From positions 62,001-126,000 of the forward strand of contig JAKQEK010000452.1 of NCBI GenBank assembly GCA_029558535.1: DNA of 64,000 nucleotides. The letters run 5' to 3'. Made by a program: the position numbers and the translations under genes. This document shows, piece by piece, positions 1-64,000 of this stretch. Position 1 is the first letter of the stretch. Every line of letters begins with the position of its first letter. Below the pieces are notes generated by a model that saw only the letters and a program-made list of their open reading frames with translations, did not search any database and was not told the DNA's origin. The DNA comes from Bacteroidota bacterium (lineage in GTDB: Bacteria; Bacteroidota; Bacteroidia; Bacteroidales; ML635J-15).

Positions 1-490
1 TACAGGAATGATACTAACTGCTCGTGAACCAAAAATAATTCGTGATGAATGTATCAATTATGGTGTTTCTCAAATTGATGGAGGCACTAAACTTGAATTG
101 GGCAGTTATACAAAATCCGTAAACGAAGAACAAGACCTCAACAAAGGACAGTTCAGAATAAATGATAACAGAAGTCTGAACGAAATTATAGACGAATTAC
201 TTGACCATAATATGCTGCCATCATTCTGCACAGCATGCTACAGATTAGGAAGAACAGGTGAACATTTTATGGAGTTTTCTGTTCCCGGTTTTATAAAAAG
301 ATATTGCACTCCAAACGCTATAATGACTTTGGCGGAATATCTGATTGATTACGCACCTGAGATAACATCAAGCAAGGGTTGGAAAGTAATAGAAAATAAT
401 ATTAACGATTTGCAGGATGAAAAGTTGAAAGATAAAATTCGTGATAATATTAAAAGATTAAAATCCGGTGAGCGTGATTTGTATTTTTAA
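1..490 (+). CDS. hydG: HydG, [FeFe]-hydrogenase H-cluster radical SAM maturase (3' part)
   Basis: This is the C-terminal part of the tyrosine lyase that makes the CO and CN ligands of the H-cluster. The reading frame is already open at base 2, so the gene starts before the window and the ATG at base 8 is internal. The visible 160 or so residues carry the diagnostic C-terminal auxiliary-cluster motif C-x2-C-x22-C (CTACYRLGRTGEHF, then a Cys before TPNA). The radical SAM CX3CX2C motif would lie upstream, outside the window. The gene is followed at 22 bases by hydF and then hydE, so all three maturases are together. The family assignment is firm from the motif plus context; only the N-terminus is unseen. 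Confidence 0.95.
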   Translation, partial: TGMILTAREPKIIRDECINYGVSQIDGGTKLELGSYTKSVNEEQDLNKGQFRINDNRSLNEIIDELLDHNMLPSFCTACYRLGRTGEHFMEFSVPGFIKRYCTPNAIMTLAEYLIDYAPEITSSKGWKVIENNINDLQDEKLKDKIRDNIKRLKSGERDLYF

Positions 491-511
491 TACTATAATT
501 GTAATAAAAAA

Positions 512-1708
512 ATGAAATCGAAAGATATCAAACCACATATTGGAATATTTGGAAGGAGAAATACCGGAAAAAGTTCTCTTATTAATCTATTAACCGGTCA
601 GGACACTGCTATTGTTTCAGATTTTGCAGGGACGACAACTGATCCTGTAAAAAAATCTGTTGAGATTATATCAGTAGGTCCGGCAATTATTATTGATACG
701 GCAGGAATTGATGACACTGGAGACTTAGGAAAACTAAGAACCGGAAAAACTCTACAAGTTATCAATACTATTGATATGGCGATATTGGTTTTTTCGGAAA
801 ACAATTTCGGTTCTTTTGAAAATTCTTTGATAAGAGAATTTAACAAATTAGATATTCCATATATTCTTATCCATAATAAATCGGATATCGTAAAATTGGA
901 ATCTAGTCTTTCAAAAAAAATAGCCAAATCAACCAAACATATAGTCTTGGATTTCAGCACTATAAACCCCGGCAAGTTTGAAGACTTAACAGAATTGATT
1001 AGAAATACTATACCGGAAAACGCATATAATAAACCCGGATTATTTAAAGATTTGATAAACCCGAATGATATAGTTTTAATGGTAACGCCTATTGATTCTT
1101 CTGCACCGGAAGGTAGAATGATTTTGCCTCAGGTTATGGCTTGGCGTGATTTGCTTGATAATAACTGCATTTGCATGTCAGTAAAAGAAACAGAGCTTAA
1201 GGAATTTTTTAAATTAGGAATTACACCGAAATTAGTAATAACTGACAGTCAAGTTTTTGGATACGTTTCCGAAATTGTTCCGAAAGATATTAAACTCACA
1301 AGTTTCAGTATAATTTTCTCAAGACTGAAATCAAGTTTTGAAGATTGCTTAATGGGAACACAATTTATAGACACACTTAAAGATGGGGACAAAATTCTTA
1401 TTCTTGAATCCTGCACACATCACATAACTTGTGATGATATTGGAAGAATTAAAATTCCGTCATGGTTAAAAAAACATACGGGTAAAGATCTCAAATTTGA
1501 AACGATTTCAGGGCTATCAGAGATAAGTAGTGACGTGAAAACATACAAACTAGTAATCCAATGTGGTGGTTGCATGGTAACGCGTAAACAGATATTATCA
1601 AGATTAAAGCCATTTATTGACGCCGGCATTCCAGTCTCGAATTATGGAATGACCATAGCTTGGGTAAACGGCATTTTTGACAGAGTAACTGAAGTTTTCA
1701 AAAAGTAA
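512..1708 (+). CDS. hydF: HydF, GTPase scaffold for H-cluster assembly
   Basis: HydF is the scaffold that carries the 2Fe precursor and delivers it to apo-HydA. At 398 residues it has the usual length. The N-terminal GTPase domain shows a P-loop GRRNTGKSS (residues about 14-22), a switch region DFAGTTTDP, DTAG and HNKSD. The C-terminal cluster-binding domain has the HydF cysteine signature: CTHH near residue 300 and CGGC near residue 350. It sits between hydG (22 bases upstream) and hydE (3 bases downstream), so the three are almost certainly one transcript. The order G-F-E differs from the common E-G-F arrangement. Confidence 0.96.
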   Translation: MKSKDIKPHIGIFGRRNTGKSSLINLLTGQDTAIVSDFAGTTTDPVKKSVEIISVGPAIIIDTAGIDDTGDLGKLRTGKTLQVINTIDMAILVFSENNFGSFENSLIREFNKLDIPYILIHNKSDIVKLESSLSKKIAKSTKHIVLDFSTINPGKFEDLTELIRNTIPENAYNKPGLFKDLINPNDIVLMVTPIDSSAPEGRMILPQVMAWRDLLDNNCICMSVKETELKEFFKLGITPKLVITDSQVFGYVSEIVPKDIKLTSFSIIFSRLKSSFEDCLMGTQFIDTLKDGDKILILESCTHHITCDDIGRIKIPSWLKKHTGKDLKFETISGLSEISSDVKTYKLVIQCGGCMVTRKQILSRLKPFIDAGIPVSNYGMTIAWVNGIFDRVTEVFKK

Positions 1709-1711
1709 TTT

Positions 1712-2788
1712 ATGATTGAAGAAATTCTAAATAAAGAAAATCTTAATAAATCAGACATCATAAATCTGTTAAACTCCGATGGAGATGATTTGCAGTTACT
1801 TTTTGATTATTCGACTAAAATAAAAAACAAATATATAGGAAACAAGGTACATCTTAGAGGAATAATTGAATATTCAAACATTTGCTCAAAGAATTGCTAC
1901 TACTGTGGCATAAGAAAAGACAACGAAAACGTAAACAGATATATCTTAAGTGAAGAAGAAGTTATTGAAGCCTCAAAGTTTGCATATCACAACGGCTATG
2001 GCTCAATTGTTATCCAGACGGGAGAACTTCAAAGTGAAAACAACACAAAAAAAATAGAGAAACTATTAAAAGAAATCAAAAGTTTATCTGATAATAAACT
2101 CGGTATTACACTATCTTGTGGCGAACAAACTGAAGAAGTTTATAAACGTTGGTTTGACGCCGGGGCACACAGATATTTGCTTAGAATAGAATCTTCGGAC
2201 AAAGAGCTTTATGAAAAACTACATCCCAATAATAAACTCCATTCATGGCAAACTAGAGTTAATTGTCTATATGCACTCAAAAATATAGGATATCAGGTTG
2301 GCACAGGAGTTATGATTGGTTTACCTTTCCAAACTAATGAACATCTTGCCGATGATATTTTGTTTATGAAAAATCTGGATATTGACATGTGTGGAATGGG
2401 ACCCTACATCGAACATGAAGACACTCCTCTTTTTCAGTATAAAAACAACTTATTAAGTTTAAATGAGAGACTTGAATTAAGTCTAAAAATGCTGTCGGTA
2501 TTAAGGATTGTAATGAAAAACATAAATATTGCAGCAACTACCGCATTACAGGCAATTTCGACAAAGGGTCGTGAAGATGCCATAAGAATAGCAGCAAATG
2601 TAGTAATGCCAAACATTACGCCTGTTTTATACAGGGAAAATTACAAGCTTTACGAGAATAAACCCGGAATAAACGAAGATTGTGAAGATTCAATCAAGTC
2701 AATTACTCGATTGGTGCAAAATGCAGAATGTGAAATCAGTTTTTCGGAATGGGGAGATTCGAAAAGATTTAAAAATAGGGAAAAATAG
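1712..2788 (+). CDS. hydE: HydE, [FeFe]-hydrogenase H-cluster radical SAM maturase
   Basis: HydE is a radical SAM enzyme acting in the synthesis of the dithiolate-bridged 2Fe subcluster. The protein (358 residues) carries the CX3CX2C cluster motif as SNICSKNCYYCGIRK near residues 56-70, followed by a TIM-barrel of normal HydE/BioB-type length. The start ATG lies 3 bases after the hydF stop, indicating translational coupling. It ends only 5 bases before the convergent stop of the NarL-type regulator gene; no obvious terminator hairpin separates them, so antisense read-through between the two operons is possible. The assignment rests on motif, length and the hydG-hydF neighbourhood. Confidence 0.95.
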   Translation: MIEEILNKENLNKSDIINLLNSDGDDLQLLFDYSTKIKNKYIGNKVHLRGIIEYSNICSKNCYYCGIRKDNENVNRYILSEEEVIEASKFAYHNGYGSIVIQTGELQSENNTKKIEKLLKEIKSLSDNKLGITLSCGEQTEEVYKRWFDAGAHRYLLRIESSDKELYEKLHPNNKLHSWQTRVNCLYALKNIGYQVGTGVMIGLPFQTNEHLADDILFMKNLDIDMCGMGPYIEHEDTPLFQYKNNLLSLNERLELSLKMLSVLRIVMKNINIAATTALQAISTKGREDAIRIAANVVMPNITPVLYRENYKLYENKPGINEDCEDSIKSITRLVQNAECEISFSEWGDSKRFKNREK

Positions 2789-2793
2789 TAAAT

Positions 2794-3441
2794 CTAAATC
2801 ACCACCAACTTGTTTTTAATTGCATAAGCCATCAGGCTTAATGAATTTTTGCAATTAGTTTTAATCATCAGATTTGTTTTATGTCCCAGAACTGTGCGTT
2901 CGCTTATAAATAGTTCTTCGGCTATTTCTTTGTTGCTAAGACCTTCACATAATAGCTGTAAAATCTCTTTTTCTCTGCGTGTAAGGTCAATTATATTTTT
3001 ATCAGATTTTTTTTCTTTGGTTAGTTGTTTGGAAAAAAATTCAAAAAGTTCTTCCGAATAATAGTTTCCACCGTTAACAACTGTTAGTATTGCTTTATCA
3101 AGAGTATCTTTGTTAATATTTTTGATTAAGAACCCTTTTACACCAACGTCCATCATACTTTTAATATATTCATCGTCATTAAACATCGTCAATGTGATAA
3201 TATTCAAATCGGGAAATTTTTCGAGAGCCAATTTTGCAGCTTCTATCCCATTCATAACAGGCATTTCCAAATCTAACAGTACTATATCTGGTTTATCCTT
3301 ATTAAGAATGTCTAAAAATTCCTGTCCATTTTGTGCTTCACCAATCAAACTAATATAACTTAGCTTTCCCAAGACCATTTTAAGTCCGTTTCTAAATATT
3401 TCGTGATCATCAACGATTATAATCTTAATCTTATCTTTCAT
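2794..3441 (-). CDS. NarL/FixJ-family response regulator
   Basis: This is a 215-residue DNA-binding response regulator. The receiver domain (residues about 5-120) has the acidic pocket VDDHE, the phosphoacceptor in LLDLEMP and the conserved Lys in GFLIKN. A LuxR-type helix-turn-helix follows (LTRREKEILQLLCEGLSN, then KEIAEELFISERTV). It lies 83 bases downstream of the NarX-type histidine kinase gene on the same strand, and that kinase class normally signals to NarL regulators, so they are probably a pair. A possible -7 element CAAATATA (reverse complement of the Bacteroidota TAnnTTTG) lies at 3468-3475, so it may also have its own promoter. The target genes are unknown; the nearby hydrogenase operons are the obvious candidates. 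Confidence 0.92.
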   Translation of the reverse strand: MKDKIKIIIVDDHEIFRNGLKMVLGKLSYISLIGEAQNGQEFLDILNKDKPDIVLLDLEMPVMNGIEAAKLALEKFPDLNIITLTMFNDDEYIKSMMDVGVKGFLIKNINKDTLDKAILTVVNGGNYYSEELFEFFSKQLTKEKKSDKNIIDLTRREKEILQLLCEGLSNKEIAEELFISERTVLGHKTNLMIKTNCKNSLSLMAYAIKNKLVVI

Positions 3442-3524
3442 TGTAATATTACTTTCAAATATTGAAACAAATATACATTAAATATTTCAAAAATTAGTAT
3501 TCACAGCGTTTAGCAAATATAACA

Positions 3525-5612
3525 TTAGATCGAAACTTCAATTTTTATAGTAAAACCGTTATTTGGAATTGAATTAAAGCTGTATTTTCCGTTTATTGAC
3601 TTTACCCTGCTTATGATATTTTTCAAACCCATACCCACATTTTTTGACGTTAATATCTCTTCAACATTAAAGCCAATGCCGTCATCTTTAAAGTACAAAT
3701 CAAGCTTATCGTCATTTTTAACCAGCAAAATATAAATATTTTTTGCTTTGGCATGTTTGATAGTATTATTAATCAATTCGCTAATAACTCTAAAAAATAT
3801 CAACTCTAGATTCTGATCCAATCTTTCGTCAAGATTCTCAGTTTCAAATTTAATGTTAATTTTATTTGCTTTATTAACTTTATCGCAAAAGCTTTCAACA
3901 GCTTTGATAAGTCCATATTCATGAATAATGCTTGGCATCAGATTATTTGAAATATTTCTTGTTGCAACTACAGCCTCATCAATCAATTCGTTTGAATAAT
4001 TTACCATTTCCTCGCGTTCCTTTTGACCAGAGGACATTGACTTTAGCTCATTTACATACAGTTTAATAGTAGAAAGTAAAGGACCTAATCCGTCGTGCAT
4101 ATCTTTAGCAAATCTTTGGCGTTCACGCTCTTCAGCTTGTATAACAGCGCTCAATACTTGCCTTTCCTCCATCCTACGGCGGGAAATATTACGCACTACG
4201 CTAAGTATCTGTTTTTCATTATTATACATTATTAGTCGGCTAATAAACTCAACAGTTATTATGCGACCATCCTTAGTTAAATGTTCGGACTCAAAAGTAT
4301 GAGAACCCTTTTCGAAAATTATTTTACGATTTTTAGAGACTGTAGATTTATATTGTTGAGATTTAATATCCGACATTTTCATTTTAAGCATTTCCTCTTT
4401 GGTATATCCCAAAGTATTACAAGCAGCTTGATTTACTTCCACAATATCTTCGTTAATATTTGTGACAAAAATATCATCAACGGTACTATCGAAAAGCTGT
4501 TGGAATCTTTCTTCCGACTCTCGTAATGCTTGTCTCACAGTACTTAGATTTTGTTTGGATTTTTCTAAAGCAGTGAAAAACCTATAAATTTTTTCTGTTG
4601 TAAATATGTAAATAAAAAACAGTAAAAAACTTATAGTAATTATAGCTGTAATAACAGCACTTTTAATAGTGTCTTTACGAAGCACGGCACTCTCTTCCTG
4701 AAGAATAACCGATGCTGCAATATATATATTCAATTCTTCATAAAAAACAAAGGCCATCAATTTCTCTTTACCATCCAGCTTATATGTTACTACACCTTCA
4801 TTTTTATTTTTAATTTGTTGAAAAACAGTACTGTTCCCCCAATCCTCTCCTTCGCGGTTAGGATGAATAATCATTTTTCCATTATCATCAAAAACAAAAG
4901 GATATCCGGTCTTTCCAATTTTTAAATCAATCAAAATAGCTTTCAATTCGTCCAAATCCTTTTCTTTCTGTCCTACATAAACCATTCCTACAATACTATC
5001 CCCATAAAATACAGGCTCATAGGCAGTTATATACCAATCATCAACTACAAAAGCTCTACCCAAATAGGTTTCCCCCTTTTCAATAGTTTGTATAACCGGC
5101 GAATTATTTGGAATAAATGTACCTATTGCTCTAGAACCATCTTTTTTTAATACATTAGTTGACAACCTAACATATCCTACATTTGTTTTCTGAAAAATAG
5201 TAACAGTTCCACCAATCAGGTTTTGAATACTGTCCACAAAACTATTTTCATTATTTATCAAGTAACCATTAAGATACCATGCATTTAGTTTTGTCTCAAT
5301 GATTTCTCCTGTTTCCTGATTTTCAGCATTTATTTTAAAATTTGATTTGTCAATGTAAAAACTGCTCTCGTTAAATATTTTCAGAGCTAGTTTAAGACTT
5401 TTTTTAACATTTTCAATTTTCAGAGTCTGTTCTCTGTCAAACATTTTTGAAATTGTTCTTACTTCAACTTTCAAGCTGTTTTCTAGTTGCTTTTCAAAAG
5501 ACTTTATAGAACCTGAATATATCCAAACTGTTAGTATTATTACTACACAGCTAATAATAGCACTTATGGGCAAAAACAACTTAAGTTTTATGGGTAAAGG
5601 CCTTAATTTCAC
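3525..5612 (-). CDS. Membrane sensor histidine kinase: Cache, PAS, HisKA_3
   Basis: This 695-residue protein has a transmembrane segment at about residues 11-32 and a large extracytoplasmic Cache-type sensor domain to about residue 300 (Cache_3-Cache_2-like, with GRAFVVDDWYITAYEP and GMVYVGQKEKD). A second membrane segment lies near 310-335, then a PAS domain (QLFDSTVDDIFVTN) and a HisKA_3 phosphoacceptor helix (FAKDMHDGLGPLLSTIKL). The ATPase domain shows ELINNTIKHAK, DDGIGF and GMGLKNI. HisKA_3 kinases pair with NarL regulators, and one is encoded just downstream. Its sensor domain is clearly paralogous to that of the kinase at 7276-9051, so two arms with different output share one sensory fold. 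The ligand is unknown; Cache domains of this type often bind small organic acids. Confidence 0.93.
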   Translation of the reverse strand: MKLRPLPIKLKLFLPISAIISCVVIILTVWIYSGSIKSFEKQLENSLKVEVRTISKMFDREQTLKIENVKKSLKLALKIFNESSFYIDKSNFKINAENQETGEIIETKLNAWYLNGYLINNENSFVDSIQNLIGGTVTIFQKTNVGYVRLSTNVLKKDGSRAIGTFIPNNSPVIQTIEKGETYLGRAFVVDDWYITAYEPVFYGDSIVGMVYVGQKEKDLDELKAILIDLKIGKTGYPFVFDDNGKMIIHPNREGEDWGNSTVFQQIKNKNEGVVTYKLDGKEKLMAFVFYEELNIYIAASVILQEESAVLRKDTIKSAVITAIITISFLLFFIYIFTTEKIYRFFTALEKSKQNLSTVRQALRESEERFQQLFDSTVDDIFVTNINEDIVEVNQAACNTLGYTKEEMLKMKMSDIKSQQYKSTVSKNRKIIFEKGSHTFESEHLTKDGRIITVEFISRLIMYNNEKQILSVVRNISRRRMEERQVLSAVIQAEERERQRFAKDMHDGLGPLLSTIKLYVNELKSMSSGQKEREEMVNYSNELIDEAVVATRNISNNLMPSIIHEYGLIKAVESFCDKVNKANKINIKFETENLDERLDQNLELIFFRVISELINNTIKHAKAKNIYILLVKNDDKLDLYFKDDGIGFNVEEILTSKNVGMGLKNIISRVKSINGKYSFNSIPNNGFTIKIEVSI

Positions 5613-5681
5613 TTAATTCTTAATTAAATTTTGCAGTAAAATTAGGCAATTTTTATGATTAAAAAAAATATGAATACGCAT

Positions 5682-5723
5682 AAAAAAGACTCTGTCGGAA
5701 AAGGAGAATACACCAACAGAGTC
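5682..5723 (-). terminator. Rho-independent terminator of the receiver-kinase operon
   Basis: On the minus strand an 8-bp stem (GACTCTGT at 5688-5695 pairing with ACAGAGTC at 5716-5723) is followed by a run of T. It lies 18 bases past the stop of the gene at 5741-6862. It separates that operon from the downstream Cache-PAS kinase, which should therefore have its own promoter. Confidence 0.8.
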
Positions 5724-5740
5724 TTCAAGTCAAACTATTA

Positions 5741-6862
5741 CTAAACAACAGGAATTGAAACAATAAATTTACTTCCCTTATCGGGTTCACTTTGAATTTT
5801 TATTGTACCCTCATACAACTCAGCCATCTTTTTTGCAATTGACAAACCCAAGCCACTACCGGTAACATATTTGGTTTTATTGTTTTTAATTCTGACAAAA
5901 TCATTAAAGAGCAGTTTACATTCATCTTCAGTCATTCCAATACCGGTATCTTTAACCGAGATAGTTAATTCGTTCTGTTTAATCGCGACATTTATAAAAA
6001 CCTTGCCGTTTTCAACATTATATTTTACGGCATTTGAGACAAGATTATTCAAAATCATTTCAATCTCAGACTTATCGCAAAGGAATATTGTATTTTCTTC
6101 ACCATCCAGATAAATTTTAATATTTCTCTGTATTGCCAGTGGCTCAATTGAATCCACAACAGTTTTGGCTATTTCATAAATATCGTTTTTTCGTAAATCT
6201 CTGATTTTAGTTTTAGCTTCAATTCTGGTAAGATCAAGCAAATCCATTATTAAAGATCTCATTCCCTTAATTCTTTCCAACGAACGTCCTATCATTTCCA
6301 TGTAATCGTCCAGATTATCGCCAACCTGTTTATCTTGCATAATTCTCAGATAACCTTCAATAGCATTAATTGGAGATTTTAATTCATGAGATAAAACAGA
6401 CAAAAACTGAAATCTGATTTGCTTACCTTCTTCCTTCATTTGCTTTGTCATTCTTTTTAAAAACAGGTTTTTAGTAATATTATCAACAGCTGTTTTCAAT
6501 TCTGCCGGTGTAAATGGCTTTGGAACGAAATTGAAAGCTCCCTTATTTGTTGCTTTAATAGCAAGTTCTAACGAAGCATATGAAGTAATCATCATAACAG
6601 ATATGTCTATCTCGTTTTGATTAATATATTCCAGAACTTCAATACCATCAATTCCGGGTAGTTTATTATCAAGTAAAATTATATCAATTTTTGTAGAATT
6701 GATAATTTCAATTGCCTTTTCACCGGTTTCTGCTTCGATAATTTCGAATGTGAAATCCTCATCCATAAATGGATATCCGACAGAGAAATCTCTAAGTACT
6801 CTCGCTGCACCCGATCTTATGCCGGGTTCATCGTCAACGATTAAAAGATTTAATTTGCTCAT
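5741..6862 (-). CDS. Receiver-histidine kinase hybrid (soluble)
   Basis: A 373-residue protein with no membrane segment. The N-terminal receiver domain (residues about 4-130) has VDDEPG, the phosphoacceptor in ILLDNKLPG and Lys in FVPKPF. It is followed by a short helical linker and a HisKA domain (FLSVLSHELKSPINAIEGY) and a HATPase domain (NNLVSNAVKY, VKDTGIGM, GSGLGLSIAKK). The architecture means it is phosphorylated at the receiver and then modulates its own kinase, as in phosphorelay intermediates. Its ATG overlaps the stop of the lone receiver gene by 4 bases (ATGA), so the two are translationally coupled. It is followed by a strong terminator. No DNA-binding output domain is present in this gene or in the receiver next to it. 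Confidence 0.92.
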   Translation of the reverse strand: MSKLNLLIVDDEPGIRSGAARVLRDFSVGYPFMDEDFTFEIIEAETGEKAIEIINSTKIDIILLDNKLPGIDGIEVLEYINQNEIDISVMMITSYASLELAIKATNKGAFNFVPKPFTPAELKTAVDNITKNLFLKRMTKQMKEEGKQIRFQFLSVLSHELKSPINAIEGYLRIMQDKQVGDNLDDYMEMIGRSLERIKGMRSLIMDLLDLTRIEAKTKIRDLRKNDIYEIAKTVVDSIEPLAIQRNIKIYLDGEENTIFLCDKSEIEMILNNLVSNAVKYNVENGKVFINVAIKQNELTISVKDTGIGMTEDECKLLFNDFVRIKNNKTKYVTGSGLGLSIAKKMAELYEGTIKIQSEPDKGSKFIVSIPVV

Positions 6863-7257
6863 AATTTTAAAAGTTTATTTATTTCACGATGCAATTGGTC
6901 GGATCTTAATCCTTTTTCAAGATATAAATCTGCTTTTATCCAATTCTTATCTTTTTCATTTTCTAAGCCAAAAATCATCCCTGTATCTGCTGTTAAAGCG
7001 GTTGCTATTATTATTGGCATATCTGGTTTTATTTTCTTTATCTTATGGCATAAGATAAAACCGCTATCCTTATTCTCCATCATCAAATCAAATATTGCCA
7101 AATCAGGATTTATAACTTCCATAACTTTTTCGGCTTCTTTTTGGCCATAAGCACTGATGACATCAAATCCCATATTTTCAATCATTTTAGTCATCTGAAA
7201 AAGATAATCCGAATCATCATCTACAATAAAAACTGTTTTTTTCTTATTCGTTTCCAT
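6859..7257 (-). CDS. Single-domain response regulator
   Basis: This is a 132-residue stand-alone receiver with the acidic pair VDDD, the phosphoacceptor in AIFDLMM and an unusual C-terminal half (KADLYLEKGLRSDQL supplies the conserved Lys). There is no output domain. It lies between the Cache sensor kinase (18 bases upstream) and the receiver-kinase hybrid (4-base overlap downstream), so the three genes probably form one phosphorelay: membrane kinase to lone receiver and/or hybrid. The domain assignment is firm, the partner assignment is from gene order. Confidence 0.9.
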   Translation of the reverse strand: METNKKKTVFIVDDDSDYLFQMTKMIENMGFDVISAYGQKEAEKVMEVINPDLAIFDLMMENKDSGFILCHKIKKIKPDMPIIIATALTADTGMIFGLENEKDKNWIKADLYLEKGLRSDQLHREINKLLKL

Positions 7258-7275
7258 ATTTCTAATTATTAAATT

Positions 7276-9051
7276 TTAATTTATTCTTGGTAATTTGACC
7301 ATAAATGTTGTCCCCGTTTTTCCATTTTCGGGATTATTATTTGAATTTACTGCTATTTTTCCATTATGCATCTTTATAATGCCATACACAAGAGGCAATC
7401 CCAAACCTGTTCCTTTGCCAATTTCTTTAGTTGTGAAGAATGGAGTAAACAACTTTTCAATATTCTCTTCAGCAATCCCTATTCCCTCATCTTCAAAGTA
7501 TATTATTACAGAATTATTCTCCTCTTCAATACTAACAGACAAAGTTCCTCCTTCCGGCATAGCCTCAACAGCATTTTTTTCCAGATTTGTAAATGCCTGC
7601 ATCATTTGTTCAGCATCAATCATCATAATTTTGTTTTTTATCTTACAGTTTATATCTGTTTTAACATTTTTAGGAATTACAACAGAATTTAGCGTTTTCT
7701 GAATAAATTCATAAATATCTACTTCTTCAACCTTAATCTTGTTTTTTCTGGCAAAATTGAGCAGATTGCTAACTATATTCTTACATCTTATTGATTGGTC
7801 TGCTATTAGTTGTAAGTCCTGTCTTTTAGGATCATTTTCATCCAATTCATCAAGAACTATATTACTGTACATTGTAATTACACCCAGCGGGTTATTCAAT
7901 TCATGAGCAATTCCAGCAGAGATTTGACCCATATTTGCCAGTTTCTCAGAATGCTTTAATGCCAGTTCTGCATTGGCAAGTTTTTTATTAGATACCTGCA
8001 GAGCGTTAAAATACCGGTACAATTTTTCTGAAGTAAATCTATAGATAAAAATTAGTAAAAACAATATAGAGATCAAACCGACTATTGCTGCACCTTTAAT
8101 GGCATTATGAACAAATTCTACACTTTCTACATCATTTACAACAGAGGCTCCGATATATAGTTCAAATTTCTCAAAATACTTATATGCCATTGTTTTAGTC
8201 TTACCTTTTTGTTTGTATTCAATTACTCCTTCTTTGTTTTCTATTATCTTTTTCAGAACTTCCTCATCTTCAAATACAGTAGTGTTACTTTCGGGATGAA
8301 TCAGAAAATTTCCATGTTTATCAAAAACAAAAGGATAACCACTTTTACCTATTTTCAAAGTATTTATTATTCGGGTTAACTCCGACATATCTTTCTCTTT
8401 ATCACCGACATACAACATTCCCACAATTTCATTTCCAGTATAAAAAGGTTCGTAAGCCGTAGTGTACCATTCGTTTAATACCAAAGCACGTCCGTAATAT
8501 TTCTCTCCTTTCATAATTGCATTTACAACAGGCGATTCCATTGGAATATATGTCAAAACCGCTCTGGTACCATCAAATTTGCGTACATTTGTCGAAATTC
8601 TCACAAAGCCGCTATCTATTCGCTGAAAAACTGATATCGTACCTCCAAAAACACTTTCGAGACTGTCAACAAAATCATTATTACAATTTATAAGCTTATT
8701 ATTATGATACCACTTATTCAAAACCGCTTCATGTTTTACATTATTCTTTTGATTTTCAACTATTTGATGAATAGTATCTGAAGTAATAATTAAAGGCGTT
8801 TGAAAGAAATAGCTATGTGCAACTTTTAGATTATTTTGAACTTTTTCGAGTTTTAAGGCACTCTCTCTTTCGAACATTTTAGAGATTGTGTTTACTTCTA
8901 GTTCAAGATTATTTTGAATATGATTCTCAAAACTTGATATTGACTTATTGATAAACCAAATTGTAAGAAATACCACAACAATTATTATAATTATTGTAAC
9001 CGGAAGAAACAGTTTCAATTTTAAGGGTATTCTAAATTTTGGTTTCATCAT
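7276..9051 (-). CDS. Membrane sensor histidine kinase: Cache, HisKA
   Basis: The protein has a transmembrane segment near its N-terminus, a Cache sensor domain (GRALVLNEWYTTAYEP, GMLYVGDKEKD), a second membrane segment, then HisKA (MGQISAGIAHELNNPLG) and HATPase (NLEKNAVEAMP, FEDEGIGI, GTGLGLPLVYGII). The open frame extends to an ATG at 9093, but the stretch from 9069 to 9093 is the arm of a terminator hairpin. The ATG ATG at 9051/9048, giving MMKPKFRIPLKLK, starts at the same point as the paralogous kinase at 3525-5612, so I choose 9051. The sensor domain is homologous to that paralogue throughout, but the output is the NtrB-like HisKA type with no PAS. It is directly downstream of hydA. Confidence 0.92.
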   Translation of the reverse strand: MMKPKFRIPLKLKLFLPVTIIIIIVVVFLTIWFINKSISSFENHIQNNLELEVNTISKMFERESALKLEKVQNNLKVAHSYFFQTPLIITSDTIHQIVENQKNNVKHEAVLNKWYHNNKLINCNNDFVDSLESVFGGTISVFQRIDSGFVRISTNVRKFDGTRAVLTYIPMESPVVNAIMKGEKYYGRALVLNEWYTTAYEPFYTGNEIVGMLYVGDKEKDMSELTRIINTLKIGKSGYPFVFDKHGNFLIHPESNTTVFEDEEVLKKIIENKEGVIEYKQKGKTKTMAYKYFEKFELYIGASVVNDVESVEFVHNAIKGAAIVGLISILFLLIFIYRFTSEKLYRYFNALQVSNKKLANAELALKHSEKLANMGQISAGIAHELNNPLGVITMYSNIVLDELDENDPKRQDLQLIADQSIRCKNIVSNLLNFARKNKIKVEEVDIYEFIQKTLNSVVIPKNVKTDINCKIKNKIMMIDAEQMMQAFTNLEKNAVEAMPEGGTLSVSIEEENNSVIIYFEDEGIGIAEENIEKLFTPFFTTKEIGKGTGLGLPLVYGIIKMHNGKIAVNSNNNPENGKTGTTFMVKLPRIN

Positions 9052-9068
9052 TTTTATTTTTAAGTTAA

Positions 9069-9115
9069 AAATGCCTGACTTAAACACTGACACGATTCGC
9101 TCTCGTCAGGCATTT
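9069..9115 (-). terminator. Terminator of the hydCBA operon
   Basis: A perfect 11-bp inverted repeat (AAATGCCTGAC at 9069-9079 and GTCAGGCATTT at 9105-9115) lies 8 bases past the hydA stop on the minus strand and runs into TTTTTAACTT. It separates the hydrogenase genes from the sensor kinase, though partial read-through could couple them. Confidence 0.8.
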
Positions 9116-9122
9116 AATTTAC

Positions 9123-10847
9123 TTAATGAATCACATCTCTTTTGTAATAATGAGTATGCAACAACTCATGACTTTTATGACCCAGAGGTTTCTCTAAAAA
9201 CTCTTCATAAATCTGAATAATTTCAGGATTTTTATGAGAAACCTTTATTGTTTCTTTGTCATCAATATCATAAATAGTTTTCATTCTCTGTTTAACATCC
9301 TCTTCAGAAGCTCCTATATGCTGACCTCCTCCATTAAGACAACCGCCAGGGCAAGCCATTATTTCGATAAAATGAAATGTTTTTTCACCACGTTTGATGC
9401 TATCTAACAATATTCTGGCATTTGCTAATCCGTTAACTACGGCAACTTTCACTTTTAATCCGTCAATATCCACTTCTGCCTCTTTACAACCTTTAAAACC
9501 TCTCAATGCTTCGATTTTAAACTTAATCAATTCATCTCCGGTAATAAAATGATATGCTGTCCGAATTGCAGCCTCCATAACACCTCCTGAAGCAGCGAAT
9601 AATTTACCTGCAGAGCTTCTGTATCCCAAAGGGGAGTCAGTAGTTTCAGGAGCAAGATTATTCATATCAATACCAAACATCCTGATAAGTTGTCCTAATT
9701 CTCGTGTGGTAAGTACGGCATCAACATCTGTAATACCTTTATTTGTCATTTCTTCCCTTTGTGCTTCAAACTTTTTAGCAGTACATGGCATAACCGAAAC
9801 TGAATAAATATTTTCAGGTTTTACACCTGTTTTTCCGGACCAATAAGTTTTTATGACAGCACCCATCATTTGTTGAGGCGATTTGCATGAAGATAAATTT
9901 GGTATCATTTCAGGATAAAACTCTTCGGCGAATTTAATCCATCCCGGACAGCAACTAGTAATCATCGGTAATACGCCTCCTGTTTTAACTCTTTCGACAA
10001 GTTCTGAAGCTTCTTCCATAATCGTTAAATCTGCAGTAAAAGTTGTATCAAATACATATTTAAACCCGATTTTGCGTAATGCAGCATTCATAATTCCATT
10101 TATATCTTTTCCGGGCTCCAATTTTAATTCTTCTGCCAATGACACCGAAATTGCCGGTGCATATTGTACCACAACAGTTTTTTCAGGATTGCTTAACATT
10201 GAAAGCAGTTCCGGAAAATGACTTTTCTCTGACAATGCTCCGGTTGGACAAACCATGATACATTGCCCACAGTTTACACAACTCGAAGTATTCAACCCCT
10301 GATTGAATGTTGTTCCGATAACAGTTTTGCTACCTCTGTTTATAAAGTCGATACATGAAACTCCCATAACTTCCTCGCAAACTCTTACACATCTGCCGCA
10401 AAGAATACATTTATCAGGATCCCTGACAATACTGACACTTGATCTGTCAATATGATTATTATTCTTTACCCCTCTTATTCTTCTTTCTCTGACATGCAAT
10501 TCCTCTGAAAGGTTCTGAAGTTCGCAGTTTTTGTTCCTCACACAATACAAACAATCGTCAGGATGATTAGATAAAAGAAGTTCAACAATTGTTTTTCTTG
10601 ACTCCACAACACGTGCTGAATGAGTCAATATTTTCATTCCTTCTTCAACCGGAGTAGAACAAGAAGTTACTAATCTGTTCGTTTTCAGATTCTCGACAAC
10701 ACACATTCTGCACGAACCGGTCGGAAACATATCCTTTAAGTGGCATAAAGTGGGAACTTTAATTCCATTACGCTTTAATACGTCCAATATAGTTTCACCT
10801 TTTCGGGCTTCAACTTGTTTATTATTTATTTCTATTAAAAAACTCAT
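9123..10847 (-). CDS. hydA: [FeFe]-hydrogenase catalytic subunit HydA (trimeric enzyme)
   Basis: This 574-residue subunit reduces protons or oxidises H2. An N-terminal [2Fe-2S] domain has C35, C46, C49, C63. A His-Cys cluster (H95, C99, C102, C108) and two [4Fe-4S] motifs (C147-C157, C190-C200) follow. The H-domain has all three signatures: TSCCPGW (C299, C300), MPCTAKK (C355) and EIMACPGGC (C499, C503). These fall at the same numbers as in the C. pasteurianus enzyme. The C-terminus carries a short tail with KSHELLHTHY that is shared with HydA2. It follows hydB by 17 bases. With HydB and HydC this is the composition of the NAD-linked, electron-bifurcating type; bifurcation is inferred, not shown. 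Confidence 0.96.
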   Translation of the reverse strand: MSFLIEINNKQVEARKGETILDVLKRNGIKVPTLCHLKDMFPTGSCRMCVVENLKTNRLVTSCSTPVEEGMKILTHSARVVESRKTIVELLLSNHPDDCLYCVRNKNCELQNLSEELHVRERRIRGVKNNNHIDRSSVSIVRDPDKCILCGRCVRVCEEVMGVSCIDFINRGSKTVIGTTFNQGLNTSSCVNCGQCIMVCPTGALSEKSHFPELLSMLSNPEKTVVVQYAPAISVSLAEELKLEPGKDINGIMNAALRKIGFKYVFDTTFTADLTIMEEASELVERVKTGGVLPMITSCCPGWIKFAEEFYPEMIPNLSSCKSPQQMMGAVIKTYWSGKTGVKPENIYSVSVMPCTAKKFEAQREEMTNKGITDVDAVLTTRELGQLIRMFGIDMNNLAPETTDSPLGYRSSAGKLFAASGGVMEAAIRTAYHFITGDELIKFKIEALRGFKGCKEAEVDIDGLKVKVAVVNGLANARILLDSIKRGEKTFHFIEIMACPGGCLNGGGQHIGASEEDVKQRMKTIYDIDDKETIKVSHKNPEIIQIYEEFLEKPLGHKSHELLHTHYYKRDVIH

Positions 10848-10864
10848 AACAGTAGATTTTTAAA

Positions 10865-12820
10865 TTACACAATACGAATTGCCTCAAAATTACATGCCTC
10901 ATAACAGGCTCCGCAACCGATACACTTGTCTTCATTTATAAAATGAGGTGATTTTCTGGTTCCTATAATTGCTCCAACAGGACATTTTTTTGCACAAACA
11001 GTACATCCGGTACATTTTTCCACATCAATCTTATAAACTTTAAGATTTTGACAAACTCCGGCCGGACAATGCCTATCAAAGACATGTGATTCATATTCAT
11101 CTTTAAACCATTTTAGTGTACTTAATACAGGATTTGGGGCTGTTTGTCCCAGGCCACACAGAGAAGTATCTTTAATGACATTACACAGTTTTTCGATCTG
11201 CATAACTCCTTTAAATCTGTCAAGTGCTTCTGTATTATCACCAGGTTTTGGTTTTGATGTAATACTTTCAAGAATTTCCAATAATCTTTTTGTTCCTTCG
11301 CGACATGGTATGCATTTACCACAACTTTCTTTCTGAATAAAACTCATAAAGAATTTAGCAACATCAACCATACAGTTGTCTTCGTCCATTACTACCAAAC
11401 CACCCGATCCCATCATTGCTCCAACCTTAATTAGAGATTCATAGTCAATCTGAATATCAAGGTTTTGCTCTGTAATACAACCACCTGATGGTCCACCAAT
11501 TTGGACTGCTTTAAATTTTTTATCGTTTTTTATACCACCTGCAATGTCAAATAAAATCTGTCTGATTGTTGTTCCCATTGGAATTTCTACTAAACCTGTC
11601 AGTTTTATCTTTCCTGAAAGTGCAAATACTTTTGTTCCTTTACTGTTCTGTGTACCAGTTGATGAAAACCAATCTGCACCGTGATATATTATAGACGAAA
11701 CATTTGAAAATGTTTCTACATTATTTATTACCGTTGGTTTATTGAAAAGTCCGCTTGTTGTCGGGAATGGGGGTCTTGATCGTGGCATTCCGCGTTTCCC
11801 CTCAATACTGTTCATCAGTGCTGTTTCTTCGCCGCAAACAAATGCACCGGCACCTTTTTTAATTTTTATTTCAAAATTAACCCCTGTTCCAAAAATATTT
11901 TTACCAATCAAACCAAACTCTTTGGCTTGTTTTATTGCAATTTCCAAACGTTCAATCGCAAGCGGATATTCTGCTCTTATATAAACATAAGCTTTAGTAG
12001 CTCCAATAGCATAAGCACCAATAGCCATGCCTTCGATAAGACGATGCGGGTCGCCCTCAATAACTGCTCTATCCATAAAAGCTCCGGGATCTCCTTCATC
12101 AGCATTACAAATCAAATATTTTTGATCATTGACTTCAGAATTTGCAAACTTCCATTTGCGTCCGGTAGGAAATCCTCCTCCACCTCTACCGCGTAATCCA
12201 CTTTTTTCAATTATATCACAGATATCAATCGGTTTGTATAGATTTATGGCTTTAATATAACTTTTATAACCATCTCTAGCAATATATTCGTTAATATCAA
12301 CTGGATCAATTATCCCAACATTTTTAAGTACAAGTCTTTTTTGTGGAGCAAAGAATGGATGTTCATTCAAATAGGCTATTTTATTCCATTTTTCAGCATT
12401 TGGTATTTCGATTTGCCCCAAAATTATTGAATCATCCGGAATCTTATTGGAAAGTAACATCGAATTTAAAATCGGAACGACTTTATCTGCTGTAACTTCC
12501 TGAAATGATAATCTATTATATCCGGGCAATTGAATATCCACAATAGGTTCAACTGCACACAAACCAATGCAACCTGTTTCGATTATGCGAGCATTAATAT
12601 TATTGTCTTTTAGAAAGCTTTTTACGACCTCTAAAGTTTTACCGGCACCGGCACCTAATCCACAGGTCCCTGCTCCTACGTAAATAATAGGTTCAGAAAT
12701 AACCTCATGTTTCATAACAGATATCTTTTCGTGTATCTGTTTATCTTTTGAATTTCCAGAATAATCTCTCAAAACCTCGTTTATGAGAAACTCTTTATAT
12801 TGATTTTTTACTGTGCTCAT
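10865..12820 (-). CDS. hydB: HydB, NuoF-like flavoprotein subunit of the trimeric hydrogenase
   Basis: This 651-residue subunit holds FMN and the NAD(H) site. Its layout is an N-terminal thioredoxin-like ferredoxin domain (C53, then C84 and C88 in GCIGLC), the NuoF core (GLRGRGGGGFPTGRKWKF, CNADEGDPGAF), an SLBB domain and the [4Fe-4S] motif ESCGKCIPC with a distal Cys in CGLGQ. At the C-terminus two ferredoxin motifs follow (CTGCTVCAKKCP and CIGCGACYEAC). The C-terminal ferredoxin domain is typical of bifurcating HydB and is missing from the other two NuoF proteins in this window. The N-terminal domain shows three of the four cysteines one might expect. It overlaps hydC by 4 bases and precedes hydA by 17. 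Confidence 0.95.
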   Translation of the reverse strand: MSTVKNQYKEFLINEVLRDYSGNSKDKQIHEKISVMKHEVISEPIIYVGAGTCGLGAGAGKTLEVVKSFLKDNNINARIIETGCIGLCAVEPIVDIQLPGYNRLSFQEVTADKVVPILNSMLLSNKIPDDSIILGQIEIPNAEKWNKIAYLNEHPFFAPQKRLVLKNVGIIDPVDINEYIARDGYKSYIKAINLYKPIDICDIIEKSGLRGRGGGGFPTGRKWKFANSEVNDQKYLICNADEGDPGAFMDRAVIEGDPHRLIEGMAIGAYAIGATKAYVYIRAEYPLAIERLEIAIKQAKEFGLIGKNIFGTGVNFEIKIKKGAGAFVCGEETALMNSIEGKRGMPRSRPPFPTTSGLFNKPTVINNVETFSNVSSIIYHGADWFSSTGTQNSKGTKVFALSGKIKLTGLVEIPMGTTIRQILFDIAGGIKNDKKFKAVQIGGPSGGCITEQNLDIQIDYESLIKVGAMMGSGGLVVMDEDNCMVDVAKFFMSFIQKESCGKCIPCREGTKRLLEILESITSKPKPGDNTEALDRFKGVMQIEKLCNVIKDTSLCGLGQTAPNPVLSTLKWFKDEYESHVFDRHCPAGVCQNLKVYKIDVEKCTGCTVCAKKCPVGAIIGTRKSPHFINEDKCIGCGACYEACNFEAIRIV

Positions 12821-13284
12821 AATTCTGCTTGTTTACGATAACTATCTAGTATTTCTTTAATTGACTCACTATTAACCTTTGCATGGAAATTTCCGTTTAC
12901 AGAAATCACTGGAGCTAAGCCACAGGCACCCATGCAAGCGACCTCTTCAATACTAAAAATTCCATCACGGGAAGTACTTCCTGCTTTTACTCCTACATAT
13001 TTTTCTATTGTTTCAAGAACAGTAAGAGAGCCTAAAACATGACAGGCAGTTCCTCTGCACACCTGAATATGGAATTTCCCAAGAGGACTAAACCTAAATT
13101 GATTATAAAATGTAGCCACACCAAAAATTTTACTTGTGGGCATAGACAAATAATTTCCAACTTCGATAACTGAACCTTTGGATAGAAATCCTTCGTTTCC
13201 TTGAATATCTTGTAAAATCGGTATTAGATTTTCCTTTGCTCCTGCAGGGTACTTTTGTAATATGTCGATTATTTCAGTTTTCAT
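12817..13284 (-). CDS. hydC: HydC, NuoE-like [2Fe-2S] subunit
   Basis: This is a 155-residue thioredoxin-fold [2Fe-2S] protein of the NuoE family, the small electron carrier of the HydABC complex. All four ligands are present: C76 and C81 (CRGTAC) and C117 and C121 (CMGAC). The start ATG at 13284 follows a hairpin at 13305-13329. Its stop overlaps the hydB start (ATGA), so hydC-hydB-hydA is a coupled unit. The intact ligand set contrasts with the degenerate NuoE domains in the two fusion proteins at 16036-17748 and 30417-32147. Confidence 0.95.
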   Translation of the reverse strand: MKTEIIDILQKYPAGAKENLIPILQDIQGNEGFLSKGSVIEVGNYLSMPTSKIFGVATFYNQFRFSPLGKFHIQVCRGTACHVLGSLTVLETIEKYVGVKAGSTSRDGIFSIEEVACMGACGLAPVISVNGNFHAKVNSESIKEILDSYRKQAEL

Positions 13285-13304
13285 ACATTTTTAATTTTTT
13301 AATA

Positions 13305-13329
13305 AAGCACAGCTATAATAACTGTGCTT
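13305..13329 (-). terminator. Hairpin between the receiver gene and hydC
   Basis: A perfect 8-bp stem (AAGCACAG at 13305-13312, CTGTGCTT at 13322-13329) lies 13 bases past the receiver stop on the minus strand. The following sequence TATTAAAAAATT has only a weak U run, so it may be a leaky terminator letting part of the receiver transcript run into hydCBA. Confidence 0.55.
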
Positions 13330-13342
13330 CTCGATACTTTTA

Positions 13343-13840
13343 CTAATTGATGTGTTTCTTAATCTCTTCTATAATCTTTGCTGCATCAACCGGTTTTCTT
13401 ATAAAACCACAAACTGGGAACCAGTAAGTCTGTCCATCTTCACCTTTATAGTCTATACCTGCCGTTCCGTCTGAAATATTTTTAAGAAGAATAACTTGCA
13501 GATCTTTAAAATTTGGATCTTTTCTGTATTCTCTGGCCATTTCCTGAACGCTGGCTTTAGAAGTTACCAGAATATCAATTGAAGACTGAATCAGAAAAGG
13601 AATCTTTTTAAATTCGGGATTATTCAACATTGCTCTTGCCATATCAAAACCTTCGAAATGAGTTGTCATCATAACATCTAAAATTGCAAGATCAGGTTTT
13701 TCACTCCTCAATTTTTCAAGACCTTCTTCTTTACTTACTGCTGAGATAACTTCATAACCTTCTTTGGTTAAGATTGTTCTCAAAACTGTGATGACATCAA
13801 TGTCGTCATCAACTACCAAAATTCTTTTCCTTGTTTCCAT
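13343..13840 (-). CDS. Atypical single-domain response regulator with an insertion
   Basis: A 165-residue receiver with no output domain. VDDD, AILDVMM and a C-terminal FIRKPV supply the acidic pocket, phosphoacceptor and conserved Lys. Between them, after IPFLIQSS, there is an extra stretch of about 35-40 residues (EMAREYRKDPNFKDLQ, then DYKGEDGQTYWFPVCG) that an ordinary receiver of about 120 residues does not have. It is the first gene on the strand before hydCBA, so it may be co-transcribed. It is a candidate receiver for one of the nearby kinases, or may bind the hydrogenase itself. A possible -7 element on the minus strand is CAAAAATA at 13907-13914. Confidence 0.85.
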   Translation of the reverse strand: METRKRILVVDDDIDVITVLRTILTKEGYEVISAVSKEEGLEKLRSEKPDLAILDVMMTTHFEGFDMARAMLNNPEFKKIPFLIQSSIDILVTSKASVQEMAREYRKDPNFKDLQVILLKNISDGTAGIDYKGEDGQTYWFPVCGFIRKPVDAAKIIEEIKKHIN

Positions 13841-14225
13841 AATAGTATTTTTTAATTGTGAATACTCTTTTTAAAAATTTCATTGTGCGTTTTAAATCTT
13901 TCATTACAAAAATATTTTGAATATAAGAGCTGTAATAGAGAGAATAATCCTGATTTTAAAGGCAGTTATATATCGATTTTGAAAATAAAAACCAGTACTT
14001 TTACGCAATTTATATAGCATAAAAAAACAGAGTAATGTATATAAGAATCTATACAAATAATGTAAATAGTGCACAATTAAAAAATTGAATAGTCATGTGA
14101 ATAAAACAAATTCAACTCTGTAATTTGTGCCACAAAATGCTAAAGATCCATTCATTTGTGAAAAACAAAAAAAAAGAGGCAGAAAATTTTCCACCTCTAA
14201 AAAAAAACTAACATAAATCTCAAAT
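13841..14225. other. Intergenic region between the two hydrogenase operons
   Basis: No coding gene is visible in these 385 bases. They hold the terminator of the hydA2 operon at 14161-14198 and the upstream region of the receiver-hydCBA operon. A 13-base palindrome, TTTGTGCCACAAA, sits at 14124-14136, and a possible minus-strand -7 element at 13907-13914. The remainder is AT-rich with no further recognisable structure. Confidence 0.7.
14161..14198 (-). terminator. Terminator of the hydA2 operon
   Basis: On the minus strand a stem of up to 12 pairs (AGAGGTGG... with ...CTGCCTCT, 14175-14198) is followed directly by ten T and more T-rich sequence. It starts 28 bases past the hydA2 stop and is the strongest terminator in the hydrogenase region. 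Confidence 0.88.
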
Positions 14226-16016
14226 CTAATATCGATCTCGTTTTATATAATGTGTATGCAATAGTTCATGCGATTTATGACCCAAAGGCTTCTCTAGGAA
14301 CTCCTTATAAATCTGAACAACTTCAGGATTTTCGTGTGATTTACGAATTGTAAGTCCCATATCTTCCTCATAAATTGCTTTTGAACGTTTATTCCTAATT
14401 TCCAGATTAGTAGGAATAGGTTGGCCACCACCACCTAAGCAACCACCAGGGCAAGCCATAATTTCAATAAAATGATAATGAGATAATCCATCCTTAACAG
14501 ATTGCATAACCTTATCTGCATTTACAAGGCCATGAGCGATAGCAACCTTTAGTTCTACTCCTTCAAGAAATTTCCAAGTTTCCAAACAACCCTCTATTTT
14601 TAAAGATGCTTCCTTCACACCTTCCATTCCTCTAACTGGAGTAATATTCAGGTTGTTAAACGGCACTTCTCTGCCTGTAACAATTTCATAAGCTGTTCTT
14701 ATAGCAGCTTCCATTACACCGCCAGTTGCACCAAAAATCACTGCTGCACCTGTAGAATCACCCATGAAACTATCATAATTACTGTCATCAAGTGTCTTAA
14801 AGTCTATACCTGCTTGTTTTATCATTCTGGCAAGCTCTCTAGTCGTTAAAACATAATCTACATCTTTATAACCACTATCTCGCATTTCAGGACGATTTGC
14901 CTCATATTTTTTTGCTGTACATGGCATGATTGAAACAGAGACAATATTAGCTGGATCAAGATTTCTTTTTTGTGCATAATATGTCTTTGCCAATGCCCCA
15001 AACATTTGTTGAGGTGATTTACAAGTTGACACATTTTGTACATATTCAGGGAATTTATGCTCAAGAAATTTTATCCAACCCGGAGAACAGGATGTTGTCA
15101 TAGGTAATGCTACGTCAGTTGCACCATCAACAAGAACTTTTTTCAATCTGGTTAATAGTTCTGTTCCTTCTTCCATTATGGTTAAATCTGCTGTAAAATC
15201 AGTATCAAGAACCGAATCGAAACCAAGTCTTCTTAGTGCAGTAACCATTTTGCCTGTTACTCTGCTTCCTATATCAATACCCAAATCTTCTCCTAGTGCA
15301 ACTCTAACTGCAGGTGCAGTTTGTACAATAACGTGTTTATTACTGTCACCAAGTGCACTGAACACTTCAGATATATAGTTCTTTTCAGTCAATGCTCCCG
15401 TGGGACATCTGTTAACACATTGACCACAATTGGTACATACTACGCTTGCCATCGGTTGATCAAAGAAAGTAGCTATCTTTTGTTCGCTGCCTTTGTTAAC
15501 GACTGCCAGAGCAGAAACTTTTTGCAATTGAGAACAAGTTCTTACACAACGCTGACAACGGATACATTTGCTATCATCCTTAATGATTGATGCAGATGAT
15601 CTATCTATTATATACTCATGAAACTGCAACAAATCAATAAAATTATTTTCACCAACAGCATGTTCAGCTGCCAAATCCTGAAGTTCGCATTTACCATTTT
15701 TATAACAAGTTGTACAATTTGCGTTATGCTCCGAAAGTAAGAGCTCAATAATATGCTTTCTGGCTTTTCTAACTTTTTCGGTATTTGTAAATATTTCCAT
15801 CCCATTCGAAACCGGAACCGCACAAGAAGCCTGCAATGTTTTAACTCCTTTTTGCTCTACAACGCATACTCTGCAATTACCCGCTACACACAAATCATCA
15901 TGGTGACATAAAGTAGGTATTCGAATATTTAATTTCTTCGCGGCATCTAAAATACTTGTTCCTTCTTTTACGCTAACAGATATATTATTTATTTTTAATT
16001 CTAATATTTTTTCCAT
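14226..16016 (-). CDS. Second [FeFe]-hydrogenase catalytic subunit (HydA2)
   Basis: This 596-residue catalytic subunit has the same domain order as HydA: [2Fe-2S] (C37, C48, C51, C65), His-Cys cluster (H97, C101, C104, C110), two [4Fe-4S] motifs (C151-C161, C194-C204) and an H-domain. Motif 2 (MPCTAKK, C366) and motif 3 (IMACPGGC, C522 and C526) are normal. Motif 1 reads TSCSPGW, with Cys310 and Ser311; in the usual TSCCPGW the second Cys is an H-cluster ligand. The codons (TCC TGT TCT CCG) leave no doubt about the reading. The C-terminal KSHELLHTHY tail matches HydA. Its partner is the fused NuoE-NuoF gene 19 bases upstream; there is no separate hydC. Probably an NAD(P)-linked hydrogenase of the HndD-like class. 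Confidence 0.93.
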   Translation of the reverse strand: MEKILELKINNISVSVKEGTSILDAAKKLNIRIPTLCHHDDLCVAGNCRVCVVEQKGVKTLQASCAVPVSNGMEIFTNTEKVRKARKHIIELLLSEHNANCTTCYKNGKCELQDLAAEHAVGENNFIDLLQFHEYIIDRSSASIIKDDSKCIRCQRCVRTCSQLQKVSALAVVNKGSEQKIATFFDQPMASVVCTNCGQCVNRCPTGALTEKNYISEVFSALGDSNKHVIVQTAPAVRVALGEDLGIDIGSRVTGKMVTALRRLGFDSVLDTDFTADLTIMEEGTELLTRLKKVLVDGATDVALPMTTSCSPGWIKFLEHKFPEYVQNVSTCKSPQQMFGALAKTYYAQKRNLDPANIVSVSIMPCTAKKYEANRPEMRDSGYKDVDYVLTTRELARMIKQAGIDFKTLDDSNYDSFMGDSTGAAVIFGATGGVMEAAIRTAYEIVTGREVPFNNLNITPVRGMEGVKEASLKIEGCLETWKFLEGVELKVAIAHGLVNADKVMQSVKDGLSHYHFIEIMACPGGCLGGGGQPIPTNLEIRNKRSKAIYEEDMGLTIRKSHENPEVVQIYKEFLEKPLGHKSHELLHTHYIKRDRY

Positions 16017-16035
16017 AATTTCATATTTAATTAGT

Positions 16036-17748
16036 TTAATAAACTATTTCTTCTTTAAATTCAAGCACTATAGATTTAAAAGCATTTGCTACTGACTGAC
16101 CAAGTCCGCACTTTGAAGCTATTTTCATAGTTTCGGTCAAATCCAATAGATCATCTAAGTATTTTGGAGATTTCTCTTTTGATTTGATTGCTTCAACGCC
16201 TTTTAAAAGTTGCTGGCATCCCACACGACATGGAGTACATTGACCACAAGATTCTTCTGCGAAAAATTCAAGATAATTGTGTAAAACATTATACATTGAC
16301 CTATGACTATTGAATAACATCATTGATCCTCCGGTTGGAATTCCTTCAAAACCAATTATTGTATCCTTGAATTTTCTTCTCGGCACACAAAAACCTGAAG
16401 CACCTCCAACCTGAACTGCTTTAGTATCGCCGTCTCCAAATTCTTCGACAAAATCAGCCAAAGTCATTCCAAGTTCAAGCTCAAAAACTCCTGGTTTAGG
16501 GGTATCTCCCGAAACAGAGAACACTTTTGAACCTGCAGAATCCACCGTTCCCATTGACTTGAATTTTTGAGCTCCGATATTAGCTATTTCGAGAACATAT
16601 ATAAATGTCTCCACATTATTGATTACAGTAGGCTTGTTTCTAAAACCTATAGAAGCAGGATACGGAGGTTTATTTCTTGGTTCGCCTCTTTGCCCCTCCA
16701 TAGATTCTATTAAAGCCGTTTCTTCACCACAAACATACGCCCCACTACCCATTCTAAGTTCAACAGCAAAATCCAATCCCAATTCCTTAAACATTTTATT
16801 AGATTCTTCTGCAATTTTATTAAGATCGTCTTTCATCCAAACATATTCTCCCCTAAGATACATATAACCTTTTTTTGCACCAATTACATGTCCACATAAT
16901 GCCATTCCTGCAAAAACTTTACATGGCACTTCTTGTAGTATTACCCTGTCTTTGAAAGTACCAGGTTCTCCTTCATCAGCATTACAGATGACATATTTTT
17001 CTTGATCTTGTGCAGATTTAGCAAATTTCCATTTTAAACCTGTCGGAAAACCTGCGCCACCTCTACCTCTCAAACCCGAATCAATAATTTCGTTAATAAA
17101 ACTATCCTTATCTTTTTTTATGGCCTCAGTCAATTTTTTGGAACTGCCACAGTCTTTATTGAAAATAATATCAACCTTTTTTACAAGCCCTTTTAATTCA
17201 CCACAATTATATTGAATAGTATTTCTACAAGATTCATCTGATATTATAGATTTTGTTTTAAGTGATTCCAATTTAACAATTTCATTATCATTCAGATATG
17301 CTTTAATTATTTCTGAAGTTTTTTCAGGTGTAAGTTCTGTATATAAATCAGCATTTATCAGCATCGAAGGTTCTTTATCACTCCAGCCAATGTCATTAGT
17401 TTCTAAAAAGGTAAACATTTTATCTTGGGTTGATTCACCCGGTTTTATGTGCAAAATATCGCAGATTACTTTCTCGATTTCATCTTTACCTTTCATTTCT
17501 GCAATAATAGACTTACATAATCGGATTACATACTTCCCTCTACTTTTTGTATCTAGAAAAGAATAGAAAGTCGCTGTTCCATAAATGTCTGCCGGAGACA
17601 AATCTAATTCTTTTGCTACATCAAGAATATCGCTTTCGTTAATATACTTTTTCTGCCTTACAATTTCTTGTAAAACAGTTATCAGACCTTCTCTTGACTT
17701 AACCGAGTTTTTCATAACTCTCTCAATAATTGCCTTTGTTTGCATCAC
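16036..17748 (-). CDS. Fused NuoE-NuoF flavoprotein subunit of hydrogenase 2
   Basis: This 570-residue protein joins a NuoE-like domain (residues about 1-160) to a NuoF core (about 205-560; GLRGRGGAGFPTGLKWKF, CNADEGEPGTF, then ESCGQCTPC and CGLGQ for the [4Fe-4S] cluster). The NuoE half keeps the fold (IYGTATFYSFL) but has lost three of four [2Fe-2S] ligands: only C78 is left and the second pair is replaced by ETNDIGWSDKEP. Unlike HydB it has neither the N-terminal ferredoxin-like domain nor the C-terminal two-cluster ferredoxin. It should still bind FMN and NAD(H) and pass electrons to HydA2, but bifurcation with ferredoxin looks less likely. It has a good promoter at 17852-17882 and a 5' leader of about 95 bases. 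Confidence 0.93.
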   Translation of the reverse strand: MMQTKAIIERVMKNSVKSREGLITVLQEIVRQKKYINESDILDVAKELDLSPADIYGTATFYSFLDTKSRGKYVIRLCKSIIAEMKGKDEIEKVICDILHIKPGESTQDKMFTFLETNDIGWSDKEPSMLINADLYTELTPEKTSEIIKAYLNDNEIVKLESLKTKSIISDESCRNTIQYNCGELKGLVKKVDIIFNKDCGSSKKLTEAIKKDKDSFINEIIDSGLRGRGGAGFPTGLKWKFAKSAQDQEKYVICNADEGEPGTFKDRVILQEVPCKVFAGMALCGHVIGAKKGYMYLRGEYVWMKDDLNKIAEESNKMFKELGLDFAVELRMGSGAYVCGEETALIESMEGQRGEPRNKPPYPASIGFRNKPTVINNVETFIYVLEIANIGAQKFKSMGTVDSAGSKVFSVSGDTPKPGVFELELGMTLADFVEEFGDGDTKAVQVGGASGFCVPRRKFKDTIIGFEGIPTGGSMMLFNSHRSMYNVLHNYLEFFAEESCGQCTPCRVGCQQLLKGVEAIKSKEKSPKYLDDLLDLTETMKIASKCGLGQSVANAFKSIVLEFKEEIVY

Positions 17749-17825
17749 ATTATAATTTTTAGTTATTAAATTTACTTTCCAAATAATATTATTATCTTCA
17801 CTTTAAAAATTTCTTTAAAATTAAT

Positions 17826-17848
17826 CGAGTTACATTTTTTGCAACTCG
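17826..17848 (-). promoter_or_regulatory. 5'-end hairpin in the leader of the hydrogenase 2 operon
   Basis: In the RNA sense (minus strand) CGAGTT (17848-17843) pairs with AACTCG (17831-17826) around an A-rich loop. The predicted transcription start from the promoter at 17852-17882 is near 17845, so the hairpin would sit at or just beside the extreme 5' end of the mRNA, about 80 bases before the start codon. This could stabilise the mRNA or act in regulation; function unknown. Confidence 0.5.
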
Positions 17849-17851
17849 CAA

Positions 17852-17882
17852 CAAAAATATAAATAAAATCAAATCTAGCAAA
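17852..17882 (-). promoter_or_regulatory. Bacteroidota-type promoter of the hydrogenase 2 operon
   Basis: Read on the minus strand: TTTG (17882-17879), 19 bases, then TATTTTTG (17859-17852). This is an exact match to the primary Bacteroidota promoter pattern TTTG-N19-TAnnTTTG. It is about 104 bases upstream of the start codon at 17748. Confidence 0.7.
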
Positions 17883-17964
17883 TATCGAATAATAAATTTT
17901 ACAAATAATTTATCAGCACTATAGACAAATTATAAGTGTTAAAAATTATCTATTAATTTAAAAT

Positions 17965-17995
17965 TTTGTAAATAAATAATAACTGATTACTTTTG
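17965..17995 (+). promoter_or_regulatory. Bacteroidota-type promoter of tRNA-Sec
   Basis: TTTG (17965-17968), a 19-base spacer and TACTTTTG (17988-17995) match the TTTG-N19-TAnnTTTG consensus exactly. The expected start, 6-8 bases downstream, coincides with the 5' end of tRNA-Sec. The promoter is divergent from the hydrogenase 2 promoter about 80 bases away. Confidence 0.75.
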
Positions 17996-18003
17996 TAATC
18001 TCT

Positions 18004-18095
18004 AGAGAGAACGGAACTGGTGTTCCATCCGGTCTTCAAAACCGGCAGCAGACGGATAAAACCGGCTGTGGCAGGTTCGATTCCTGCTCTCTCTG
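18004..18095 (+). tRNA. selC: tRNA-Sec (anticodon TCA)
   Basis: The sequence folds into a selenocysteine tRNA. The anticodon stem is CCGGT/ACCGG (18029-18033, 18041-18045) with loop CTTCAAA, anticodon TCA at 18036-18038. The D arm is GGAAC/GTTCC closing a four-base loop TGGT. The variable arm is long (CAGC..GCTG with inner CGG..CCG). The T arm is GCAGG-TTCGATT-CCTGC (18071-18087). The acceptor stem is seven clean pairs (18004-18010 with 18088-18094); an eighth is possible only as U18003-G18095. Bacterial tRNA-Sec usually has eight acceptor pairs and six D-stem pairs, so this one is slightly unusual. CCA is not encoded. It stands 195 bases before selA. Confidence 0.93.
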
Positions 18096-18251
18096 CTTTT
18101 ATCAATGGTACTATATAGCCTTTTCCTTCTCTTAACCTCCCTCCTTAGCCTTAGCCATTTTAAAATAATAACCACCTGGCAAACTAATTATAAAAAATTT
18201 CAGCTTAAAATTTAAATCCCTTTACAACTTTCCAGTTTTAGAAATTAATTT

Positions 18252-18259
18252 TATATTTG
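18252..18259 (+). promoter_or_regulatory. Candidate -7 element upstream of selA
   Basis: TATATTTG matches TAnnTTTG exactly, 31 bases before the selA ATG. There is no good TTTG at the -33 position, so the promoter is less certain than the tRNA-Sec one. Transcription would start around 18266. Confidence 0.45.
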
Positions 18260-18270
18260 TAAAATATTTT

Positions 18271-18294
18271 ATGAAAACTTATAATCGCATATGA
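18271..18294 (+). promoter_or_regulatory. Possible leader peptide ending in UGA at the selA start
   Basis: ATG AAA ACT TAT AAT CGC ATA TGA encodes a seven-residue peptide whose UGA stop overlaps the selA start codon (ATGA at 18291-18294). The overlap would allow translational coupling, and because the stop is UGA it could in principle respond to selenocysteyl-tRNA level. No ribosome binding site is obvious for it. It may be chance. Confidence 0.25.
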
Positions 18295-19718
18295 ATTACC
18301 CTAGCGGAGATTTTAAAAGTCTTCCGGCAGTTGATAAACTTTTGTGCAACAAAGAAGTCACAAAGTTAATCCTTTCATTTGGTAAGGATACAACTATTTA
18401 TGCAATCAGGGAATCAATCAGTTTTTTCAGAGAAAAATTAAAAAAAGGAGGCTCAGCCCCTACGGAAGATGAAATTCTAATTAAGATCAATGAGTTTATT
18501 TCAACTCTGACATGCCCCAATTTTAAAAAAGTTATAAATGCCACAGGCATAATTATAAACACAAATTTAGGCAGATCTCCATTCAGTAAAGAAATGTTGC
18601 TTGAAAGCTTTCAGAAATTGGAAGGGTATAATAATCTGGAATTTAATCTGAAAACAGGCGAAAGGGGTAGCCGAAATTCACATCCTGAAAAAATCTTAAA
18701 ATTCCTGACCGGTGCCGAAGACATTTTGGTTGTTAATAATGCTGCTGCTGCAGTTATGCTGTGTCTAAATACTTTTGCAAAAAGAAAAGAAGTATTAGTA
18801 TCGAGAGGCGAACTTGTCGAAATTGGCGGTTCGTTCAGAATTCCTGAGGTTATGGCAGCATCCGGTTGTAAAATGATAGAAGTCGGAACTACGAATAAAA
18901 CCAAAGTTTCCGACTACAGAAATGCTATTACAGATAAAACAAGATTATTATTTAAAGCACACAAGTCTAATTTCGTAATTAAAGGATTTACTGAAGAAGT
19001 AAGCATTCAGGAACTTGCCGTAATTGGTAAAGAATTCGATCTCCCTGTAATTTATGATCAGGGCTGTGGTTTACTAAAACGCATATCTCACCCGGCTTTC
19101 AAAGATGAAGCAAATGTCAAAGACGCATTGTTAAATGGAGCCGACATCGTTTGCTTTAGCGGCGATAAATTATTGGGAGGTCCGCAAGCCGGTATTATTG
19201 CGGGGAAAAAGATTTATATCGAAAAGCTAAAAAAGAATCAACTACTTAGAGCATTAAGAGTTTGTAAAACGACTCTTGCATTGATAGAAACCACTTGTTC
19301 GTATTATCTTAATGAAAAGGATTTGTTTAGTAAAAATTTGCTTTTCAAACTGATTTCTAAAAAACCGGACGAAATAAAACTTTCTGCGATAAAAATGGTA
19401 GAAATGCTTAAAAGGCATAAAATTATTGCAGAAGCAGTCCAAAATACAGTCCAAATTGGCGGAGGATCATTAACCGACAAGGAAATTCAAAGCTATGCCG
19501 TAAAACTCATACCTCCTGAAGTATCTAAAAAGACCAAAACAAAATTTGTCGAAGAATTGCATCACAAATTGATGAATCGTCATATTCCTATAATAGGAAT
19601 ATTAAAAAAGGGTGATTTGCTTTTCGATTTACTTACTGTTAATGATAATGACATTGAAGAGGTTGTTAATGCAGTTAGTGACACCTACAAGATTCTGAAT
19701 AACTACGAAGTTGAATGA
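18291..19718 (+). CDS. selA: SelA, L-seryl-tRNA(Sec) selenium transferase
   Basis: SelA is a PLP enzyme that converts seryl-tRNA(Sec) to selenocysteyl-tRNA(Sec) with selenophosphate. The protein is 475 residues, the usual length. Family features seen are the glycine/asparagine-rich substrate region (NATGIIINTNLGR), a PLP-binding core (VNNAAAAVMLCLN, EIGGSFRIPEVM) and the Lys Schiff-base motif FSGDKLLGGPQAG near residue 300. The ATG at 18291 is the first in frame and gives a normal N-terminus (MNYPSGDFKSLPAVDKLL). Its stop overlaps the selB ATG by 4 bases. The gene is 195 bases downstream of tRNA-Sec, so tRNA and enzymes are in one locus. Confidence 0.97.
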   Translation: MNYPSGDFKSLPAVDKLLCNKEVTKLILSFGKDTTIYAIRESISFFREKLKKGGSAPTEDEILIKINEFISTLTCPNFKKVINATGIIINTNLGRSPFSKEMLLESFQKLEGYNNLEFNLKTGERGSRNSHPEKILKFLTGAEDILVVNNAAAAVMLCLNTFAKRKEVLVSRGELVEIGGSFRIPEVMAASGCKMIEVGTTNKTKVSDYRNAITDKTRLLFKAHKSNFVIKGFTEEVSIQELAVIGKEFDLPVIYDQGCGLLKRISHPAFKDEANVKDALLNGADIVCFSGDKLLGGPQAGIIAGKKIYIEKLKKNQLLRALRVCKTTLALIETTCSYYLNEKDLFSKNLLFKLISKKPDEIKLSAIKMVEMLKRHKIIAEAVQNTVQIGGGSLTDKEIQSYAVKLIPPEVSKKTKTKFVEELHHKLMNRHIPIIGILKKGDLLFDLLTVNDNDIEEVVNAVSDTYKILNNYEVE

Positions 19719-21697
19719 AACATTTGATAATTGGCACAGCCGGGCATATTGATCATGGTAAAACGTCATTGATAAAATTATTGACAGGCGTTGATTGTGA
19801 CACTCACAAGGAAGAAAAGACAAGAGGAATCACTATTAATCTGGGATTTTCGCATCTTGAATTGCCTTCAGGGGAAAATGTAGGAATAATTGATGTGCCG
19901 GGACATAAAGATTTTATAAATAATATGATTGGTGGTGCATGTGGAATAGATATGGTATTGTTGGTCATAGCAGCAGATAGCGGAATCATGCCTCAAACCG
20001 TTGAACATATAAATATTATTAAATCACTGGGAATTAAGCATGGTGTTGTTGCATTAACCAAAATTGATCTGGTTGATGAGGAATTGATTGAAATTGCAAG
20101 TGATGAAATTTCCGAATATCTAAATAAAACTGAACTAAAAGACATCCCAATAGTTGGTATTTCGACTATTACCGGCATGGGTAAAGACAAATTATTAACC
20201 GCTATTGATAACACAATAAGAAGAATCGAAGAGAAAGATAAGGGAAATCTTTTTCGTATGTATATTGACAGAATTTTTACTATTAAAGGACATGGAAGCG
20301 TAGTTACAGGCTCTGTTACAAGTGGTTCTGTAAGCACCGGAGATGAAGTATTTCTTTTACCCGGCATAAAACAAAAATTAAAAATCCGATCAATCGAAAG
20401 ACACGGAATTGCTGTAAATGAAGTAGAAAGAGGTGATAGGGCAGCTATAAATCTTACAGGATTAAAAAATGAAGATTTCGAAAGAGGAATGCTACTTAGC
20501 AATAAAGAATTAGACTCAATAATGATAGTGGATGCTTATGTTAATTTATTTGAATCAGTTCCGTCACTTAATTTGTGGTCTAATGTAATAATCTTATCTG
20601 GCACTTATGAAACAACTGCCAGAATGCATTTGCTTAACAAAGATAATCTCGCAGAAGGTGAAGATGCAATTGTCCAACTTCATCTTAATAAACCGGGCAT
20701 TTTTATAAACAGAGATAAAATTATTATCAGAAATTCTTCTGACGACATAACACTTGGAGGCGGTTATATAATTGACTCATCTCCTTTGCACCACCGAAAA
20801 CGCACACCACAATTAGTTCAATCTCTGACAGAACTTTGTGTTAATATTCTTACAGATGACAGCTTGACTGAAAATATAAAATTGGTTTTAAACAAAGAAT
20901 TCAGACCTTTTAGTATTGAAGAAATTTGTGAATTATTACACGTAAATAAAGATGAAATTATTATTTCAATCAATAAAAATCACAATCAATTTTTAGATTA
21001 TAAAACAGAGGAGTCGTTTATTTTGATTTCAAATAATTTTGAAGAGAATTATAAAACTAAAATTATTAAAAACATTAAAGATCAACACAGCAATAACAAT
21101 ATTTTTGCTGAAGGGCTCGAAACAGGTGAAATAGCCGGAAAACTTGGATTATCAAAGTCCAAAACCGGAAAATTATATCTGGAATTATTATTGGAGAAAT
21201 TGAAAAGTGAAAACACATTAGATAACTATAAAAAAACATGGATAATTAAAGGTCATAAACCTGTTATTGACAAAAAAACAGAAAGCGAAATACAATGGCT
21301 GCAAGAACAAATTGCAGGTTGCAAAGACGAAAAACCCGTGTTATCAGAAATTGAAGAAGCAGCTGTTCAAAATGGAATAAATAAAGCAAAAATAAAAACC
21401 TATCTTTCTTATCTTGCAAACTCAGGAAAAGTCAAAATTTATAACAGCGATTTTATTTATTCTGAAATATTCATCAAAAATCGGGACAATCTACTTAAAT
21501 CATTATCAACAAAACCAAAGGGAATAAACATTCCGGAATTTAAAGAAATTATTCCGGGGACAAAGAAATTCCGTGCCTTGATAGGTGAAATAATGGAATT
21601 TGAAAAGCTAATTCAGTACACTAAAGATTCGAACAACGAAACAACAATTATAATTACTCAAAAAGGAAAGGAATTTATAAATGCAGGTTTATCTTGA
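19715..21697 (+). CDS. selB: SelB, selenocysteine-specific elongation factor
   Basis: SelB delivers selenocysteyl-tRNA(Sec) to the ribosome at UGA codons marked by a SECIS hairpin. The 660-residue protein starts with an EF-Tu-like GTPase (GTAGHIDHGKTSLIK, DVPGHKDFINNMI, TKIDLVD), then two beta-barrel domains and a C-terminal half (residues about 390-660) with the winged-helix repeats that bind the SECIS RNA. Its start overlaps selA by 4 bases and its end overlaps the aminotransferase gene by 17 bases, so translation is tightly coupled. The expected target in this window is fdhA at 27679-30387. Confidence 0.97.
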   Translation: MKHLIIGTAGHIDHGKTSLIKLLTGVDCDTHKEEKTRGITINLGFSHLELPSGENVGIIDVPGHKDFINNMIGGACGIDMVLLVIAADSGIMPQTVEHINIIKSLGIKHGVVALTKIDLVDEELIEIASDEISEYLNKTELKDIPIVGISTITGMGKDKLLTAIDNTIRRIEEKDKGNLFRMYIDRIFTIKGHGSVVTGSVTSGSVSTGDEVFLLPGIKQKLKIRSIERHGIAVNEVERGDRAAINLTGLKNEDFERGMLLSNKELDSIMIVDAYVNLFESVPSLNLWSNVIILSGTYETTARMHLLNKDNLAEGEDAIVQLHLNKPGIFINRDKIIIRNSSDDITLGGGYIIDSSPLHHRKRTPQLVQSLTELCVNILTDDSLTENIKLVLNKEFRPFSIEEICELLHVNKDEIIISINKNHNQFLDYKTEESFILISNNFEENYKTKIIKNIKDQHSNNNIFAEGLETGEIAGKLGLSKSKTGKLYLELLLEKLKSENTLDNYKKTWIIKGHKPVIDKKTESEIQWLQEQIAGCKDEKPVLSEIEEAAVQNGINKAKIKTYLSYLANSGKVKIYNSDFIYSEIFIKNRDNLLKSLSTKPKGINIPEFKEIIPGTKKFRALIGEIMEFEKLIQYTKDSNNETTIIITQKGKEFINAGLS

Positions 21698-22829
21698 TAA
21701 CACAGCCACAAGTTGGCCCAAGCCAAACACGGTAGTTGAATCAATCGCAGATTATCTTAAAAATTATGGAGGTAGTCCGGGGCGTTCAGGACATGCGTTT
21801 GCTTTAAAAGCTGCCCGTATAGTTTTTGAAACACGAGAATTATTAGCGGAGTTTTTTAATGCAGATTCCTCCGATAGAGTAATATTTACTTCCAATGCTA
21901 CAAATGCTAGTAATATTGCATTTAAAGGCATTCTTAAAAAAGGCGACCATGTTATTACCAGCCATATGGAACATAACTCAACAATCCGTCCATTGAGGAA
22001 TCTTGAGAAAGAAGGAATAATTGAGTTAACAATTATTGATTGTGATAATAATGGAAACATTGATTTTGATTTACTAAAAAGCAGTTTCAGACAAAATACA
22101 AAATTAGTCTCTACAATTCATGGCTCAAATATCATTGGAATAACTTTACCTATTGATAAAATTGGAGCATTGTGTAAATCCAAAAATGTTTTGTATCATG
22201 TTGATGCAGCTCAAACAGCAGGGTTTTTACCTATTGATGTTCAAAAAAACAGTATTGATATTTTAACTTTTACAGGACATAAAAAACTATTAGGGCCATC
22301 AGGTACAGGTGGATTAATTTTAAGAAATAATGTTGAAATTGATACCCTTATTCACGGTGGCTCGGGGAGTAAGTCAGAATCCGAAACACATCCCGATTTT
22401 TATCCCGACAAATTAGAAGCCGGCACTCCTAACACAGTTGGAATCACAGGGCTTAAAGCAGGTATTGAATTTATTTTAAAGCAAGGACAAAAAAATATAA
22501 TAAATCACAGCAGACAGATAACAGACTATTTTCTGGATTCATTGATTGACATTGACGAAATAAAAATTCACGGTCCAGGAAAAGAAAAAAACATTTTACC
22601 GGTAATATCTGTTACAAGTAATTTTTTCCCACCTGACAAAATTGCAAGTATTCTGGACAAGGAATATGGAATAATGACCAGAGCAGGTTTAATGTGTAGC
22701 CCGTTAGGACACAAAGCATTAGGAACATTTCCTCAAGGGACATTAAGATTTAGTCCGGGATTTTTCACATCAAAAAAAGATATTGATTATACTATAAATT
22801 CATTAAAACAAATTTTTAAAAACAAATAA
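21681..22829 (+). CDS. Class V aminotransferase, cysteine desulfurase / selenocysteine lyase type
   Basis: This is a 382-residue PLP enzyme of the NifS/SufS fold. The PLP Lys is in TGHKKLLGPSGTGG, HVDAAQTAG supplies the cofactor Asp and SHMEHNS the stacking His region. A candidate catalytic Cys is in RAGLMCSPLGH near residue 332. It resembles the cysteine desulfurase-like subfamily found beside selD and yedF in selenium-using bacteria, so its likely role is to mobilise selenium from selenocysteine or handle a persulfide/perselenide for SelD. That substrate is inferred from context. It starts inside the selB 3' end (17-base overlap) and is followed at 1 base by yedF. Confidence 0.9.
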   Translation: MQVYLDNTATSWPKPNTVVESIADYLKNYGGSPGRSGHAFALKAARIVFETRELLAEFFNADSSDRVIFTSNATNASNIAFKGILKKGDHVITSHMEHNSTIRPLRNLEKEGIIELTIIDCDNNGNIDFDLLKSSFRQNTKLVSTIHGSNIIGITLPIDKIGALCKSKNVLYHVDAAQTAGFLPIDVQKNSIDILTFTGHKKLLGPSGTGGLILRNNVEIDTLIHGGSGSKSESETHPDFYPDKLEAGTPNTVGITGLKAGIEFILKQGQKNIINHSRQITDYFLDSLIDIDEIKIHGPGKEKNILPVISVTSNFFPPDKIASILDKEYGIMTRAGLMCSPLGHKALGTFPQGTLRFSPGFFTSKKDIDYTINSLKQIFKNK

Positions 22830-22830
22830 C

Positions 22831-23439
22831 ATGAAAACGGTTGATGCAAAAGGGAAATTATGCCCAGTACCACTAATAATGACAAAAAAGGCCTTAGCCG
22901 AATTGGGGCAAGACGAAACTTTAGAAATTCTTATTGATAACGAAACATCAATGACTAATGTTTGTCATTTTTTAAAAGAGTATAAAATGCAGGTTGTAAC
23001 CGAGAAACAAGGAAATATTTTCAGATTACTTGTAAAAAAAAGCGGTAACATACCCGAAAATGCTCCTGTAGAAGACTTTTGCAGAATTAATACTCCCAAT
23101 TTGTCGGACTACGTAATTACTGTAAAAAGAAACCGAATGGGAGACGGAGCTGAAGAACTAGGTCAGATCCTAATAAAAGCATGTATAAATACAATACCTG
23201 ATCTTGATTTAAAGCCAAAAAAGGTAATTTTTCTTAACTCAGGGATATTTATGTGTTTAAAAGATTCACCAGTTTTGGAGTCATTAAAAAAGTTGGAAAA
23301 CCTGGGCATTGAAATTTTAGTTTGCGGAACTTGTTTGGATTATTACAATAAAAAAGATCAGTTAGCTGCAGGAAGAATTTCAAACATGTACGATATTTTG
23401 AATAGCATGGCAGAAGCCTCCAAGGTAGTTTTTGCATAA
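22831..23439 (+). CDS. yedF: YedF, selenium-metabolism TusA/DsrE-like protein
   Basis: A 202-residue two-domain protein. Residues 1-70 are a TusA/SirA domain with the catalytic CPxP motif (DAKGKLCPVPLIMTKKAL). The C-terminal part (about 90-200) is a DsrE-like domain with KVIFLNSG and ILVCGTCLDYY, holding two cysteines that may take part in sulfur or selenium relay. This architecture is the YedF family, which co-occurs with selD. Its position between the desulfurase-like enzyme and selD fits a carrier that hands selenium (or persulfide) toward selenophosphate synthesis. The exact chemistry of the family is not settled. Confidence 0.9.
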   Translation: MKTVDAKGKLCPVPLIMTKKALAELGQDETLEILIDNETSMTNVCHFLKEYKMQVVTEKQGNIFRLLVKKSGNIPENAPVEDFCRINTPNLSDYVITVKRNRMGDGAEELGQILIKACINTIPDLDLKPKKVIFLNSGIFMCLKDSPVLESLKKLENLGIEILVCGTCLDYYNKKDQLAAGRISNMYDILNSMAEASKVVFA

Positions 23440-23465
23440 TCAATTCTAAATTTAATTTCAGAAAA

Positions 23466-23693
23466 ATGCGAAATAAAGTTCTAACGTTCCAGTCAACACA
23501 CCATGTTTTGAAAGCAGAAAAAATTCTGATAGAAGCAGGTTTTAAATTTGATATTATCCCAACACCAAAAAATATATCAAGCGATTGCGGAATGTCAATA
23601 AGGCTAGATTCAGAATCTTCAGACATGAGTTTTTTATCTGATGTACTTACTTATAATAATATCATTTTTCAAATATACGATTACAAAATATGA
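23466..23693 (+). CDS. DUF3343 protein, putative Se/S carrier-like
   Basis: A 75-residue protein (start ATG at 23466) with the DUF3343 pattern: an N-terminal QSTHHVLKAEKILIEAG strand-helix, then IIPTPKNISSDCGMSIRL with one conserved Cys. DUF3343 proteins occur with selD/yedF clusters and are thought to carry or deliver selenium or sulfur, by association only. Its stop overlaps the selD ATG by 4 bases, so it is part of the selA-selD transcript. Confidence 0.85.
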   Translation: MRNKVLTFQSTHHVLKAEKILIEAGFKFDIIPTPKNISSDCGMSIRLDSESSDMSFLSDVLTYNNIIFQIYDYKI

Positions 23694-24733
23694 AAGATTT
23701 TGACCTTTTAAGCACAGTAGAATACGGAGGTTGTTCGGCAAAACTTCCTGCAGCAAAACTTAGTGAAGCATTAAGTGGATTGACTTCTACCCCACATCCT
23801 GATTTACTAGTAAATACAGATACTCACGATGATGCCGGGGTTTTTAAAATTAGTGATGAACTTGCTCTTATCCAAACGACAGATTTCTTCCCTCCTATTT
23901 GTTCCGACCCTTATGAATTCGGACAAATTGCAGCTGCTAACGCTTTAAGTGATGTTTATGCTATGGGTGGACGCGTTTTAAGTGCTTTAAATATCATTAC
24001 TTTTCCTGCTAATGTCTCTCTCGATATTTTAAAAGAGATTCTTAGAGGCGGAATAGATAAGCTAATAGAAGCTGGGGGTGTAATGATGGGTGGGCACACT
24101 ATTGTTGATGAAGTGCCAAAATATGGTATGGCTGTTACAGGAACTGTTAATCCAAGCAAAATAATCAAAAATTCTGAAGCAAAACCGGGAGATGTCCTCA
24201 TTCTGACTAAGCCAATTGGAGCAGGTATTATTATGGCAGGAAAAAGAATCAATGAAATTGATGATGAAAAGTACAATACTGTTCTTAGAAGCATGAAACA
24301 ACTCAATAAAGGCGGAGCAGAAATAATGCAAAAATACGACGTTAAATGTGCTACTGACATAACCGGATTCGGCTTGGCAGGTCATGCCCTAAAAATAGCT
24401 TTAGCAAGTAATGTAAGTTTAAAAATATATCCCGAAAAAGTTCCATTGTTTGATGGAACACTTGAATTAGCTCAATTAGGTTGTTTACCGGGAGCTTGTT
24501 TTAGGAATATGGAATATATTACTAACTATTCTGAATTTGATCCCAAAATCTCTGTAGATTATAAAATGATTATCTGTGATGCGCAAACTTCAGGAGGTTT
24601 GTTAATGTGTTGCGACCAAAATAAAACAGAAAATATATTAAAAGATTTATGGCATTTTGGATTTAAGCATTCTAAAATTATAGGATGTGTTCAAGAGAAT
24701 ACAAATAAAAAATTACAATTTATAAGTGAGTAA
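23690..24733 (+). CDS. selD: SelD, selenide-water dikinase
   Basis: SelD makes selenophosphate from selenide and ATP, the donor for SelA. The 347-residue protein shows the C-x2-K active-site pair in YGGCSAKLP (Cys14 or so, Lys three residues on), the Asp-rich ATP/metal motif VNTDTHDDAGVF, and the AIRS-type core (QIAAANALSDVYAMGG, DITGFGLAGHA, DAQTSGGL). The active-site residue is Cys, encoded by TGT, not Sec. The gene overlaps the DUF3343 gene by 4 bases and ends the compact selA-B-lyase-yedF-DUF3343-selD operon. Confidence 0.97.
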   Translation: MKDFDLLSTVEYGGCSAKLPAAKLSEALSGLTSTPHPDLLVNTDTHDDAGVFKISDELALIQTTDFFPPICSDPYEFGQIAAANALSDVYAMGGRVLSALNIITFPANVSLDILKEILRGGIDKLIEAGGVMMGGHTIVDEVPKYGMAVTGTVNPSKIIKNSEAKPGDVLILTKPIGAGIIMAGKRINEIDDEKYNTVLRSMKQLNKGGAEIMQKYDVKCATDITGFGLAGHALKIALASNVSLKIYPEKVPLFDGTLELAQLGCLPGACFRNMEYITNYSEFDPKISVDYKMIICDAQTSGGLLMCCDQNKTENILKDLWHFGFKHSKIIGCVQENTNKKLQFISE

Positions 24734-25083
24734 ATTTTTATTAAAAAGACATTGATATTATATAAAAAATAGAATCATTACGTATGTTTATTAATTCTAA
24801 AAATTGATACAGTTCTTGGGGGTGTGAAATCATCTCAGGCAACTATGGGTTATGTTTTGTGAAAGGGACATACTACAATGCATTGGTACAAAATCCATTG
24901 TTAAGGTAATTTTCAATTGCCATCAAAGGTCTATATACTTATTTTTTATTGAGCTTTTCGAATTTGACAATTATGTTTTTTGCATATTAATTCGACATTT
25001 AAAAGCTTTAGTCATTCAAAAATATAGTTTAATACAATTATATAGTTACAATCAATTATTTATTAATTTAAAAATCTATTATT
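24734..25083. other. Intergenic region between selD and the double-cubane protein gene
   Basis: These 350 bases have no clear gene. An open stretch at 24852-25091 would give a Phe/Ile-rich peptide with no recognisable family and overlapping the next start codon; I do not accept it as a gene. The GC-richer segment around 24810-24930 (a GGGGGTGTGAAATCATCTC patch) differs from the surrounding AT-rich DNA and could be a decayed gene or an untranslated element. No convincing terminator or promoter was seen. Confidence 0.5.
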
Positions 25084-26361
25084 ATGACTGATTACAGAGA
25101 AATGTGGTCCGGTTTAGGACTTGATTTACAAACTCATGATGCCGTACTTGAGATTGTAGGAAAAATGTATGGAGAAGTTTATATGTCTCAAAAAAACAGA
25201 CCAAAGGGAATGGAGTATTTTGATTTTGTGATGAGTGAAATTCATGGTCTTAGAATCAAAGAACTTATGGATGCCAAGGCAGAAGGAAGAAAAATAATTG
25301 GAACATTTTGTGTTTTTGTCCCTGAAGAGCTTATTTTAGCTGTTAACGGAATTAGTGTTGGGCTTTGCGCCGGAGCTGAATTAGCTTTTGATGCAGCTGA
25401 ACAATTTATACCACGAAACACGTGTGCTTTAATAAAATCGGCTTTTGGTTTTAAACTAGCAAAAGTCTGTCCTTATATTGAATCTGCAGACCTTATTGTA
25501 GGTGAAAACACATGTGATGGAAAGAAAAAAGCTTATGAATCATATAAAGACCTCGTTGGGAATTTGTATGTCATGGATTTACCACAAGTAAAATCATCAG
25601 AAGGGAAAGTGCTTTTAAAAGCAGAGTATCAAAAATTTGCTAAAAAACTTGAAGAGTTATCAGGGAATAAAATTACAAAAGAATCATTGCAAAAAGGTAT
25701 TGAAATCGTTAATAGCAAAAGGAAAGCAATCAAACGTCTTTCTGATTTACGAACAGCAAATCCAACTCCAATTTCCGGGCTAGACGCTTTATTAATTAAT
25801 CAAGTTTACTTTTATGACGACCCTATACGATTTACAAACTCTGTTAATGCATTATGTGATGAACTTGAATTGAGAATTAAAACAGGTGTCGGAGTATTTT
25901 CTAATAAAACTCCACGAATTTTAGTTTCTGGCTGTCCAATGGCTGTACCCAATTGGAAAATACCTCAAATAATTGAAACTTCAAATGCAACTATTGTTGG
26001 TGAAGAGATGTGTACCGGAGAAAGAGGTACAAGAAATTTTGTCGCCAACGAAAACCTATCTACTGAAGAAATGATAAATGCTATTGTAGATAGATATTTT
26101 AACATTGATTGTGCTATTTTCACACCGAATAATGAAAGATATGAAAATATTAAACAAATGGCTAAACAATACAAAGCAGATGGAGTTATTTACTATTCAT
26201 TACAGTTTTGTCAACCATACCAAAATGAATCTATTTCGATCGAGAAAATGTTAGAAAAAGAAGGAATCCCGGTTTTAAACATTGACACGGATTATAGTTC
26301 TGAAGATATTGGACAACTTAAAACAAGAATAGAAGCTTTTATTGAAAGGATAAAATCTTAA
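25084..26361 (+). CDS. Double-cubane-cluster-type anaerobic reductase (HgdB/DCCP-like)
   Basis: A 425-residue member of the 2-hydroxyacyl-CoA dehydratase/benzoyl-CoA reductase/double-cubane cluster superfamily. Signature segments are TFCVFVPEELILAVNG (about 78-93), GENTCDGKKKAYE (about 140), SGCPM (about 282), EEMCTGERGTRN (about 305) and LQFCQPY (about 380). Their cysteines are the candidate ligands of the iron-sulfur cluster(s). The single-subunit form with NTCDGKKK resembles double-cubane proteins rather than two-subunit dehydratases. It is paired with its ATP-dependent activase just downstream. Such pairs reduce difficult substrates using ATP-driven electrons; the substrate here is unknown. 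Placement between selD and selenium-dependent fdhA suggests, but does not prove, a selenium or formate-related role. Confidence 0.88.
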   Translation: MTDYREMWSGLGLDLQTHDAVLEIVGKMYGEVYMSQKNRPKGMEYFDFVMSEIHGLRIKELMDAKAEGRKIIGTFCVFVPEELILAVNGISVGLCAGAELAFDAAEQFIPRNTCALIKSAFGFKLAKVCPYIESADLIVGENTCDGKKKAYESYKDLVGNLYVMDLPQVKSSEGKVLLKAEYQKFAKKLEELSGNKITKESLQKGIEIVNSKRKAIKRLSDLRTANPTPISGLDALLINQVYFYDDPIRFTNSVNALCDELELRIKTGVGVFSNKTPRILVSGCPMAVPNWKIPQIIETSNATIVGEEMCTGERGTRNFVANENLSTEEMINAIVDRYFNIDCAIFTPNNERYENIKQMAKQYKADGVIYYSLQFCQPYQNESISIEKMLEKEGIPVLNIDTDYSSEDIGQLKTRIEAFIERIKS

Positions 26362-26374
26362 TAAATAATAATTA

Positions 26375-26402
26375 AAGTCGATGGGCTCAGTCCCATCGAC
26401 TT
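26375..26402 (+). promoter_or_regulatory. Strong hairpin between the reductase and activase genes
   Basis: An 11-bp perfect inverted repeat (AAGTCGATGGG at 26375-26385 and CCCATCGACTT at 26392-26402) with a six-base loop lies 13 bases past the reductase stop and 17 bases before the activase ATG. The downstream sequence is ATTTAATAAC, a poor U run, so it more likely acts as a partial terminator or an RNA-stability element that sets the ratio of the two proteins. Confidence 0.65.
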
Positions 26403-26419
26403 ATTTAATAACAAATTAT

Positions 26420-27157
26420 ATGATATCAGCAGGAATAGATATAGGTTCAAGAACAATAAAATTAGTCATATTATCAGAAAACATTATTACCTTCGAACAA
26501 GTAGTTGATAACTCTTTTAACACAATGGAAATTTGCAACAAATTGTTAGATGGTAAAAATTATGATAAAATTACTTCAACAGGATATGGGAGACATTTAT
26601 TTGCAGACTATTATGAATGTGACGTAATAAGTGAAATTAAAGCATTTTCTCTCGGAATAAGAAGTGTATTTCCCAACGTGAGAACCATTTTAGATATCGG
26701 AGGGCAGGACACAAAAGCAATTTCACTAGATGAACAAGGCAAAGTTAAAAAATTTGAAATGAATGATAAATGTGCTGCCGGAACAGGACGTTTCTTAGAA
26801 ATCATGGCTATGGCTTTGAGATATAATCTTGATCAGTTTAGTACCGCGGCATTAAGTGTTAATGAAAAAGAAAGCATTAGTAGTATGTGCACAGTTTTTG
26901 CCGAATCCGAAGTAGTGAGCATGATTGGAAAAGGTTATGACAGGAATAAAATTTCCAGAGGTATACATTTCTCTATCATAAATCGCGCTATTAATATGCT
27001 TAAAAAAGTGAATATAGAAGATGACATTGCTTTTGTTGGTGGAGTTGCGAATAATATTGCAATAAAAGTATTACTATCAGAAATTTTAGGAAAGAAAATC
27101 TATGTCCCGAATAATCCGCAAACAATTGGGGCAATTGGCTGTGCCATATATAACTAA
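26420..27157 (+). CDS. ATP-dependent activase of the double-cubane/dehydratase type (BadF/BcrA/HgdC family)
   Basis: A 245-residue actin-fold ATPase that hydrolyses ATP to push an electron into its partner iron-sulfur enzyme. Features are the N-terminal phosphate loop AGIDIGSRTIKLVIL, ILDIGGQDTKAI, NDKCAAGTGRFLE (first cluster Cys) and SMCTVFAESEVV (second Cys), so the homodimer can hold the usual bridging [4Fe-4S] cluster, then FVGGVANN. I start at the ATG at 26420 (MISAGIDIGS); an ATG at 26381 is in frame but lies inside the hairpin and would add 13 non-family residues. It is probably co-transcribed with the reductase 58 bases upstream. Confidence 0.92.
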   Translation: MISAGIDIGSRTIKLVILSENIITFEQVVDNSFNTMEICNKLLDGKNYDKITSTGYGRHLFADYYECDVISEIKAFSLGIRSVFPNVRTILDIGGQDTKAISLDEQGKVKKFEMNDKCAAGTGRFLEIMAMALRYNLDQFSTAALSVNEKESISSMCTVFAESEVVSMIGKGYDRNKISRGIHFSIINRAINMLKKVNIEDDIAFVGGVANNIAIKVLLSEILGKKIYVPNNPQTIGAIGCAIYN

Positions 27158-27394
27158 TCAAATTGATCGTCCTATTAGGAGTATAAATATTAATTAATAT
27201 TTTACTATAATTTGATATAAAAATTTTTAAAATCAAACTGCATTTTTAAAACATAAATACATTTTATACTTGTATATTTAATTCTCTCGTATATTTCACA
27301 TTCCACAAAGTACTTATTTAGAATCAATGTTAAAAATTGGAATATATTCTAAATTACTCATCATAATAATTCATTCAATAAAATGCTTAAATTT

Positions 27395-27408
27395 ATGACA
27401 ATTGTCAT
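27395..27408. promoter_or_regulatory. 14-bp perfect palindrome ATGACAATTGTCAT
   Basis: A fully symmetric 14-mer about 270 bases before fdhA and 240 bases after the activase gene. It is a candidate operator for a dimeric regulator. I do not recognise it as a specific known site. Confidence 0.4.
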
Positions 27409-27531
27409 ATTTTACAATAATGTAGTATCAATGTTTACATAATTATTTTTATGTTTTTTAACAAGATTTTATTAATATATTTTAGCTGACATATCACACG
27501 CACCCATTACAAATACTAAGACATTTACAAC

Positions 27532-27559
27532 TATTTAGAATTGATTTAATTTCTAAATA
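27532..27559. promoter_or_regulatory. Inverted repeat upstream of the fdhA promoter
   Basis: TATTTAGAA (27532-27540) and TTCTAAATA (27551-27559) are exact reverse complements separated by 10 bases. The centre lies about 60-75 bases before the predicted start, a position typical of an activator site. Confidence 0.4.
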
Positions 27560-27581
27560 ATACAACTTAATAATATAAGTG

Positions 27582-27611
27582 TTTCAGAATTAAAAAAACT
27601 TTATATTTTTG
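27582..27611 (+). promoter_or_regulatory. Probable fdhA promoter
   Basis: TATTTTTG at 27604-27611 matches TAnnTTTG exactly; TTTC at 27582-27585 gives three of four -33 bases with an 18-base spacer. The leader to the fdhA ATG would be about 60 bases. Confidence 0.5.
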
Positions 27612-27678
27612 TCTTCTTTAAAATAAAAAAGACAGACATTGAAAGTAAAAAAATCATACAGAAAATAAAACTATTACT

Positions 27679-30387
27679 ATGGACAACAAAATCAATTTAA
27701 CAATTGACGGGCAAGTATATACGGCCAATCCAGGACAGACCGTATTACAAGTTGCCCGTGAAAATGGAATTTACATTCCTAGTCTATGTTATCATCCCCG
27801 TACAGGCAAAGCCGGAAAATGTAGAGCTTGTCTTGTTGAGGTTGAAGGAATACGTGGACTAAAAGAAAGCTGTGCTCTTGAAATAAAAGAGAACATGGTA
27901 GTTAATACCAGAACAGAACGTGTAATGGAAGTACGCAAAATGATTGTTGAACTTCATTTAGCAAATGGCGAGCATAATTGTATTGCCTGCGAAAAGAACG
28001 GACATTGCGAACTTCAGGACATGGCATACCATTGCGGTATTGAAAGGCCTCATTTCCCTGTTGAACATATAACTGCGGAATTAGACACTTCATCTGAAGG
28101 CATTATTCGTGATTCAAACAAATGTATTCAGTGTGGCAGATGTATTCGCGCTTGCAACCATAATGTAATGCACGAAGTTCTTGATTTTGGATGGCGTTCT
28201 GGTGATATGAAAGTAATTTGCGATGATGACAAACCTATGGGAGAATCATCATGCGTACAGTGTGGAGAATGTGTTCAGGTTTGTCCGGTTGGGGCACTCA
28301 CTTTTAAAAATGCAAAAGGAGTTGCTCAATTTAAGGAACTTAAGAAAACTAAAGTTATATGCACATATTGTGGTGTTGGATGTTCGATTGACATGTACAC
28401 CAAAGATAATAAATATGTGTACTCAATGGCAACTGAAGATAATTGGGAACAATTACCTAACAAAGGAATGCTTTGCGTAAAAGGTCGCTTTGGTTTTGAC
28501 TTTTTAAATCGTGAAGACAGATTAAATACTCCTCTTATTCGTAAAAATGGCGAATTAGTAGAAGCAAGCTGGGATGAAGCTTTGGATTTGGTTGCAAGTA
28601 AATTTTCTGAAATTAAAGAAAAACATGGAGCCGGTTCTTTGGGATTTTTCACCTCTGCCAGAGTATCGAATGAAGAAAACTATGCAGTAATGAGATTCGC
28701 CAGAGGAGTTATTGGCACAAATAATATTGACCATTGCGCCCGGCTCTGACACAGCTCTACGGTTGCGGGACTGGCAACCACATTAGGTTCAGGTGCTATG
28801 ACAAACAGCATGCAGGAAGCTGACAAAGGAAATGTTATTTTGGTAATTGGTACAAATACTACATGGAATCACCCCGTTTTTGGCGGTATGATTAAAAAAG
28901 CTGTAAAAGAAAAGGGAATCAAACTTATTGTAGCCGATCCACGAGATATAGGATTAGCAAAATTAGCTGATATTCATCTGACTCAAAATCCGGGTTCTGA
29001 TACTGCTTTATTAATGGGTATGCAGCATATTATTATTAAGAACAATTGGCATAATAAGGAATTCATTGCTGAAAGAACTGAAGGTTGGGATGAATATGTA
29101 AAAAGTCTTGAGTTTTATACTCCTGAAAAAGTATCAGAATTATGCGGAATATCTGTTGAAGACCTAAATGCAACAGCAAAATTATATTCAACAGCAGGTC
29201 GTGGTGCTATATACTATGCTATGGGTATTACACAACATTCTCATGGTGTGGATAATGTAATGGCTTGTGCTTGCTTACAGATGATACTTGGTAATTATGG
29301 CGTTCCCGGCACAGGTGTAAATCCTCTCCGCGGACAGAACAACGTTCAAGGTGCTTGCGATATGGGTGGATTACCAAACGTGTTTACAGCATATCAACCG
29401 GTAATTAACGAAGATGCTCGCAAGAAGTTTGCCGATGCATGGGGCGTTAAATACGAATTTTTGGATGACAAAGTTGGTCAAACTGTTACAACAATGGTTG
29501 AACATGCCGGTGACTCAATAAAATGTCTATATATCGTAGGTGAAAATCCAATGATGTCAGATCCAAATCAAAATCATGCAAGACATCAATTTGAAAAACT
29601 TGATTTCATCGTAGTACAGGATATCTTCCTTACAGAAACTGCTCAAATTGCTGACGTAGTTTTACCGGCTGCTGCTTTTGCTGAGAAATACGGTACTTTT
29701 ACAAATACCGAAAGAAGGGTTCAGTATTCATTCCAAGCATTAAATCCTCCTGTTGGAGCAAAATACGATCATGAAATAGTAGCTGAAATCGCTAAGCGTA
29801 TGGGTTGTAAAGACTTCCCATCAACAGTTGAAGATCTGTATGAAGAAATGAGAAAACTCACTCCTTCTTATGCTGGTATTTCTTATGAGAGAATAATGAA
29901 TAAAGAAGGATTAAGATGGCCATGTCCAACCGAAGATCATCCTGGTACTCCTATTCTTCATGGTGCTAAATTCTCAAGAGGTCTTGGTTTATTAAAAGCC
30001 ATTACATACAGACCTCCGGTTGAATATGCAAATAATGAATATCCGTTAACATTAACAACAGGACGCCTTCTTCAACATTATCATACAGGTTCTATGACCA
30101 GAAGGTCTAAAGTACTTCACGGAATTGTTCCATCTGGTTATGTTGAGATAAACACAGTTGACGCTGCAAAATTGAAAATTAAAAACGGCGAAACTGTTAA
30201 GGTTTCATCATTGCGTGGTAATATAAACATAACTGCAAAAGTTACCGAGAAAATTAAAAAAGGTGTAGTATTTATTCCTTTCCACTTTGCGGAAACTGCT
30301 GCAAATATTTTAACAAATGATGCTTATGATCCGGTAGCAAAAATTCCGGAATATAAAGTATGTGCTGTTAAAATTGAAAAGATTTAG
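27679..30387 (+). CDS. fdhA: Selenocysteine-containing formate dehydrogenase catalytic subunit
   Basis: One gene read through an in-frame UGA at 28747-28749, giving 902 residues with Sec357 in the classical motif CARLUHSSTV. It oxidises formate or reduces CO2 at a molybdenum/tungsten bis-pterin site. Domains in order: NuoG-like [2Fe-2S] (C37, C48, C51, C65), a further Cys cluster (C101, C104, C110), two [4Fe-4S] (C149-C159, C192-C202), the proximal [4Fe-4S] of the enzyme core (C228, C231, C235, C266), the pterin-binding core and a C-terminal molydopterin-binding domain (LTTGRLLQHYHTGSMTRRS). Both parts on either side of the UGA are fully conserved and in the same frame, which rules out decay. 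The next gene supplies the NAD(H) module. The whole selenium locus upstream serves this codon. Confidence 0.97.
28747..28779 (+). promoter_or_regulatory. Sec UGA codon and SECIS hairpin of fdhA
   Basis: The UGA at 28747-28749 is followed after 11 bases by GGTTGC (28761-28766), a seven-base G-rich loop GGGACTG and GCAACC (28774-28779): a perfect six-pair hairpin. Stem sequence, spacing and G-rich loop closely resemble the E. coli fdhF SECIS. It is within the coding sequence and should be bound by SelB. Confidence 0.92.
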
Positions 30388-30416
30388 TTATGATTTGTTA
30401 AATTTTAAAAACAAAA

Positions 30417-32147
30417 ATGATGAAAGAAGAATTAAAAAATAAAATACAGAAATTGATGCAGAAATACCCTAAAAAGGAATCTGCTTTAATGCCTGCCTTA
30501 ACTCTTGTTCAGAAAGCTTATGATAACAATCTGACTAAAGAACTTGTTGAAGAAATAGCAGATTTTATAGGAGTATCTTATTCAAGAGCTTATGGTGTTG
30601 CAACTTATTATTCGATGTTTAACATTAATAAAGTAGTTGGCAAATATCATTTGCAGGTTGACACAAATATTCCGGCAACATTAATGGGTGCTGTTGAGAT
30701 TTTCAATTATTTGAGTAAAAAGCTCGGCATCAAACACGGCGAAACTACTCCTGATGGTTTATTTACTCTAAGTCACGTTGAATGTCTTGCTTCCTGTGGT
30801 ACCTGCCCGGTTATTCAGGTAAATGACAAGTATTACGAAATGATGACTCCTGAAAAGGTTGACATGCTTATTGATTCTCTTCGTAAGGGTATCATGCCAG
30901 AAATTCCTGTAAAATACAACTTCGGAACAAAATGTAATGTTTTGTTAAAAAATGTAGAAATAAAAGATTCTGAAACTATTGCGGTTTATAAGAAAAATGG
31001 TGGATATTCTGTTTTGCAAAAAGCTTTAAAAATGTCACCTGAGCAAATAATTGCTGAAGTAAAAGATTCACAATTACGTGGTCGTGGTGGAGCTGGTTTC
31101 CCGACAGGTGTAAAATGGGGTTTCTTACCTAAAAATATTGATAAACCTGTATATTTAATATGTAATGCAGACGAAGGTGAACCCGGAACTTTTAAAGATC
31201 GCCAGATTATGACTTATGATCCACACCTTTTAATAGAAGGTATGGCTATTTCGGCATATGCGTTAAATTGCAAGACTGCTTTTATATACATCAGAGGTGA
31301 ATTCAGCTGGATTGCTGATATTCTTGAAAAAGCAATTGAAGAAGCAAAAGATGACGGACAGTTAAAAAATCTTGATATAATTGTACATCAAGGCGCAGGT
31401 ACCTACATCTGTGGTGAAGAAACTGCCTTAATTGAATCTATTGAAGGAAAACGCGGACTTCCAAGAATGAAACCACCATTCCCTGCAGTAGAAGGACTTT
31501 ATGGATGTCCGACCATAGTAAATAATGTAGAAACTCTTGCAAGTGTTCCATTTATTATTGACAAAGGAGCTTCTGCATTTAAGGCATGGGGATCTCCTGC
31601 CGGATACGGATTTAAACTATTTGGAGTTTCCGGTGCAGTAAATAAACCCGGAGTGTATGAATGTCCTATGGGAATATCTTATAAAGAGCTTATCGAAATG
31701 GCCGGAGGATATAGCGAAAAAATTAAGGGAGTTATTGTTGGTGGATTATCTGTACCAATTTTAACAACTGAAGAACTGGAAAAAGGTGATGGCATGAAAA
31801 TGGATTATGAATCCTGTGCCGAATACGGTACTTCTCTAGGTTCAGGAGGCGTTATGGTTATCAGCGAGAAATTCTCTATTCCGGAAATTTCAGCTAGAAC
31901 CATACAATTCTACAACCATGAGTCTTGTGGTCAATGTACACCATGCCGCATGGGTTCAGGAATGATAAAACTTCTTCTCAATAAGATAGTTTCTGGTAAT
32001 GGAGAAAAAGGCGATATAGACAAAATCATCTGGTTCTGTGACAATATTAAAGGTAATACATTGTGTCCTACAGGTGAAGCATACTCGGTACCGGTAAAAA
32101 CAATGGTTACTAAATTCAGAAAAGATTTTGAAGCTTTGATTAAATAG
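30417..32147 (+). CDS. Fused NuoE-NuoF NAD(H)-linked subunit of formate dehydrogenase
   Basis: A 576-residue partner of FdhA, 29 bases downstream, that binds FMN and NAD(H). The NuoE-like half (1-150) has lost the first pair of [2Fe-2S] ligands (VDTNIPATLMG at 81-91) while three cysteines remain in the second region (C123, C127, C130 in ECLASCGTCP). The NuoF half has GRGGAGFPTGVKWGF, CNADEGEPGTF, and [4Fe-4S] motif ESCGQCTPC with the distal Cys in NTLCPTG. Layout and length match the hydrogenase 2 fusion at 16036-17748; no C-terminal ferredoxin domain. So the enzyme is most simply an NAD-dependent formate dehydrogenase; coupling to ferredoxin cannot be read from the sequence. Confidence 0.93.
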   Translation: MMKEELKNKIQKLMQKYPKKESALMPALTLVQKAYDNNLTKELVEEIADFIGVSYSRAYGVATYYSMFNINKVVGKYHLQVDTNIPATLMGAVEIFNYLSKKLGIKHGETTPDGLFTLSHVECLASCGTCPVIQVNDKYYEMMTPEKVDMLIDSLRKGIMPEIPVKYNFGTKCNVLLKNVEIKDSETIAVYKKNGGYSVLQKALKMSPEQIIAEVKDSQLRGRGGAGFPTGVKWGFLPKNIDKPVYLICNADEGEPGTFKDRQIMTYDPHLLIEGMAISAYALNCKTAFIYIRGEFSWIADILEKAIEEAKDDGQLKNLDIIVHQGAGTYICGEETALIESIEGKRGLPRMKPPFPAVEGLYGCPTIVNNVETLASVPFIIDKGASAFKAWGSPAGYGFKLFGVSGAVNKPGVYECPMGISYKELIEMAGGYSEKIKGVIVGGLSVPILTTEELEKGDGMKMDYESCAEYGTSLGSGGVMVISEKFSIPEISARTIQFYNHESCGQCTPCRMGSGMIKLLLNKIVSGNGEKGDIDKIIWFCDNIKGNTLCPTGEAYSVPVKTMVTKFRKDFEALIK

Positions 32148-32206
32148 TGTGTTAAGTATTTATTATTAATTTTATTAATTGTTAATTAAAAAAAGGAGAA
32201 CAAATT

Positions 32207-33028
32207 ATGGCAAACAAACCTTGTGAAATTGTACAGCTTGCTATTGGTGCTGGACAATACAAATCAAAACTTGATTTGAAAAATTTATTGTTGAGAGGAT
32301 TTATGGCTGGTTTATTTATTGCGGTTGGAGGAGCTTTGGCAACAGTCTGCTCTACAGGTATTGAAACAGCAGGTATCAAACAACTGGTTTTAGGATCGGT
32401 CTTCCCGGTAGGACTTATCGCTATTGTCCTAACAGGAATGTCATTGTTTACAGGAGACACTATGCTTCTTCCTATGGCTGCAATGCATAAAAAAATCACC
32501 TGGACAAAAGTATTTTATGTTTGGCTGATAGTTTATATCGCTAACTTTGTTGGTTCTATCTTCTGGGCTTATCTTATGAACGTTGGTCCATTTGCAAAAC
32601 TTGATCCTGCAACAGGAGCTCAAACTTTAACTGCTTTTGGAGAAAGTGCACTTAAAATTGCTGAAGCTAAAGTTTTAGGTTACAAAGCTGCCGGCTTTAC
32701 AGGTTTATGGTCTGCTTTTATGAAGGGTATTGCATGTAACTTATTAGTTAATACTGCTATTCTTCTTGCGTTTTCAGCAAAAAATATGATTGGAAAATTC
32801 TTTGGAATATGGTTCCCAATCATGGCTTTCGTTTCTTCAGGATTTGAGCACAGCGTGGCTAATATGTACTTCATTCCTGCAGGTATCTTTAATGGTGCCA
32901 AAGTTAGTTGGGGCGATTTCTTAATTTATAACCTGACTCCAGTTACCTTAGGTAATATTGTTGGTGGTTTGGTATTTATAGGTGTTGTTTACTACACTTG
33001 TTACAAGAAAGAACTTACAACCGAATAA
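32207..33028 (+). CDS. Formate/nitrite (FNT) family channel, probable formate transporter
   Basis: A 273-residue integral membrane protein with six hydrophobic segments and FNT family marks: LTGMSLFTGDT after the second helix, KGIACNLLVN, and SGFEHSVANMYFIPAG. FNT proteins form pentameric channels for formate and related monovalent acids. Placement straight after the formate dehydrogenase genes (59 bases) makes formate the likely substrate. It has an unusually good Shine-Dalgarno (AAAGGAG, 8-10 bases before the ATG), rare in this phylum, and a strong terminator follows at 33048-33080, so it ends the fdh operon. Confidence 0.93.
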   Translation: MANKPCEIVQLAIGAGQYKSKLDLKNLLLRGFMAGLFIAVGGALATVCSTGIETAGIKQLVLGSVFPVGLIAIVLTGMSLFTGDTMLLPMAAMHKKITWTKVFYVWLIVYIANFVGSIFWAYLMNVGPFAKLDPATGAQTLTAFGESALKIAEAKVLGYKAAGFTGLWSAFMKGIACNLLVNTAILLAFSAKNMIGKFFGIWFPIMAFVSSGFEHSVANMYFIPAGIFNGAKVSWGDFLIYNLTPVTLGNIVGGLVFIGVVYYTCYKKELTTE

Positions 33029-33047
33029 TTCTCAAAGGATTTAAAAT

Positions 33048-33080
33048 AAAAAAAGAACTTTTTTTAAAAGTTCTTTTTTT
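33048..33080 (+). terminator. Terminator of the formate dehydrogenase-channel operon
   Basis: AAAAAAAGAAC (33048-33058) pairs with GTTCTTTTTTT (33070-33080). The T-rich 3' arm doubles as the U tract. It lies 20 bases past the channel gene stop. Confidence 0.85.
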
Positions 33081-33113
33081 ATTTAATATTGTATAAAATT
33101 GCAATGGTATCTC

Positions 33114-34250
33114 ATGACGGAACAAAAAAATCTTATAATAATAGGTTCATCAGGAAGAAATGCGGGAAAAACTGAATTTGCTTGCCGTTTAATATCTGAC
33201 AATCAAAATAGATTTCCAGTCTATGGCGTTAAAATAAAAAGAATTTGTACAAATAAAGATGAGTGTGATAACCTCTGTAAGAATTGTCTGCTGGGAAAAC
33301 TGCCTATACCAGGTTTTGAGATATCCGAAGAAAATGATAAAACAACAGGAAAAGACACTTCAAGAATGCTTTTAGCAGGAGCAAAAAAGGTATATTTTAT
33401 TAAAAGTGAAAAAGACAAATTAGAACTTGCCTTTTTGGAGTTAATGAAAATTATTCCAAAAAATGCTATTGTTGTTTGTGAGTCAAATTATTTGAGACAG
33501 TATATTAAACCGGGACTATTTGTTCTGATAAGAAACAATGAAGATGAAAATTTAAAGGAAAGTTATGTCTCTACTCTAAAATTTGCAGATAAAATTGTAA
33601 ATTTTAAAAATTCTAATTGGGATTTTCAACCTTCAAGAATATCTTTTCAAGATAACGAATGGACAATAAAAGAACCTGCAACAGCCATTATCTTGGCAGG
33701 TGGCAAAAGTTCACGAATGGATGGCCTTGATAAAAGTTTACTTCCGATTAATGGCATACCATTAATATTACATATTGTAAAACAACTTGAAAAACACTTT
33801 GATAAAATCATTATAGGATCAAATGATTCACAAAAATTTCAGTTTCTAAATTTACCCGTTATCCCAGACTTAGAACCCTGCAAAGGTCCACTTATGGGGA
33901 TACTGTCATGCTTGACAGCATCCGAAACTGAAATAAATTTTATTACAGCATGCGACATCCCTATTGTCAATACAGAAATAATTCATAAAATGATGTGTAA
34001 TGTTGATGAGTATGATATGGTTATTCCGGTATCTGATAAAAATATGTACGAACCTTTATTTGCAATTTATAAAAAATCTACTTTACCGACGATAACAACT
34101 TTGTTAGATAATGATGTAAGAAAAATAACAGAAATACTACAATACTTAAAAGTTAAAAAATTTGAATTTTCGCCAGGATTATGGTATCAAAATTTAAATA
34201 AAAAAACAGATTATTTGAATTTCATCAATAATTCATCAAATATGTCTTAA
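33114..34250 (+). CDS. MobB-MobA fusion, molybdopterin guanine dinucleotide synthesis
   Basis: About 378 residues. The N-terminal half is a MobB-like P-loop protein (IIGSSGRNAGKTEFACRLI) with an added Cys-rich insert (CDNLCKNCLLG, near 40-50). The C-terminal half is MobA, the guanylyltransferase that attaches GMP to molybdopterin: AIILAGGKSSRMDGLDKSLL, then PLMGILSCL and TACDIPI. I use the ATG at 33114 (MTEQKN); an upstream TTG at 33099 is in frame but weaker. The formate dehydrogenase just upstream needs bis-MGD, so the two are functionally linked even though a terminator separates them. Confidence 0.9.
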   Translation: MTEQKNLIIIGSSGRNAGKTEFACRLISDNQNRFPVYGVKIKRICTNKDECDNLCKNCLLGKLPIPGFEISEENDKTTGKDTSRMLLAGAKKVYFIKSEKDKLELAFLELMKIIPKNAIVVCESNYLRQYIKPGLFVLIRNNEDENLKESYVSTLKFADKIVNFKNSNWDFQPSRISFQDNEWTIKEPATAIILAGGKSSRMDGLDKSLLPINGIPLILHIVKQLEKHFDKIIIGSNDSQKFQFLNLPVIPDLEPCKGPLMGILSCLTASETEINFITACDIPIVNTEIIHKMMCNVDEYDMVIPVSDKNMYEPLFAIYKKSTLPTITTLLDNDVRKITEILQYLKVKKFEFSPGLWYQNLNKKTDYLNFINNSSNMS

Positions 34251-34309
34251 AACACATAAGTAGGCATATTTTCAGTAAAAAAAAAGTTAATTTAATTAAG
34301 AATATTTAA

Positions 34310-34317
34310 TATTTTTG
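34310..34317 (+). promoter_or_regulatory. Candidate -7 element of the porin gene
   Basis: TATTTTTG matches TAnnTTTG, 59 bases before the porin ATG. No clear -33 TTTG. Confidence 0.4.
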
Positions 34318-34375
34318 CACCCAATAATAACAAAAGAATTTAATAATAACAGGAAATTAACTAAAAACTAAAACT

Positions 34376-35620
34376 ATGAATTTTAAAAATTTACTATTTA
34401 CCTCAACACTTCTAATTATGTGTTTAACATCAGTTTATGCACAACAAGAAGAAAAAAAGTTTGGAATATCATTTGGTGGTTTTGTTAAAACAGACGTTTT
34501 TTATGATACCAGACAGACTGTTAATGCAAGAGAAGGACATTTTTGTTTCTATCCTGAAAATGTAAATGAAGATCCTGATGGAAATGATATCAATGCAACT
34601 CCAAACTTCAATATGTTATCTATCCAAAGCCGTTTAACAGGTCAGATTACCGGACCTGATGCTTTTGGAGCAAAAACTTCGGGGCTTATCGAAGGTGAAT
34701 TCTTTGGAACAGCAAATGGAGATGTTAACGGATTTAGATTACGTCATGCATTTGTAAAATTAAAATGGGAGAAATCAGAACTTCTTGCTGGACACTCATG
34801 GCATCCTCTATTTGTTGCTTCAGCTTTTCCGGAAGTTTTGTCATTTAATACCGGCGTTCCATTTCAACCTTTTTCAAGAAATCCTCAGTTGAAATACACA
34901 TATAAAGCAGGAGGATTAAATCTTATTGTTACTGCTTACACTTTAAGAGAATTTGCAGCAGCAGGTCCCGGAACAGCATCTACAATTCAAAGAAATGCCG
35001 GAATGCCAAACGCAAACTTTACAATGACTTATGTCCCTGCTGAATCTAAAAACATTTTCGGTTTAGGTGTTGATTATAAAACTTTAATGCCAGAAATGGT
35101 TACCGCCACAGGTTATAAAACAAATACTACCTTATCAAGCCTATCTGCAACGATATTCGGAAAAGTTGTTATGAATAAAATTACATGGAAGGTTCAAGGT
35201 TTATATGCTCAAAATGCTTTTGATATCTTTGGTATTGGTGGTTATGCACAAAAGGCAGGAACAATTGATGCTATAACCGGTATAGTAGAATACACAAATA
35301 TTAATACCGGAAGTGCATGGACAGAATTGTATTACACAGGAGAAAAGTATATTGCAGGTGTTTTTGCAGGCTATACAATGAACATGGGCTCATCTGACGA
35401 AATGGCTACAAAATATGCCAGAGGTGCTAATATTGCTTATGTTTATCGCGTTGCTCCAAGATTTGCACTGGTTCAGGGTAAAACAACCATTGGTCTTGAA
35501 ATTGAATATACTACTGCTGCTTATGCTGCTGCTGCTGATATTGATACTTATGGAAAATTTACTGATTCTGAAGACGTATCAAACATAAGAGCTTTAGTTT
35601 CTTTTATTTATAAATTCTAA
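34376..35620 (+). CDS. DcaP-like trimeric outer-membrane porin
   Basis: A 414-residue protein with signal peptide (cleavage likely after VYAQ), followed by an acidic/aromatic beta-barrel with repeated alternating strands and a C-terminal SFIYKF ending in Phe, as for outer-membrane barrels. GFVKTDVFYDTRQ, FRLRHAFVKL and AGHSWHPLF resemble DcaP-like porins. The natural solute cannot be told; since it follows the formate and molybdopterin genes a small organic acid is one possibility, but it has its own promoter-like element and terminator. Not part of the formate operon on present evidence. Confidence 0.8.
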   Translation: MNFKNLLFTSTLLIMCLTSVYAQQEEKKFGISFGGFVKTDVFYDTRQTVNAREGHFCFYPENVNEDPDGNDINATPNFNMLSIQSRLTGQITGPDAFGAKTSGLIEGEFFGTANGDVNGFRLRHAFVKLKWEKSELLAGHSWHPLFVASAFPEVLSFNTGVPFQPFSRNPQLKYTYKAGGLNLIVTAYTLREFAAAGPGTASTIQRNAGMPNANFTMTYVPAESKNIFGLGVDYKTLMPEMVTATGYKTNTTLSSLSATIFGKVVMNKITWKVQGLYAQNAFDIFGIGGYAQKAGTIDAITGIVEYTNINTGSAWTELYYTGEKYIAGVFAGYTMNMGSSDEMATKYARGANIAYVYRVAPRFALVQGKTTIGLEIEYTTAAYAAAADIDTYGKFTDSEDVSNIRALVSFIYKF

Positions 35621-35641
35621 TATTTATTAAATATTATCTTA

Positions 35642-35670
35642 AAGCTGCCATCTTAGGCAGCTTTTTTTTT
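35642..35670 (+). terminator. Terminator of the porin gene
   Basis: AAGCTGCC (35642-35649) pairs with GGCAGCTT (35656-35663) around a six-base loop, followed by a run of T to 35670. Confidence 0.9.
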
Positions 35671-35769
35671 GTGCATAATTATAAATTTTACTCACACAAA
35701 TAATTAATTAAGATTTTAATAATCTTATAATTTAATTTGGTAAATTGCCATAATTAATATTCATCAACT

Positions 35770-38322
35770 ATGAAAAAATTTGCATTACGAAACTTGCTAT
35801 ATTATATAATTAGTTCGTTTATTCTGGCATTATTAGTATCAAACTGTACAAATGTTAACAGTGACAATGCTGATAAAAAACAATATCCCAAACCTCAAAC
35901 TACACAGATAGTGAGAGAAAAGGATGAAGGTAGCGAATGGAAAAACCGTCTCGAATGGATAGATCAAATGCACAAATGTGATAGCAGTATTAATTGGCGT
36001 ACTGCTAATTATTTGATAAGACAAGAAAAAGCGGAAAATCGTAAAACTTTTAGCAATCACAAAAGTGGAACAATAAACATAGAGGATATTTTGATTGGCT
36101 ACTGGCGCGAAACCGGCAGCAATAATCTTGCTGGCAGAACTCATTACACAGAATACGATCCTGAAGTTGACTCAATTTACTGTGCGAGTTCTGGTGGCAA
36201 TATCTGGAAGGCAGACCTTAATGGAAATGGCTGGACAGTTTTAAACGATGGATTTAAAATTGATGATATAAAAATGATACGAAAAATTTCAAATTTTGAA
36301 ACACCTCGGTTATTAGTTGCCTCAGGTGGTTGGGGCGTACCTGGATTCTACTATTCTGATGATGACGGACAATCTTGGACTGCTTCAACAGGATTAAATG
36401 ATATAGCCAACTGGGGATATGTTATCAAGGCTGTTGTTGCTGACGATGCAATTCGTACTATATATTTGTTAGCTATGGAATGGAATTATTCAGAATGGGA
36501 AAAACAAACTTCATTATATGTTTCGGAAAACTCAGGAGTTACGTTTACAAAAAAGCAAACATGGCTCGAATCGGAATATGGCAGTGAAGAAAACTTCGAC
36601 ATTTGGTGCGACCGTGAAGGTCAAGATTGTTACATATTTGCTTCCAATGCTATTTATACCATTGACAACTATGATTTTTCTTTAAATTATGTTGGTGCAC
36701 CTGATATAACAAATCCGGGTAGTATTTTACTTTCCGGCTGCGAAACTGAAACCGAAACATATATTTATCTAGGGGTTTATTCATCTGAAGGCATTGAGTT
36801 TTATCAGTCAACTGACGGCGGATTAAACTGGACAGCAAGAGGCAGTGTTTATGAAAGCCCATTTATGAAGAACAGTTTGATGGTTTCTCAAAAATATCCA
36901 AACACTTTATATTATGGAGGAGTCGAATGCTACCGCAGTACAAATGGTGGAAACAATTGGACAAGAATAAACGAATGGTGGGAATATTACTCCGATATAG
37001 AGAATCTGCTACATGCGGATATTCCTGGAATTAACTCATATATTGATAGTGAAAACAACGAATTTATTTACATAAACACAGATGGCGGAACATATATTTC
37101 GCATAATCAATTGCAGACTGTAAAAAACATTTCTATGCTGGATCACAATGTTGGACAGTTTTATTCAGTTTATTCGCACAAGACAAATTCAAACTACATC
37201 TTTGCCGGTTCTCAGGATCAGGGTTATCAGTTATGTAATTCGAATTCCGGAACAGGCACGTCAGCATTTACACAAATTTTAAGTGGAGACTACGGACATC
37301 TGGTTTCGGGTGACGGAGGAAACAGCCTTTGGATGGTATATCCGGGGTTTGCTGCATATTATCCTTCGGCAATTGGTTCTCCATATGATTCTTACTGGTG
37401 GGAATTCGAATGTTCCGGTCAGTTTTGGATACCACCTCTTATGCCTCATCCGACAGCTTCAAATATTTGTTATCTCGGTGGGGGAACAACAGGCAGCGGG
37501 ACACATATATTTGAAATGATGTATAGTATGGGAACAGTCTTAACAAATGAACTATCTTACGATTTCAGTGGTAATAGCGGAGCAACAGCAATTTCGGCCA
37601 TGGCATTTTCACCCATAAATTCTGACTATCGCTATGTAATGAACGGAAATGGAGAATTCTTCAAATCTACAAACGGAGGTAACACATGGTCAATGACAAA
37701 TGCTTTCGACGGTCCGGATGGTAATTACCTTTACGGAGCAGCAATTGTACCGTCAACCGAAACTCTGGGTGTAGTCTATGTTGCAGGTTCAGGTTATTCA
37801 AATCCAGCAGTTTACAAATCTACCAATAACGGGGTTAGTTTCTCCCCAATAAGTTCCGGATTGCCATCAACTATGGTATATGAGATGGTCGCTACAGCCG
37901 GAGATGAATATTTGTTTGCTGCAACTGACGCAGGTCCTTATGTATTTATTTCGTCTCAAAACCAATGGTATGATCTTGCTCAAAATCAAGCTCCAGACCA
38001 AACATACTGGACTGTTGATTTCGATCCTAATACCGCAACAGTAAGATTTGGAACGTATGGAAGGGGAATATGGGATTTTAAGATTACTTCAGGTCTCGTT
38101 GAAAAAGAAGATTTTGTTACAGAAATGCTTAAAATTTATCCTAATCCTGCTTCAGATTTTATAAAGATTGAGGGTTTTAATGGAATTGGGTATATATACA
38201 CTCTTTATGGAAAAAAAGTTAAGGAAATAAAACATGGAATAAATAATATAACAGAATTATCACCGGGAGTTTATATCATAAAAACTGAAAAATCATCTTG
38301 TAAATTCATTAAAGCCGAATAA
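35770..38322 (+). CDS. Secreted T9SS protein with BNR/sortilin-type beta-propeller repeats
   Basis: An 850-residue exported protein. The N-terminal hydrophobic signal ends near SNC (residue about 26). The body has repeated Asp-box-like motifs (SDDDGQSWTAS, STDGGLNWTARG, STNGGNNWTRI, STNGGNTWSMTN, STNNGVSF) as in BNR/VPS10-type propellers. The last 75 residues (ILKIYPNPASDF-like start KIYPNPASDFIKIEG, ending KFIKAE) are a type A C-terminal sorting domain for the type IX secretion system. No catalytic residues could be assigned; a sialidase activity should not be inferred from Asp boxes alone. It is transcribed alone, between a terminator and lemA. Confidence 0.85.
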   Translation: MKKFALRNLLYYIISSFILALLVSNCTNVNSDNADKKQYPKPQTTQIVREKDEGSEWKNRLEWIDQMHKCDSSINWRTANYLIRQEKAENRKTFSNHKSGTINIEDILIGYWRETGSNNLAGRTHYTEYDPEVDSIYCASSGGNIWKADLNGNGWTVLNDGFKIDDIKMIRKISNFETPRLLVASGGWGVPGFYYSDDDGQSWTASTGLNDIANWGYVIKAVVADDAIRTIYLLAMEWNYSEWEKQTSLYVSENSGVTFTKKQTWLESEYGSEENFDIWCDREGQDCYIFASNAIYTIDNYDFSLNYVGAPDITNPGSILLSGCETETETYIYLGVYSSEGIEFYQSTDGGLNWTARGSVYESPFMKNSLMVSQKYPNTLYYGGVECYRSTNGGNNWTRINEWWEYYSDIENLLHADIPGINSYIDSENNEFIYINTDGGTYISHNQLQTVKNISMLDHNVGQFYSVYSHKTNSNYIFAGSQDQGYQLCNSNSGTGTSAFTQILSGDYGHLVSGDGGNSLWMVYPGFAAYYPSAIGSPYDSYWWEFECSGQFWIPPLMPHPTASNICYLGGGTTGSGTHIFEMMYSMGTVLTNELSYDFSGNSGATAISAMAFSPINSDYRYVMNGNGEFFKSTNGGNTWSMTNAFDGPDGNYLYGAAIVPSTETLGVVYVAGSGYSNPAVYKSTNNGVSFSPISSGLPSTMVYEMVATAGDEYLFAATDAGPYVFISSQNQWYDLAQNQAPDQTYWTVDFDPNTATVRFGTYGRGIWDFKITSGLVEKEDFVTEMLKIYPNPASDFIKIEGFNGIGYIYTLYGKKVKEIKHGINNITELSPGVYIIKTEKSSCKFIKAE

Positions 38323-38429
38323 GTATTACTGTAAAAAAGAAATCTTTTTGTCATATAAAAACAATAAGGTAAATAATTTACTGTTTATTTATTACAATTT
38401 TCTTATTTTTGTAACAAATAATTACAACT

Positions 38430-39080
38430 ATGGCAAAGAATCAAAATGAACCAAAAGTAAAAGGACTTGGATGTCTTGGATTTACAGTTTTCGGACTACC
38501 ATTAATAATTGCAACAGTCTTACTATTACTCTGGGTCGGTTGGTATGCATTTTCGACATACAACAAATGTGTTGAAGCCAACGAAACTGTTAAAAATTCA
38601 TGGTCTAATGTCGAAAACGCATACCAAAAGCGTATGGATCTTATACCAAACATTGTAGCAACAGTAAAGGGCTATGCCGAACATGAACAAGAAACATTTG
38701 TTGCTGTAACAGAAGCACGAGCAAAAGCATCATCTATCAACTTTGATGCTGACAATTTAACTGAAGAAAACATTGCAGCTTTTGATGCCGCTCAGGAAGA
38801 ATTAACAGGAGCATTAAGCCGTTTACTCGTAACTGTTGAAGCTTATCCTCAATTATTGGCAAATCAGAATTTTCTCGATTTACAAAATGAACTAAAAGTA
38901 ATCGAATCTGAAATTATTGTAAGAAGGGATGAATTCAATTCTACTGTTAAAGCTTATAATGTTTTAGTATTAAAATTCCCGAGAAATTTATTTGCAAGAA
39001 TGTTTGGATATAAGGAAAGACCATATTTCAAGGCTAAAGAAGGTGCTGAAAATGCTCCTGAAGTAAGTTTTGAAGACTAA
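38430..39080 (+). CDS. lemA: LemA family membrane protein
   Basis: A 216-residue protein with one membrane segment near residues 17-40 and a long helical cytoplasmic/periplasmic part with the LemA signature: YNKCVEANETVKNSWSNVE, YQKRMDLIPNIVATVKGYA, NELKVIESEI, and YNVLVLKFPRNLFARMFGY. LemA function is not settled; members are common in bacteria and often near membrane proteases, though none is adjacent here. TATTTTTG at 38404-38411 is a good -7 element 19 bases before the ATG. The gene ends overlapping the convergent HAD gene by 4 bases. Confidence 0.93.
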   Translation: MAKNQNEPKVKGLGCLGFTVFGLPLIIATVLLLLWVGWYAFSTYNKCVEANETVKNSWSNVENAYQKRMDLIPNIVATVKGYAEHEQETFVAVTEARAKASSINFDADNLTEENIAAFDAAQEELTGALSRLLVTVEAYPQLLANQNFLDLQNELKVIESEIIVRRDEFNSTVKAYNVLVLKFPRNLFARMFGYKERPYFKAKEGAENAPEVSFED

Positions 39081-39904
39081 TATAGTTTTTCTATAAGATT
39101 TGCTACTCCATCTTCCTGATTTGACTCAATAAGATTAAATTCTTTTTGAAGTTCAATTGGTGAATTGGCAACAACATAAGCATTTTCTAAACTGACATAT
39201 TTTAGCATATCAAGATCGTAATAATCATTCCCTACTGCAACAATATGATTATGATTAATTGTGTGCATCAATTTAAGATATTCTATTCCCGAAGCCTTAG
39301 ATACACCCGAAGGTAATATTTCAACCCACATTGTTTTTTTATCTATTGGACTTGTTGCCCGTATCACTTTTAAATTTTTAAATATGCTCTTCAATTTCTG
39401 ATATTGCTCAACTTCATTGCAAAATACCACAAACTGTGAAGCTTTTTCGGGACATTCTTTAACTGAAAATATTCCTCGTGATTCATAGTGTTGTATTCGT
39501 CTCATGTAATCTCCCGATGGTTCTTTTTTACTGTAACAGTGAAAAAAATGATTATCAGGTACTGGAAATTGTACCATAAAATCATAATCGTTTTTTATCA
39601 GATATGAATATATCTCTTTTGTTGAAATCTGATTAAGTAAATATTTTTGTAGTAATGTTTTGCTTTGCCAATTATAAATCCCAATACCAGATGAAAAAAT
39701 TAAATAATCTATCGGGAAAGCATCATTAATTGCATTTCTAAATGAAAATAAATTCCTTCCTGTCGCAATAACTCTGAGAATCCCCTTTTCTCCTATCCTT
39801 TTCAACTGATATCTTGCATGTAAAGACACTTCACTATTATCATCAGCGAGCGTTCCATCAAAATCAGTAACAAACATCTTCAAAGTATCAACTATGGAAT
39901 TCAT
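39077..39904 (-). CDS. HAD-superfamily (Cof-type) phosphatase
   Basis: A 275-residue hydrolase with the four HAD motifs: FVTDFDGTLADD (nucleophile Asp), IATGRNL, the Lys in the middle of the cap, and AVGNDYYDLDML. The large C2-type cap fits the Cof/YidA subgroup that dephosphorylates sugar phosphates or nucleotides. The specific substrate cannot be told. It converges on lemA (4-base overlap of the 3' ends), and TTATCCACAAATTAACC lies just upstream of its start. Confidence 0.9.
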   Translation of the reverse strand: MNSIVDTLKMFVTDFDGTLADDNSEVSLHARYQLKRIGEKGILRVIATGRNLFSFRNAINDAFPIDYLIFSSGIGIYNWQSKTLLQKYLLNQISTKEIYSYLIKNDYDFMVQFPVPDNHFFHCYSKKEPSGDYMRRIQHYESRGIFSVKECPEKASQFVVFCNEVEQYQKLKSIFKNLKVIRATSPIDKKTMWVEILPSGVSKASGIEYLKLMHTINHNHIVAVGNDYYDLDMLKYVSLENAYVVANSPIELQKEFNLIESNQEDGVANLIEKLY

Positions 39905-39970
39905 AACTTTATAAAAATACTAATTGATTTGTTATCCACAAATTAACCTGATATAAAACATAATAATAAA

Positions 39971-39998
39971 AAACGGAAGACTACTGAATCTTCCGTTT
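39971..39998 (-). terminator. Terminator of the lipoprotein gene at 40020-40601
   Basis: AAACGGAAGA (39971-39980) and TCTTCCGTTT (39989-39998) form a 10-bp stem with an eight-base loop. On the minus strand it is followed by a T-rich stretch. It lies 21 bases past the lipoprotein stop. Confidence 0.85.
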
Positions 39999-40019
39999 CG
40001 TAATAGTTTTAAATAAAAT

Positions 40020-40601
40020 CTATTTGATATCTTTAATATTTACCCAATACAAAACATTAATACCCTTTGACTGCCCAGGAACTTCATATGTAAATACTGG
40101 GGCAACAGCAATAACTCTTTTGCAGAATTCATCATTTTCGTAATACCATTCCTCCAGAAATCTTAGAGCTATAATTTGGTCTTTTGCAATAGGCACCTTA
40201 TTGGCAACTTTTTTCACTTCTTCAGATTCTTCTTTCTTTACATCAATATATTCAAACACATACCATTCTTTTTCAAATAAATTAACAAGAGATTCATTTG
40301 GAATCAATTCAAATTTCTCATAATCACCAAGTACATCATAATAATACGATTTAATCTTTCCGGATTTTACATCATCAAAAAGTTTTATTCTCAACTTTTC
40401 CAGATCAACATCGGGAATATTGAGCCAAAACCAGTCTCTTTCAAAATCTTCCTGAGTAACAAGATCTTCGTTAACAATCGAAACATCATACATTATTTTT
40501 TTCGTAATGATTTCCTTGGCAGATTCTTTATTTCCTCCACATGAAATAAATGTCGTTGCAAATGCGACAAAAATAATTGATAAAATAATTCTGGTTTTCA
40601 T
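40020..40601 (-). CDS. Hypothetical lipoprotein
   Basis: A 193-residue protein with signal peptide and lipobox (FISCGGN, Cys at residue about 21). The rest is a mixed charged globular domain with no family I recognise; DWFWLNIPDVDLEKLR and LRFLEEWYYENDEFCKRV are its most distinctive segments. The latter resembles proteins annotated simply as conserved in Bacteroidota. It stands alone, with promoter (40627-40656) and terminator, next to the 110-bp repeats. Confidence 0.8.
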   Translation of the reverse strand: MKTRIILSIIFVAFATTFISCGGNKESAKEIITKKIMYDVSIVNEDLVTQEDFERDWFWLNIPDVDLEKLRIKLFDDVKSGKIKSYYYDVLGDYEKFELIPNESLVNLFEKEWYVFEYIDVKKEESEEVKKVANKVPIAKDQIIALRFLEEWYYENDEFCKRVIAVAPVFTYEVPGQSKGINVLYWVNIKDIK

Positions 40602-40626
40602 AGTCTATAATTTTATATTAACAAAA

Positions 40627-40656
40627 CAAATATACTTATTTCATTAATAAAACAGA
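40627..40656 (-). promoter_or_regulatory. Promoter of the lipoprotein gene
   Basis: On the minus strand TCTG (40656-40653; three of four to TTTG), 18 bases and TATATTTG (40634-40627), which matches TAnnTTTG. It is 26 bases before the start codon at 40601. Confidence 0.5.
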
Positions 40657-40704
40657 TATTTTTCTCATTAATAATTATTGTGGTTAATAATCATGCTGTT
40701 CCCT

Positions 40705-41020
40705 TTATCCGTTACTTAACCGTTAATAAACGGCTATAAAACATAAAACCTTGATTAACAACGACATGCAACATCGTTTTATAATTTAAGATTTGATCAT
40801 TTTAATTTTTCTTATTATCCGTTACTTAACCGTTAATAAACGGCTATGAAATATAATACCTTGATTAACAACGACATGCAACATCTCCTTGTAATTTAAA
40901 TTTTGATCATTGAAATTTTTATTATTATCCGTTACTTAACCGTTAATAAACGGTTAAGTAATATAAAACCTTGATTAACAACAACATACAACAACTCTTG
41001 TAAAATGAATTTTAAGTTTA
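40705..41020. repeat. Three tandem 110-bp repeats with an inverted-repeat core
   Basis: Copies begin at 40705, 40815 and 40925, an exact period of 110. Each opens with an invariant block of about 29 bases (TTATCCGTTACTTAACCG, then TTAATAAACGG), followed by a variable part and a second conserved block (CCTTGATTAACAAC, then GACATGCAACA in copies 1 and 2; slightly changed in copy 3). In copy 3 the first block is a perfect 11-bp inverted repeat (TTACTTAACCG / CGGTTAAGTAA around eight bases); in copies 1 and 2 the right arm is altered after CGG. No coding frame spans them. The region from 40602 to 41095 has no gene. Confidence 0.9.
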
Positions 41021-41095
41021 GGTTTTGAATTTCGTTATTTCTTTGTGTAACATAGTATTACTTTGTTATACAAACAAGGTGGAGCAATGTTTCAA

Positions 41096-42349
41096 TCAAT
41101 ATCTTTCAACAAAATCTATAACAAACCTGAAAATATTCTGGTAAGCTGCTAAATTAAGGTCATCGGGAATATCAGTCGGTTGATGATAGTTATTATTATC
41201 ACCGTGAGTGCAAATAAAAACTGCCTTTACTCCTTTTTCATAAAACGGAGCATGATCGCTAGACCATGTTGCACCGGTACAAGTCATTTTATCAAAATAC
41301 TGCTGTTCATTATTCATCACATTCAACAATGAATCAACATCAGGATATTCTTTTGCGTTAAGCATCATCACACCTTTTTCACCTGTACCAACCATATCAA
41401 AATTGAACATGACCTTAACCATTGATAATTCAAACGGAGGATTATTTGCCATATAGGTTGACCCAAGCAAACCTGCTTCTTCGCCACTAAACAAAGCGAA
41501 CACCATTGTATAATCAGGTTTTTTTCCTGATTTATAAAACTTCGCCAAATTCAGAACCATAGAAACACCGCTTGCATTATCATTTGCACCCGGATACATA
41601 ACATTACCCATCATTCCCAAATGATCATAATGTGCAGTAATTAAAACTACCGAATCAGTCTTACCTTTTACAAACCCAACAACGTTTCTGGTTTTATAAT
41701 CTTTTACAAAGTCATTTGCAATTTTAATATAAACCGAATCCGCTTCCTTATTAATTTTATCAGGGATAACCTGAATACTTATATATTCATTTATTTTTGT
41801 CCTTGCAGTAAATTTCAGATGACCCGAACCTTCAATAACGCCCTTTGCATTGATATAATTTTTAGCAAAAATAGTATTTGCAAAAGCATATAGCTCAGGA
41901 TTATTTAATTCAGTAGAATCAATACATATAATATTATCTGAATGATCATCAGATAAGAAATGTCTTAAAACCCATTGGTTCGTCAATGTTGTTTTTGTTA
42001 TCCATTCGACTTTAAATTTCCCTTCTACATTTGGAGAAGACGGAATAACAATAAAATCAGTTGACGGCTGTAATTGTGAATCACCAAAAACAAATATAGG
42101 CATTTCAACCAGTCTGTTAATATCTGTTGTATATTCCTGATAGTATGTTTCCCAAAATTTATCAAGACCTATTTTCTCAAATTCAGCCTCCAGAAAACAA
42201 GCAGCAATACTATCTCCATAATTCACATAACCACGACCATAATATTTCTCGCTGCATAATTCGTTGATAATTCTTTTAGTGTAAGTCATATCCTGAGAAA
42301 AAACGGCTAACTGCAGGCTTACGAATAAAATTAAGAATAGATTTTTCAT
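41096..42349 (-). CDS. M28-family zinc metallopeptidase, exported
   Basis: A 417-residue protein with signal peptide (FLILFVSLQLAVFSQ). The peptidase domain has the two-zinc ligand set: TAHYDHLG (His), PGANDNASG (Asp), SGEEAGL (Glu, with catalytic Glu), FDMVG (Asp) and NYHQPTD (His). The N-terminal half (about 20-190) looks like an inserted or PA-type region. Likely an aminopeptidase acting in the periplasm or outside. It is 8 bases downstream of mgtE on the same strand, so they are probably co-transcribed, perhaps only by position. Confidence 0.9.
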   Translation of the reverse strand: MKNLFLILFVSLQLAVFSQDMTYTKRIINELCSEKYYGRGYVNYGDSIAACFLEAEFEKIGLDKFWETYYQEYTTDINRLVEMPIFVFGDSQLQPSTDFIVIPSSPNVEGKFKVEWITKTTLTNQWVLRHFLSDDHSDNIICIDSTELNNPELYAFANTIFAKNYINAKGVIEGSGHLKFTARTKINEYISIQVIPDKINKEADSVYIKIANDFVKDYKTRNVVGFVKGKTDSVVLITAHYDHLGMMGNVMYPGANDNASGVSMVLNLAKFYKSGKKPDYTMVFALFSGEEAGLLGSTYMANNPPFELSMVKVMFNFDMVGTGEKGVMMLNAKEYPDVDSLLNVMNNEQQYFDKMTCTGATWSSDHAPFYEKGVKAVFICTHGDNNNYHQPTDIPDDLNLAAYQNIFRFVIDFVERY

Positions 42350-42357
42350 ATAAATAA

Positions 42358-43719
42358 TTAAACAAAATAAGCAAAAATTCCTCTGGCTATCATAAGGTAA
42401 ATAAAAATCCCTATTATATCATTTGAGGTTGTAATAAAAGGTCCCGTAGCAATAGCCGGGTCAATTTTTATTTTATTTAAAAACAACGGAATAAATGTTC
42501 CAAAGACTGTTGCAAAAACAACTACAGAAAAAAGAGATATGCTTACAGTTAATGTCAATGCAAAATTGTCAGAAAAAATAAGGTTATACAAAAATATAAG
42601 TGAAGCACAAACCAATCCATTAACAAGACCGACTTTGAATTCTTTAAAAAGTTTTCTGGACATACTGTGCAAGTCAATATCTCCACTTGCCAGACCTTGC
42701 ACTACAATTGCAGAAGATTGAACTCCGGCATTACCTCCGGTTGCAACGATTAAAGGTAAAAACAATGCTAACACAGCATATTTCTCAATATCTTCTTCGT
42801 AAATACCAAGTATAAGCGAACCTGCAATACCACCAAGCATACCGATCAGTAACCAGGGAATACGTGAACGCGACTGACGAATAACATTATCAGAAAAGTC
42901 AACATCCTGAGTAATACCTGACATCAACTGATAATCCTCCTCAGCTTCTTCGCGAATAACATCTACGACATCATCAATAGTAATTCTCCCCATCAATCGC
43001 CCGATACCATCCACAACTGGCACCGCAACAAGGTCGTATTTTTCCATAATTTTTGCGACCTCTTCCCCATCAGTTTCAGTTTTTACAGAAATTACATCAG
43101 GGTCAACAATACTGCTGATTTTTTTATTTGTCGAACTAAACAACAAATCTTTTAATGCAACAGTGCCTTTGAGTATATTGTTGTCGTCAACAACATACAA
43201 ATAATAGATCTCATCAATATCCTCTGCTTGATCCCGCATTTCTCCAAGCGCTTGTTTTACTGTCAGATTTTCATTTATAGAAACAAGCTCTTTAGCCATA
43301 AGACCACCGGCAGTATCTTCATCATAATTTAACAGATCAACAATATCTCCAGCCTGCTCAAGGTCTTTTATATGCGAAATGATTTCATCTGTTCGCTGTT
43401 CGTCCAAATCACCTAAAATATCAGCAGCATCATCAGAGTCCATCTGTCCGATAAGCTTTTCAGCTAAAATTTCGGTTGGTATAATGGCTAACAAATTCTG
43501 CCTCTCTTCTTCCTGAATTTCTACTAATACATCAGCAGCAGTCTCGTGATCGAGTAATAAAAACAGAAACTTGGCATCTTCTATGTCAATTTCTTCGAAA
43601 AACTCGGCAATATCTGCAGGGTGCATTTCTTTTAACAAGTCTGAAGCGACATCCTTGTTGTTTTCATCAATGCACAGCCTTAGATTTTCGAAAAACTCTT
43701 TATTTAGTTCTTTGGCCAT
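42358..43719 (-). CDS. mgtE: MgtE magnesium transporter
   Basis: A 453-residue Mg2+ channel. An N-terminal MgtE_N helical domain (LLKEMHPADIAEFFEEID, then DSDDAADILGDLDEQR), a CBS pair (about 135-255; MAKELVSINENLTV and VPVVDGIGRLMGRITIDDVV) and a membrane domain of five helices (IPWLLIGMLGGIAG, PLIVATGGNAGVQS, with the pore NAGVQ). All family parts are in place and the length is normal. A possible -7 element CAAAATTA (minus strand) at 43736-43743 precedes the start. The downstream M28 peptidase is in the same transcript. Confidence 0.95.
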   Translation of the reverse strand: MAKELNKEFFENLRLCIDENNKDVASDLLKEMHPADIAEFFEEIDIEDAKFLFLLLDHETAADVLVEIQEEERQNLLAIIPTEILAEKLIGQMDSDDAADILGDLDEQRTDEIISHIKDLEQAGDIVDLLNYDEDTAGGLMAKELVSINENLTVKQALGEMRDQAEDIDEIYYLYVVDDNNILKGTVALKDLLFSSTNKKISSIVDPDVISVKTETDGEEVAKIMEKYDLVAVPVVDGIGRLMGRITIDDVVDVIREEAEEDYQLMSGITQDVDFSDNVIRQSRSRIPWLLIGMLGGIAGSLILGIYEEDIEKYAVLALFLPLIVATGGNAGVQSSAIVVQGLASGDIDLHSMSRKLFKEFKVGLVNGLVCASLIFLYNLIFSDNFALTLTVSISLFSVVVFATVFGTFIPLFLNKIKIDPAIATGPFITTSNDIIGIFIYLMIARGIFAYFV

Positions 43720-43778
43720 AATCTCTATTTAACTACAAAATTATAATTATCTTTCAGTTTATAAAAAAAAACTGTCCC

Positions 43779-44537
43779 TTACTTATATATTAATTCAGTT
43801 AATTTTACAAAATCTTCAGGACTTAACTGTTCTGGTCTAAGTGATAAATAGTGATTATTAAAATCAAATTTTTCAGGTAAAATACTTTTTAAGGAATTCC
43901 TTATCGTTTTACGTCTCTGATTGAAAGCTGTTTTAACAACCTTTAATAATTGTTTTTCGTTAATGCCTTCAATATGATCTCTGTATCTGGTAAGTCGTAT
44001 TACACCAGATTTAACTTTGGGGGGGGGAATAAATACATTTTCGTTGACTGTAAACAAATATTCAATTTTATAGAATAATTGAATTATCACACTTAAGATT
44101 CCATAAGTTTTATTACCATGTGAGGAAGCCATGCGTTCTGCAACTTCTTTTTGAATCATGCATACTACTTCAGGAATTCTGTGCTTTTCTTCCAAAATCT
44201 TAAAAAAAATCTGTGATGAAATATTATAAGGCAAATTTCCAACAACACAAAACTCATTTTCCAAAATTTTCGAAATATCAGTTTTTAAAAAATCTGCATG
44301 AATCAATCTAAACTTATTATCATAGTTCTTTCTTAGATATTCAACCGATTCAATATCAATCTCAATAAGACTGAGATTAAAATTTTTGCAAATGAGTTTT
44401 TCGGTTAGCACACCTGTTCCCGGACCAATTTCAAGTACCGGCAAAGCATTCTCATTTATTAACGAATCTGCAATTTTACCTGCAATATTCTTATCTGCAA
44501 GAAAATGTTGACCTAAATATTTTTTAGCTTTGATCAT
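43779..44537 (-). CDS. rsmA: RsmA (KsgA), 16S rRNA dimethyladenosine transferase
   Basis: A 252-residue SAM-dependent enzyme that dimethylates two adjacent adenosines near the 3' end of 16S rRNA. AKKYLGQHFLADKNIAGKI, VLEIGPGTGVLTEKL, IEIDIESV, NLPYNISSQIFFKIL (target-adenosine motif) and FIPPPKVKSGVIRL are all present. The codons of the three-Pro segment PPP are a run of nine C on the coding strand (nine G at 44019-44027). The start is divergent from the membrane protein gene at 44605. Confidence 0.96.
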   Translation of the reverse strand: MIKAKKYLGQHFLADKNIAGKIADSLINENALPVLEIGPGTGVLTEKLICKNFNLSLIEIDIESVEYLRKNYDNKFRLIHADFLKTDISKILENEFCVVGNLPYNISSQIFFKILEEKHRIPEVVCMIQKEVAERMASSHGNKTYGILSVIIQLFYKIEYLFTVNENVFIPPPKVKSGVIRLTRYRDHIEGINEKQLLKVVKTAFNQRRKTIRNSLKSILPEKFDFNNHYLSLRPEQLSPEDFVKLTELIYK

Positions 44538-44579
44538 AAGGCAAAGTTCGTATTATTTACCAATGTAACAAACAAATAT

Positions 44580-44587
44580 TATCTTTG
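44580..44587 (+). promoter_or_regulatory. Candidate -7 element of the membrane-protein pair
   Basis: TATCTTTG matches TAnnTTTG, with TTTA at 44556-44559 a weak -33 at 20 bases. It is 18 bases before the GTG start at 44605. Confidence 0.45.
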
Positions 44588-44604
44588 CTTGCAAAATATC
44601 TATT

Positions 44605-45597
44605 GTGAATAAAACAGTTAAGAACATATTAAAAATTTCCTTTTTTGTTGTTACAGGAGCTTTTTTATTCTATCTGGTGTATAAAGATTTTAATTTCAAA
44701 GAGCTGTTCAGTGGGCTAAATAATCTTAACTGGTGGTGGTTCCTTCTCATGTTTGCTATAGGACTTTTAAGTCACGTAAGCAGAACAATGAGATGGCAAA
44801 TGTTATTGGAATCAAACGGAGAAAAAACCAGATTTCTCAACACTTTCTTTGCGGTTATGAATGGCTATTTTGCCAATATAGCTGTTCCCCGCCTTGGTGA
44901 AGTTACAAGATGTGCTGTAGTTTCAAAATATGATAAAGTCAATTTTTCGAAGGTACTGGGAACCATGGTAACAGAAAGAATTATTGATGTTATTATGTTA
45001 CTTCTGATTACTATTCTTGCGGTAATATTACAATCAGCTGAAATAAACACTTTTCTTGAAAACAATCCCGACTTAGGTAAAAACCTCAAGTTTTTAACTT
45101 CACTCCCCGTAATTTTGGGAGTTATAACTATAGGAATTTTCTCAGTTGTATTTGTCGTAAGAATTGCTAAAGGTAAATATAATCATATTAAAGTATTTCA
45201 AAAACTGTCAGATTTCGTTAATAACTTTTGGACAGGTGTTATCAGTTTGAAAAAAGTAAAAAGACCACTATTATTTATTTTGCATTCGATTTTTATCTGG
45301 ACGATGTATTTTTTAATGCTGTACGTTTGTTTCTTTGCTTTCGAAGGATTTGAAAACTTAAACCCGGTGTCTGCATTAATGCTGTTTGTCGCAGGCAGTT
45401 TTGGGATGGTTGCTCCTGCACCAAACGGGATCGGAGCATATCATTTTATGATAATTCAGGCATTGATGATTTACGGAATTTCACAAAATGATGCCGCAGG
45501 ATTTGCATTTATTGTTCATAGCTTGCAAACAGCCGGTTTGATAATTATGGGGCTAGTATCTTTCATTTTTATTCCTATTATAAATAAAAACCGCTAA
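44605..45597 (+). CDS. UPF0104/lysylphosphatidylglycerol synthase-like membrane protein (1)
   Basis: A 330-residue protein with about eight transmembrane segments. It has the UPF0104/YbhN-type pattern: SHVSRTMRWQML (first loop), NGYFANIAVPRLGEVTRC and VTERIIDVIMLL, then FGMVAPAPNGIGAYHFMI. The start is a GTG at 44605, no better ATG is near. Family function is uncertain: the name comes from the membrane part of MprF, but no synthetase domain is present here. It is followed 3 bases later by a second, diverged member, also with a GTG start. Confidence 0.85.
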   Translation: MNKTVKNILKISFFVVTGAFLFYLVYKDFNFKELFSGLNNLNWWWFLLMFAIGLLSHVSRTMRWQMLLESNGEKTRFLNTFFAVMNGYFANIAVPRLGEVTRCAVVSKYDKVNFSKVLGTMVTERIIDVIMLLLITILAVILQSAEINTFLENNPDLGKNLKFLTSLPVILGVITIGIFSVVFVVRIAKGKYNHIKVFQKLSDFVNNFWTGVISLKKVKRPLLFILHSIFIWTMYFLMLYVCFFAFEGFENLNPVSALMLFVAGSFGMVAPAPNGIGAYHFMIIQALMIYGISQNDAAGFAFIVHSLQTAGLIIMGLVSFIFIPIINKNR

Positions 45598-45600
45598 AAA

Positions 45601-46572
45601 GTGACAGGGCAAATAGTTAAGAGTCGTAAAAAAACTATTTCTGTTTTAATTAAGCTGACAATTATTGCTATATCATGGACTTTTGTGATAAATAAACTGT
45701 TTAAATCTTCAGATATTTCCGATTTTACTAGTTGTTTCTCAAATATTAGCTTCCAAAATTTTCAACTTCTGTTTTTGATAATAATACTTATGATAATAAA
45801 TTGGAGCCTCGAAACAATAAAGTGGCAATATCTAATTTCAGGAGTTCAAAAGATTTCTTTTTTTACAGCATTTAAAGCTGTTTGGACAGGTGTTACTGCA
45901 GGCACGGCAACTCCAAACAGAATTGGCGAATTTGGCGGGAGAATACTATTTCTTAAATCTGAAAACAGAAAAAAAGCTGTTACACTTACTTTGTTTGGAG
46001 ATCTGTCTCAAATGATTATTACGCTGGTCTTTGGAATTGCCGGACTGTTTTTACTATCAAATTACTATTTTCAGGGAAACAGTATTTTTGATAATAATAT
46101 ACTACTTATCTGTTTTGCATCAATTCTAATAGCATTATGCCTGTCAATATATTTCCTAATCAATTTTATACTTGCAAAACTGTTAAAAATCAAAATAATT
46201 TCAAAATATATAATTAAGTACATACCTGATTCAGAAATAAATTTGACTAATAAATCTGTAAGTCTCTTATATAGCTTTTTAAGATATATGGTATTTTGTT
46301 TTCAATTCTATTTAGCCCTAAGATTCTTTAATATTGAAATTGGTTTAATTCAATCATTTGTTGCCATTTCGACTATGTATCTTGCCATACACACAATTCC
46401 AACTTATTTCTTTATCGAAATAGGTGTCAGATTATCATTTGCAATAATTTTTATCGGTTTATTTACAGATAAAACAATTGCAATCAGCTTTGCTTCTACG
46501 TTGATATATTTGATAAACATTGTCATTCCTGTACTGTTTGGGAGTATTTTCATTTTTAAAAACAGGAAGTAA
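45601..46572 (+). CDS. UPF0104-like membrane protein (2)
   Basis: A 323-residue multi-helix membrane protein with the same topology as its upstream neighbour but more diverged sequence: NWSLETIKWQYL, AGTATPNRIGEFGGRILFL and LFGDLSQMIITL correspond to the first protein's motifs. The GTG start at 45601 lies 3 bases past the upstream stop, so they are probably a coupled pair. A flippase-like or lipid-modifying role is often guessed for this family; nothing here proves it. The second half of the motif set (PNGIGAY in the first protein) is not conserved. Confidence 0.8.
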   Translation: MTGQIVKSRKKTISVLIKLTIIAISWTFVINKLFKSSDISDFTSCFSNISFQNFQLLFLIIILMIINWSLETIKWQYLISGVQKISFFTAFKAVWTGVTAGTATPNRIGEFGGRILFLKSENRKKAVTLTLFGDLSQMIITLVFGIAGLFLLSNYYFQGNSIFDNNILLICFASILIALCLSIYFLINFILAKLLKIKIISKYIIKYIPDSEINLTNKSVSLLYSFLRYMVFCFQFYLALRFFNIEIGLIQSFVAISTMYLAIHTIPTYFFIEIGVRLSFAIIFIGLFTDKTIAISFASTLIYLINIVIPVLFGSIFIFKNRK

Positions 46573-46740
46573 TCAGTTCATTATATCTAAAATCATTTGT
46601 AATTATTTACTGGCATCTAATTTTAACTTTTGTCATTGTATTTGTGCCTTCCCGACAATTCCCTAATTTAACAAATACGAATGCCAAAAGGTAGTGTTTA
46701 GTTTGAGAACTACGACTTTCAATTCGTGGTTACTGATATT

Positions 46741-46757
46741 TGAGCCCGCCGGGCTCA
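46741..46757. terminator. GC-rich hairpin, possible terminator of the UPF0104 pair
   Basis: TGAGCCC and GGGCTCA around GCC form a 7-bp stem, 169 bases past the UPF0104 stop. Lacking a poly-U run, it may be a weak terminator or a structural element. Confidence 0.35.
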
Positions 46758-46952
46758 GAATTTTAAACCACCTAAATAATTGCCAATAGAAAAGTATTTG
46801 TTGATTAACTCTTTAATTAAGTAATTTTTAACATTTTAATAAATTTCTGGTTATCAGACTAATACGTCAAAATTTTAAATATAAATACATTTTTTAATAT
46901 AATAATAAGTATTGATTATATGATTTGTTTTCATTTGTATTAAATTTTACAG

Positions 46953-46960
46953 TATTTTTG
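46953..46960 (+). promoter_or_regulatory. Candidate -7 element of the large secreted protein
   Basis: TATTTTTG matches TAnnTTTG, 53 bases before the ATG at 47013. Confidence 0.4.
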
Positions 46961-47012
46961 TAGTTCGAAACGTTTGATGTAAAAGTATATTTTTTAACTA
47001 AATTTTATAATT

Positions 47013-50000
47013 ATGAAAAGAACAATTATTCTATTGCTCGCAATGTTAAGTTTATTTGCATTGCGTGTAAATGCGCAATGGTCTATTACGGCAGTTGACA
47101 CGGAATTCATTATTGATTTCGACAACACTGTAGCAGGCGTAAATGAAGGAACTTTTGCCGGAACAGGCTTTGCCCTTGCCCCTTCTGAGGGACAACTTAA
47201 TGCAGATACATGGGCTGTTAGCGGAATGAGTGACCTTGCAGGGCTAAAAGATTTCGGTGTTGAAGTTACAACTCTCGGAGATTATGCCCGTGGTGCTTCT
47301 ACAGGTGGAGTAACTGACGGAGGTATTTATGCTTTTGAAGTTGAATCGGGAAATGTGGCTTTGGGCGTACAGCCTTCAGGTGCAGATTTTACTCCGGGTT
47401 GGATTGCTTTTAAAATTACAAACAACACAGGGCAAACTGTTAATTACGATGCATTCAGTTACGATGTTTGGGTTTTAAATAACGCCAACTGGAGTTCATC
47501 ATTTAACGGAGAGTTTTCTTTAGATGGAATAAATTGGAATACTTCAGATGGTTTTCAAATTGCCACTCCACAAGATTTAGATCCTTTTCCTGCATGGGTT
47601 AAAACAACTCTTTCTTTTGAAGGATTTTTAGGATTTGATCTTGCTGACGGTCAAACAGTTTATTTCAGAATATATTCGGATGATATTTCCGGTACAAATA
47701 CAAGAGATGAAATTGCTATTGACAATATAAGTATTAAGTTCTCATTTAAAACTATTATTTCTACTTTTCCATGGATTGAAAATTTTGATGGTTTAACCGT
47801 TCCTGATTTACCTCTTTACTGGAGTGTGGATGATGTTGATGGTGTAGGTTCTTACTGGGAAAGTTCTTTTTCAGAATCTCATTCAGTAGATAATTCTATG
47901 GTTCATGAATATTCATCTACTGTTACTCAGGATGGTTGGTTATTTACCCCGGCATTGGCAATTCCATCAGGTAATCCATACAGATTAAAATTTTGGTCTT
48001 ACAATGATTATCCCGGAGATTATACAAAAAACAGCGTTCTGATTTCTACTAATGGAACAAATCCAAGTGATTTTACTGAAATTTGGTCACCAGTTTCAGT
48101 TGATGATTCTTGGGGAGAAACTAAACTTGATTTGTCAGCATATTCAGGACAAACAATATTTATTGCTTTTAGATATGAAGGATATAATGGCCACGATTGG
48201 TACCTTGATGACGTTGTTGTTGAGGAAGCCCCAACAGAAACTGTTGACTGGTGTAACTTACAATGGCCGGATGTTGGCAATGTTGAAGTTAATGTAGCTT
48301 ATGATGTATATGCAAGAGTTTTCGAATCTGGTATTACAGAAGGCGCCGGAGAAGGTGCAGATATGGAGTGCTGGATTGGTTATAGCACAGAAAATACTGA
48401 TCCATCAACATGGACTAACTGGGTTCCTGCTACCTATAATACTGATGCTGACGGAATGACTCCTGGAGATCTTGCTAATGATGAATACATGACTTCATTA
48501 TTATTTACTGATCCCGGAACATATTACTACGCAAGTAGGTTTTCTTATGCTGAAGGACCTTATTCTTACGGTGGTTATAATACCGCAGGTGGTAACTTCT
48601 GGGACGGAATTGATTATGTTTCAGGCGAAGTTACAGTAACTATACCACTTGGTGGTGATTGCAGCAATCCGATAATAGTTTCATTGCCTGCAGCATCTCC
48701 TTATACCGATTTAGCTCAGACAAATTGTGGATTAGGCAATTTTTATGAAGAAACCTGTCTTGATTATTACGATAGTGGTGAAGATATTGTCTATCTTTTG
48801 GACGTTACCGAATTATCTTATGTAAATATCGAAATGACAACTGCAGTTACATATACAGGGATTGCACTTATGGATAATTGCCCTGATGTAGGAACATGCC
48901 TTGATTATAGCACCCTTTCAGGTGCAGGTACTCATACTCTTGAGTATTCCCTACCAGCAGGTTCATATTATTTAATAATTGATACATGGGCAGCCCCAGA
49001 CTGTATTTCGTCGTTCGATTTAACAATAACTGCCGAAACTGATGTTTGTTTAGCACCTGTAAATCTTGCATTGTCAAATTTTCAATCATCACAGGTAACT
49101 ATTTCATGGGCAGCAGGTTTCGACGAAACATCATGGAATCTGATATATGGAGCACCGGGCTTTGATCCTGATACTGAAGGTACACTGGTTTCCGATATCA
49201 CTTCTCCTTACGATTTGACTGGTTTAACCACAAATACTGACTATGAAGTATATGTACAATCAAACTGTGTTGGAGGTACTTTCTCAGATTGGTCTGAATC
49301 TATTGAGTTTTCAACATTGTGTGATCCAATTACTACTTTCCCATGGACAGAAGATTTCTTAACAGTAACTGCTCCAGCTCTTCCCGATTGCTGGTCAGAA
49401 AACAACGTTAATGGTGATGGAAATTTCTGGCAAACTTATACTACTTATGGAGTTGGTGGTTCGCCAACTGCAGGATTGTACACTGATTATAATGACGGTG
49501 ACAATGATGACTATCTGATTTTACCATCATTCGTTCTCACAGGAAATGAACAATTAAAATTCTATGTTAGAGCCAGGTCAACCAGCGAACCAAATGATTA
49601 TAGAGTAGTGCTTTCCACAACAGGAACAAACCCTGCTGATTTTACAGAAGAGTTAGTTCCTCTTACTGTTGTAAATTGGACAACAATGACCGAAATTACA
49701 CCAATTAATTTATCTGCTTACTCAGGACAGACATTTATTGCTATCCATGTTCCATCAGGAGGTTTAGACGGTTATTATATCTATTTCGACAACTTCACAG
49801 TTGAAGAAATTCCTGCTTGTCCAATACCTACAGATTTATTTGTTACAGATATTACTAATAATTCTGCTACACTGAACTGGACTGAAAACGGATCGGCAAC
49901 CACATGGAATATAAAAGGTTCCAGCACACCTATTGATCCTTCTGTGGACCCTGGAGAATTCAATACAAGTACTTCTGACAATCCATATTACTTGACAGGT

Positions 50001-53000
50001 GCCCCGGCAGGGACTACTCTTTACTGGTATGTTCAGGCTGATTGCGGTGGTTCTTATTCTGAATGGTCTGTTCAAAGTGAATTCACAACCGATTGTGACC
50101 CAATCAGTACATTTCCTTGGACAGAAGATTTCGAAGCTGTAACAACTCCAAATCTTCCGGATTGCTGGTCAGAAAACGACAATAATGCTGACGGCGATCA
50201 CTGGGTAACATATACTGGTTATGGCGTTGGAAATTCTAAAACTGCAGGTCTTTATACTGATTATAATGATGGCGACAATGATGACTATCTGATTCTTCCA
50301 GCATTTGATTTAACAGGGAATGAACTATTAAAATTCTATGTAAGAGCTAGGTCAGATGTCGAACCAAATGATTACAGAGTAGTTTTGTCAACCACAGGTA
50401 ATTCTCCAGCTGATTTTATTGAAGAGTTAGTTCCACTTACGGTTGTTAATTGGACAACAATGACTGAAGTTAATTCTATTAACTTATCTGCTTATACAGG
50501 ACCAGTATATATTGCTATTCATGTTCCTGATGGAGGTTTGGATGGTTGGTATATCTACTTTGACAACTTCACAGTTGAAGAAATTCCTGCATGCCCAACA
50601 CCAATAGACTTATTTGTAACTGATATTACAACAAATTCTGCTACATTTAATTGGACTGAATTTGGATCAGCAACATCATGGAATATAAAAGGTTCTGACA
50701 CTCCTATTGACCCGGCTGTTGATCCCGGAACATTTTTCACTAATACTAATGATAATCCATACTTTGCTACAGGACTTCCCTCTGGAACTACTTTATACTG
50801 GTATGTTCAGGCTGATTGTGGAGGTGATGTTTCTGCATGGTCAGTTCAAGGTGAGTTCACAACTCAGTGCGATCCAATTTCTACGTTCCCATACTTTGAA
50901 GGATTTGAAGGTGCTAACTTTGCTCCTAACTGCTGGACAAATACAACCTGGGAACAATCAACCTGGGGAACTCCTCATACAGGTGATAATTGGGCTTTTA
51001 CAAATTTAGCAGGTTCTGAATTAGTCAGTCCTGCATTTGAAATTCCGGCTACAGGACAGTACCTTTTGTCATACTGGTATAGAGCTGAGGATTTTGATAA
51101 TCCTCAAGATGCAGAAATTTCTCTCAGTGTAGATGGTATAAATTTCACAACTATTCTACAATCTCTTGTTGGCTACACCAATGATTCTTATGAGAAATTT
51201 ACATATGATTTATCTTCTTATTCAGGACAAAACATTTGGGTTAAATTCCTTGGACAAACTGGAACAGGTGGTTGGGACTTTGGTTTCTTAGTTGATGATT
51301 TCGAAGTTCGTGAACTATCAGACGAAAATGATATTCTTACATTTTCATTTCCACAACAAACCGGAGATGCTGCAATTGATCCTATTTTACACACTGTGAA
51401 TGTAGAAGTTGCCATGGGTACAGATCCTAACGGTTTAGTACCGACTTTCACAATTTCTGATTTTGCAAGTGTTGTTCCAGAATCAGGAATAGCTCAGGAT
51501 TTCACTGATCCGTTTATTTATACAGTTACCTCAGAATCTGGGATTGATCAGGAATGGACTGTGAATGTTACTGTTGCAACTACTCTAAGTAGCGCAAATG
51601 ACATTTTAACATTCACCTTGACGCAACAAACAGGACCTGCTGATATTGACAATGTTGAACACACAGTTGATATTGAAGTAACCTGGAATACTGACAGATC
51701 AGCTTTAACTCCGGTTATAACTATCTCTCCACTTGCTACAATTGATCCTGAAAGCGAGACAGAGCAGGATTTCACAAATCCGTTTGTTTATACTGTTACT
51801 GCTGAAGATCTGACAGAACAGGAATGGACAGTAACTGTAACTAACGCTCCTGTTCCTGAAGGTGCAACTTGTGCCAATGCAATTGATTATGGTACTATTA
51901 ATGATCCAGAGGTTTCTGGTGTAATGACAGATTACTCTCCAGTTTGGTATAGATTTACTATTACTGAAACATACGAAAATGTTGATATTCACACCTGCGG
52001 TTCAAACTTTGATACAAAACTTGCTATTTTTGATGATTGCGGCGATGTAGTAAACATTCCTGAATATGGACAACCAACAGGTTCTATTGGATATAATGAC
52101 GATGCTACTGGTACTTATTGCTCAATTGACAATAATCAATCTTTAGTTGAATTTGCAACATTAGATCCGGGAACATATTATGTTGTTGTTTATCCATACA
52201 GCTTATCAACAACTCCTGATTTATGGGCACTTGAGATAATTGGTTCACTACCAATGACTCCCGAACTCAATATTATTGACCTTTTCAGTGAGGTTCAAGA
52301 TATAGAAGTTTGTCTTGAAACAACAGAAGTTGACGCTATAGCTGAATTAGTTTATGAAATAACTATAACAAACACAGATGATGAAGAGTTTATTGTAGCA
52401 GTAACTTGGACAATTGATTCTTACGACCCTATTACCCCTGGTGACTATAATGCTACAGGTACTTTCGAATTACCTGCAGGTGTTTCACAAACCGACCCTG
52501 CTACTGACCTCGAAGTTTATGCTGTTGTAACAGTTAATGCTCTTCCTGTGGTTACTTGTCCTGCTGACTTTGATGTAATAACCATTGACCCTGTTACTCT
52601 TAACGGAGCTACTCCAGTTGGTGGTGAATATACAGGAACAGGTGTATCGGGTGGCATTTTCGATCCTGATGGTTTACCGCTTGGCGGCTACACAATTACT
52701 TATACATATACCGATCCTGTAACAGGTTGTACAAACGATTGTTGGTTTGTAATAAATCTAGATATCCCATATCCTGAATTGACAGGAATTGATATCTACA
52801 GCGTTGTTGAAGATGTTGAGGTTTGTCAGGGTACTAACGAAGCTGACGCATTAGCTCTGCTGGTTAATCAAATAACAATTGAGAATGCTGCCAGTGAAGA
52901 ATTCAACGTTACAGTAACGTGGGCAATCTTATCTTATGACGAAAATATAGCGGGCGATTATAATGCCACAGGTACATTTACTCTTCCTGCTGGCATATCT

Positions 53001-54059
53001 CAAACAGATCCTGAAACCACTCTCGAAGTTTACGCTGTTGTTACAGTTAATGAGCTTCCTGTGGTTACTTGTCCTGCTGACTTTGAAGTTACAACTGAAG
53101 ACATATTTAATCTTACAGGTGCAAATCCTGAAGGTGGTATTTATTCTGGGGTTGGAGTAACTGCTGGTGAATTTGATCCAACAGGAATTGAAAACGGTGA
53201 TTACACAATCACATACTCTTATACTGATCCTCTTACAGGTTGCAGTAACTTCTGTGGATTTGTTATCACACTGAATATTGCTAATCCTGAAATTGCAGAC
53301 ATTGACATTGACGATGATGTTGTGGACGTTGAAGTATGTCTTGGTGCAGAAGAAGCAGATGCTTTGGCTTTATTAACAACTCAGATTACAATTACTGATT
53401 CTGAAGACAATGAATACGTAGTTTCAGTTAACTGGACAATTGATGCATTTGACGGCAATACTGCAGGCGATTATGACGCAACAGGCTCATTTAACCTTCC
53501 TATTGGCGTTTCTCAAACAGACCCTGTAACTGTTCTCGAAGTTTACGCTGTAGTTACAGTTAATGAGCTTCCTGTTGTTGAATGTCCTGATGACTTCTCT
53601 GTTACTACTGAAGATGTAGTTACTCTTACAGGTGCAACTCCTGCCGATGGAACATACAGCGGTACAGGTGTTACTTCAGGTAATTTCGACCCTTCTGCTC
53701 TTGCAAACGGTGATTATGTAATTACTTACACTTACTCCGATCCAGTAACTGGTTGTACAAATACTTGTGAGTTTACAATCACTGTTGATATTGATAACAA
53801 TGTAATTACTGAAAATGCTGCTGCAATATCAGTTTATCCAAATCCAAACAACGGTTTGTTTAATCTTAACTTCAGCAATGTTAACGGAGATGTAAATTAT
53901 CAAATCTATGACACTAAAGGAAGTATAATTGTTGACGAAAAATTATTCTCAAACGGAAATACTATTTTAGAAATTTCTCTTGACATTACTCCGGGTGTTT
54001 ACTACGTAAAAATAATTACCGAAACTCAAACTATGGTTGAAAAACTGGTTATTGAATAG
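47013..54059 (+). CDS. Giant secreted T9SS multidomain protein (2,348 residues)
   Basis: Signal peptide at 1-22 (ends VNAQ), then a beta-sandwich region, a cleaved-adhesin-type domain (TFPWIENFDG, ...GHDWYLDDVVVEE, about 249-410), a Cys-rich region, a fibronectin III domain (about 680-770), two 258-residue adhesin-FnIII units (774-bp period from 49323), a further adhesin-like domain (about 1290-1430), two DUF5018-like domains ending near 1610, a PPC-like domain, three 171-residue repeats (exact 513-bp period from 52263) and a type A C-terminal sorting domain (SVYPNPNNGLFNLNF to the end). It should be exported and attached or released by the T9SS. No enzyme domain was recognised; adhesion or binding is inferred from domain types. 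Confidence 0.9.
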   Translation: MKRTIILLLAMLSLFALRVNAQWSITAVDTEFIIDFDNTVAGVNEGTFAGTGFALAPSEGQLNADTWAVSGMSDLAGLKDFGVEVTTLGDYARGASTGGVTDGGIYAFEVESGNVALGVQPSGADFTPGWIAFKITNNTGQTVNYDAFSYDVWVLNNANWSSSFNGEFSLDGINWNTSDGFQIATPQDLDPFPAWVKTTLSFEGFLGFDLADGQTVYFRIYSDDISGTNTRDEIAIDNISIKFSFKTIISTFPWIENFDGLTVPDLPLYWSVDDVDGVGSYWESSFSESHSVDNSMVHEYSSTVTQDGWLFTPALAIPSGNPYRLKFWSYNDYPGDYTKNSVLISTNGTNPSDFTEIWSPVSVDDSWGETKLDLSAYSGQTIFIAFRYEGYNGHDWYLDDVVVEEAPTETVDWCNLQWPDVGNVEVNVAYDVYARVFESGITEGAGEGADMECWIGYSTENTDPSTWTNWVPATYNTDADGMTPGDLANDEYMTSLLFTDPGTYYYASRFSYAEGPYSYGGYNTAGGNFWDGIDYVSGEVTVTIPLGGDCSNPIIVSLPAASPYTDLAQTNCGLGNFYEETCLDYYDSGEDIVYLLDVTELSYVNIEMTTAVTYTGIALMDNCPDVGTCLDYSTLSGAGTHTLEYSLPAGSYYLIIDTWAAPDCISSFDLTITAETDVCLAPVNLALSNFQSSQVTISWAAGFDETSWNLIYGAPGFDPDTEGTLVSDITSPYDLTGLTTNTDYEVYVQSNCVGGTFSDWSESIEFSTLCDPITTFPWTEDFLTVTAPALPDCWSENNVNGDGNFWQTYTTYGVGGSPTAGLYTDYNDGDNDDYLILPSFVLTGNEQLKFYVRARSTSEPNDYRVVLSTTGTNPADFTEELVPLTVVNWTTMTEITPINLSAYSGQTFIAIHVPSGGLDGYYIYFDNFTVEEIPACPIPTDLFVTDITNNSATLNWTENGSATTWNIKGSSTPIDPSVDPGEFNTSTSDNPYYLTGAPAGTTLYWYVQADCGGSYSEWSVQSEFTTDCDPISTFPWTEDFEAVTTPNLPDCWSENDNNADGDHWVTYTGYGVGNSKTAGLYTDYNDGDNDDYLILPAFDLTGNELLKFYVRARSDVEPNDYRVVLSTTGNSPADFIEELVPLTVVNWTTMTEVNSINLSAYTGPVYIAIHVPDGGLDGWYIYFDNFTVEEIPACPTPIDLFVTDITTNSATFNWTEFGSATSWNIKGSDTPIDPAVDPGTFFTNTNDNPYFATGLPSGTTLYWYVQADCGGDVSAWSVQGEFTTQCDPISTFPYFEGFEGANFAPNCWTNTTWEQSTWGTPHTGDNWAFTNLAGSELVSPAFEIPATGQYLLSYWYRAEDFDNPQDAEISLSVDGINFTTILQSLVGYTNDSYEKFTYDLSSYSGQNIWVKFLGQTGTGGWDFGFLVDDFEVRELSDENDILTFSFPQQTGDAAIDPILHTVNVEVAMGTDPNGLVPTFTISDFASVVPESGIAQDFTDPFIYTVTSESGIDQEWTVNVTVATTLSSANDILTFTLTQQTGPADIDNVEHTVDIEVTWNTDRSALTPVITISPLATIDPESETEQDFTNPFVYTVTAEDLTEQEWTVTVTNAPVPEGATCANAIDYGTINDPEVSGVMTDYSPVWYRFTITETYENVDIHTCGSNFDTKLAIFDDCGDVVNIPEYGQPTGSIGYNDDATGTYCSIDNNQSLVEFATLDPGTYYVVVYPYSLSTTPDLWALEIIGSLPMTPELNIIDLFSEVQDIEVCLETTEVDAIAELVYEITITNTDDEEFIVAVTWTIDSYDPITPGDYNATGTFELPAGVSQTDPATDLEVYAVVTVNALPVVTCPADFDVITIDPVTLNGATPVGGEYTGTGVSGGIFDPDGLPLGGYTITYTYTDPVTGCTNDCWFVINLDIPYPELTGIDIYSVVEDVEVCQGTNEADALALLVNQITIENAASEEFNVTVTWAILSYDENIAGDYNATGTFTLPAGISQTDPETTLEVYAVVTVNELPVVTCPADFEVTTEDIFNLTGANPEGGIYSGVGVTAGEFDPTGIENGDYTITYSYTDPLTGCSNFCGFVITLNIANPEIADIDIDDDVVDVEVCLGAEEADALALLTTQITITDSEDNEYVVSVNWTIDAFDGNTAGDYDATGSFNLPIGVSQTDPVTVLEVYAVVTVNELPVVECPDDFSVTTEDVVTLTGATPADGTYSGTGVTSGNFDPSALANGDYVITYTYSDPVTGCTNTCEFTITVDIDNNVITENAAAISVYPNPNNGLFNLNFSNVNGDVNYQIYDTKGSIIVDEKLFSNGNTILEISLDITPGVYYVKIITETQTMVEKLVIE
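49323..50870 (+). repeat. Two 774-bp in-gene repeats (adhesin-FnIII units)
   Basis: Two units of 774 bp (49323-50096 and 50097-50870) encode nearly identical 258-residue modules; long stretches match at the DNA level (for example GATTATAATGA and the AATGATTA segment). A third, incomplete match begins at 50871 with the same Asp-Pro-Ile-Ser-Thr-Phe-Pro opening. The equal period indicates recent duplication. Confidence 0.85.
52263..53801 (+). repeat. Three 513-bp in-gene repeats
   Basis: Starts at 52263, 52776 and 53289 give an exact period of 513 bp (171 residues). Each unit carries EVC near its start, GDYxATGxFxLPxGxSQTDP, then VYAVVTVN(A/E)LPVV, and TGC(T/S)N near its end. The C-terminal sorting domain follows the third. 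Confidence 0.9.
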
Positions 54060-54080
54060 TAAGTAAAATTTAATATCTTA

Positions 54081-54106
54081 AAAGCCCGGTTTTGCCGGGC
54101 TTTTTT
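54081..54106 (+). terminator. Terminator of the large secreted protein
   Basis: AGCCCGG (54083-54089) pairs with CCGGGCT (54095-54101) around TTTTG, and a run of T follows. It is 22 bases past the stop. Confidence 0.92.
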
Positions 54107-54261
54107 GTTATGCAGTAGCCTTTGGCGGGGAATTTGCCTTTGCCAAAGCTTGTGTGTGGGTCGCAAATTACATAACAAAGGCGTTTCAGTAGCTGTTTAC
54201 ATTTCTACATTAAGTAATTGTTAAATTGTTATTATTAATGTTTTATGTAAACGTTAAATCT

Positions 54262-54269
54262 TATTTTTG
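54262..54269 (+). promoter_or_regulatory. Candidate -7 element of the beta-barrel gene
   Basis: TATTTTTG matches TAnnTTTG 15 bases before the ATG at 54284. No clear -33 element. Confidence 0.45.
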
Positions 54270-54283
54270 GGGAAAATAATATT

Positions 54284-55303
54284 ATGAAAAAATTACTCAT
54301 AATTTTTAATCTTTTATTTGTATCATACTGTGTAAGTTATGCCGAAACTATAGATACGACAAAAATATCAGGAAAACCTTTGTTTATAATTTTCACTAAT
54401 TTCCATCAAGGATTATCCGAAAATGCTCATGAATCAAATTTTGATTTGAAACGTGCATATATTGGTTATGACTTTAATTTGAATAATGGTTTTACTGCTG
54501 TAATAAAATTAGATATTGGTTCTCCCGATGATAATTCACAATATTCTTTAATAAGACGTAACGCATATTTTAAAAATGTTGGAATAGGTTATTCTAAAAA
54601 TAAACTTCAAGTTAACTTTGGCATTATTGATAATCAGCAACATAAAATTCAGGAAAAATTTTGGAATAAAAGATATATTTTCAAGACAGTAATTGACGAA
54701 TACAAATTTCAGTCCTCTGCAGATTTGGGAATTAATGCTTGTTATAAATTTAATCCCAAATTTATAGTCGAAGCTGGTATGATGAATGGAGAATATCTCA
54801 ATTTACAAAACGGATTCGGGAAATATATATATAACCTTGGATTTAATATTACACCTGCAAAACAATTGACACTAAAACTCCATTCTTCATTTACCTCTAA
54901 AATAAACGATGTAGTTTCAGGTGGTGTTTTTATAGGATATACTGCATTTAATAAATTAAAAATAGGGCTCGAATATGATTGTAAATATGACATTCAGGAG
55001 GTTAATACATTTTTACTTTACGCATACTCGGCAAATGCAGCTTATGACATTACGAATAAATTAAGTGTCTTTGCGAGATATGATGCCCTTTGTTCAAACA
55101 TTCCCGACAATTACACAATCCCATGGAATCTGGCAAAAAACGGAACCGCAATTATTGCCGGGGCAGAATATCGGGTTAATGAAAATTTCAGATTATCTTT
55201 AAATTATCAGGATTGGTATCCAATGGCAGCTAATATGAATAATATTTCATATATTTATTTGAATTTGGAATTCGGAATTTTCGAATCATATAAACGAATT
55301 TAA
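54284..55303 (+). CDS. Outer-membrane beta-barrel protein
   Basis: A 339-residue protein with signal peptide (ends near SYAET). The body is composed of alternating amphipathic strands (FDLKRAYIGYDFNLNNGF, GAEYRVNENFRLSLNYQ, YIYLNLEFGIF), as in phosphate-selective porin-like (OprP/O) or similar barrels. No plug or TonB box is seen. It is followed at 12 bases by a lipoprotein gene, so the pair may form a surface complex. Family identity beyond beta-barrel is uncertain. Confidence 0.75.
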   Translation: MKKLLIIFNLLFVSYCVSYAETIDTTKISGKPLFIIFTNFHQGLSENAHESNFDLKRAYIGYDFNLNNGFTAVIKLDIGSPDDNSQYSLIRRNAYFKNVGIGYSKNKLQVNFGIIDNQQHKIQEKFWNKRYIFKTVIDEYKFQSSADLGINACYKFNPKFIVEAGMMNGEYLNLQNGFGKYIYNLGFNITPAKQLTLKLHSSFTSKINDVVSGGVFIGYTAFNKLKIGLEYDCKYDIQEVNTFLLYAYSANAAYDITNKLSVFARYDALCSNIPDNYTIPWNLAKNGTAIIAGAEYRVNENFRLSLNYQDWYPMAANMNNISYIYLNLEFGIFESYKRI

Positions 55304-55315
55304 TATTAACCCAAA

Positions 55316-56650
55316 ATGAAAAATTTAATTTATATTTTAATTCTTACATTTCTGGCAATTTTTAGTTCGTGTCGCAAGAGCCCGTATTATGTTGACGAAG
55401 TAATAACAATTACCGATAGTGGAACAGGAATAGGCACAGTAACTTTAAGTGCAGATAAAGAATATCTTATTGACGGGTTGGTTTTTGTTACTGATGGACA
55501 GACACTAACAATTGAACCGGGAACAGTTATTAGATTCAAACCCGGACAATCAGAAAATGCTTCAGCTCTTATTGTTTGCCGAGGTGGAAAAATAATTGCT
55601 GAAGGCACACCTGCAAAACCTATTATATTTACTGCCGAAAGTGACGATTTGGCGGGGTCAATCCCATTAGAAACAAACGGATTATGGGGTGGAATAATTA
55701 TTTTAGGAAATGCTCCCGTTAATGCCGAAAACGGAGAATCAAAAATTGAAGGTATAGCAGTCTATGATGAAAGAGCTGATTATGGGGGTACTGATATAAA
55801 CGATAATAGTGGAGTATTTTGTTATGTCTCAATACTTCATAGTGGAACCAGCTTGAGTGAAGGTAATGAAATAAATGGTTTAACACTTGGAGGAGTTGGA
55901 GTCGGAACAGAAATTCATCATGTCGAAGTTATTTCCAACAAAGATGATGGAATAGAATTTTTTGGTGGAACTGTAAATTGTAAATATATGATTTCTGCAT
56001 TTTGTGGTGATGACGCTTTTGATTTTGATGACGGATACAGCGGTTTTGGACAATATTGGCTTTCAATCCAGACCAATAATGCAGGTGATTTACTTAGTGA
56101 ACATGATGGTGGTTACAATAAATACACAAATTGCACAAAACCAGTTTTTTACAACGCAACATTCATTGGTCGTGGATTAACAGGAAATAAAGGAATTATT
56201 TCCTTCAGAAACGGCAGTGGAGGAATTTATAAAAATTCAGTATTTATAAATCAAGCCTGGGGTGTGAAAATTCAATATGACGGCTCTGATATGGACTCAT
56301 ACACAAAATTCAAAAATGGAAATTTACAATTCGAAAACAATATTTTCTTCTATTTGGGAATTTTTGATTACACCGGCATTATTAATCTAACAAGTGAGAC
56401 TCTTACAATTCCTCAAGAGTGCCAAGACGAAATTAACGATCATTTTGTTAACTTTGGAAACTGTATTAGTGACCCTGGAATTCTTATTGAATCAGATCAT
56501 ATAAATATATTACCAACAGGAGATATTTCATCAACTTTTTCAATTCCCGAAAACAACTGGTTTGACAATGCTCAATACAAGGGCGCATTTAATAACGTAA
56601 ACTGGGCAACAGGTTGGTCATACTTAAGTAAAACCGGATATCTTAGATAA
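55316..56650 (+). CDS. Lipoprotein with right-handed beta-helix-like repeats
   Basis: A 444-residue protein with lipobox (FLAIFSSCRK, Cys at about 19). The body is rich in short Gly/Asn strands typical of parallel beta-helix folds: QTLTIEPGTVIRF, KIIAEGTPAKPIIF, GIEFFGGTVNC, and DDAFDFDDGYSG. Related sequences are often annotated as T9SS or surface proteins, but no sorting domain is present; it should be outer-membrane-anchored by lipid. Its stop overlaps the start of the TtcA-like gene (TAATG), suggesting one transcript 54284-57468. Confidence 0.78.
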   Translation: MKNLIYILILTFLAIFSSCRKSPYYVDEVITITDSGTGIGTVTLSADKEYLIDGLVFVTDGQTLTIEPGTVIRFKPGQSENASALIVCRGGKIIAEGTPAKPIIFTAESDDLAGSIPLETNGLWGGIIILGNAPVNAENGESKIEGIAVYDERADYGGTDINDNSGVFCYVSILHSGTSLSEGNEINGLTLGGVGVGTEIHHVEVISNKDDGIEFFGGTVNCKYMISAFCGDDAFDFDDGYSGFGQYWLSIQTNNAGDLLSEHDGGYNKYTNCTKPVFYNATFIGRGLTGNKGIISFRNGSGGIYKNSVFINQAWGVKIQYDGSDMDSYTKFKNGNLQFENNIFFYLGIFDYTGIINLTSETLTIPQECQDEINDHFVNFGNCISDPGILIESDHINILPTGDISSTFSIPENNWFDNAQYKGAFNNVNWATGWSYLSKTGYLR

Positions 56651-57468
56651 TGAATACCAAAAAAAATAATCCAAAAACTGTCAAAATCAAGAAATTTGAG
56701 TCCAAAGTTTCTCAGGCGATAAAAAAATATAATCTGATAAACAATGGCGACCGAATAATGATCGGGATTTCGGGAGGAAAAGATTCTATGAGTCTTTTAG
56801 CAGCTCTGACTTCGAGAAAAAACTACACAAAAGAAAAATTCGAAATTATTGCCATTCATATTGAAATTGATAATGTACCTTATGAAATTGATAAAGATTT
56901 TATTGCAGATTTTTGCAAAAAAAATGATGTTAATTTCGTTGTCGAGAAAATCCATGTTGATTTCGAAAGAGAACCGGATAAATCAAAGTGTTTTGTTTGT
57001 TCATGGCATAGAAGAAAAAGACTGTTTGAATTAACAGCAGAACACAATTGCAACAAACTGGCACTTGGACATCATCTTGATGATGCAATTGAAACTTTAA
57101 TAATAAATATGTGTTATCACGGTAGTATTAGCTCTATGCCGGCAAGTCTTAAAATGTTTGACGGCAGAATAGAACTTATCAGACCTTTGATTTTATTAAC
57201 TAATAATGAAATAAAGAATTTTGCAAATCAAATGGAATTTCCAGGTGAAATACAAACTTGTCCATACGAAGATCAGACAAAACGCAATCAGGCTGCAGAA
57301 ATTATTATAGAGATGGAAAAACGTTTTAAACCTGCAAGAAAAGGAATTTTCAATGCCATGTCAAAAATACATAAAGAATATTTACCCGTAGAATCAGGCA
57401 AAAATCCTATAATTGAAGGTCTTAACTTGCCACATGATAAGCCAAAAACAAAAACCGAGATTAATTAA
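56650..57468 (+). CDS. TtcA-like PP-loop ATPase (tRNA 2-thiolation type)
   Basis: A 272-residue protein with PP-loop SGGKDSMSLL, a CxxC (CFVC) near the middle, LGHHLDDAIETLIINM, and a late Cys in QTCPYEDQTKR, the pattern of TtcA-type enzymes that use an iron-sulfur cluster to thiolate C32 of tRNAs. The cysteine set (CFVC plus CPY) matches the cluster ligand arrangement. Neighbouring genes give no support for role; substrate identity is by family only. Confidence 0.85.
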   Translation: MNTKKNNPKTVKIKKFESKVSQAIKKYNLINNGDRIMIGISGGKDSMSLLAALTSRKNYTKEKFEIIAIHIEIDNVPYEIDKDFIADFCKKNDVNFVVEKIHVDFEREPDKSKCFVCSWHRRKRLFELTAEHNCNKLALGHHLDDAIETLIINMCYHGSISSMPASLKMFDGRIELIRPLILLTNNEIKNFANQMEFPGEIQTCPYEDQTKRNQAAEIIIEMEKRFKPARKGIFNAMSKIHKEYLPVESGKNPIIEGLNLPHDKPKTKTEIN

Positions 57469-57487
57469 TTATCAACCAATCTTTAGT

Positions 57488-57518
57488 TTTGGTATTTTTA
57501 TCGTTTTTAATAACTTTG
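57488..57518 (+). promoter_or_regulatory. Bacteroidota-type promoter of the small lipoprotein/helicase operon
   Basis: TTTG (57488-57491), 19 bases, TAACTTTG (57511-57518): an exact match to the consensus. It is 19 bases before the lipoprotein ATG at 57538. Confidence 0.7.
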
Positions 57519-57537
57519 ACAAGTTAAATATAATTAT

Positions 57538-57840
57538 ATGAAAACTGTTCTTATTTCTTTTCTTTTTGTTTCTTTTATCCTGCTTAGTTATTCATGCCGA
57601 ATAAAAGACAATTGCGAACTTCAACATACCGGAAGCATTTATGTTACAAACAATACTGGGAATGATATTGAAGTTTATGTAGATAATTCTAAAGTATTTA
57701 GTTTGCTGGATGGCGAAACAAAAAGTACTGATAAACCCGTTGGCAATTATACAGTCAAGTGTCTCGCCTACCCCGAGGAGTGGACTTATGAAGCAGTTGT
57801 AACAGAATGCGATTCATACGAAATTACTGTTCCCGAATAA
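57538..57840 (+). CDS. Small lipoprotein
   Basis: A 100-residue protein with a signal peptide and lipobox (LLSYSCRI, Cys at about 20). The mature part is a short beta-rich domain (GSIYVTNNTGNDIEVYVDN) with four more cysteines-or-so spaced along it. No family recognised. The helicase gene starts 1 base after its stop, so they share the promoter at 57488-57518; the reason for the pairing is not evident. Confidence 0.75.
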   Translation: MKTVLISFLFVSFILLSYSCRIKDNCELQHTGSIYVTNNTGNDIEVYVDNSKVFSLLDGETKSTDKPVGNYTVKCLAYPEEWTYEAVVTECDSYEITVPE

Positions 57841-57841
57841 T

Positions 57842-60800
57842 ATGGGTAAACTCTTGGTATATTCTGCCTCGGCAGGTTCGGGAAAAACTCACAATATTGC
57901 TAAACAGTATGTGCTAATGCTGTTTTCAAAACCCAAAGCCTGGCGTAATATTCTTGCTGTAACATTTACAAATAAAGCCTGCGAAGAAATGAAAAGCAGG
58001 ATTGTTGAAGAACTCGCTGAAATTGTAAATGACAACAATGGTAATAGATTAGCTGAAATTGCTACTTATACAGGACTATCTAATGAAATGGTTAAAATTA
58101 GAGCATCACAGATTTTTACCGAAATGCTACACGATTATTCATTTTTTTCGGTTTCTACAATAGATAGTTTTTTTCAGAAAATTGTAAGAAATTTTACTCG
58201 TGAAACAGGCATTCAATATAATTACGAAATAGAACTCGATACCGAAAATGTAATAAACAATACTGTTGATATTCTTCTTGATGAAAGCAATTCTAATCCC
58301 GAGCTAAAAAAAGACATCATTTCTCTTGTTGATCAAAAAATGGAAAACCTCGCTAAATGGGATTTCCGAAAAGACCTGAAAACTTTCCTAAAAAAAGTTA
58401 TTGATTCGGATTATAGAGTTTATGAAAAATATTATTTCGATTTTTTCGCAGATAAAACCAAGATTTCAAAATTCCAATCAACACTTTTCACAATAAAGCA
58501 AGACTTTCAGAACGAAACAAAACAGTATTGCGAGGACATAAACTGTATATTAAAAAAATATAAGCTTAATGCTGATGATTTTAACAGAAAATCATCATCA
58601 ATAGTCAACAGACTTTTAAAAACTTATCAAAAAGCATCTGAAAATACTGATTTTAATATTGATGATCACTTTACAAATATTGATGTACAGGAAAAATGGT
58701 TAACTAAAACTCAAATTTCAACCGAACCATATTTGTCGGCAACAAATGAATTAATGAGTATTGCTAATCGGATGAAACAGTATTTTGAATCGAAGTATCC
58801 TGAATATATTACAGCCACTATTATTAATAAACATTTTTATTATGCTGCAATTATTAATTCAGGTTTAAAAACACTGCATCAATATTTAAATGAAGAAGGT
58901 AAATTCCTAATCTCAGAAATTCCCGTTTTCCTTTCCGAAATTGCTACAAATAATTCGTCGTCCTTTATTTACGAAAAAACCGGAAGTTTTTATGAAAACT
59001 TTTTAATTGATGAATTTCAGGACACCAGTACAATTCAATGGAAATCTTTTTATCCGTTATTAAACGAAAGTCTTTCTACAGGAACAGAAAATGACATTAA
59101 TGTTTTAGTAGGTGATGTAAAACAATCTATATATGCCTGGCGTGGTGGTGACTGGCGTTTACTGGCTTACAACGTCCAAGAGGAATTTAACAATTTTTAT
59201 GAGAAAATAAATCTAATTGAAAATTGGAGAAGCGGAGAAACAATAGTAAATTTCAATAATCACTTTTTTAGTTTCGCCTCAAATGTATTAGCTGATTTAA
59301 TTAGTTCAACATATCCAAAGCATATATTACCATTAACTGCTGACTTATTAAAAACATCTATTTACAATAATATTCAACAAAAACACAAAAAAGATTTTAA
59401 ATCATACGTTAACGTAGCTGTATTTGACAAACCGAAAAAAGATTTTTCTGAAATAAATACAGTAGATCTTACTATAAAACGTATGATAAAACAAATTGAG
59501 CATCTTCAGGAAATGAATTACAAACCCGGCGATATTATGATTCTTGTTAGAAGAAATATAGATGGATCAAATATAGCGAAACAAATTATCCAGTATTCTC
59601 AGTCAGAAGAAGCAAAACCCGGAATTATTTACGATGTTATTTCTTCAGATGCTTTGTTTGTATCTGCAAACAAGGCTGTTCGACTAATAATCTCCTGCCT
59701 GAGATATTTTGCCGACAAAAACAATAAACTAGCTTTTTGCGAAGCTGCATATATCTACTACTTGCAAACTAAATTACATAACGAAGAAGAAATAATTTTT
59801 AGCAAGGATGAGTTTCTTACAGAGCTGGAAAACATTATCGAGCCAATTGATAATACTAACGAACATAAATTACTGCACGAACTGGTTGATTTAATAATTT
59901 CACTGTTGAAACTAAACAAAATCGATGAAAATATTCCATTTTTAAACTCATTTAGGGATATCATACATGATTACAGTATGAAAAACCCTTCTGAAATAAA
60001 CAATTTTCTTGAATATTGGGACGAAACCGGAGTAACTTTAAATCTCAAAATACCAGAAAAACAAAACGCGATTAATATAATTAGCATTCATAAAGCAAAA
60101 GGGCTTGCTGCCGATTTTGTTTTTATTCCTTTCTGTAATTGGGATTTAAGTCGTTCCAGCGATATTATCTGGGCAAGTTCTGAAAGAGCCCCGTTCAATA
60201 TATTACCAGTGTGGCCAGTAAATTTCGATAAAAGACTTGCAAATAGTTTATTCAGTAATAATTATTATATTCATAAATTTCAACAAAATGTTGAGGCTTT
60301 TAATATGATGTATGTTGCCTTCACTCGTGCACGCAAAGGATTGTTTATTTCGGCAACAGATAAAACAGATGAAAAGTTTAACTCAACATATTCAATTCTT
60401 AAATATGTAATAAATAATCCCCAATTCCAAAAAGAGATTAACACTGAGATTAATAGTAACACCGAATTTGGATTTACTGAATATACATGCGGCGAAATAG
60501 AAGAAACTCAAAGAACAAACGAAAATAATAAATATTTTAACTCATATCCTGTTTATTTGAGTAACAAACAAATCAAGATAAAATCTTATTTTGATAGAGA
60601 TAAAGTTGATGTTTCATCACAATCATCAATACATAAAGGAATAGTTTATCATAAAATTTTTGAAAACATCGAAACTATCAATGATATTGATGATGCAGTT
60701 AATAAATTATTCATTTCAGGTCAAATCCAACAAAAAGAAATAAATGATCTATCAAACGAAATAAAAAATATTATTTCATCTGATTATATAAAATCATGGT

Positions 60801-61084
60801 TTAATGGAACATATAAAGTTATTAATGAAGCTGAAATTATTACAAAAAGCCAAAACACAAGAAGACCTGACAGAATAATGTTTTCAAGCAATGAAACTAT
60901 TGTTGTGGATTACAAATTCGGATTCGAGGAAAACAAAAAACATATCCGTCAAACAAAAGAATATGCAAGCCTGTTAGATAAAATGGGATATAAAAATATA
61001 AAGACTTATATTTGGTATGTTCTTTCAAATTATCTAGTAAGAGTTTTAATTGATTCGGACAAAACAGAGAAAATAGATTTATAA
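57842..61084 (+). CDS. AddA-like helicase-nuclease (UvrD/RecB superfamily)
   Basis: A 1,080-residue double-strand break repair enzyme of the AddAB/RecBCD type. Superfamily 1 helicase motifs: SAGSGKTHNIA (P-loop, about 8), VTFTNKACEEM, FLIDEFQDTS (Walker B, about 388), GDVKQSIYAWRGGD, ENWRSGETI, SIHKAKGLAADFVF (about 748) and MYVAFTRARKGL. The C-terminal part (about 1000-1075) has the PD-(D/E)XK-type nuclease motif: PDRIMF and VVDYKFG. An AddB partner is not visible in the window. The last base overlaps the ATG of the following methyltransferase gene (TAATG). Confidence 0.88.
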   Translation: MGKLLVYSASAGSGKTHNIAKQYVLMLFSKPKAWRNILAVTFTNKACEEMKSRIVEELAEIVNDNNGNRLAEIATYTGLSNEMVKIRASQIFTEMLHDYSFFSVSTIDSFFQKIVRNFTRETGIQYNYEIELDTENVINNTVDILLDESNSNPELKKDIISLVDQKMENLAKWDFRKDLKTFLKKVIDSDYRVYEKYYFDFFADKTKISKFQSTLFTIKQDFQNETKQYCEDINCILKKYKLNADDFNRKSSSIVNRLLKTYQKASENTDFNIDDHFTNIDVQEKWLTKTQISTEPYLSATNELMSIANRMKQYFESKYPEYITATIINKHFYYAAIINSGLKTLHQYLNEEGKFLISEIPVFLSEIATNNSSSFIYEKTGSFYENFLIDEFQDTSTIQWKSFYPLLNESLSTGTENDINVLVGDVKQSIYAWRGGDWRLLAYNVQEEFNNFYEKINLIENWRSGETIVNFNNHFFSFASNVLADLISSTYPKHILPLTADLLKTSIYNNIQQKHKKDFKSYVNVAVFDKPKKDFSEINTVDLTIKRMIKQIEHLQEMNYKPGDIMILVRRNIDGSNIAKQIIQYSQSEEAKPGIIYDVISSDALFVSANKAVRLIISCLRYFADKNNKLAFCEAAYIYYLQTKLHNEEEIIFSKDEFLTELENIIEPIDNTNEHKLLHELVDLIISLLKLNKIDENIPFLNSFRDIIHDYSMKNPSEINNFLEYWDETGVTLNLKIPEKQNAINIISIHKAKGLAADFVFIPFCNWDLSRSSDIIWASSERAPFNILPVWPVNFDKRLANSLFSNNYYIHKFQQNVEAFNMMYVAFTRARKGLFISATDKTDEKFNSTYSILKYVINNPQFQKEINTEINSNTEFGFTEYTCGEIEETQRTNENNKYFNSYPVYLSNKQIKIKSYFDRDKVDVSSQSSIHKGIVYHKIFENIETINDIDDAVNKLFISGQIQQKEINDLSNEIKNIISSDYIKSWFNGTYKVINEAEIITKSQNTRRPDRIMFSSNETIVVDYKFGFEENKKHIRQTKEYASLLDKMGYKNIKTYIWYVLSNYLVRVLIDSDKTEKIDL

Positions 61085-61845
61085 TGAGAAAGCTAATAAG
61101 ATTTTTTGTCAGACATATTCCCAGACCAATACTGATAAGGTTTTCAAAATTATTCTCGTTTTTGGTCAGACCATTCTACTTCGGAAACAAAGTTGAATGT
61201 CCTGTTTGTGGTCATAAGTTTCGTAAAATGTTACCTTATGGTAATAAAGCCGGAGAAAACCGCCTCTGCCCCGTTTGCCTTTCGCTCGAAAGACATCGGC
61301 TAATGTGGTTATACCTAACTGAATATTCTGATTTTTTTAAGAACAATTATAAAGTCCTTCACATTGCTCCTGAACAACCTTTTCTTAAAAGATTTAAAAC
61401 TGCAAAGAATCTTGATTACACAACTGCAGATATAGTCTCTCCTATCGCAGACCTCCATTTTGACATCATGCAAATTCCTCTCCATGACAATACATACGAT
61501 TGGGTCATTTGTAATCATGTGCTCGAACATGTTGAGAATGATATTGATGCAATGAAAGAAATTTTAAGAATCTTAAAACCAGGTGGCAAAGCAATTTTAC
61601 AGGTGCCAATTAATTATTCATACAGCGAAACACACGAGGACAAAAGCATAACAACAGATAAACAACGCGAAGAAATTTATGGACAATACGATCATGTTAG
61701 GTGGCATGGCTTGGATTATCCTAAAAGATTAGAAACTGCAGGCTTTGTTGTTAATAATTTTGACATTACAGACTATTTATCAATTGAATTAATTGAGAGA
61801 TTTAGATTGGATAAACAGGAAATTCTATATATTGCAAATAAATAA
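61084..61845 (+). CDS. SAM-dependent methyltransferase with zinc-ribbon-like N-terminus
   Basis: A 253-residue protein. Near residue 40 is a CPVCGHKF, and near 62 CPVCLSLER, a possible zinc-binding pair. The rest is a methyltransferase_11-like core: VLHIAPEQPFLKRF (motif I region), DWVICNHVLEHVEND and RILKPGGKAILQVP. The canonical glycine-rich loop is not typical, so catalytic competence is less certain. It starts on the last base of the helicase stop, so it is in the same transcript. Substrate unknown; such proteins are common in surface-polysaccharide or SAM-dependent pathways. Confidence 0.8.
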   Translation: MRKLIRFFVRHIPRPILIRFSKLFSFLVRPFYFGNKVECPVCGHKFRKMLPYGNKAGENRLCPVCLSLERHRLMWLYLTEYSDFFKNNYKVLHIAPEQPFLKRFKTAKNLDYTTADIVSPIADLHFDIMQIPLHDNTYDWVICNHVLEHVENDIDAMKEILRILKPGGKAILQVPINYSYSETHEDKSITTDKQREEIYGQYDHVRWHGLDYPKRLETAGFVVNNFDITDYLSIELIERFRLDKQEILYIANK

Positions 61846-61856
61846 TTTATAAGAAC

Positions 61857-62327
61857 ATGTATAAAAGCAGTAAAACCTATGTATATTTCTACAAATATGG
61901 CGGGATAATACCGGCAATATTATCTTTTATTGTTTGGCTTCAAGCATTATTTTTTGACCCTAATATTTCCGCTGAAGACCCTGGAGATATTTCATTTTAT
62001 TTCTTTACAATAATGATATTCTCTGTAATTGCCATTTCGTTATTCGTGTGGATAAAAATAGGTTTGAAACTCTGTTATGTTGAAATGAATGATGAATCAA
62101 TTACTCTATTTAAATCTAACAAAACAATAACTTATAAATGGGATCAAATCGAATATATAAAAAAAATAATATTCACAATTCCCGTTTCTTACAAATTCAA
62201 AATCCGTGGTAACGAAGACTTTTTTATTACTTGTTCCACCCCTTTACTTCCGGCTCCATTTCATATTCCTGACTCAACCCCATTTGGAAACTTCATTAAA
62301 ATAAAAAAGAAGCAAAATAATATTTAA
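61857..62327 (+). CDS. Hypothetical membrane protein
   Basis: A 156-residue protein with two hydrophobic segments (about 15-35 and 50-70) and a C-terminal soluble part (about 75-150) with YKWDQIEYIKKI, resembling the PH-like domains of small bacterial membrane proteins. No family is recognised with confidence. It follows the methyltransferase by 11 bases. Confidence 0.65.
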   Translation: MYKSSKTYVYFYKYGGIIPAILSFIVWLQALFFDPNISAEDPGDISFYFFTIMIFSVIAISLFVWIKIGLKLCYVEMNDESITLFKSNKTITYKWDQIEYIKKIIFTIPVSYKFKIRGNEDFFITCSTPLLPAPFHIPDSTPFGNFIKIKKKQNNI

Positions 62328-62376
62328 ACAAAATATTATTTATTTTTACAATCAAAACCTTAAAACCATTAATGTC

Positions 62377-64000
62377 ATGAGAAAATCATTGCTTCTTTGT
62401 GGAATTTTATTTGTATCTCAATTTCTTTTTTGTCAAATACAAACCTTGCAGCGTATTGGTCAGACTCCGGGAGGTGCAGGTTTTCACACTAATTGGGATA
62501 GTAATACAAATCGTTTAATAATTGGATGTGGAACAAGCATTTGGATATACGATTTTTCGAATCCTGAAAATCCTAAAATTGTTGCAAAACGTCCACTAAC
62601 GAGTATTGTAAATGAAACAGAAGTTTATGGGGATATTCTGTTTGCCGCAGCCACACACGACGGAGTTTATGCACTGGATTTTAATTCTCCCGATTTAGAT
62701 ATAGTGCACCACTACAACATGCAAGAAATGGGCGACTCCGCTGCTTACGATATGTGGAGGAAAGATGATACACTGTATATTGCTGATCATAATGTAATAC
62801 GAACACTAAAATATAGTAATGAAACAGGTTTTGCTTTAGTAAATAAATTTGGAGGCCCTAAAGCAATTTGTGTTAGCCGTAGAGGTGATTACATTGCGGT
62901 TGGGAGTAAAATAAATTTTTTAGATGAAGGAAATATAAAAATTTTTGCTACACATGATGTCAGCACTCCTATAGCCACCTGGACGAGCAGTTTGATTAAT
63001 TGGGTGCAGGATCTGCAGTTTGCAGACCTTAATGATAACATTTTATATATCTGTGGAGGTCCTGAAAATACTCTATTTACAGAATCTAATTTCTTTGCAC
63101 TCAATTTTGATGAAACGAACCTTGTTCCTGTTGACACTTTTGAATTGACAGGCGGAGTATTGGGATTAGCTCAACTCAATATAATTAACATGGACTCAAG
63201 AAATGATACTTTATTTGTTGTTACTACAGCAGCTTATAATATAAACACATTTCCACTGGCATACATGCCAATTATTGATGCAACAGCTCTTCCGGCAGAT
63301 ACCATGAAACAGATTAGTTATGTAATCCCAGGCTTATGGCATTTTGATGCAGCTCTTATGCACGGAACTCCATATTTAGCCATCTCTTCTGAATGGCTTG
63401 GAGTACTTGTTAGTGACGTGTCTGAACTTGCCCCGGATGATACTTTGTGTATGCTTGGTACCGGTGGCTGGTGTGTTAATAACAGAATCTTTGATAATAA
63501 ACTCTTTGCCTGTAATGAAGGCTGGGGACTTGTAGTTTATGACATTGACAGCTTACTTTACTCAAACGGTTTTAATACTGATTCTTACTTAATGCATAAC
63601 CACAATTTAAATGAACATTACTTCTCAAGTGATGTTGAAATATTGAATGATTCAATAATGATTCCAAATTCGACTAAGGTTTATAATCTAAATCCTTGGT
63701 ATGAAGGAGACGAACCCGAATTATTATATTCATTGAATGTTTCATTCGCAGTAAGCCTACGAAAAATCATTACGGAGGATAATCAACTTTTAATTATTGG
63801 GCGAGATAACCTGCTTGGTGATAAATGGATAGAAATCCGAAATCCTTTTGATAACCAAAATAATTTTCCCGTATTATTTATAGACTCTACTTTTAATGAT
63901 CCAAAAGGCATTACTGTTTCAGGAGATACTGTTTACTATGGTAAAAAAATTGGCGATGACCGTTATTTATTAGCCGGGAAATTTATTAATGACGAATTTG
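62377..64000 (+). CDS. Secreted beta-propeller-like protein (3' end beyond the window)
   Basis: The frame is open from the ATG at 62377 to the end, 541 codons, and continues outside. The N-terminal signal peptide (LLLCGILFVSQFLFCQ) is followed by repeats of about 40 residues with LVIVD-type strands (IWIYDFSNPENPKIVA, GVYALDFNSPD, WGLVVYDIDSL), suggesting a beta-propeller. Probably exported; T9SS sorting is likely but its C-terminal domain would be out of view. No catalytic motif was seen. Confidence 0.8.
   Translation, partial: MRKSLLLCGILFVSQFLFCQIQTLQRIGQTPGGAGFHTNWDSNTNRLIIGCGTSIWIYDFSNPENPKIVAKRPLTSIVNETEVYGDILFAAATHDGVYALDFNSPDLDIVHHYNMQEMGDSAAYDMWRKDDTLYIADHNVIRTLKYSNETGFALVNKFGGPKAICVSRRGDYIAVGSKINFLDEGNIKIFATHDVSTPIATWTSSLINWVQDLQFADLNDNILYICGGPENTLFTESNFFALNFDETNLVPVDTFELTGGVLGLAQLNIINMDSRNDTLFVVTTAAYNINTFPLAYMPIIDATALPADTMKQISYVIPGLWHFDAALMHGTPYLAISSEWLGVLVSDVSELAPDDTLCMLGTGGWCVNNRIFDNKLFACNEGWGLVVYDIDSLLYSNGFNTDSYLMHNHNLNEHYFSSDVEILNDSIMIPNSTKVYNLNPWYEGDEPELLYSLNVSFAVSLRKIITEDNQLLIIGRDNLLGDKWIEIRNPFDNQNNFPVLFIDSTFNDPKGITVSGDTVYYGKKIGDDRYLLAGKFINDEF

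Follow-up and report, generated by a model that had tools for sequence, protein, structure and literature searches.

The locus analysed here raises the question of whether a single in-frame TGA in a long formate dehydrogenase frame is decoded as selenocysteine (Sec) in a member of the Bacteroidetes, a phylum that surveys of 2006 and 2015 describe, in the passages concerned, as lacking Sec decoding (PMC1794560, PMC5322559); a 2016 survey gives its phylum counts in a figure (PMC5029168). In the window (the whole stretch of 64,000 nucleotides that was analysed) the frame at 27679-30387 is open across 902 residues save for one TGA (28747-28749, residue 357), which lies inside the motif HCARL-U-HSSTV, just where the first-pass annotation had reported it. 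That annotation had also warned that an automatic gene caller would split the gene in two, and the table-11 ORF list does so, cutting it into 27679-28749 and 28798-30387. We hold with high confidence that the frame encodes a Mo/W formate dehydrogenase with Sec at active-site position 357, its UGA being decoded via the cassette that lies upstream. The gene and the elements proposed to recode it are:

27679..30387, + strand: fdhA, Sec formate dehydrogenase alpha subunit, 902 aa, U357 (TIGR01591 and the translation)
28747..28749, + strand: in-frame UGA, read as Sec 357 (sequence; same codon in nine aligned close relatives)
28761..28779, + strand: SECIS-type hairpin, 6 bp with a 7-nt loop, GGGACUG (fold, codon conservation and pairing)

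The proposed identity as a Sec formate dehydrogenase is borne out by the catalytic domain (residues 226-899), which scores 825.9 bits against TIGR01591 (curated cut-off 666.25), and by the retention of UGA357 in close relatives. The molybdopterin domain PF00384 spans residues 281-707 in a Pfam scan, and profile scans mark the N-terminal part as NuoG-like FeS. U357-H358 aligns with X-H of 9t1s_L and with C-H of 7vw6; residue X of 9t1s_L, a solved F420 formate dehydrogenase, is taken to be Sec at this position. An NAD-linked formate dehydrogenase with Sec is probably the best reading of the frame. The enzyme itself is an ordinary Sec formate dehydrogenase; what is new is the setting, not the enzyme.

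This setting begins upstream with a Sec-decoding set that is complete, selA, selB, selC and selD each scoring above a curated cut-off, as had been claimed for the neighbourhood of fdhA:

18003..18096 (ends differ by 1 nt between tools), + strand: tRNA-Sec (selC), anticodon UCA (ARAGORN; Rfam RF01852, 62 bits, gathering score 47)
18291..19718, + strand: selA (TIGR00474, 507.3 bits, cut-off 267.9)
19715..21697, + strand: selB, Sec-specific elongation factor, 660 aa (TIGR00475, 315.8 bits, cut-off 242.25)
21681..22829, + strand: cysteine desulfurase family protein (TIGR01977, 452.4 bits, cut-off 377)
22831..23439, + strand: yedF, TusA/DsrE-type selenium metabolism protein (TIGR03527, 204.7 bits, cut-off 110)
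23690..24733, + strand: selD, selenophosphate synthetase (TIGR00476, 367.2 bits, cut-off 125)

The desulfurase reaches 381 bits with the selenocysteine lyase SclA model, under its cut-off of 525, and is the likely supplier of selenium. SelD was considered as a selenoprotein in its own right and ruled out, its N-terminal GGCSAK stretch having Cys, not Sec. Three further genes follow fdhA:

30417..32147, + strand: NuoE-NuoF fusion (TIGR01958, 153.2 bits, cut-off 142.4, residues 9-155)
32207..33028, + strand: formate/nitrite transporter family protein, FocA-like (PF01226, 260.8 bits, cut-off 34.6)
33099..34250, + strand: protein with a MobA-type molybdenum cofactor guanylyltransferase domain, residues ∼194-372 (best E 2e-42)

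The fusion passes NF010120 as well (443.5 bits, cut-off 389) and falls below the cut-off of TIGR01959 (519.6 versus 558.65 bits). The FocA-like protein stays below the cut-off of NCBIfam TIGR00790 (223.1 versus 232.3 bits), and the models listed for the MobA-domain protein score under their cut-offs. After fdhA, nuoEF is present in all seven loci with full-length relatives (L008-L014, see below), while a MobA homologue lies 3′ of fdhA-nuoEF in five of them and is absent from L008, where the contig ends, and from L011. The NuoE-NuoF fusion is likely to be the FMN/NAD-linked partner of the formate dehydrogenase.

From this gene content we infer the following pathway. SelA would turn Ser-tRNA(Sec), transcribed from 18003-18096, into Sec-tRNA(Sec) with selenophosphate from SelD, to which the cysteine desulfurase and YedF may feed selenium. 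SelB would then bring Sec-tRNA to the ribosome, bind the hairpin at 28761-28779 and decode the UGA at 28747. In the finished enzyme the FeS-rich N-terminal part of FdhA (residues 1-220) is predicted to hand formate electrons to the NuoEF fusion, with NAD+ as the putative acceptor, and formate would be moved by FocA. The same cassette would serve at least one further gene of its own genome: a redoxin that contains UGA and carries a sorting domain for type IX secretion (T9SS).

The UGA is a stable property of close relatives. A genome scan returned seven full-length formate dehydrogenases (L008-L014, 76-96% identity), all seven with TGA at this codon; the other 39 of the 46 loci in that scan match only residues ∼1-226 and were not used. 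In a sample of 393 genomes of the order Bacteroidales, nearly all of them metagenome bins, 47 have a formate dehydrogenase match at E ≤ 1e-150, and in nine of these the gene is interrupted by a single TGA; UGA is found in 7 of the 8 genomes whose match reaches at least 75% identity, the window's own genome included. Duplicates were dropped (L062, L063, L065 and L066, with fdhA identical to L009, L013, L010 and L011, and L243, which belongs to a contig identical to L008), and L069 and L071 were excluded from the codon test as distant. The search for U at 357 in related genomes, proposed at first pass as a check, thus ends with ten distinct sequences that retain the UGA: the window and nine relatives of at least 75% identity.

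In one genome, G395, the formate dehydrogenase (75% identity) has TGT (Cys) at the codon matching 357. The same 8.4-kb contig carries tRNA-Sec and a selA with an internal TAA. A tree of 40 sequences groups G395 and the ten close Sec enzymes in one clade (support 100/100), inside which the position of G395 is ambiguous; the next row outside (L069) is also Sec. Sec use is apparently being lost in G395, a metagenome bin of 75% completeness in which an error in selA is possible. The combination that had been named as evidence against the Sec reading, Cys at this position together with absence of sel genes, occurs solely in distant enzymes (≤51% identity); the Cys of G395 does not count as such, because it adjoins tRNA-Sec and a stop-interrupted selA and hence reads as Sec loss. 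The locus may show this process under way, with a Cys codon in fdhA, an interrupted selA and tRNA-Sec remaining.

The 6-bp hairpin with a G-rich loop described at first pass is there at 28761-28779 (GGUUGC, loop GGGACUG, GCAACC), its stem beginning 11 nt past the UGA. We take it to resemble the SECIS of E. coli fdhF. RNA folding, suggested as a check, gave a divided answer: the hairpin is present, but in single-sequence folding 46 of 200 shuffles do equally well (z –0.71), and folding of this kind was dropped as proof of a SECIS, being not significant. Conservation is more informative. Across the ten distinct sequences 480 alignment columns have an invariant residue, and 15 of these use one codon throughout: the TGA itself, hairpin codons 362-366 and nine others. 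With the TGA column set aside, the hairpin codons account for 5 of the 14 one-codon columns among 479 (hypergeometric p ∼1e-8), a value to be read with the facts that codons 362-366 were chosen after the table had been seen, as those wholly inside the hairpin named beforehand, and that the sequences are related. Codons 361 and 367, which flank the hairpin core, vary. All 54 base-pair cells of the stem are kept in nine distinct rows; in L009 and L013 both bases of one pair are replaced, G-C becoming A-U. Slid structures pair in 13-67% of cells; the shuffle control is moderate (12/500 for cells paired, 220/500 for double-change pairs). It is this conservation of codons and pairing, not folding, that makes us regard the hairpin as more than chance, and as judged from the alignment its codons are under extra constraint.

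Could the UGA nevertheless be a true stop, leaving a pseudogene or two distinct products, 356 and 529 residues long? The standard ORF list yields exactly those two ORFs. However, the codon is UGA in the window and its nine distinct relatives alike, and in all ten the frame continues on either side of it; a split would break the molybdopterin domain PF00384 within its residues 281-707, and the extra constraint on the hairpin codons speaks against it too, so we give this reading next to no weight. Scarcely more credible is a general recoding, or a suppressor, that reads UGA as another amino acid (Trp or Cys). While the frame does run through one TGA, of the 43 window ORFs that we counted as genes (picked from the ORF list, the two fdhA pieces counted as one) 5 are terminated by this codon, 28 by TAA and 10 by TAG, and the next in-frame stop lies 0-9 codons after each of the five TGA ends. 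TGG is used 198 times in the 43 ORFs, a dedicated selA/selB/selC/selD set is present in the window, and the site is either TGA or a Cys codon in 40 of 40 tree sequences. Genetic code 4 was ruled out, TGA being an ordinary stop in the window. Outside the gene ORFs we also filtered for other TGA frames (at least 25 codons before and at least 15 after the TGA); six such short frames in the window (≤49 codons before, ≤62 after) were dismissed by eye. Sec insertion at residue 357 remains the reading that we carry forward.

How common such decoding is in the order depends on how tRNA-Sec is counted. The Rfam gathering score is passed by 98 of the 393 genomes and was dropped as a census, since the lower matches seem to resemble other long-armed tRNAs. 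A line was set instead at 53.4 bits, at a gap reaching down to 51.9, and leaves 41 of 393 genomes. Among the 47 genomes with a formate dehydrogenase, selA is over its cut-off in 13/13 above this line and in 0/34 below it; UGA is found in the enzyme of 8 of the 13 with tRNA-Sec versus 1 of the 34 without. The single case (G184, 49% identity) has neither selA nor tRNA-Sec above the 53.4-bit line and is perhaps an incomplete bin. In a set of 61 genomes, 60 relatives and the window's own, selB is over cut-off in four. The assertion that Sec decoding is uncommon therefore stands for this order in the form of a minority trait, at ∼41 of 393 sampled genomes, and statements that Bacteroidetes lack it no longer hold. 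In Perlabentimonas gracilis M08_MB (locus L012) tRNA-Sec, selA, selB, the desulfurase, yedF, selD and a UGA fdhA are found together. The assembly that contains the window is itself in fragments, with 513 contigs and 88% completeness.

Formate dehydrogenase is not the main user of this machinery across the order. A UGA formate dehydrogenase is present in 8 of the 41 tRNA-Sec genomes, and families of a secreted kind with UGA (redoxin, CxxU, HCUG) in 24 of them; this count was reduced from 25 by removal of G244, whose four UxxC redoxin copies have C-termini in which no sorting domain is visible by eye. Over all the kinds found, 30 of the 41 have one or more UGA clients, and 11 are left without a known client. 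In the order as a whole, secreted UGA proteins look like commoner clients than formate dehydrogenase.

The window's own genome fits this picture. The first-pass annotation presented fdhA as the target of the cassette, and it is not the sole one: on another contig (C287, locus L201, 1089-3200) the same genome encodes a redoxin of 703 aa with UGA at codon 58, laid out as redoxin, PKD repeats and sorting domain (PF18962, 47.9 bits versus 27, residues 627-701). On this evidence the cassette appears to have at least two clients. No match to the CxxU family was found in this genome, and of its six matches to the HCUG family the five listed have no stop. Of 16 congeneric redoxin homologues, those of G000, G001, G003 and G009 have UGA and the remaining 12 have Cys. 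The 12 Cys genomes have no selB above cut-off, nor has G001 in that search; a G001 contig identical to L008, however, includes the 3′ part of selB together with the desulfurase, yedF, selD and UGA fdhA, which marks G001 as a Sec genome whose assembly is broken. The sequence GCGTCTRTCCCGACG after the UGA is common to the four congeneric UGA redoxin genes and missing in the 12 Cys genes.

These observations bear on a narrower explanation, in which the Sec cassette exists for formate dehydrogenase alone, the sel genes and fdhA travelling together with no other client. Close linkage of sel genes to fdhA in several relatives agrees with it, and such linkage is described for Proteobacteria in the relevant part of PMC1794560. 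We nevertheless consider it improbable, given the UGA redoxin elsewhere in the same genome, the lack of a Sec formate dehydrogenase in the congeners G003 and G009 despite their selA and selB, and the 22 of 41 tRNA-Sec genomes in which the UGA protein is a redoxin, CxxU or HCUG protein and a Sec formate dehydrogenase is again missing. At E ≤ 1e-100 no Sec formate dehydrogenase was found in G003 or G009, the former having a Cys-type enzyme (43% identity) and the latter none. We also read 11 loci near their sel genes, those of G003, G009 and nine genomes lacking a close formate dehydrogenase; in five of them (L142, L143, L144, L146 and L150) long frames are present that contain a single TGA and a probable redox motif. 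A cassette with clients beyond fdhA is thus the reading we prefer.

The redoxin family follows the Sec machinery closely. Of 43 Sec genomes (the 41 together with G003 and G009), 21 have a redoxin match with exactly one TGA, and each of the 21 has one or more matches in which the TGA takes the place of the first Cys of CxxC. Two UGA redoxins (G063 and G001) appear among 60 control genomes, hand-picked as below the tRNA-Sec line or the selB cut-off, of which G001 turned out to be a Sec genome. Over the 393 genomes, at E ≤ 1e-25, TGA is found in 13 of the 18 Sec genomes with a match versus 2 of 39 others (G063 and G264). In the 52 motif-bearing loci of 56 examined, the first CxxC position is TGA in 22 and Cys in 30. 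A SECIS hairpin has G at the loop start and stands at SECIS distance. This rule, in our own implementation, does not separate UGA from Cys redoxins (mean –1.95 versus –2.59) and finds no hairpin in L170, the search locus of the own-genome redoxin. A general folding score separates them modestly (mean z –0.77 for 22 UGA versus +0.31 for 30 Cys).

For the CxxU family, 16 matches at E ≤ 1e-30 occur in 12 of the 393 genomes, each with exactly one TGA, and all 12 genomes are among the 41 with tRNA-Sec (Fisher exact test, p 3e-13). No Cys form was found among these 16 strong matches, and weaker homologues (≤66 bits) have no stop. In 9 of the 12 genomes a family member and tRNA-Sec share a contig and are no more than 10 kb apart, and in 8 no more than 2 kb. 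After the UGA a hairpin, GGU.YUG...CAR.ACC, pairs in 89% of 120 cells (15 of the 16 sequences), with three pairs changing on both sides; 7/500 shuffles reach this value for cells and 22/500 for changes, and sliding by one lowers pairing to 54%. L224, whose UGA is in place, was excluded from the hairpin and sorting-domain counts. The HCUG protein gave five best matches among 47 genomes (one being the query), each with one TGA in HCUGQPP or NCUGQPP; among the matches listed, the weaker ones (≤49% identity) have no TGA. It should be noted that the redoxin and CxxU search alignments (two rows each) and the single HCUG query were chosen for having UGA near sel genes, so these query sequences are not independent support.

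Signals for export are frequent in these proteins. Scans place TIGR04183 (T9SS sorting domain, type A) in 20 of 21 UGA redoxins of full length and in 15/15 CxxU proteins, PKD repeats in 13 of the 21 UGA redoxins, and a type B sorting domain in the one HCUG protein scanned, for which Pfam also gives PKD, SprB and P-domains. By eye, the N-termini of these proteins are signal-peptide-like. NCBIfam selenoprotein models gave no match to them at E ≤ 0.01, and we found no secreted selenium families of this kind in the open-access literature, where matches combining selenoprotein or selenocysteine with T9SS were, in the parts concerned, judged unrelated (PMC13055991, PMC12016528). A 2026 review of the selenoproteome of prokaryotes (PMC13188914) does not use the terms ‘bacteroid’, ‘sorting’ or ‘secreted’ in its main text, and its table has Prx-like and redoxin UxxC proteins, none of them, in the part concerned, with a sorting-domain architecture; the text seen of the deep-Sep paper (PMC12013277) has no ‘T9SS’, ‘secretion’ or ‘sorting’.

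Taken as sequence evidence, this suggests that many relatives use the sel machinery for secreted selenium proteins of which we found no description. We think it probable that Bacteroidales Sec decoding serves chiefly an extracellular selenoproteome of at least three type IX-secreted families (the UxxC redoxin, the CxxU protein and the HCUGQPP surface protein) that lie next to the sel genes or rely on them, with fdhA as one client among them. If true, T9SS would be a route that places selenocysteine outside the cell, and if the secreted UGA families are real, bacterial selenium would serve surface-sorted redox proteins as well, not only cytoplasmic enzymes. For annotators there is a concrete rule in it, since plain ORF lists cut such genes at the UGA.

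Compared with known systems, the catalytic domain is like that of Sec formate dehydrogenases (TIGR01591), with Sec before His at the same place as in 9t1s. The window enzyme differs from 9t1s and from E. coli FDH-H (1aa6) by its NuoG-like FeS N-terminus and its NuoEF fusion partner, features that it has in common with 7vw6, 7e5z and 6tg9, which we take to be NAD-linked enzymes; 7vw6 has Cys where the window fdhA has U357. As in the selABC-fdhA clusters of Proteobacteria described in part of PMC1794560, the sel genes adjoin fdhA. Unlike in those clusters, tRNA-Sec, selA, selB, the cysteine desulfurase, yedF and selD of the window share one direction, and G003 and G187 retain the sel set without fdhA in the stretches examined (L134 and L143). 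The UGA redoxins have the thioredoxin fold with UxxC of the Prx-like and redoxin selenoproteins tabulated in PMC13188914, and to the proteins as given there they add a signal peptide-like N-terminus, a T9SS sorting domain and PKD repeats.

Exactly one in-frame UGA, the putative selenocysteine codon, is present in 16 of 16 matches to a family of CxxU proteins (U at the UGA; E <= 1e-30, 393 genomes), and these genes lie mostly close to tRNA-Sec. The UGA genes and their homologues comprise:

L189-L200, L221-L224: CxxU family, with T9SS sorting domain
L251-L255 (L142:5261-8803): long PKD/SprB-type surface proteins with UGA
L201:1089-3200 (contig C287 of G000, the window's own genome): UGA redoxin (UxxC) with T9SS sorting domain
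L151-L162, L202, L203: homologues of this redoxin, listed with it as UGA (UxxC) redoxins bearing the sorting domain

In the surface proteins the UGA falls in a conserved motif, HCUGQPP or NCUGQPP, and a gene of this type is carried on the tRNA-Sec contig in genomes G411 and G417. At the UGA site of the L201 redoxin 12 congeneric homologues have Cys, and their source genomes are without selB. Genome G244 holds four UxxC redoxins with UGA (L259, L260, L261); no sorting domain is visible in them, and they look like the thiol-disulfide oxidoreductase type. Redoxin, HCUG or formate dehydrogenase genes with UGA are also found in G063, G264 and G184, yet no tRNA-Sec there rises above the 53.4-bit line; perhaps these bins are incomplete or contigs misplaced.

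Two gene groups neighbour the Sec cassette in the window:

7276-17748, minus strand: a pair of [FeFe] hydrogenases of group A6 and their NuoE/NuoF-type partners, adjoining the cassette
25084-27157: a double-cubane-cluster reductase together with its activase, in the stretch that separates selD from fdhA

The hydrogenase run includes a histidine kinase and a response regulator, and possibly serves, with its own regulation, formate/hydrogen interconversion. The reductase/activase pair also lies 3' of selD in L137 (G057) and is absent between selD and fdhA in the close relative L008 (FdhA 96% identical); a tie to selenium metabolism is possible. In another relative, L014, the yedF match is split into two adjoining pieces (3933-4471).

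Sec decoding is apparently in the course of loss at L131 (G395:C161), judging by its gene content: the formate dehydrogenase there has Cys and is neighboured by tRNA-Sec and selA, and selA is broken by an in-frame TAA.
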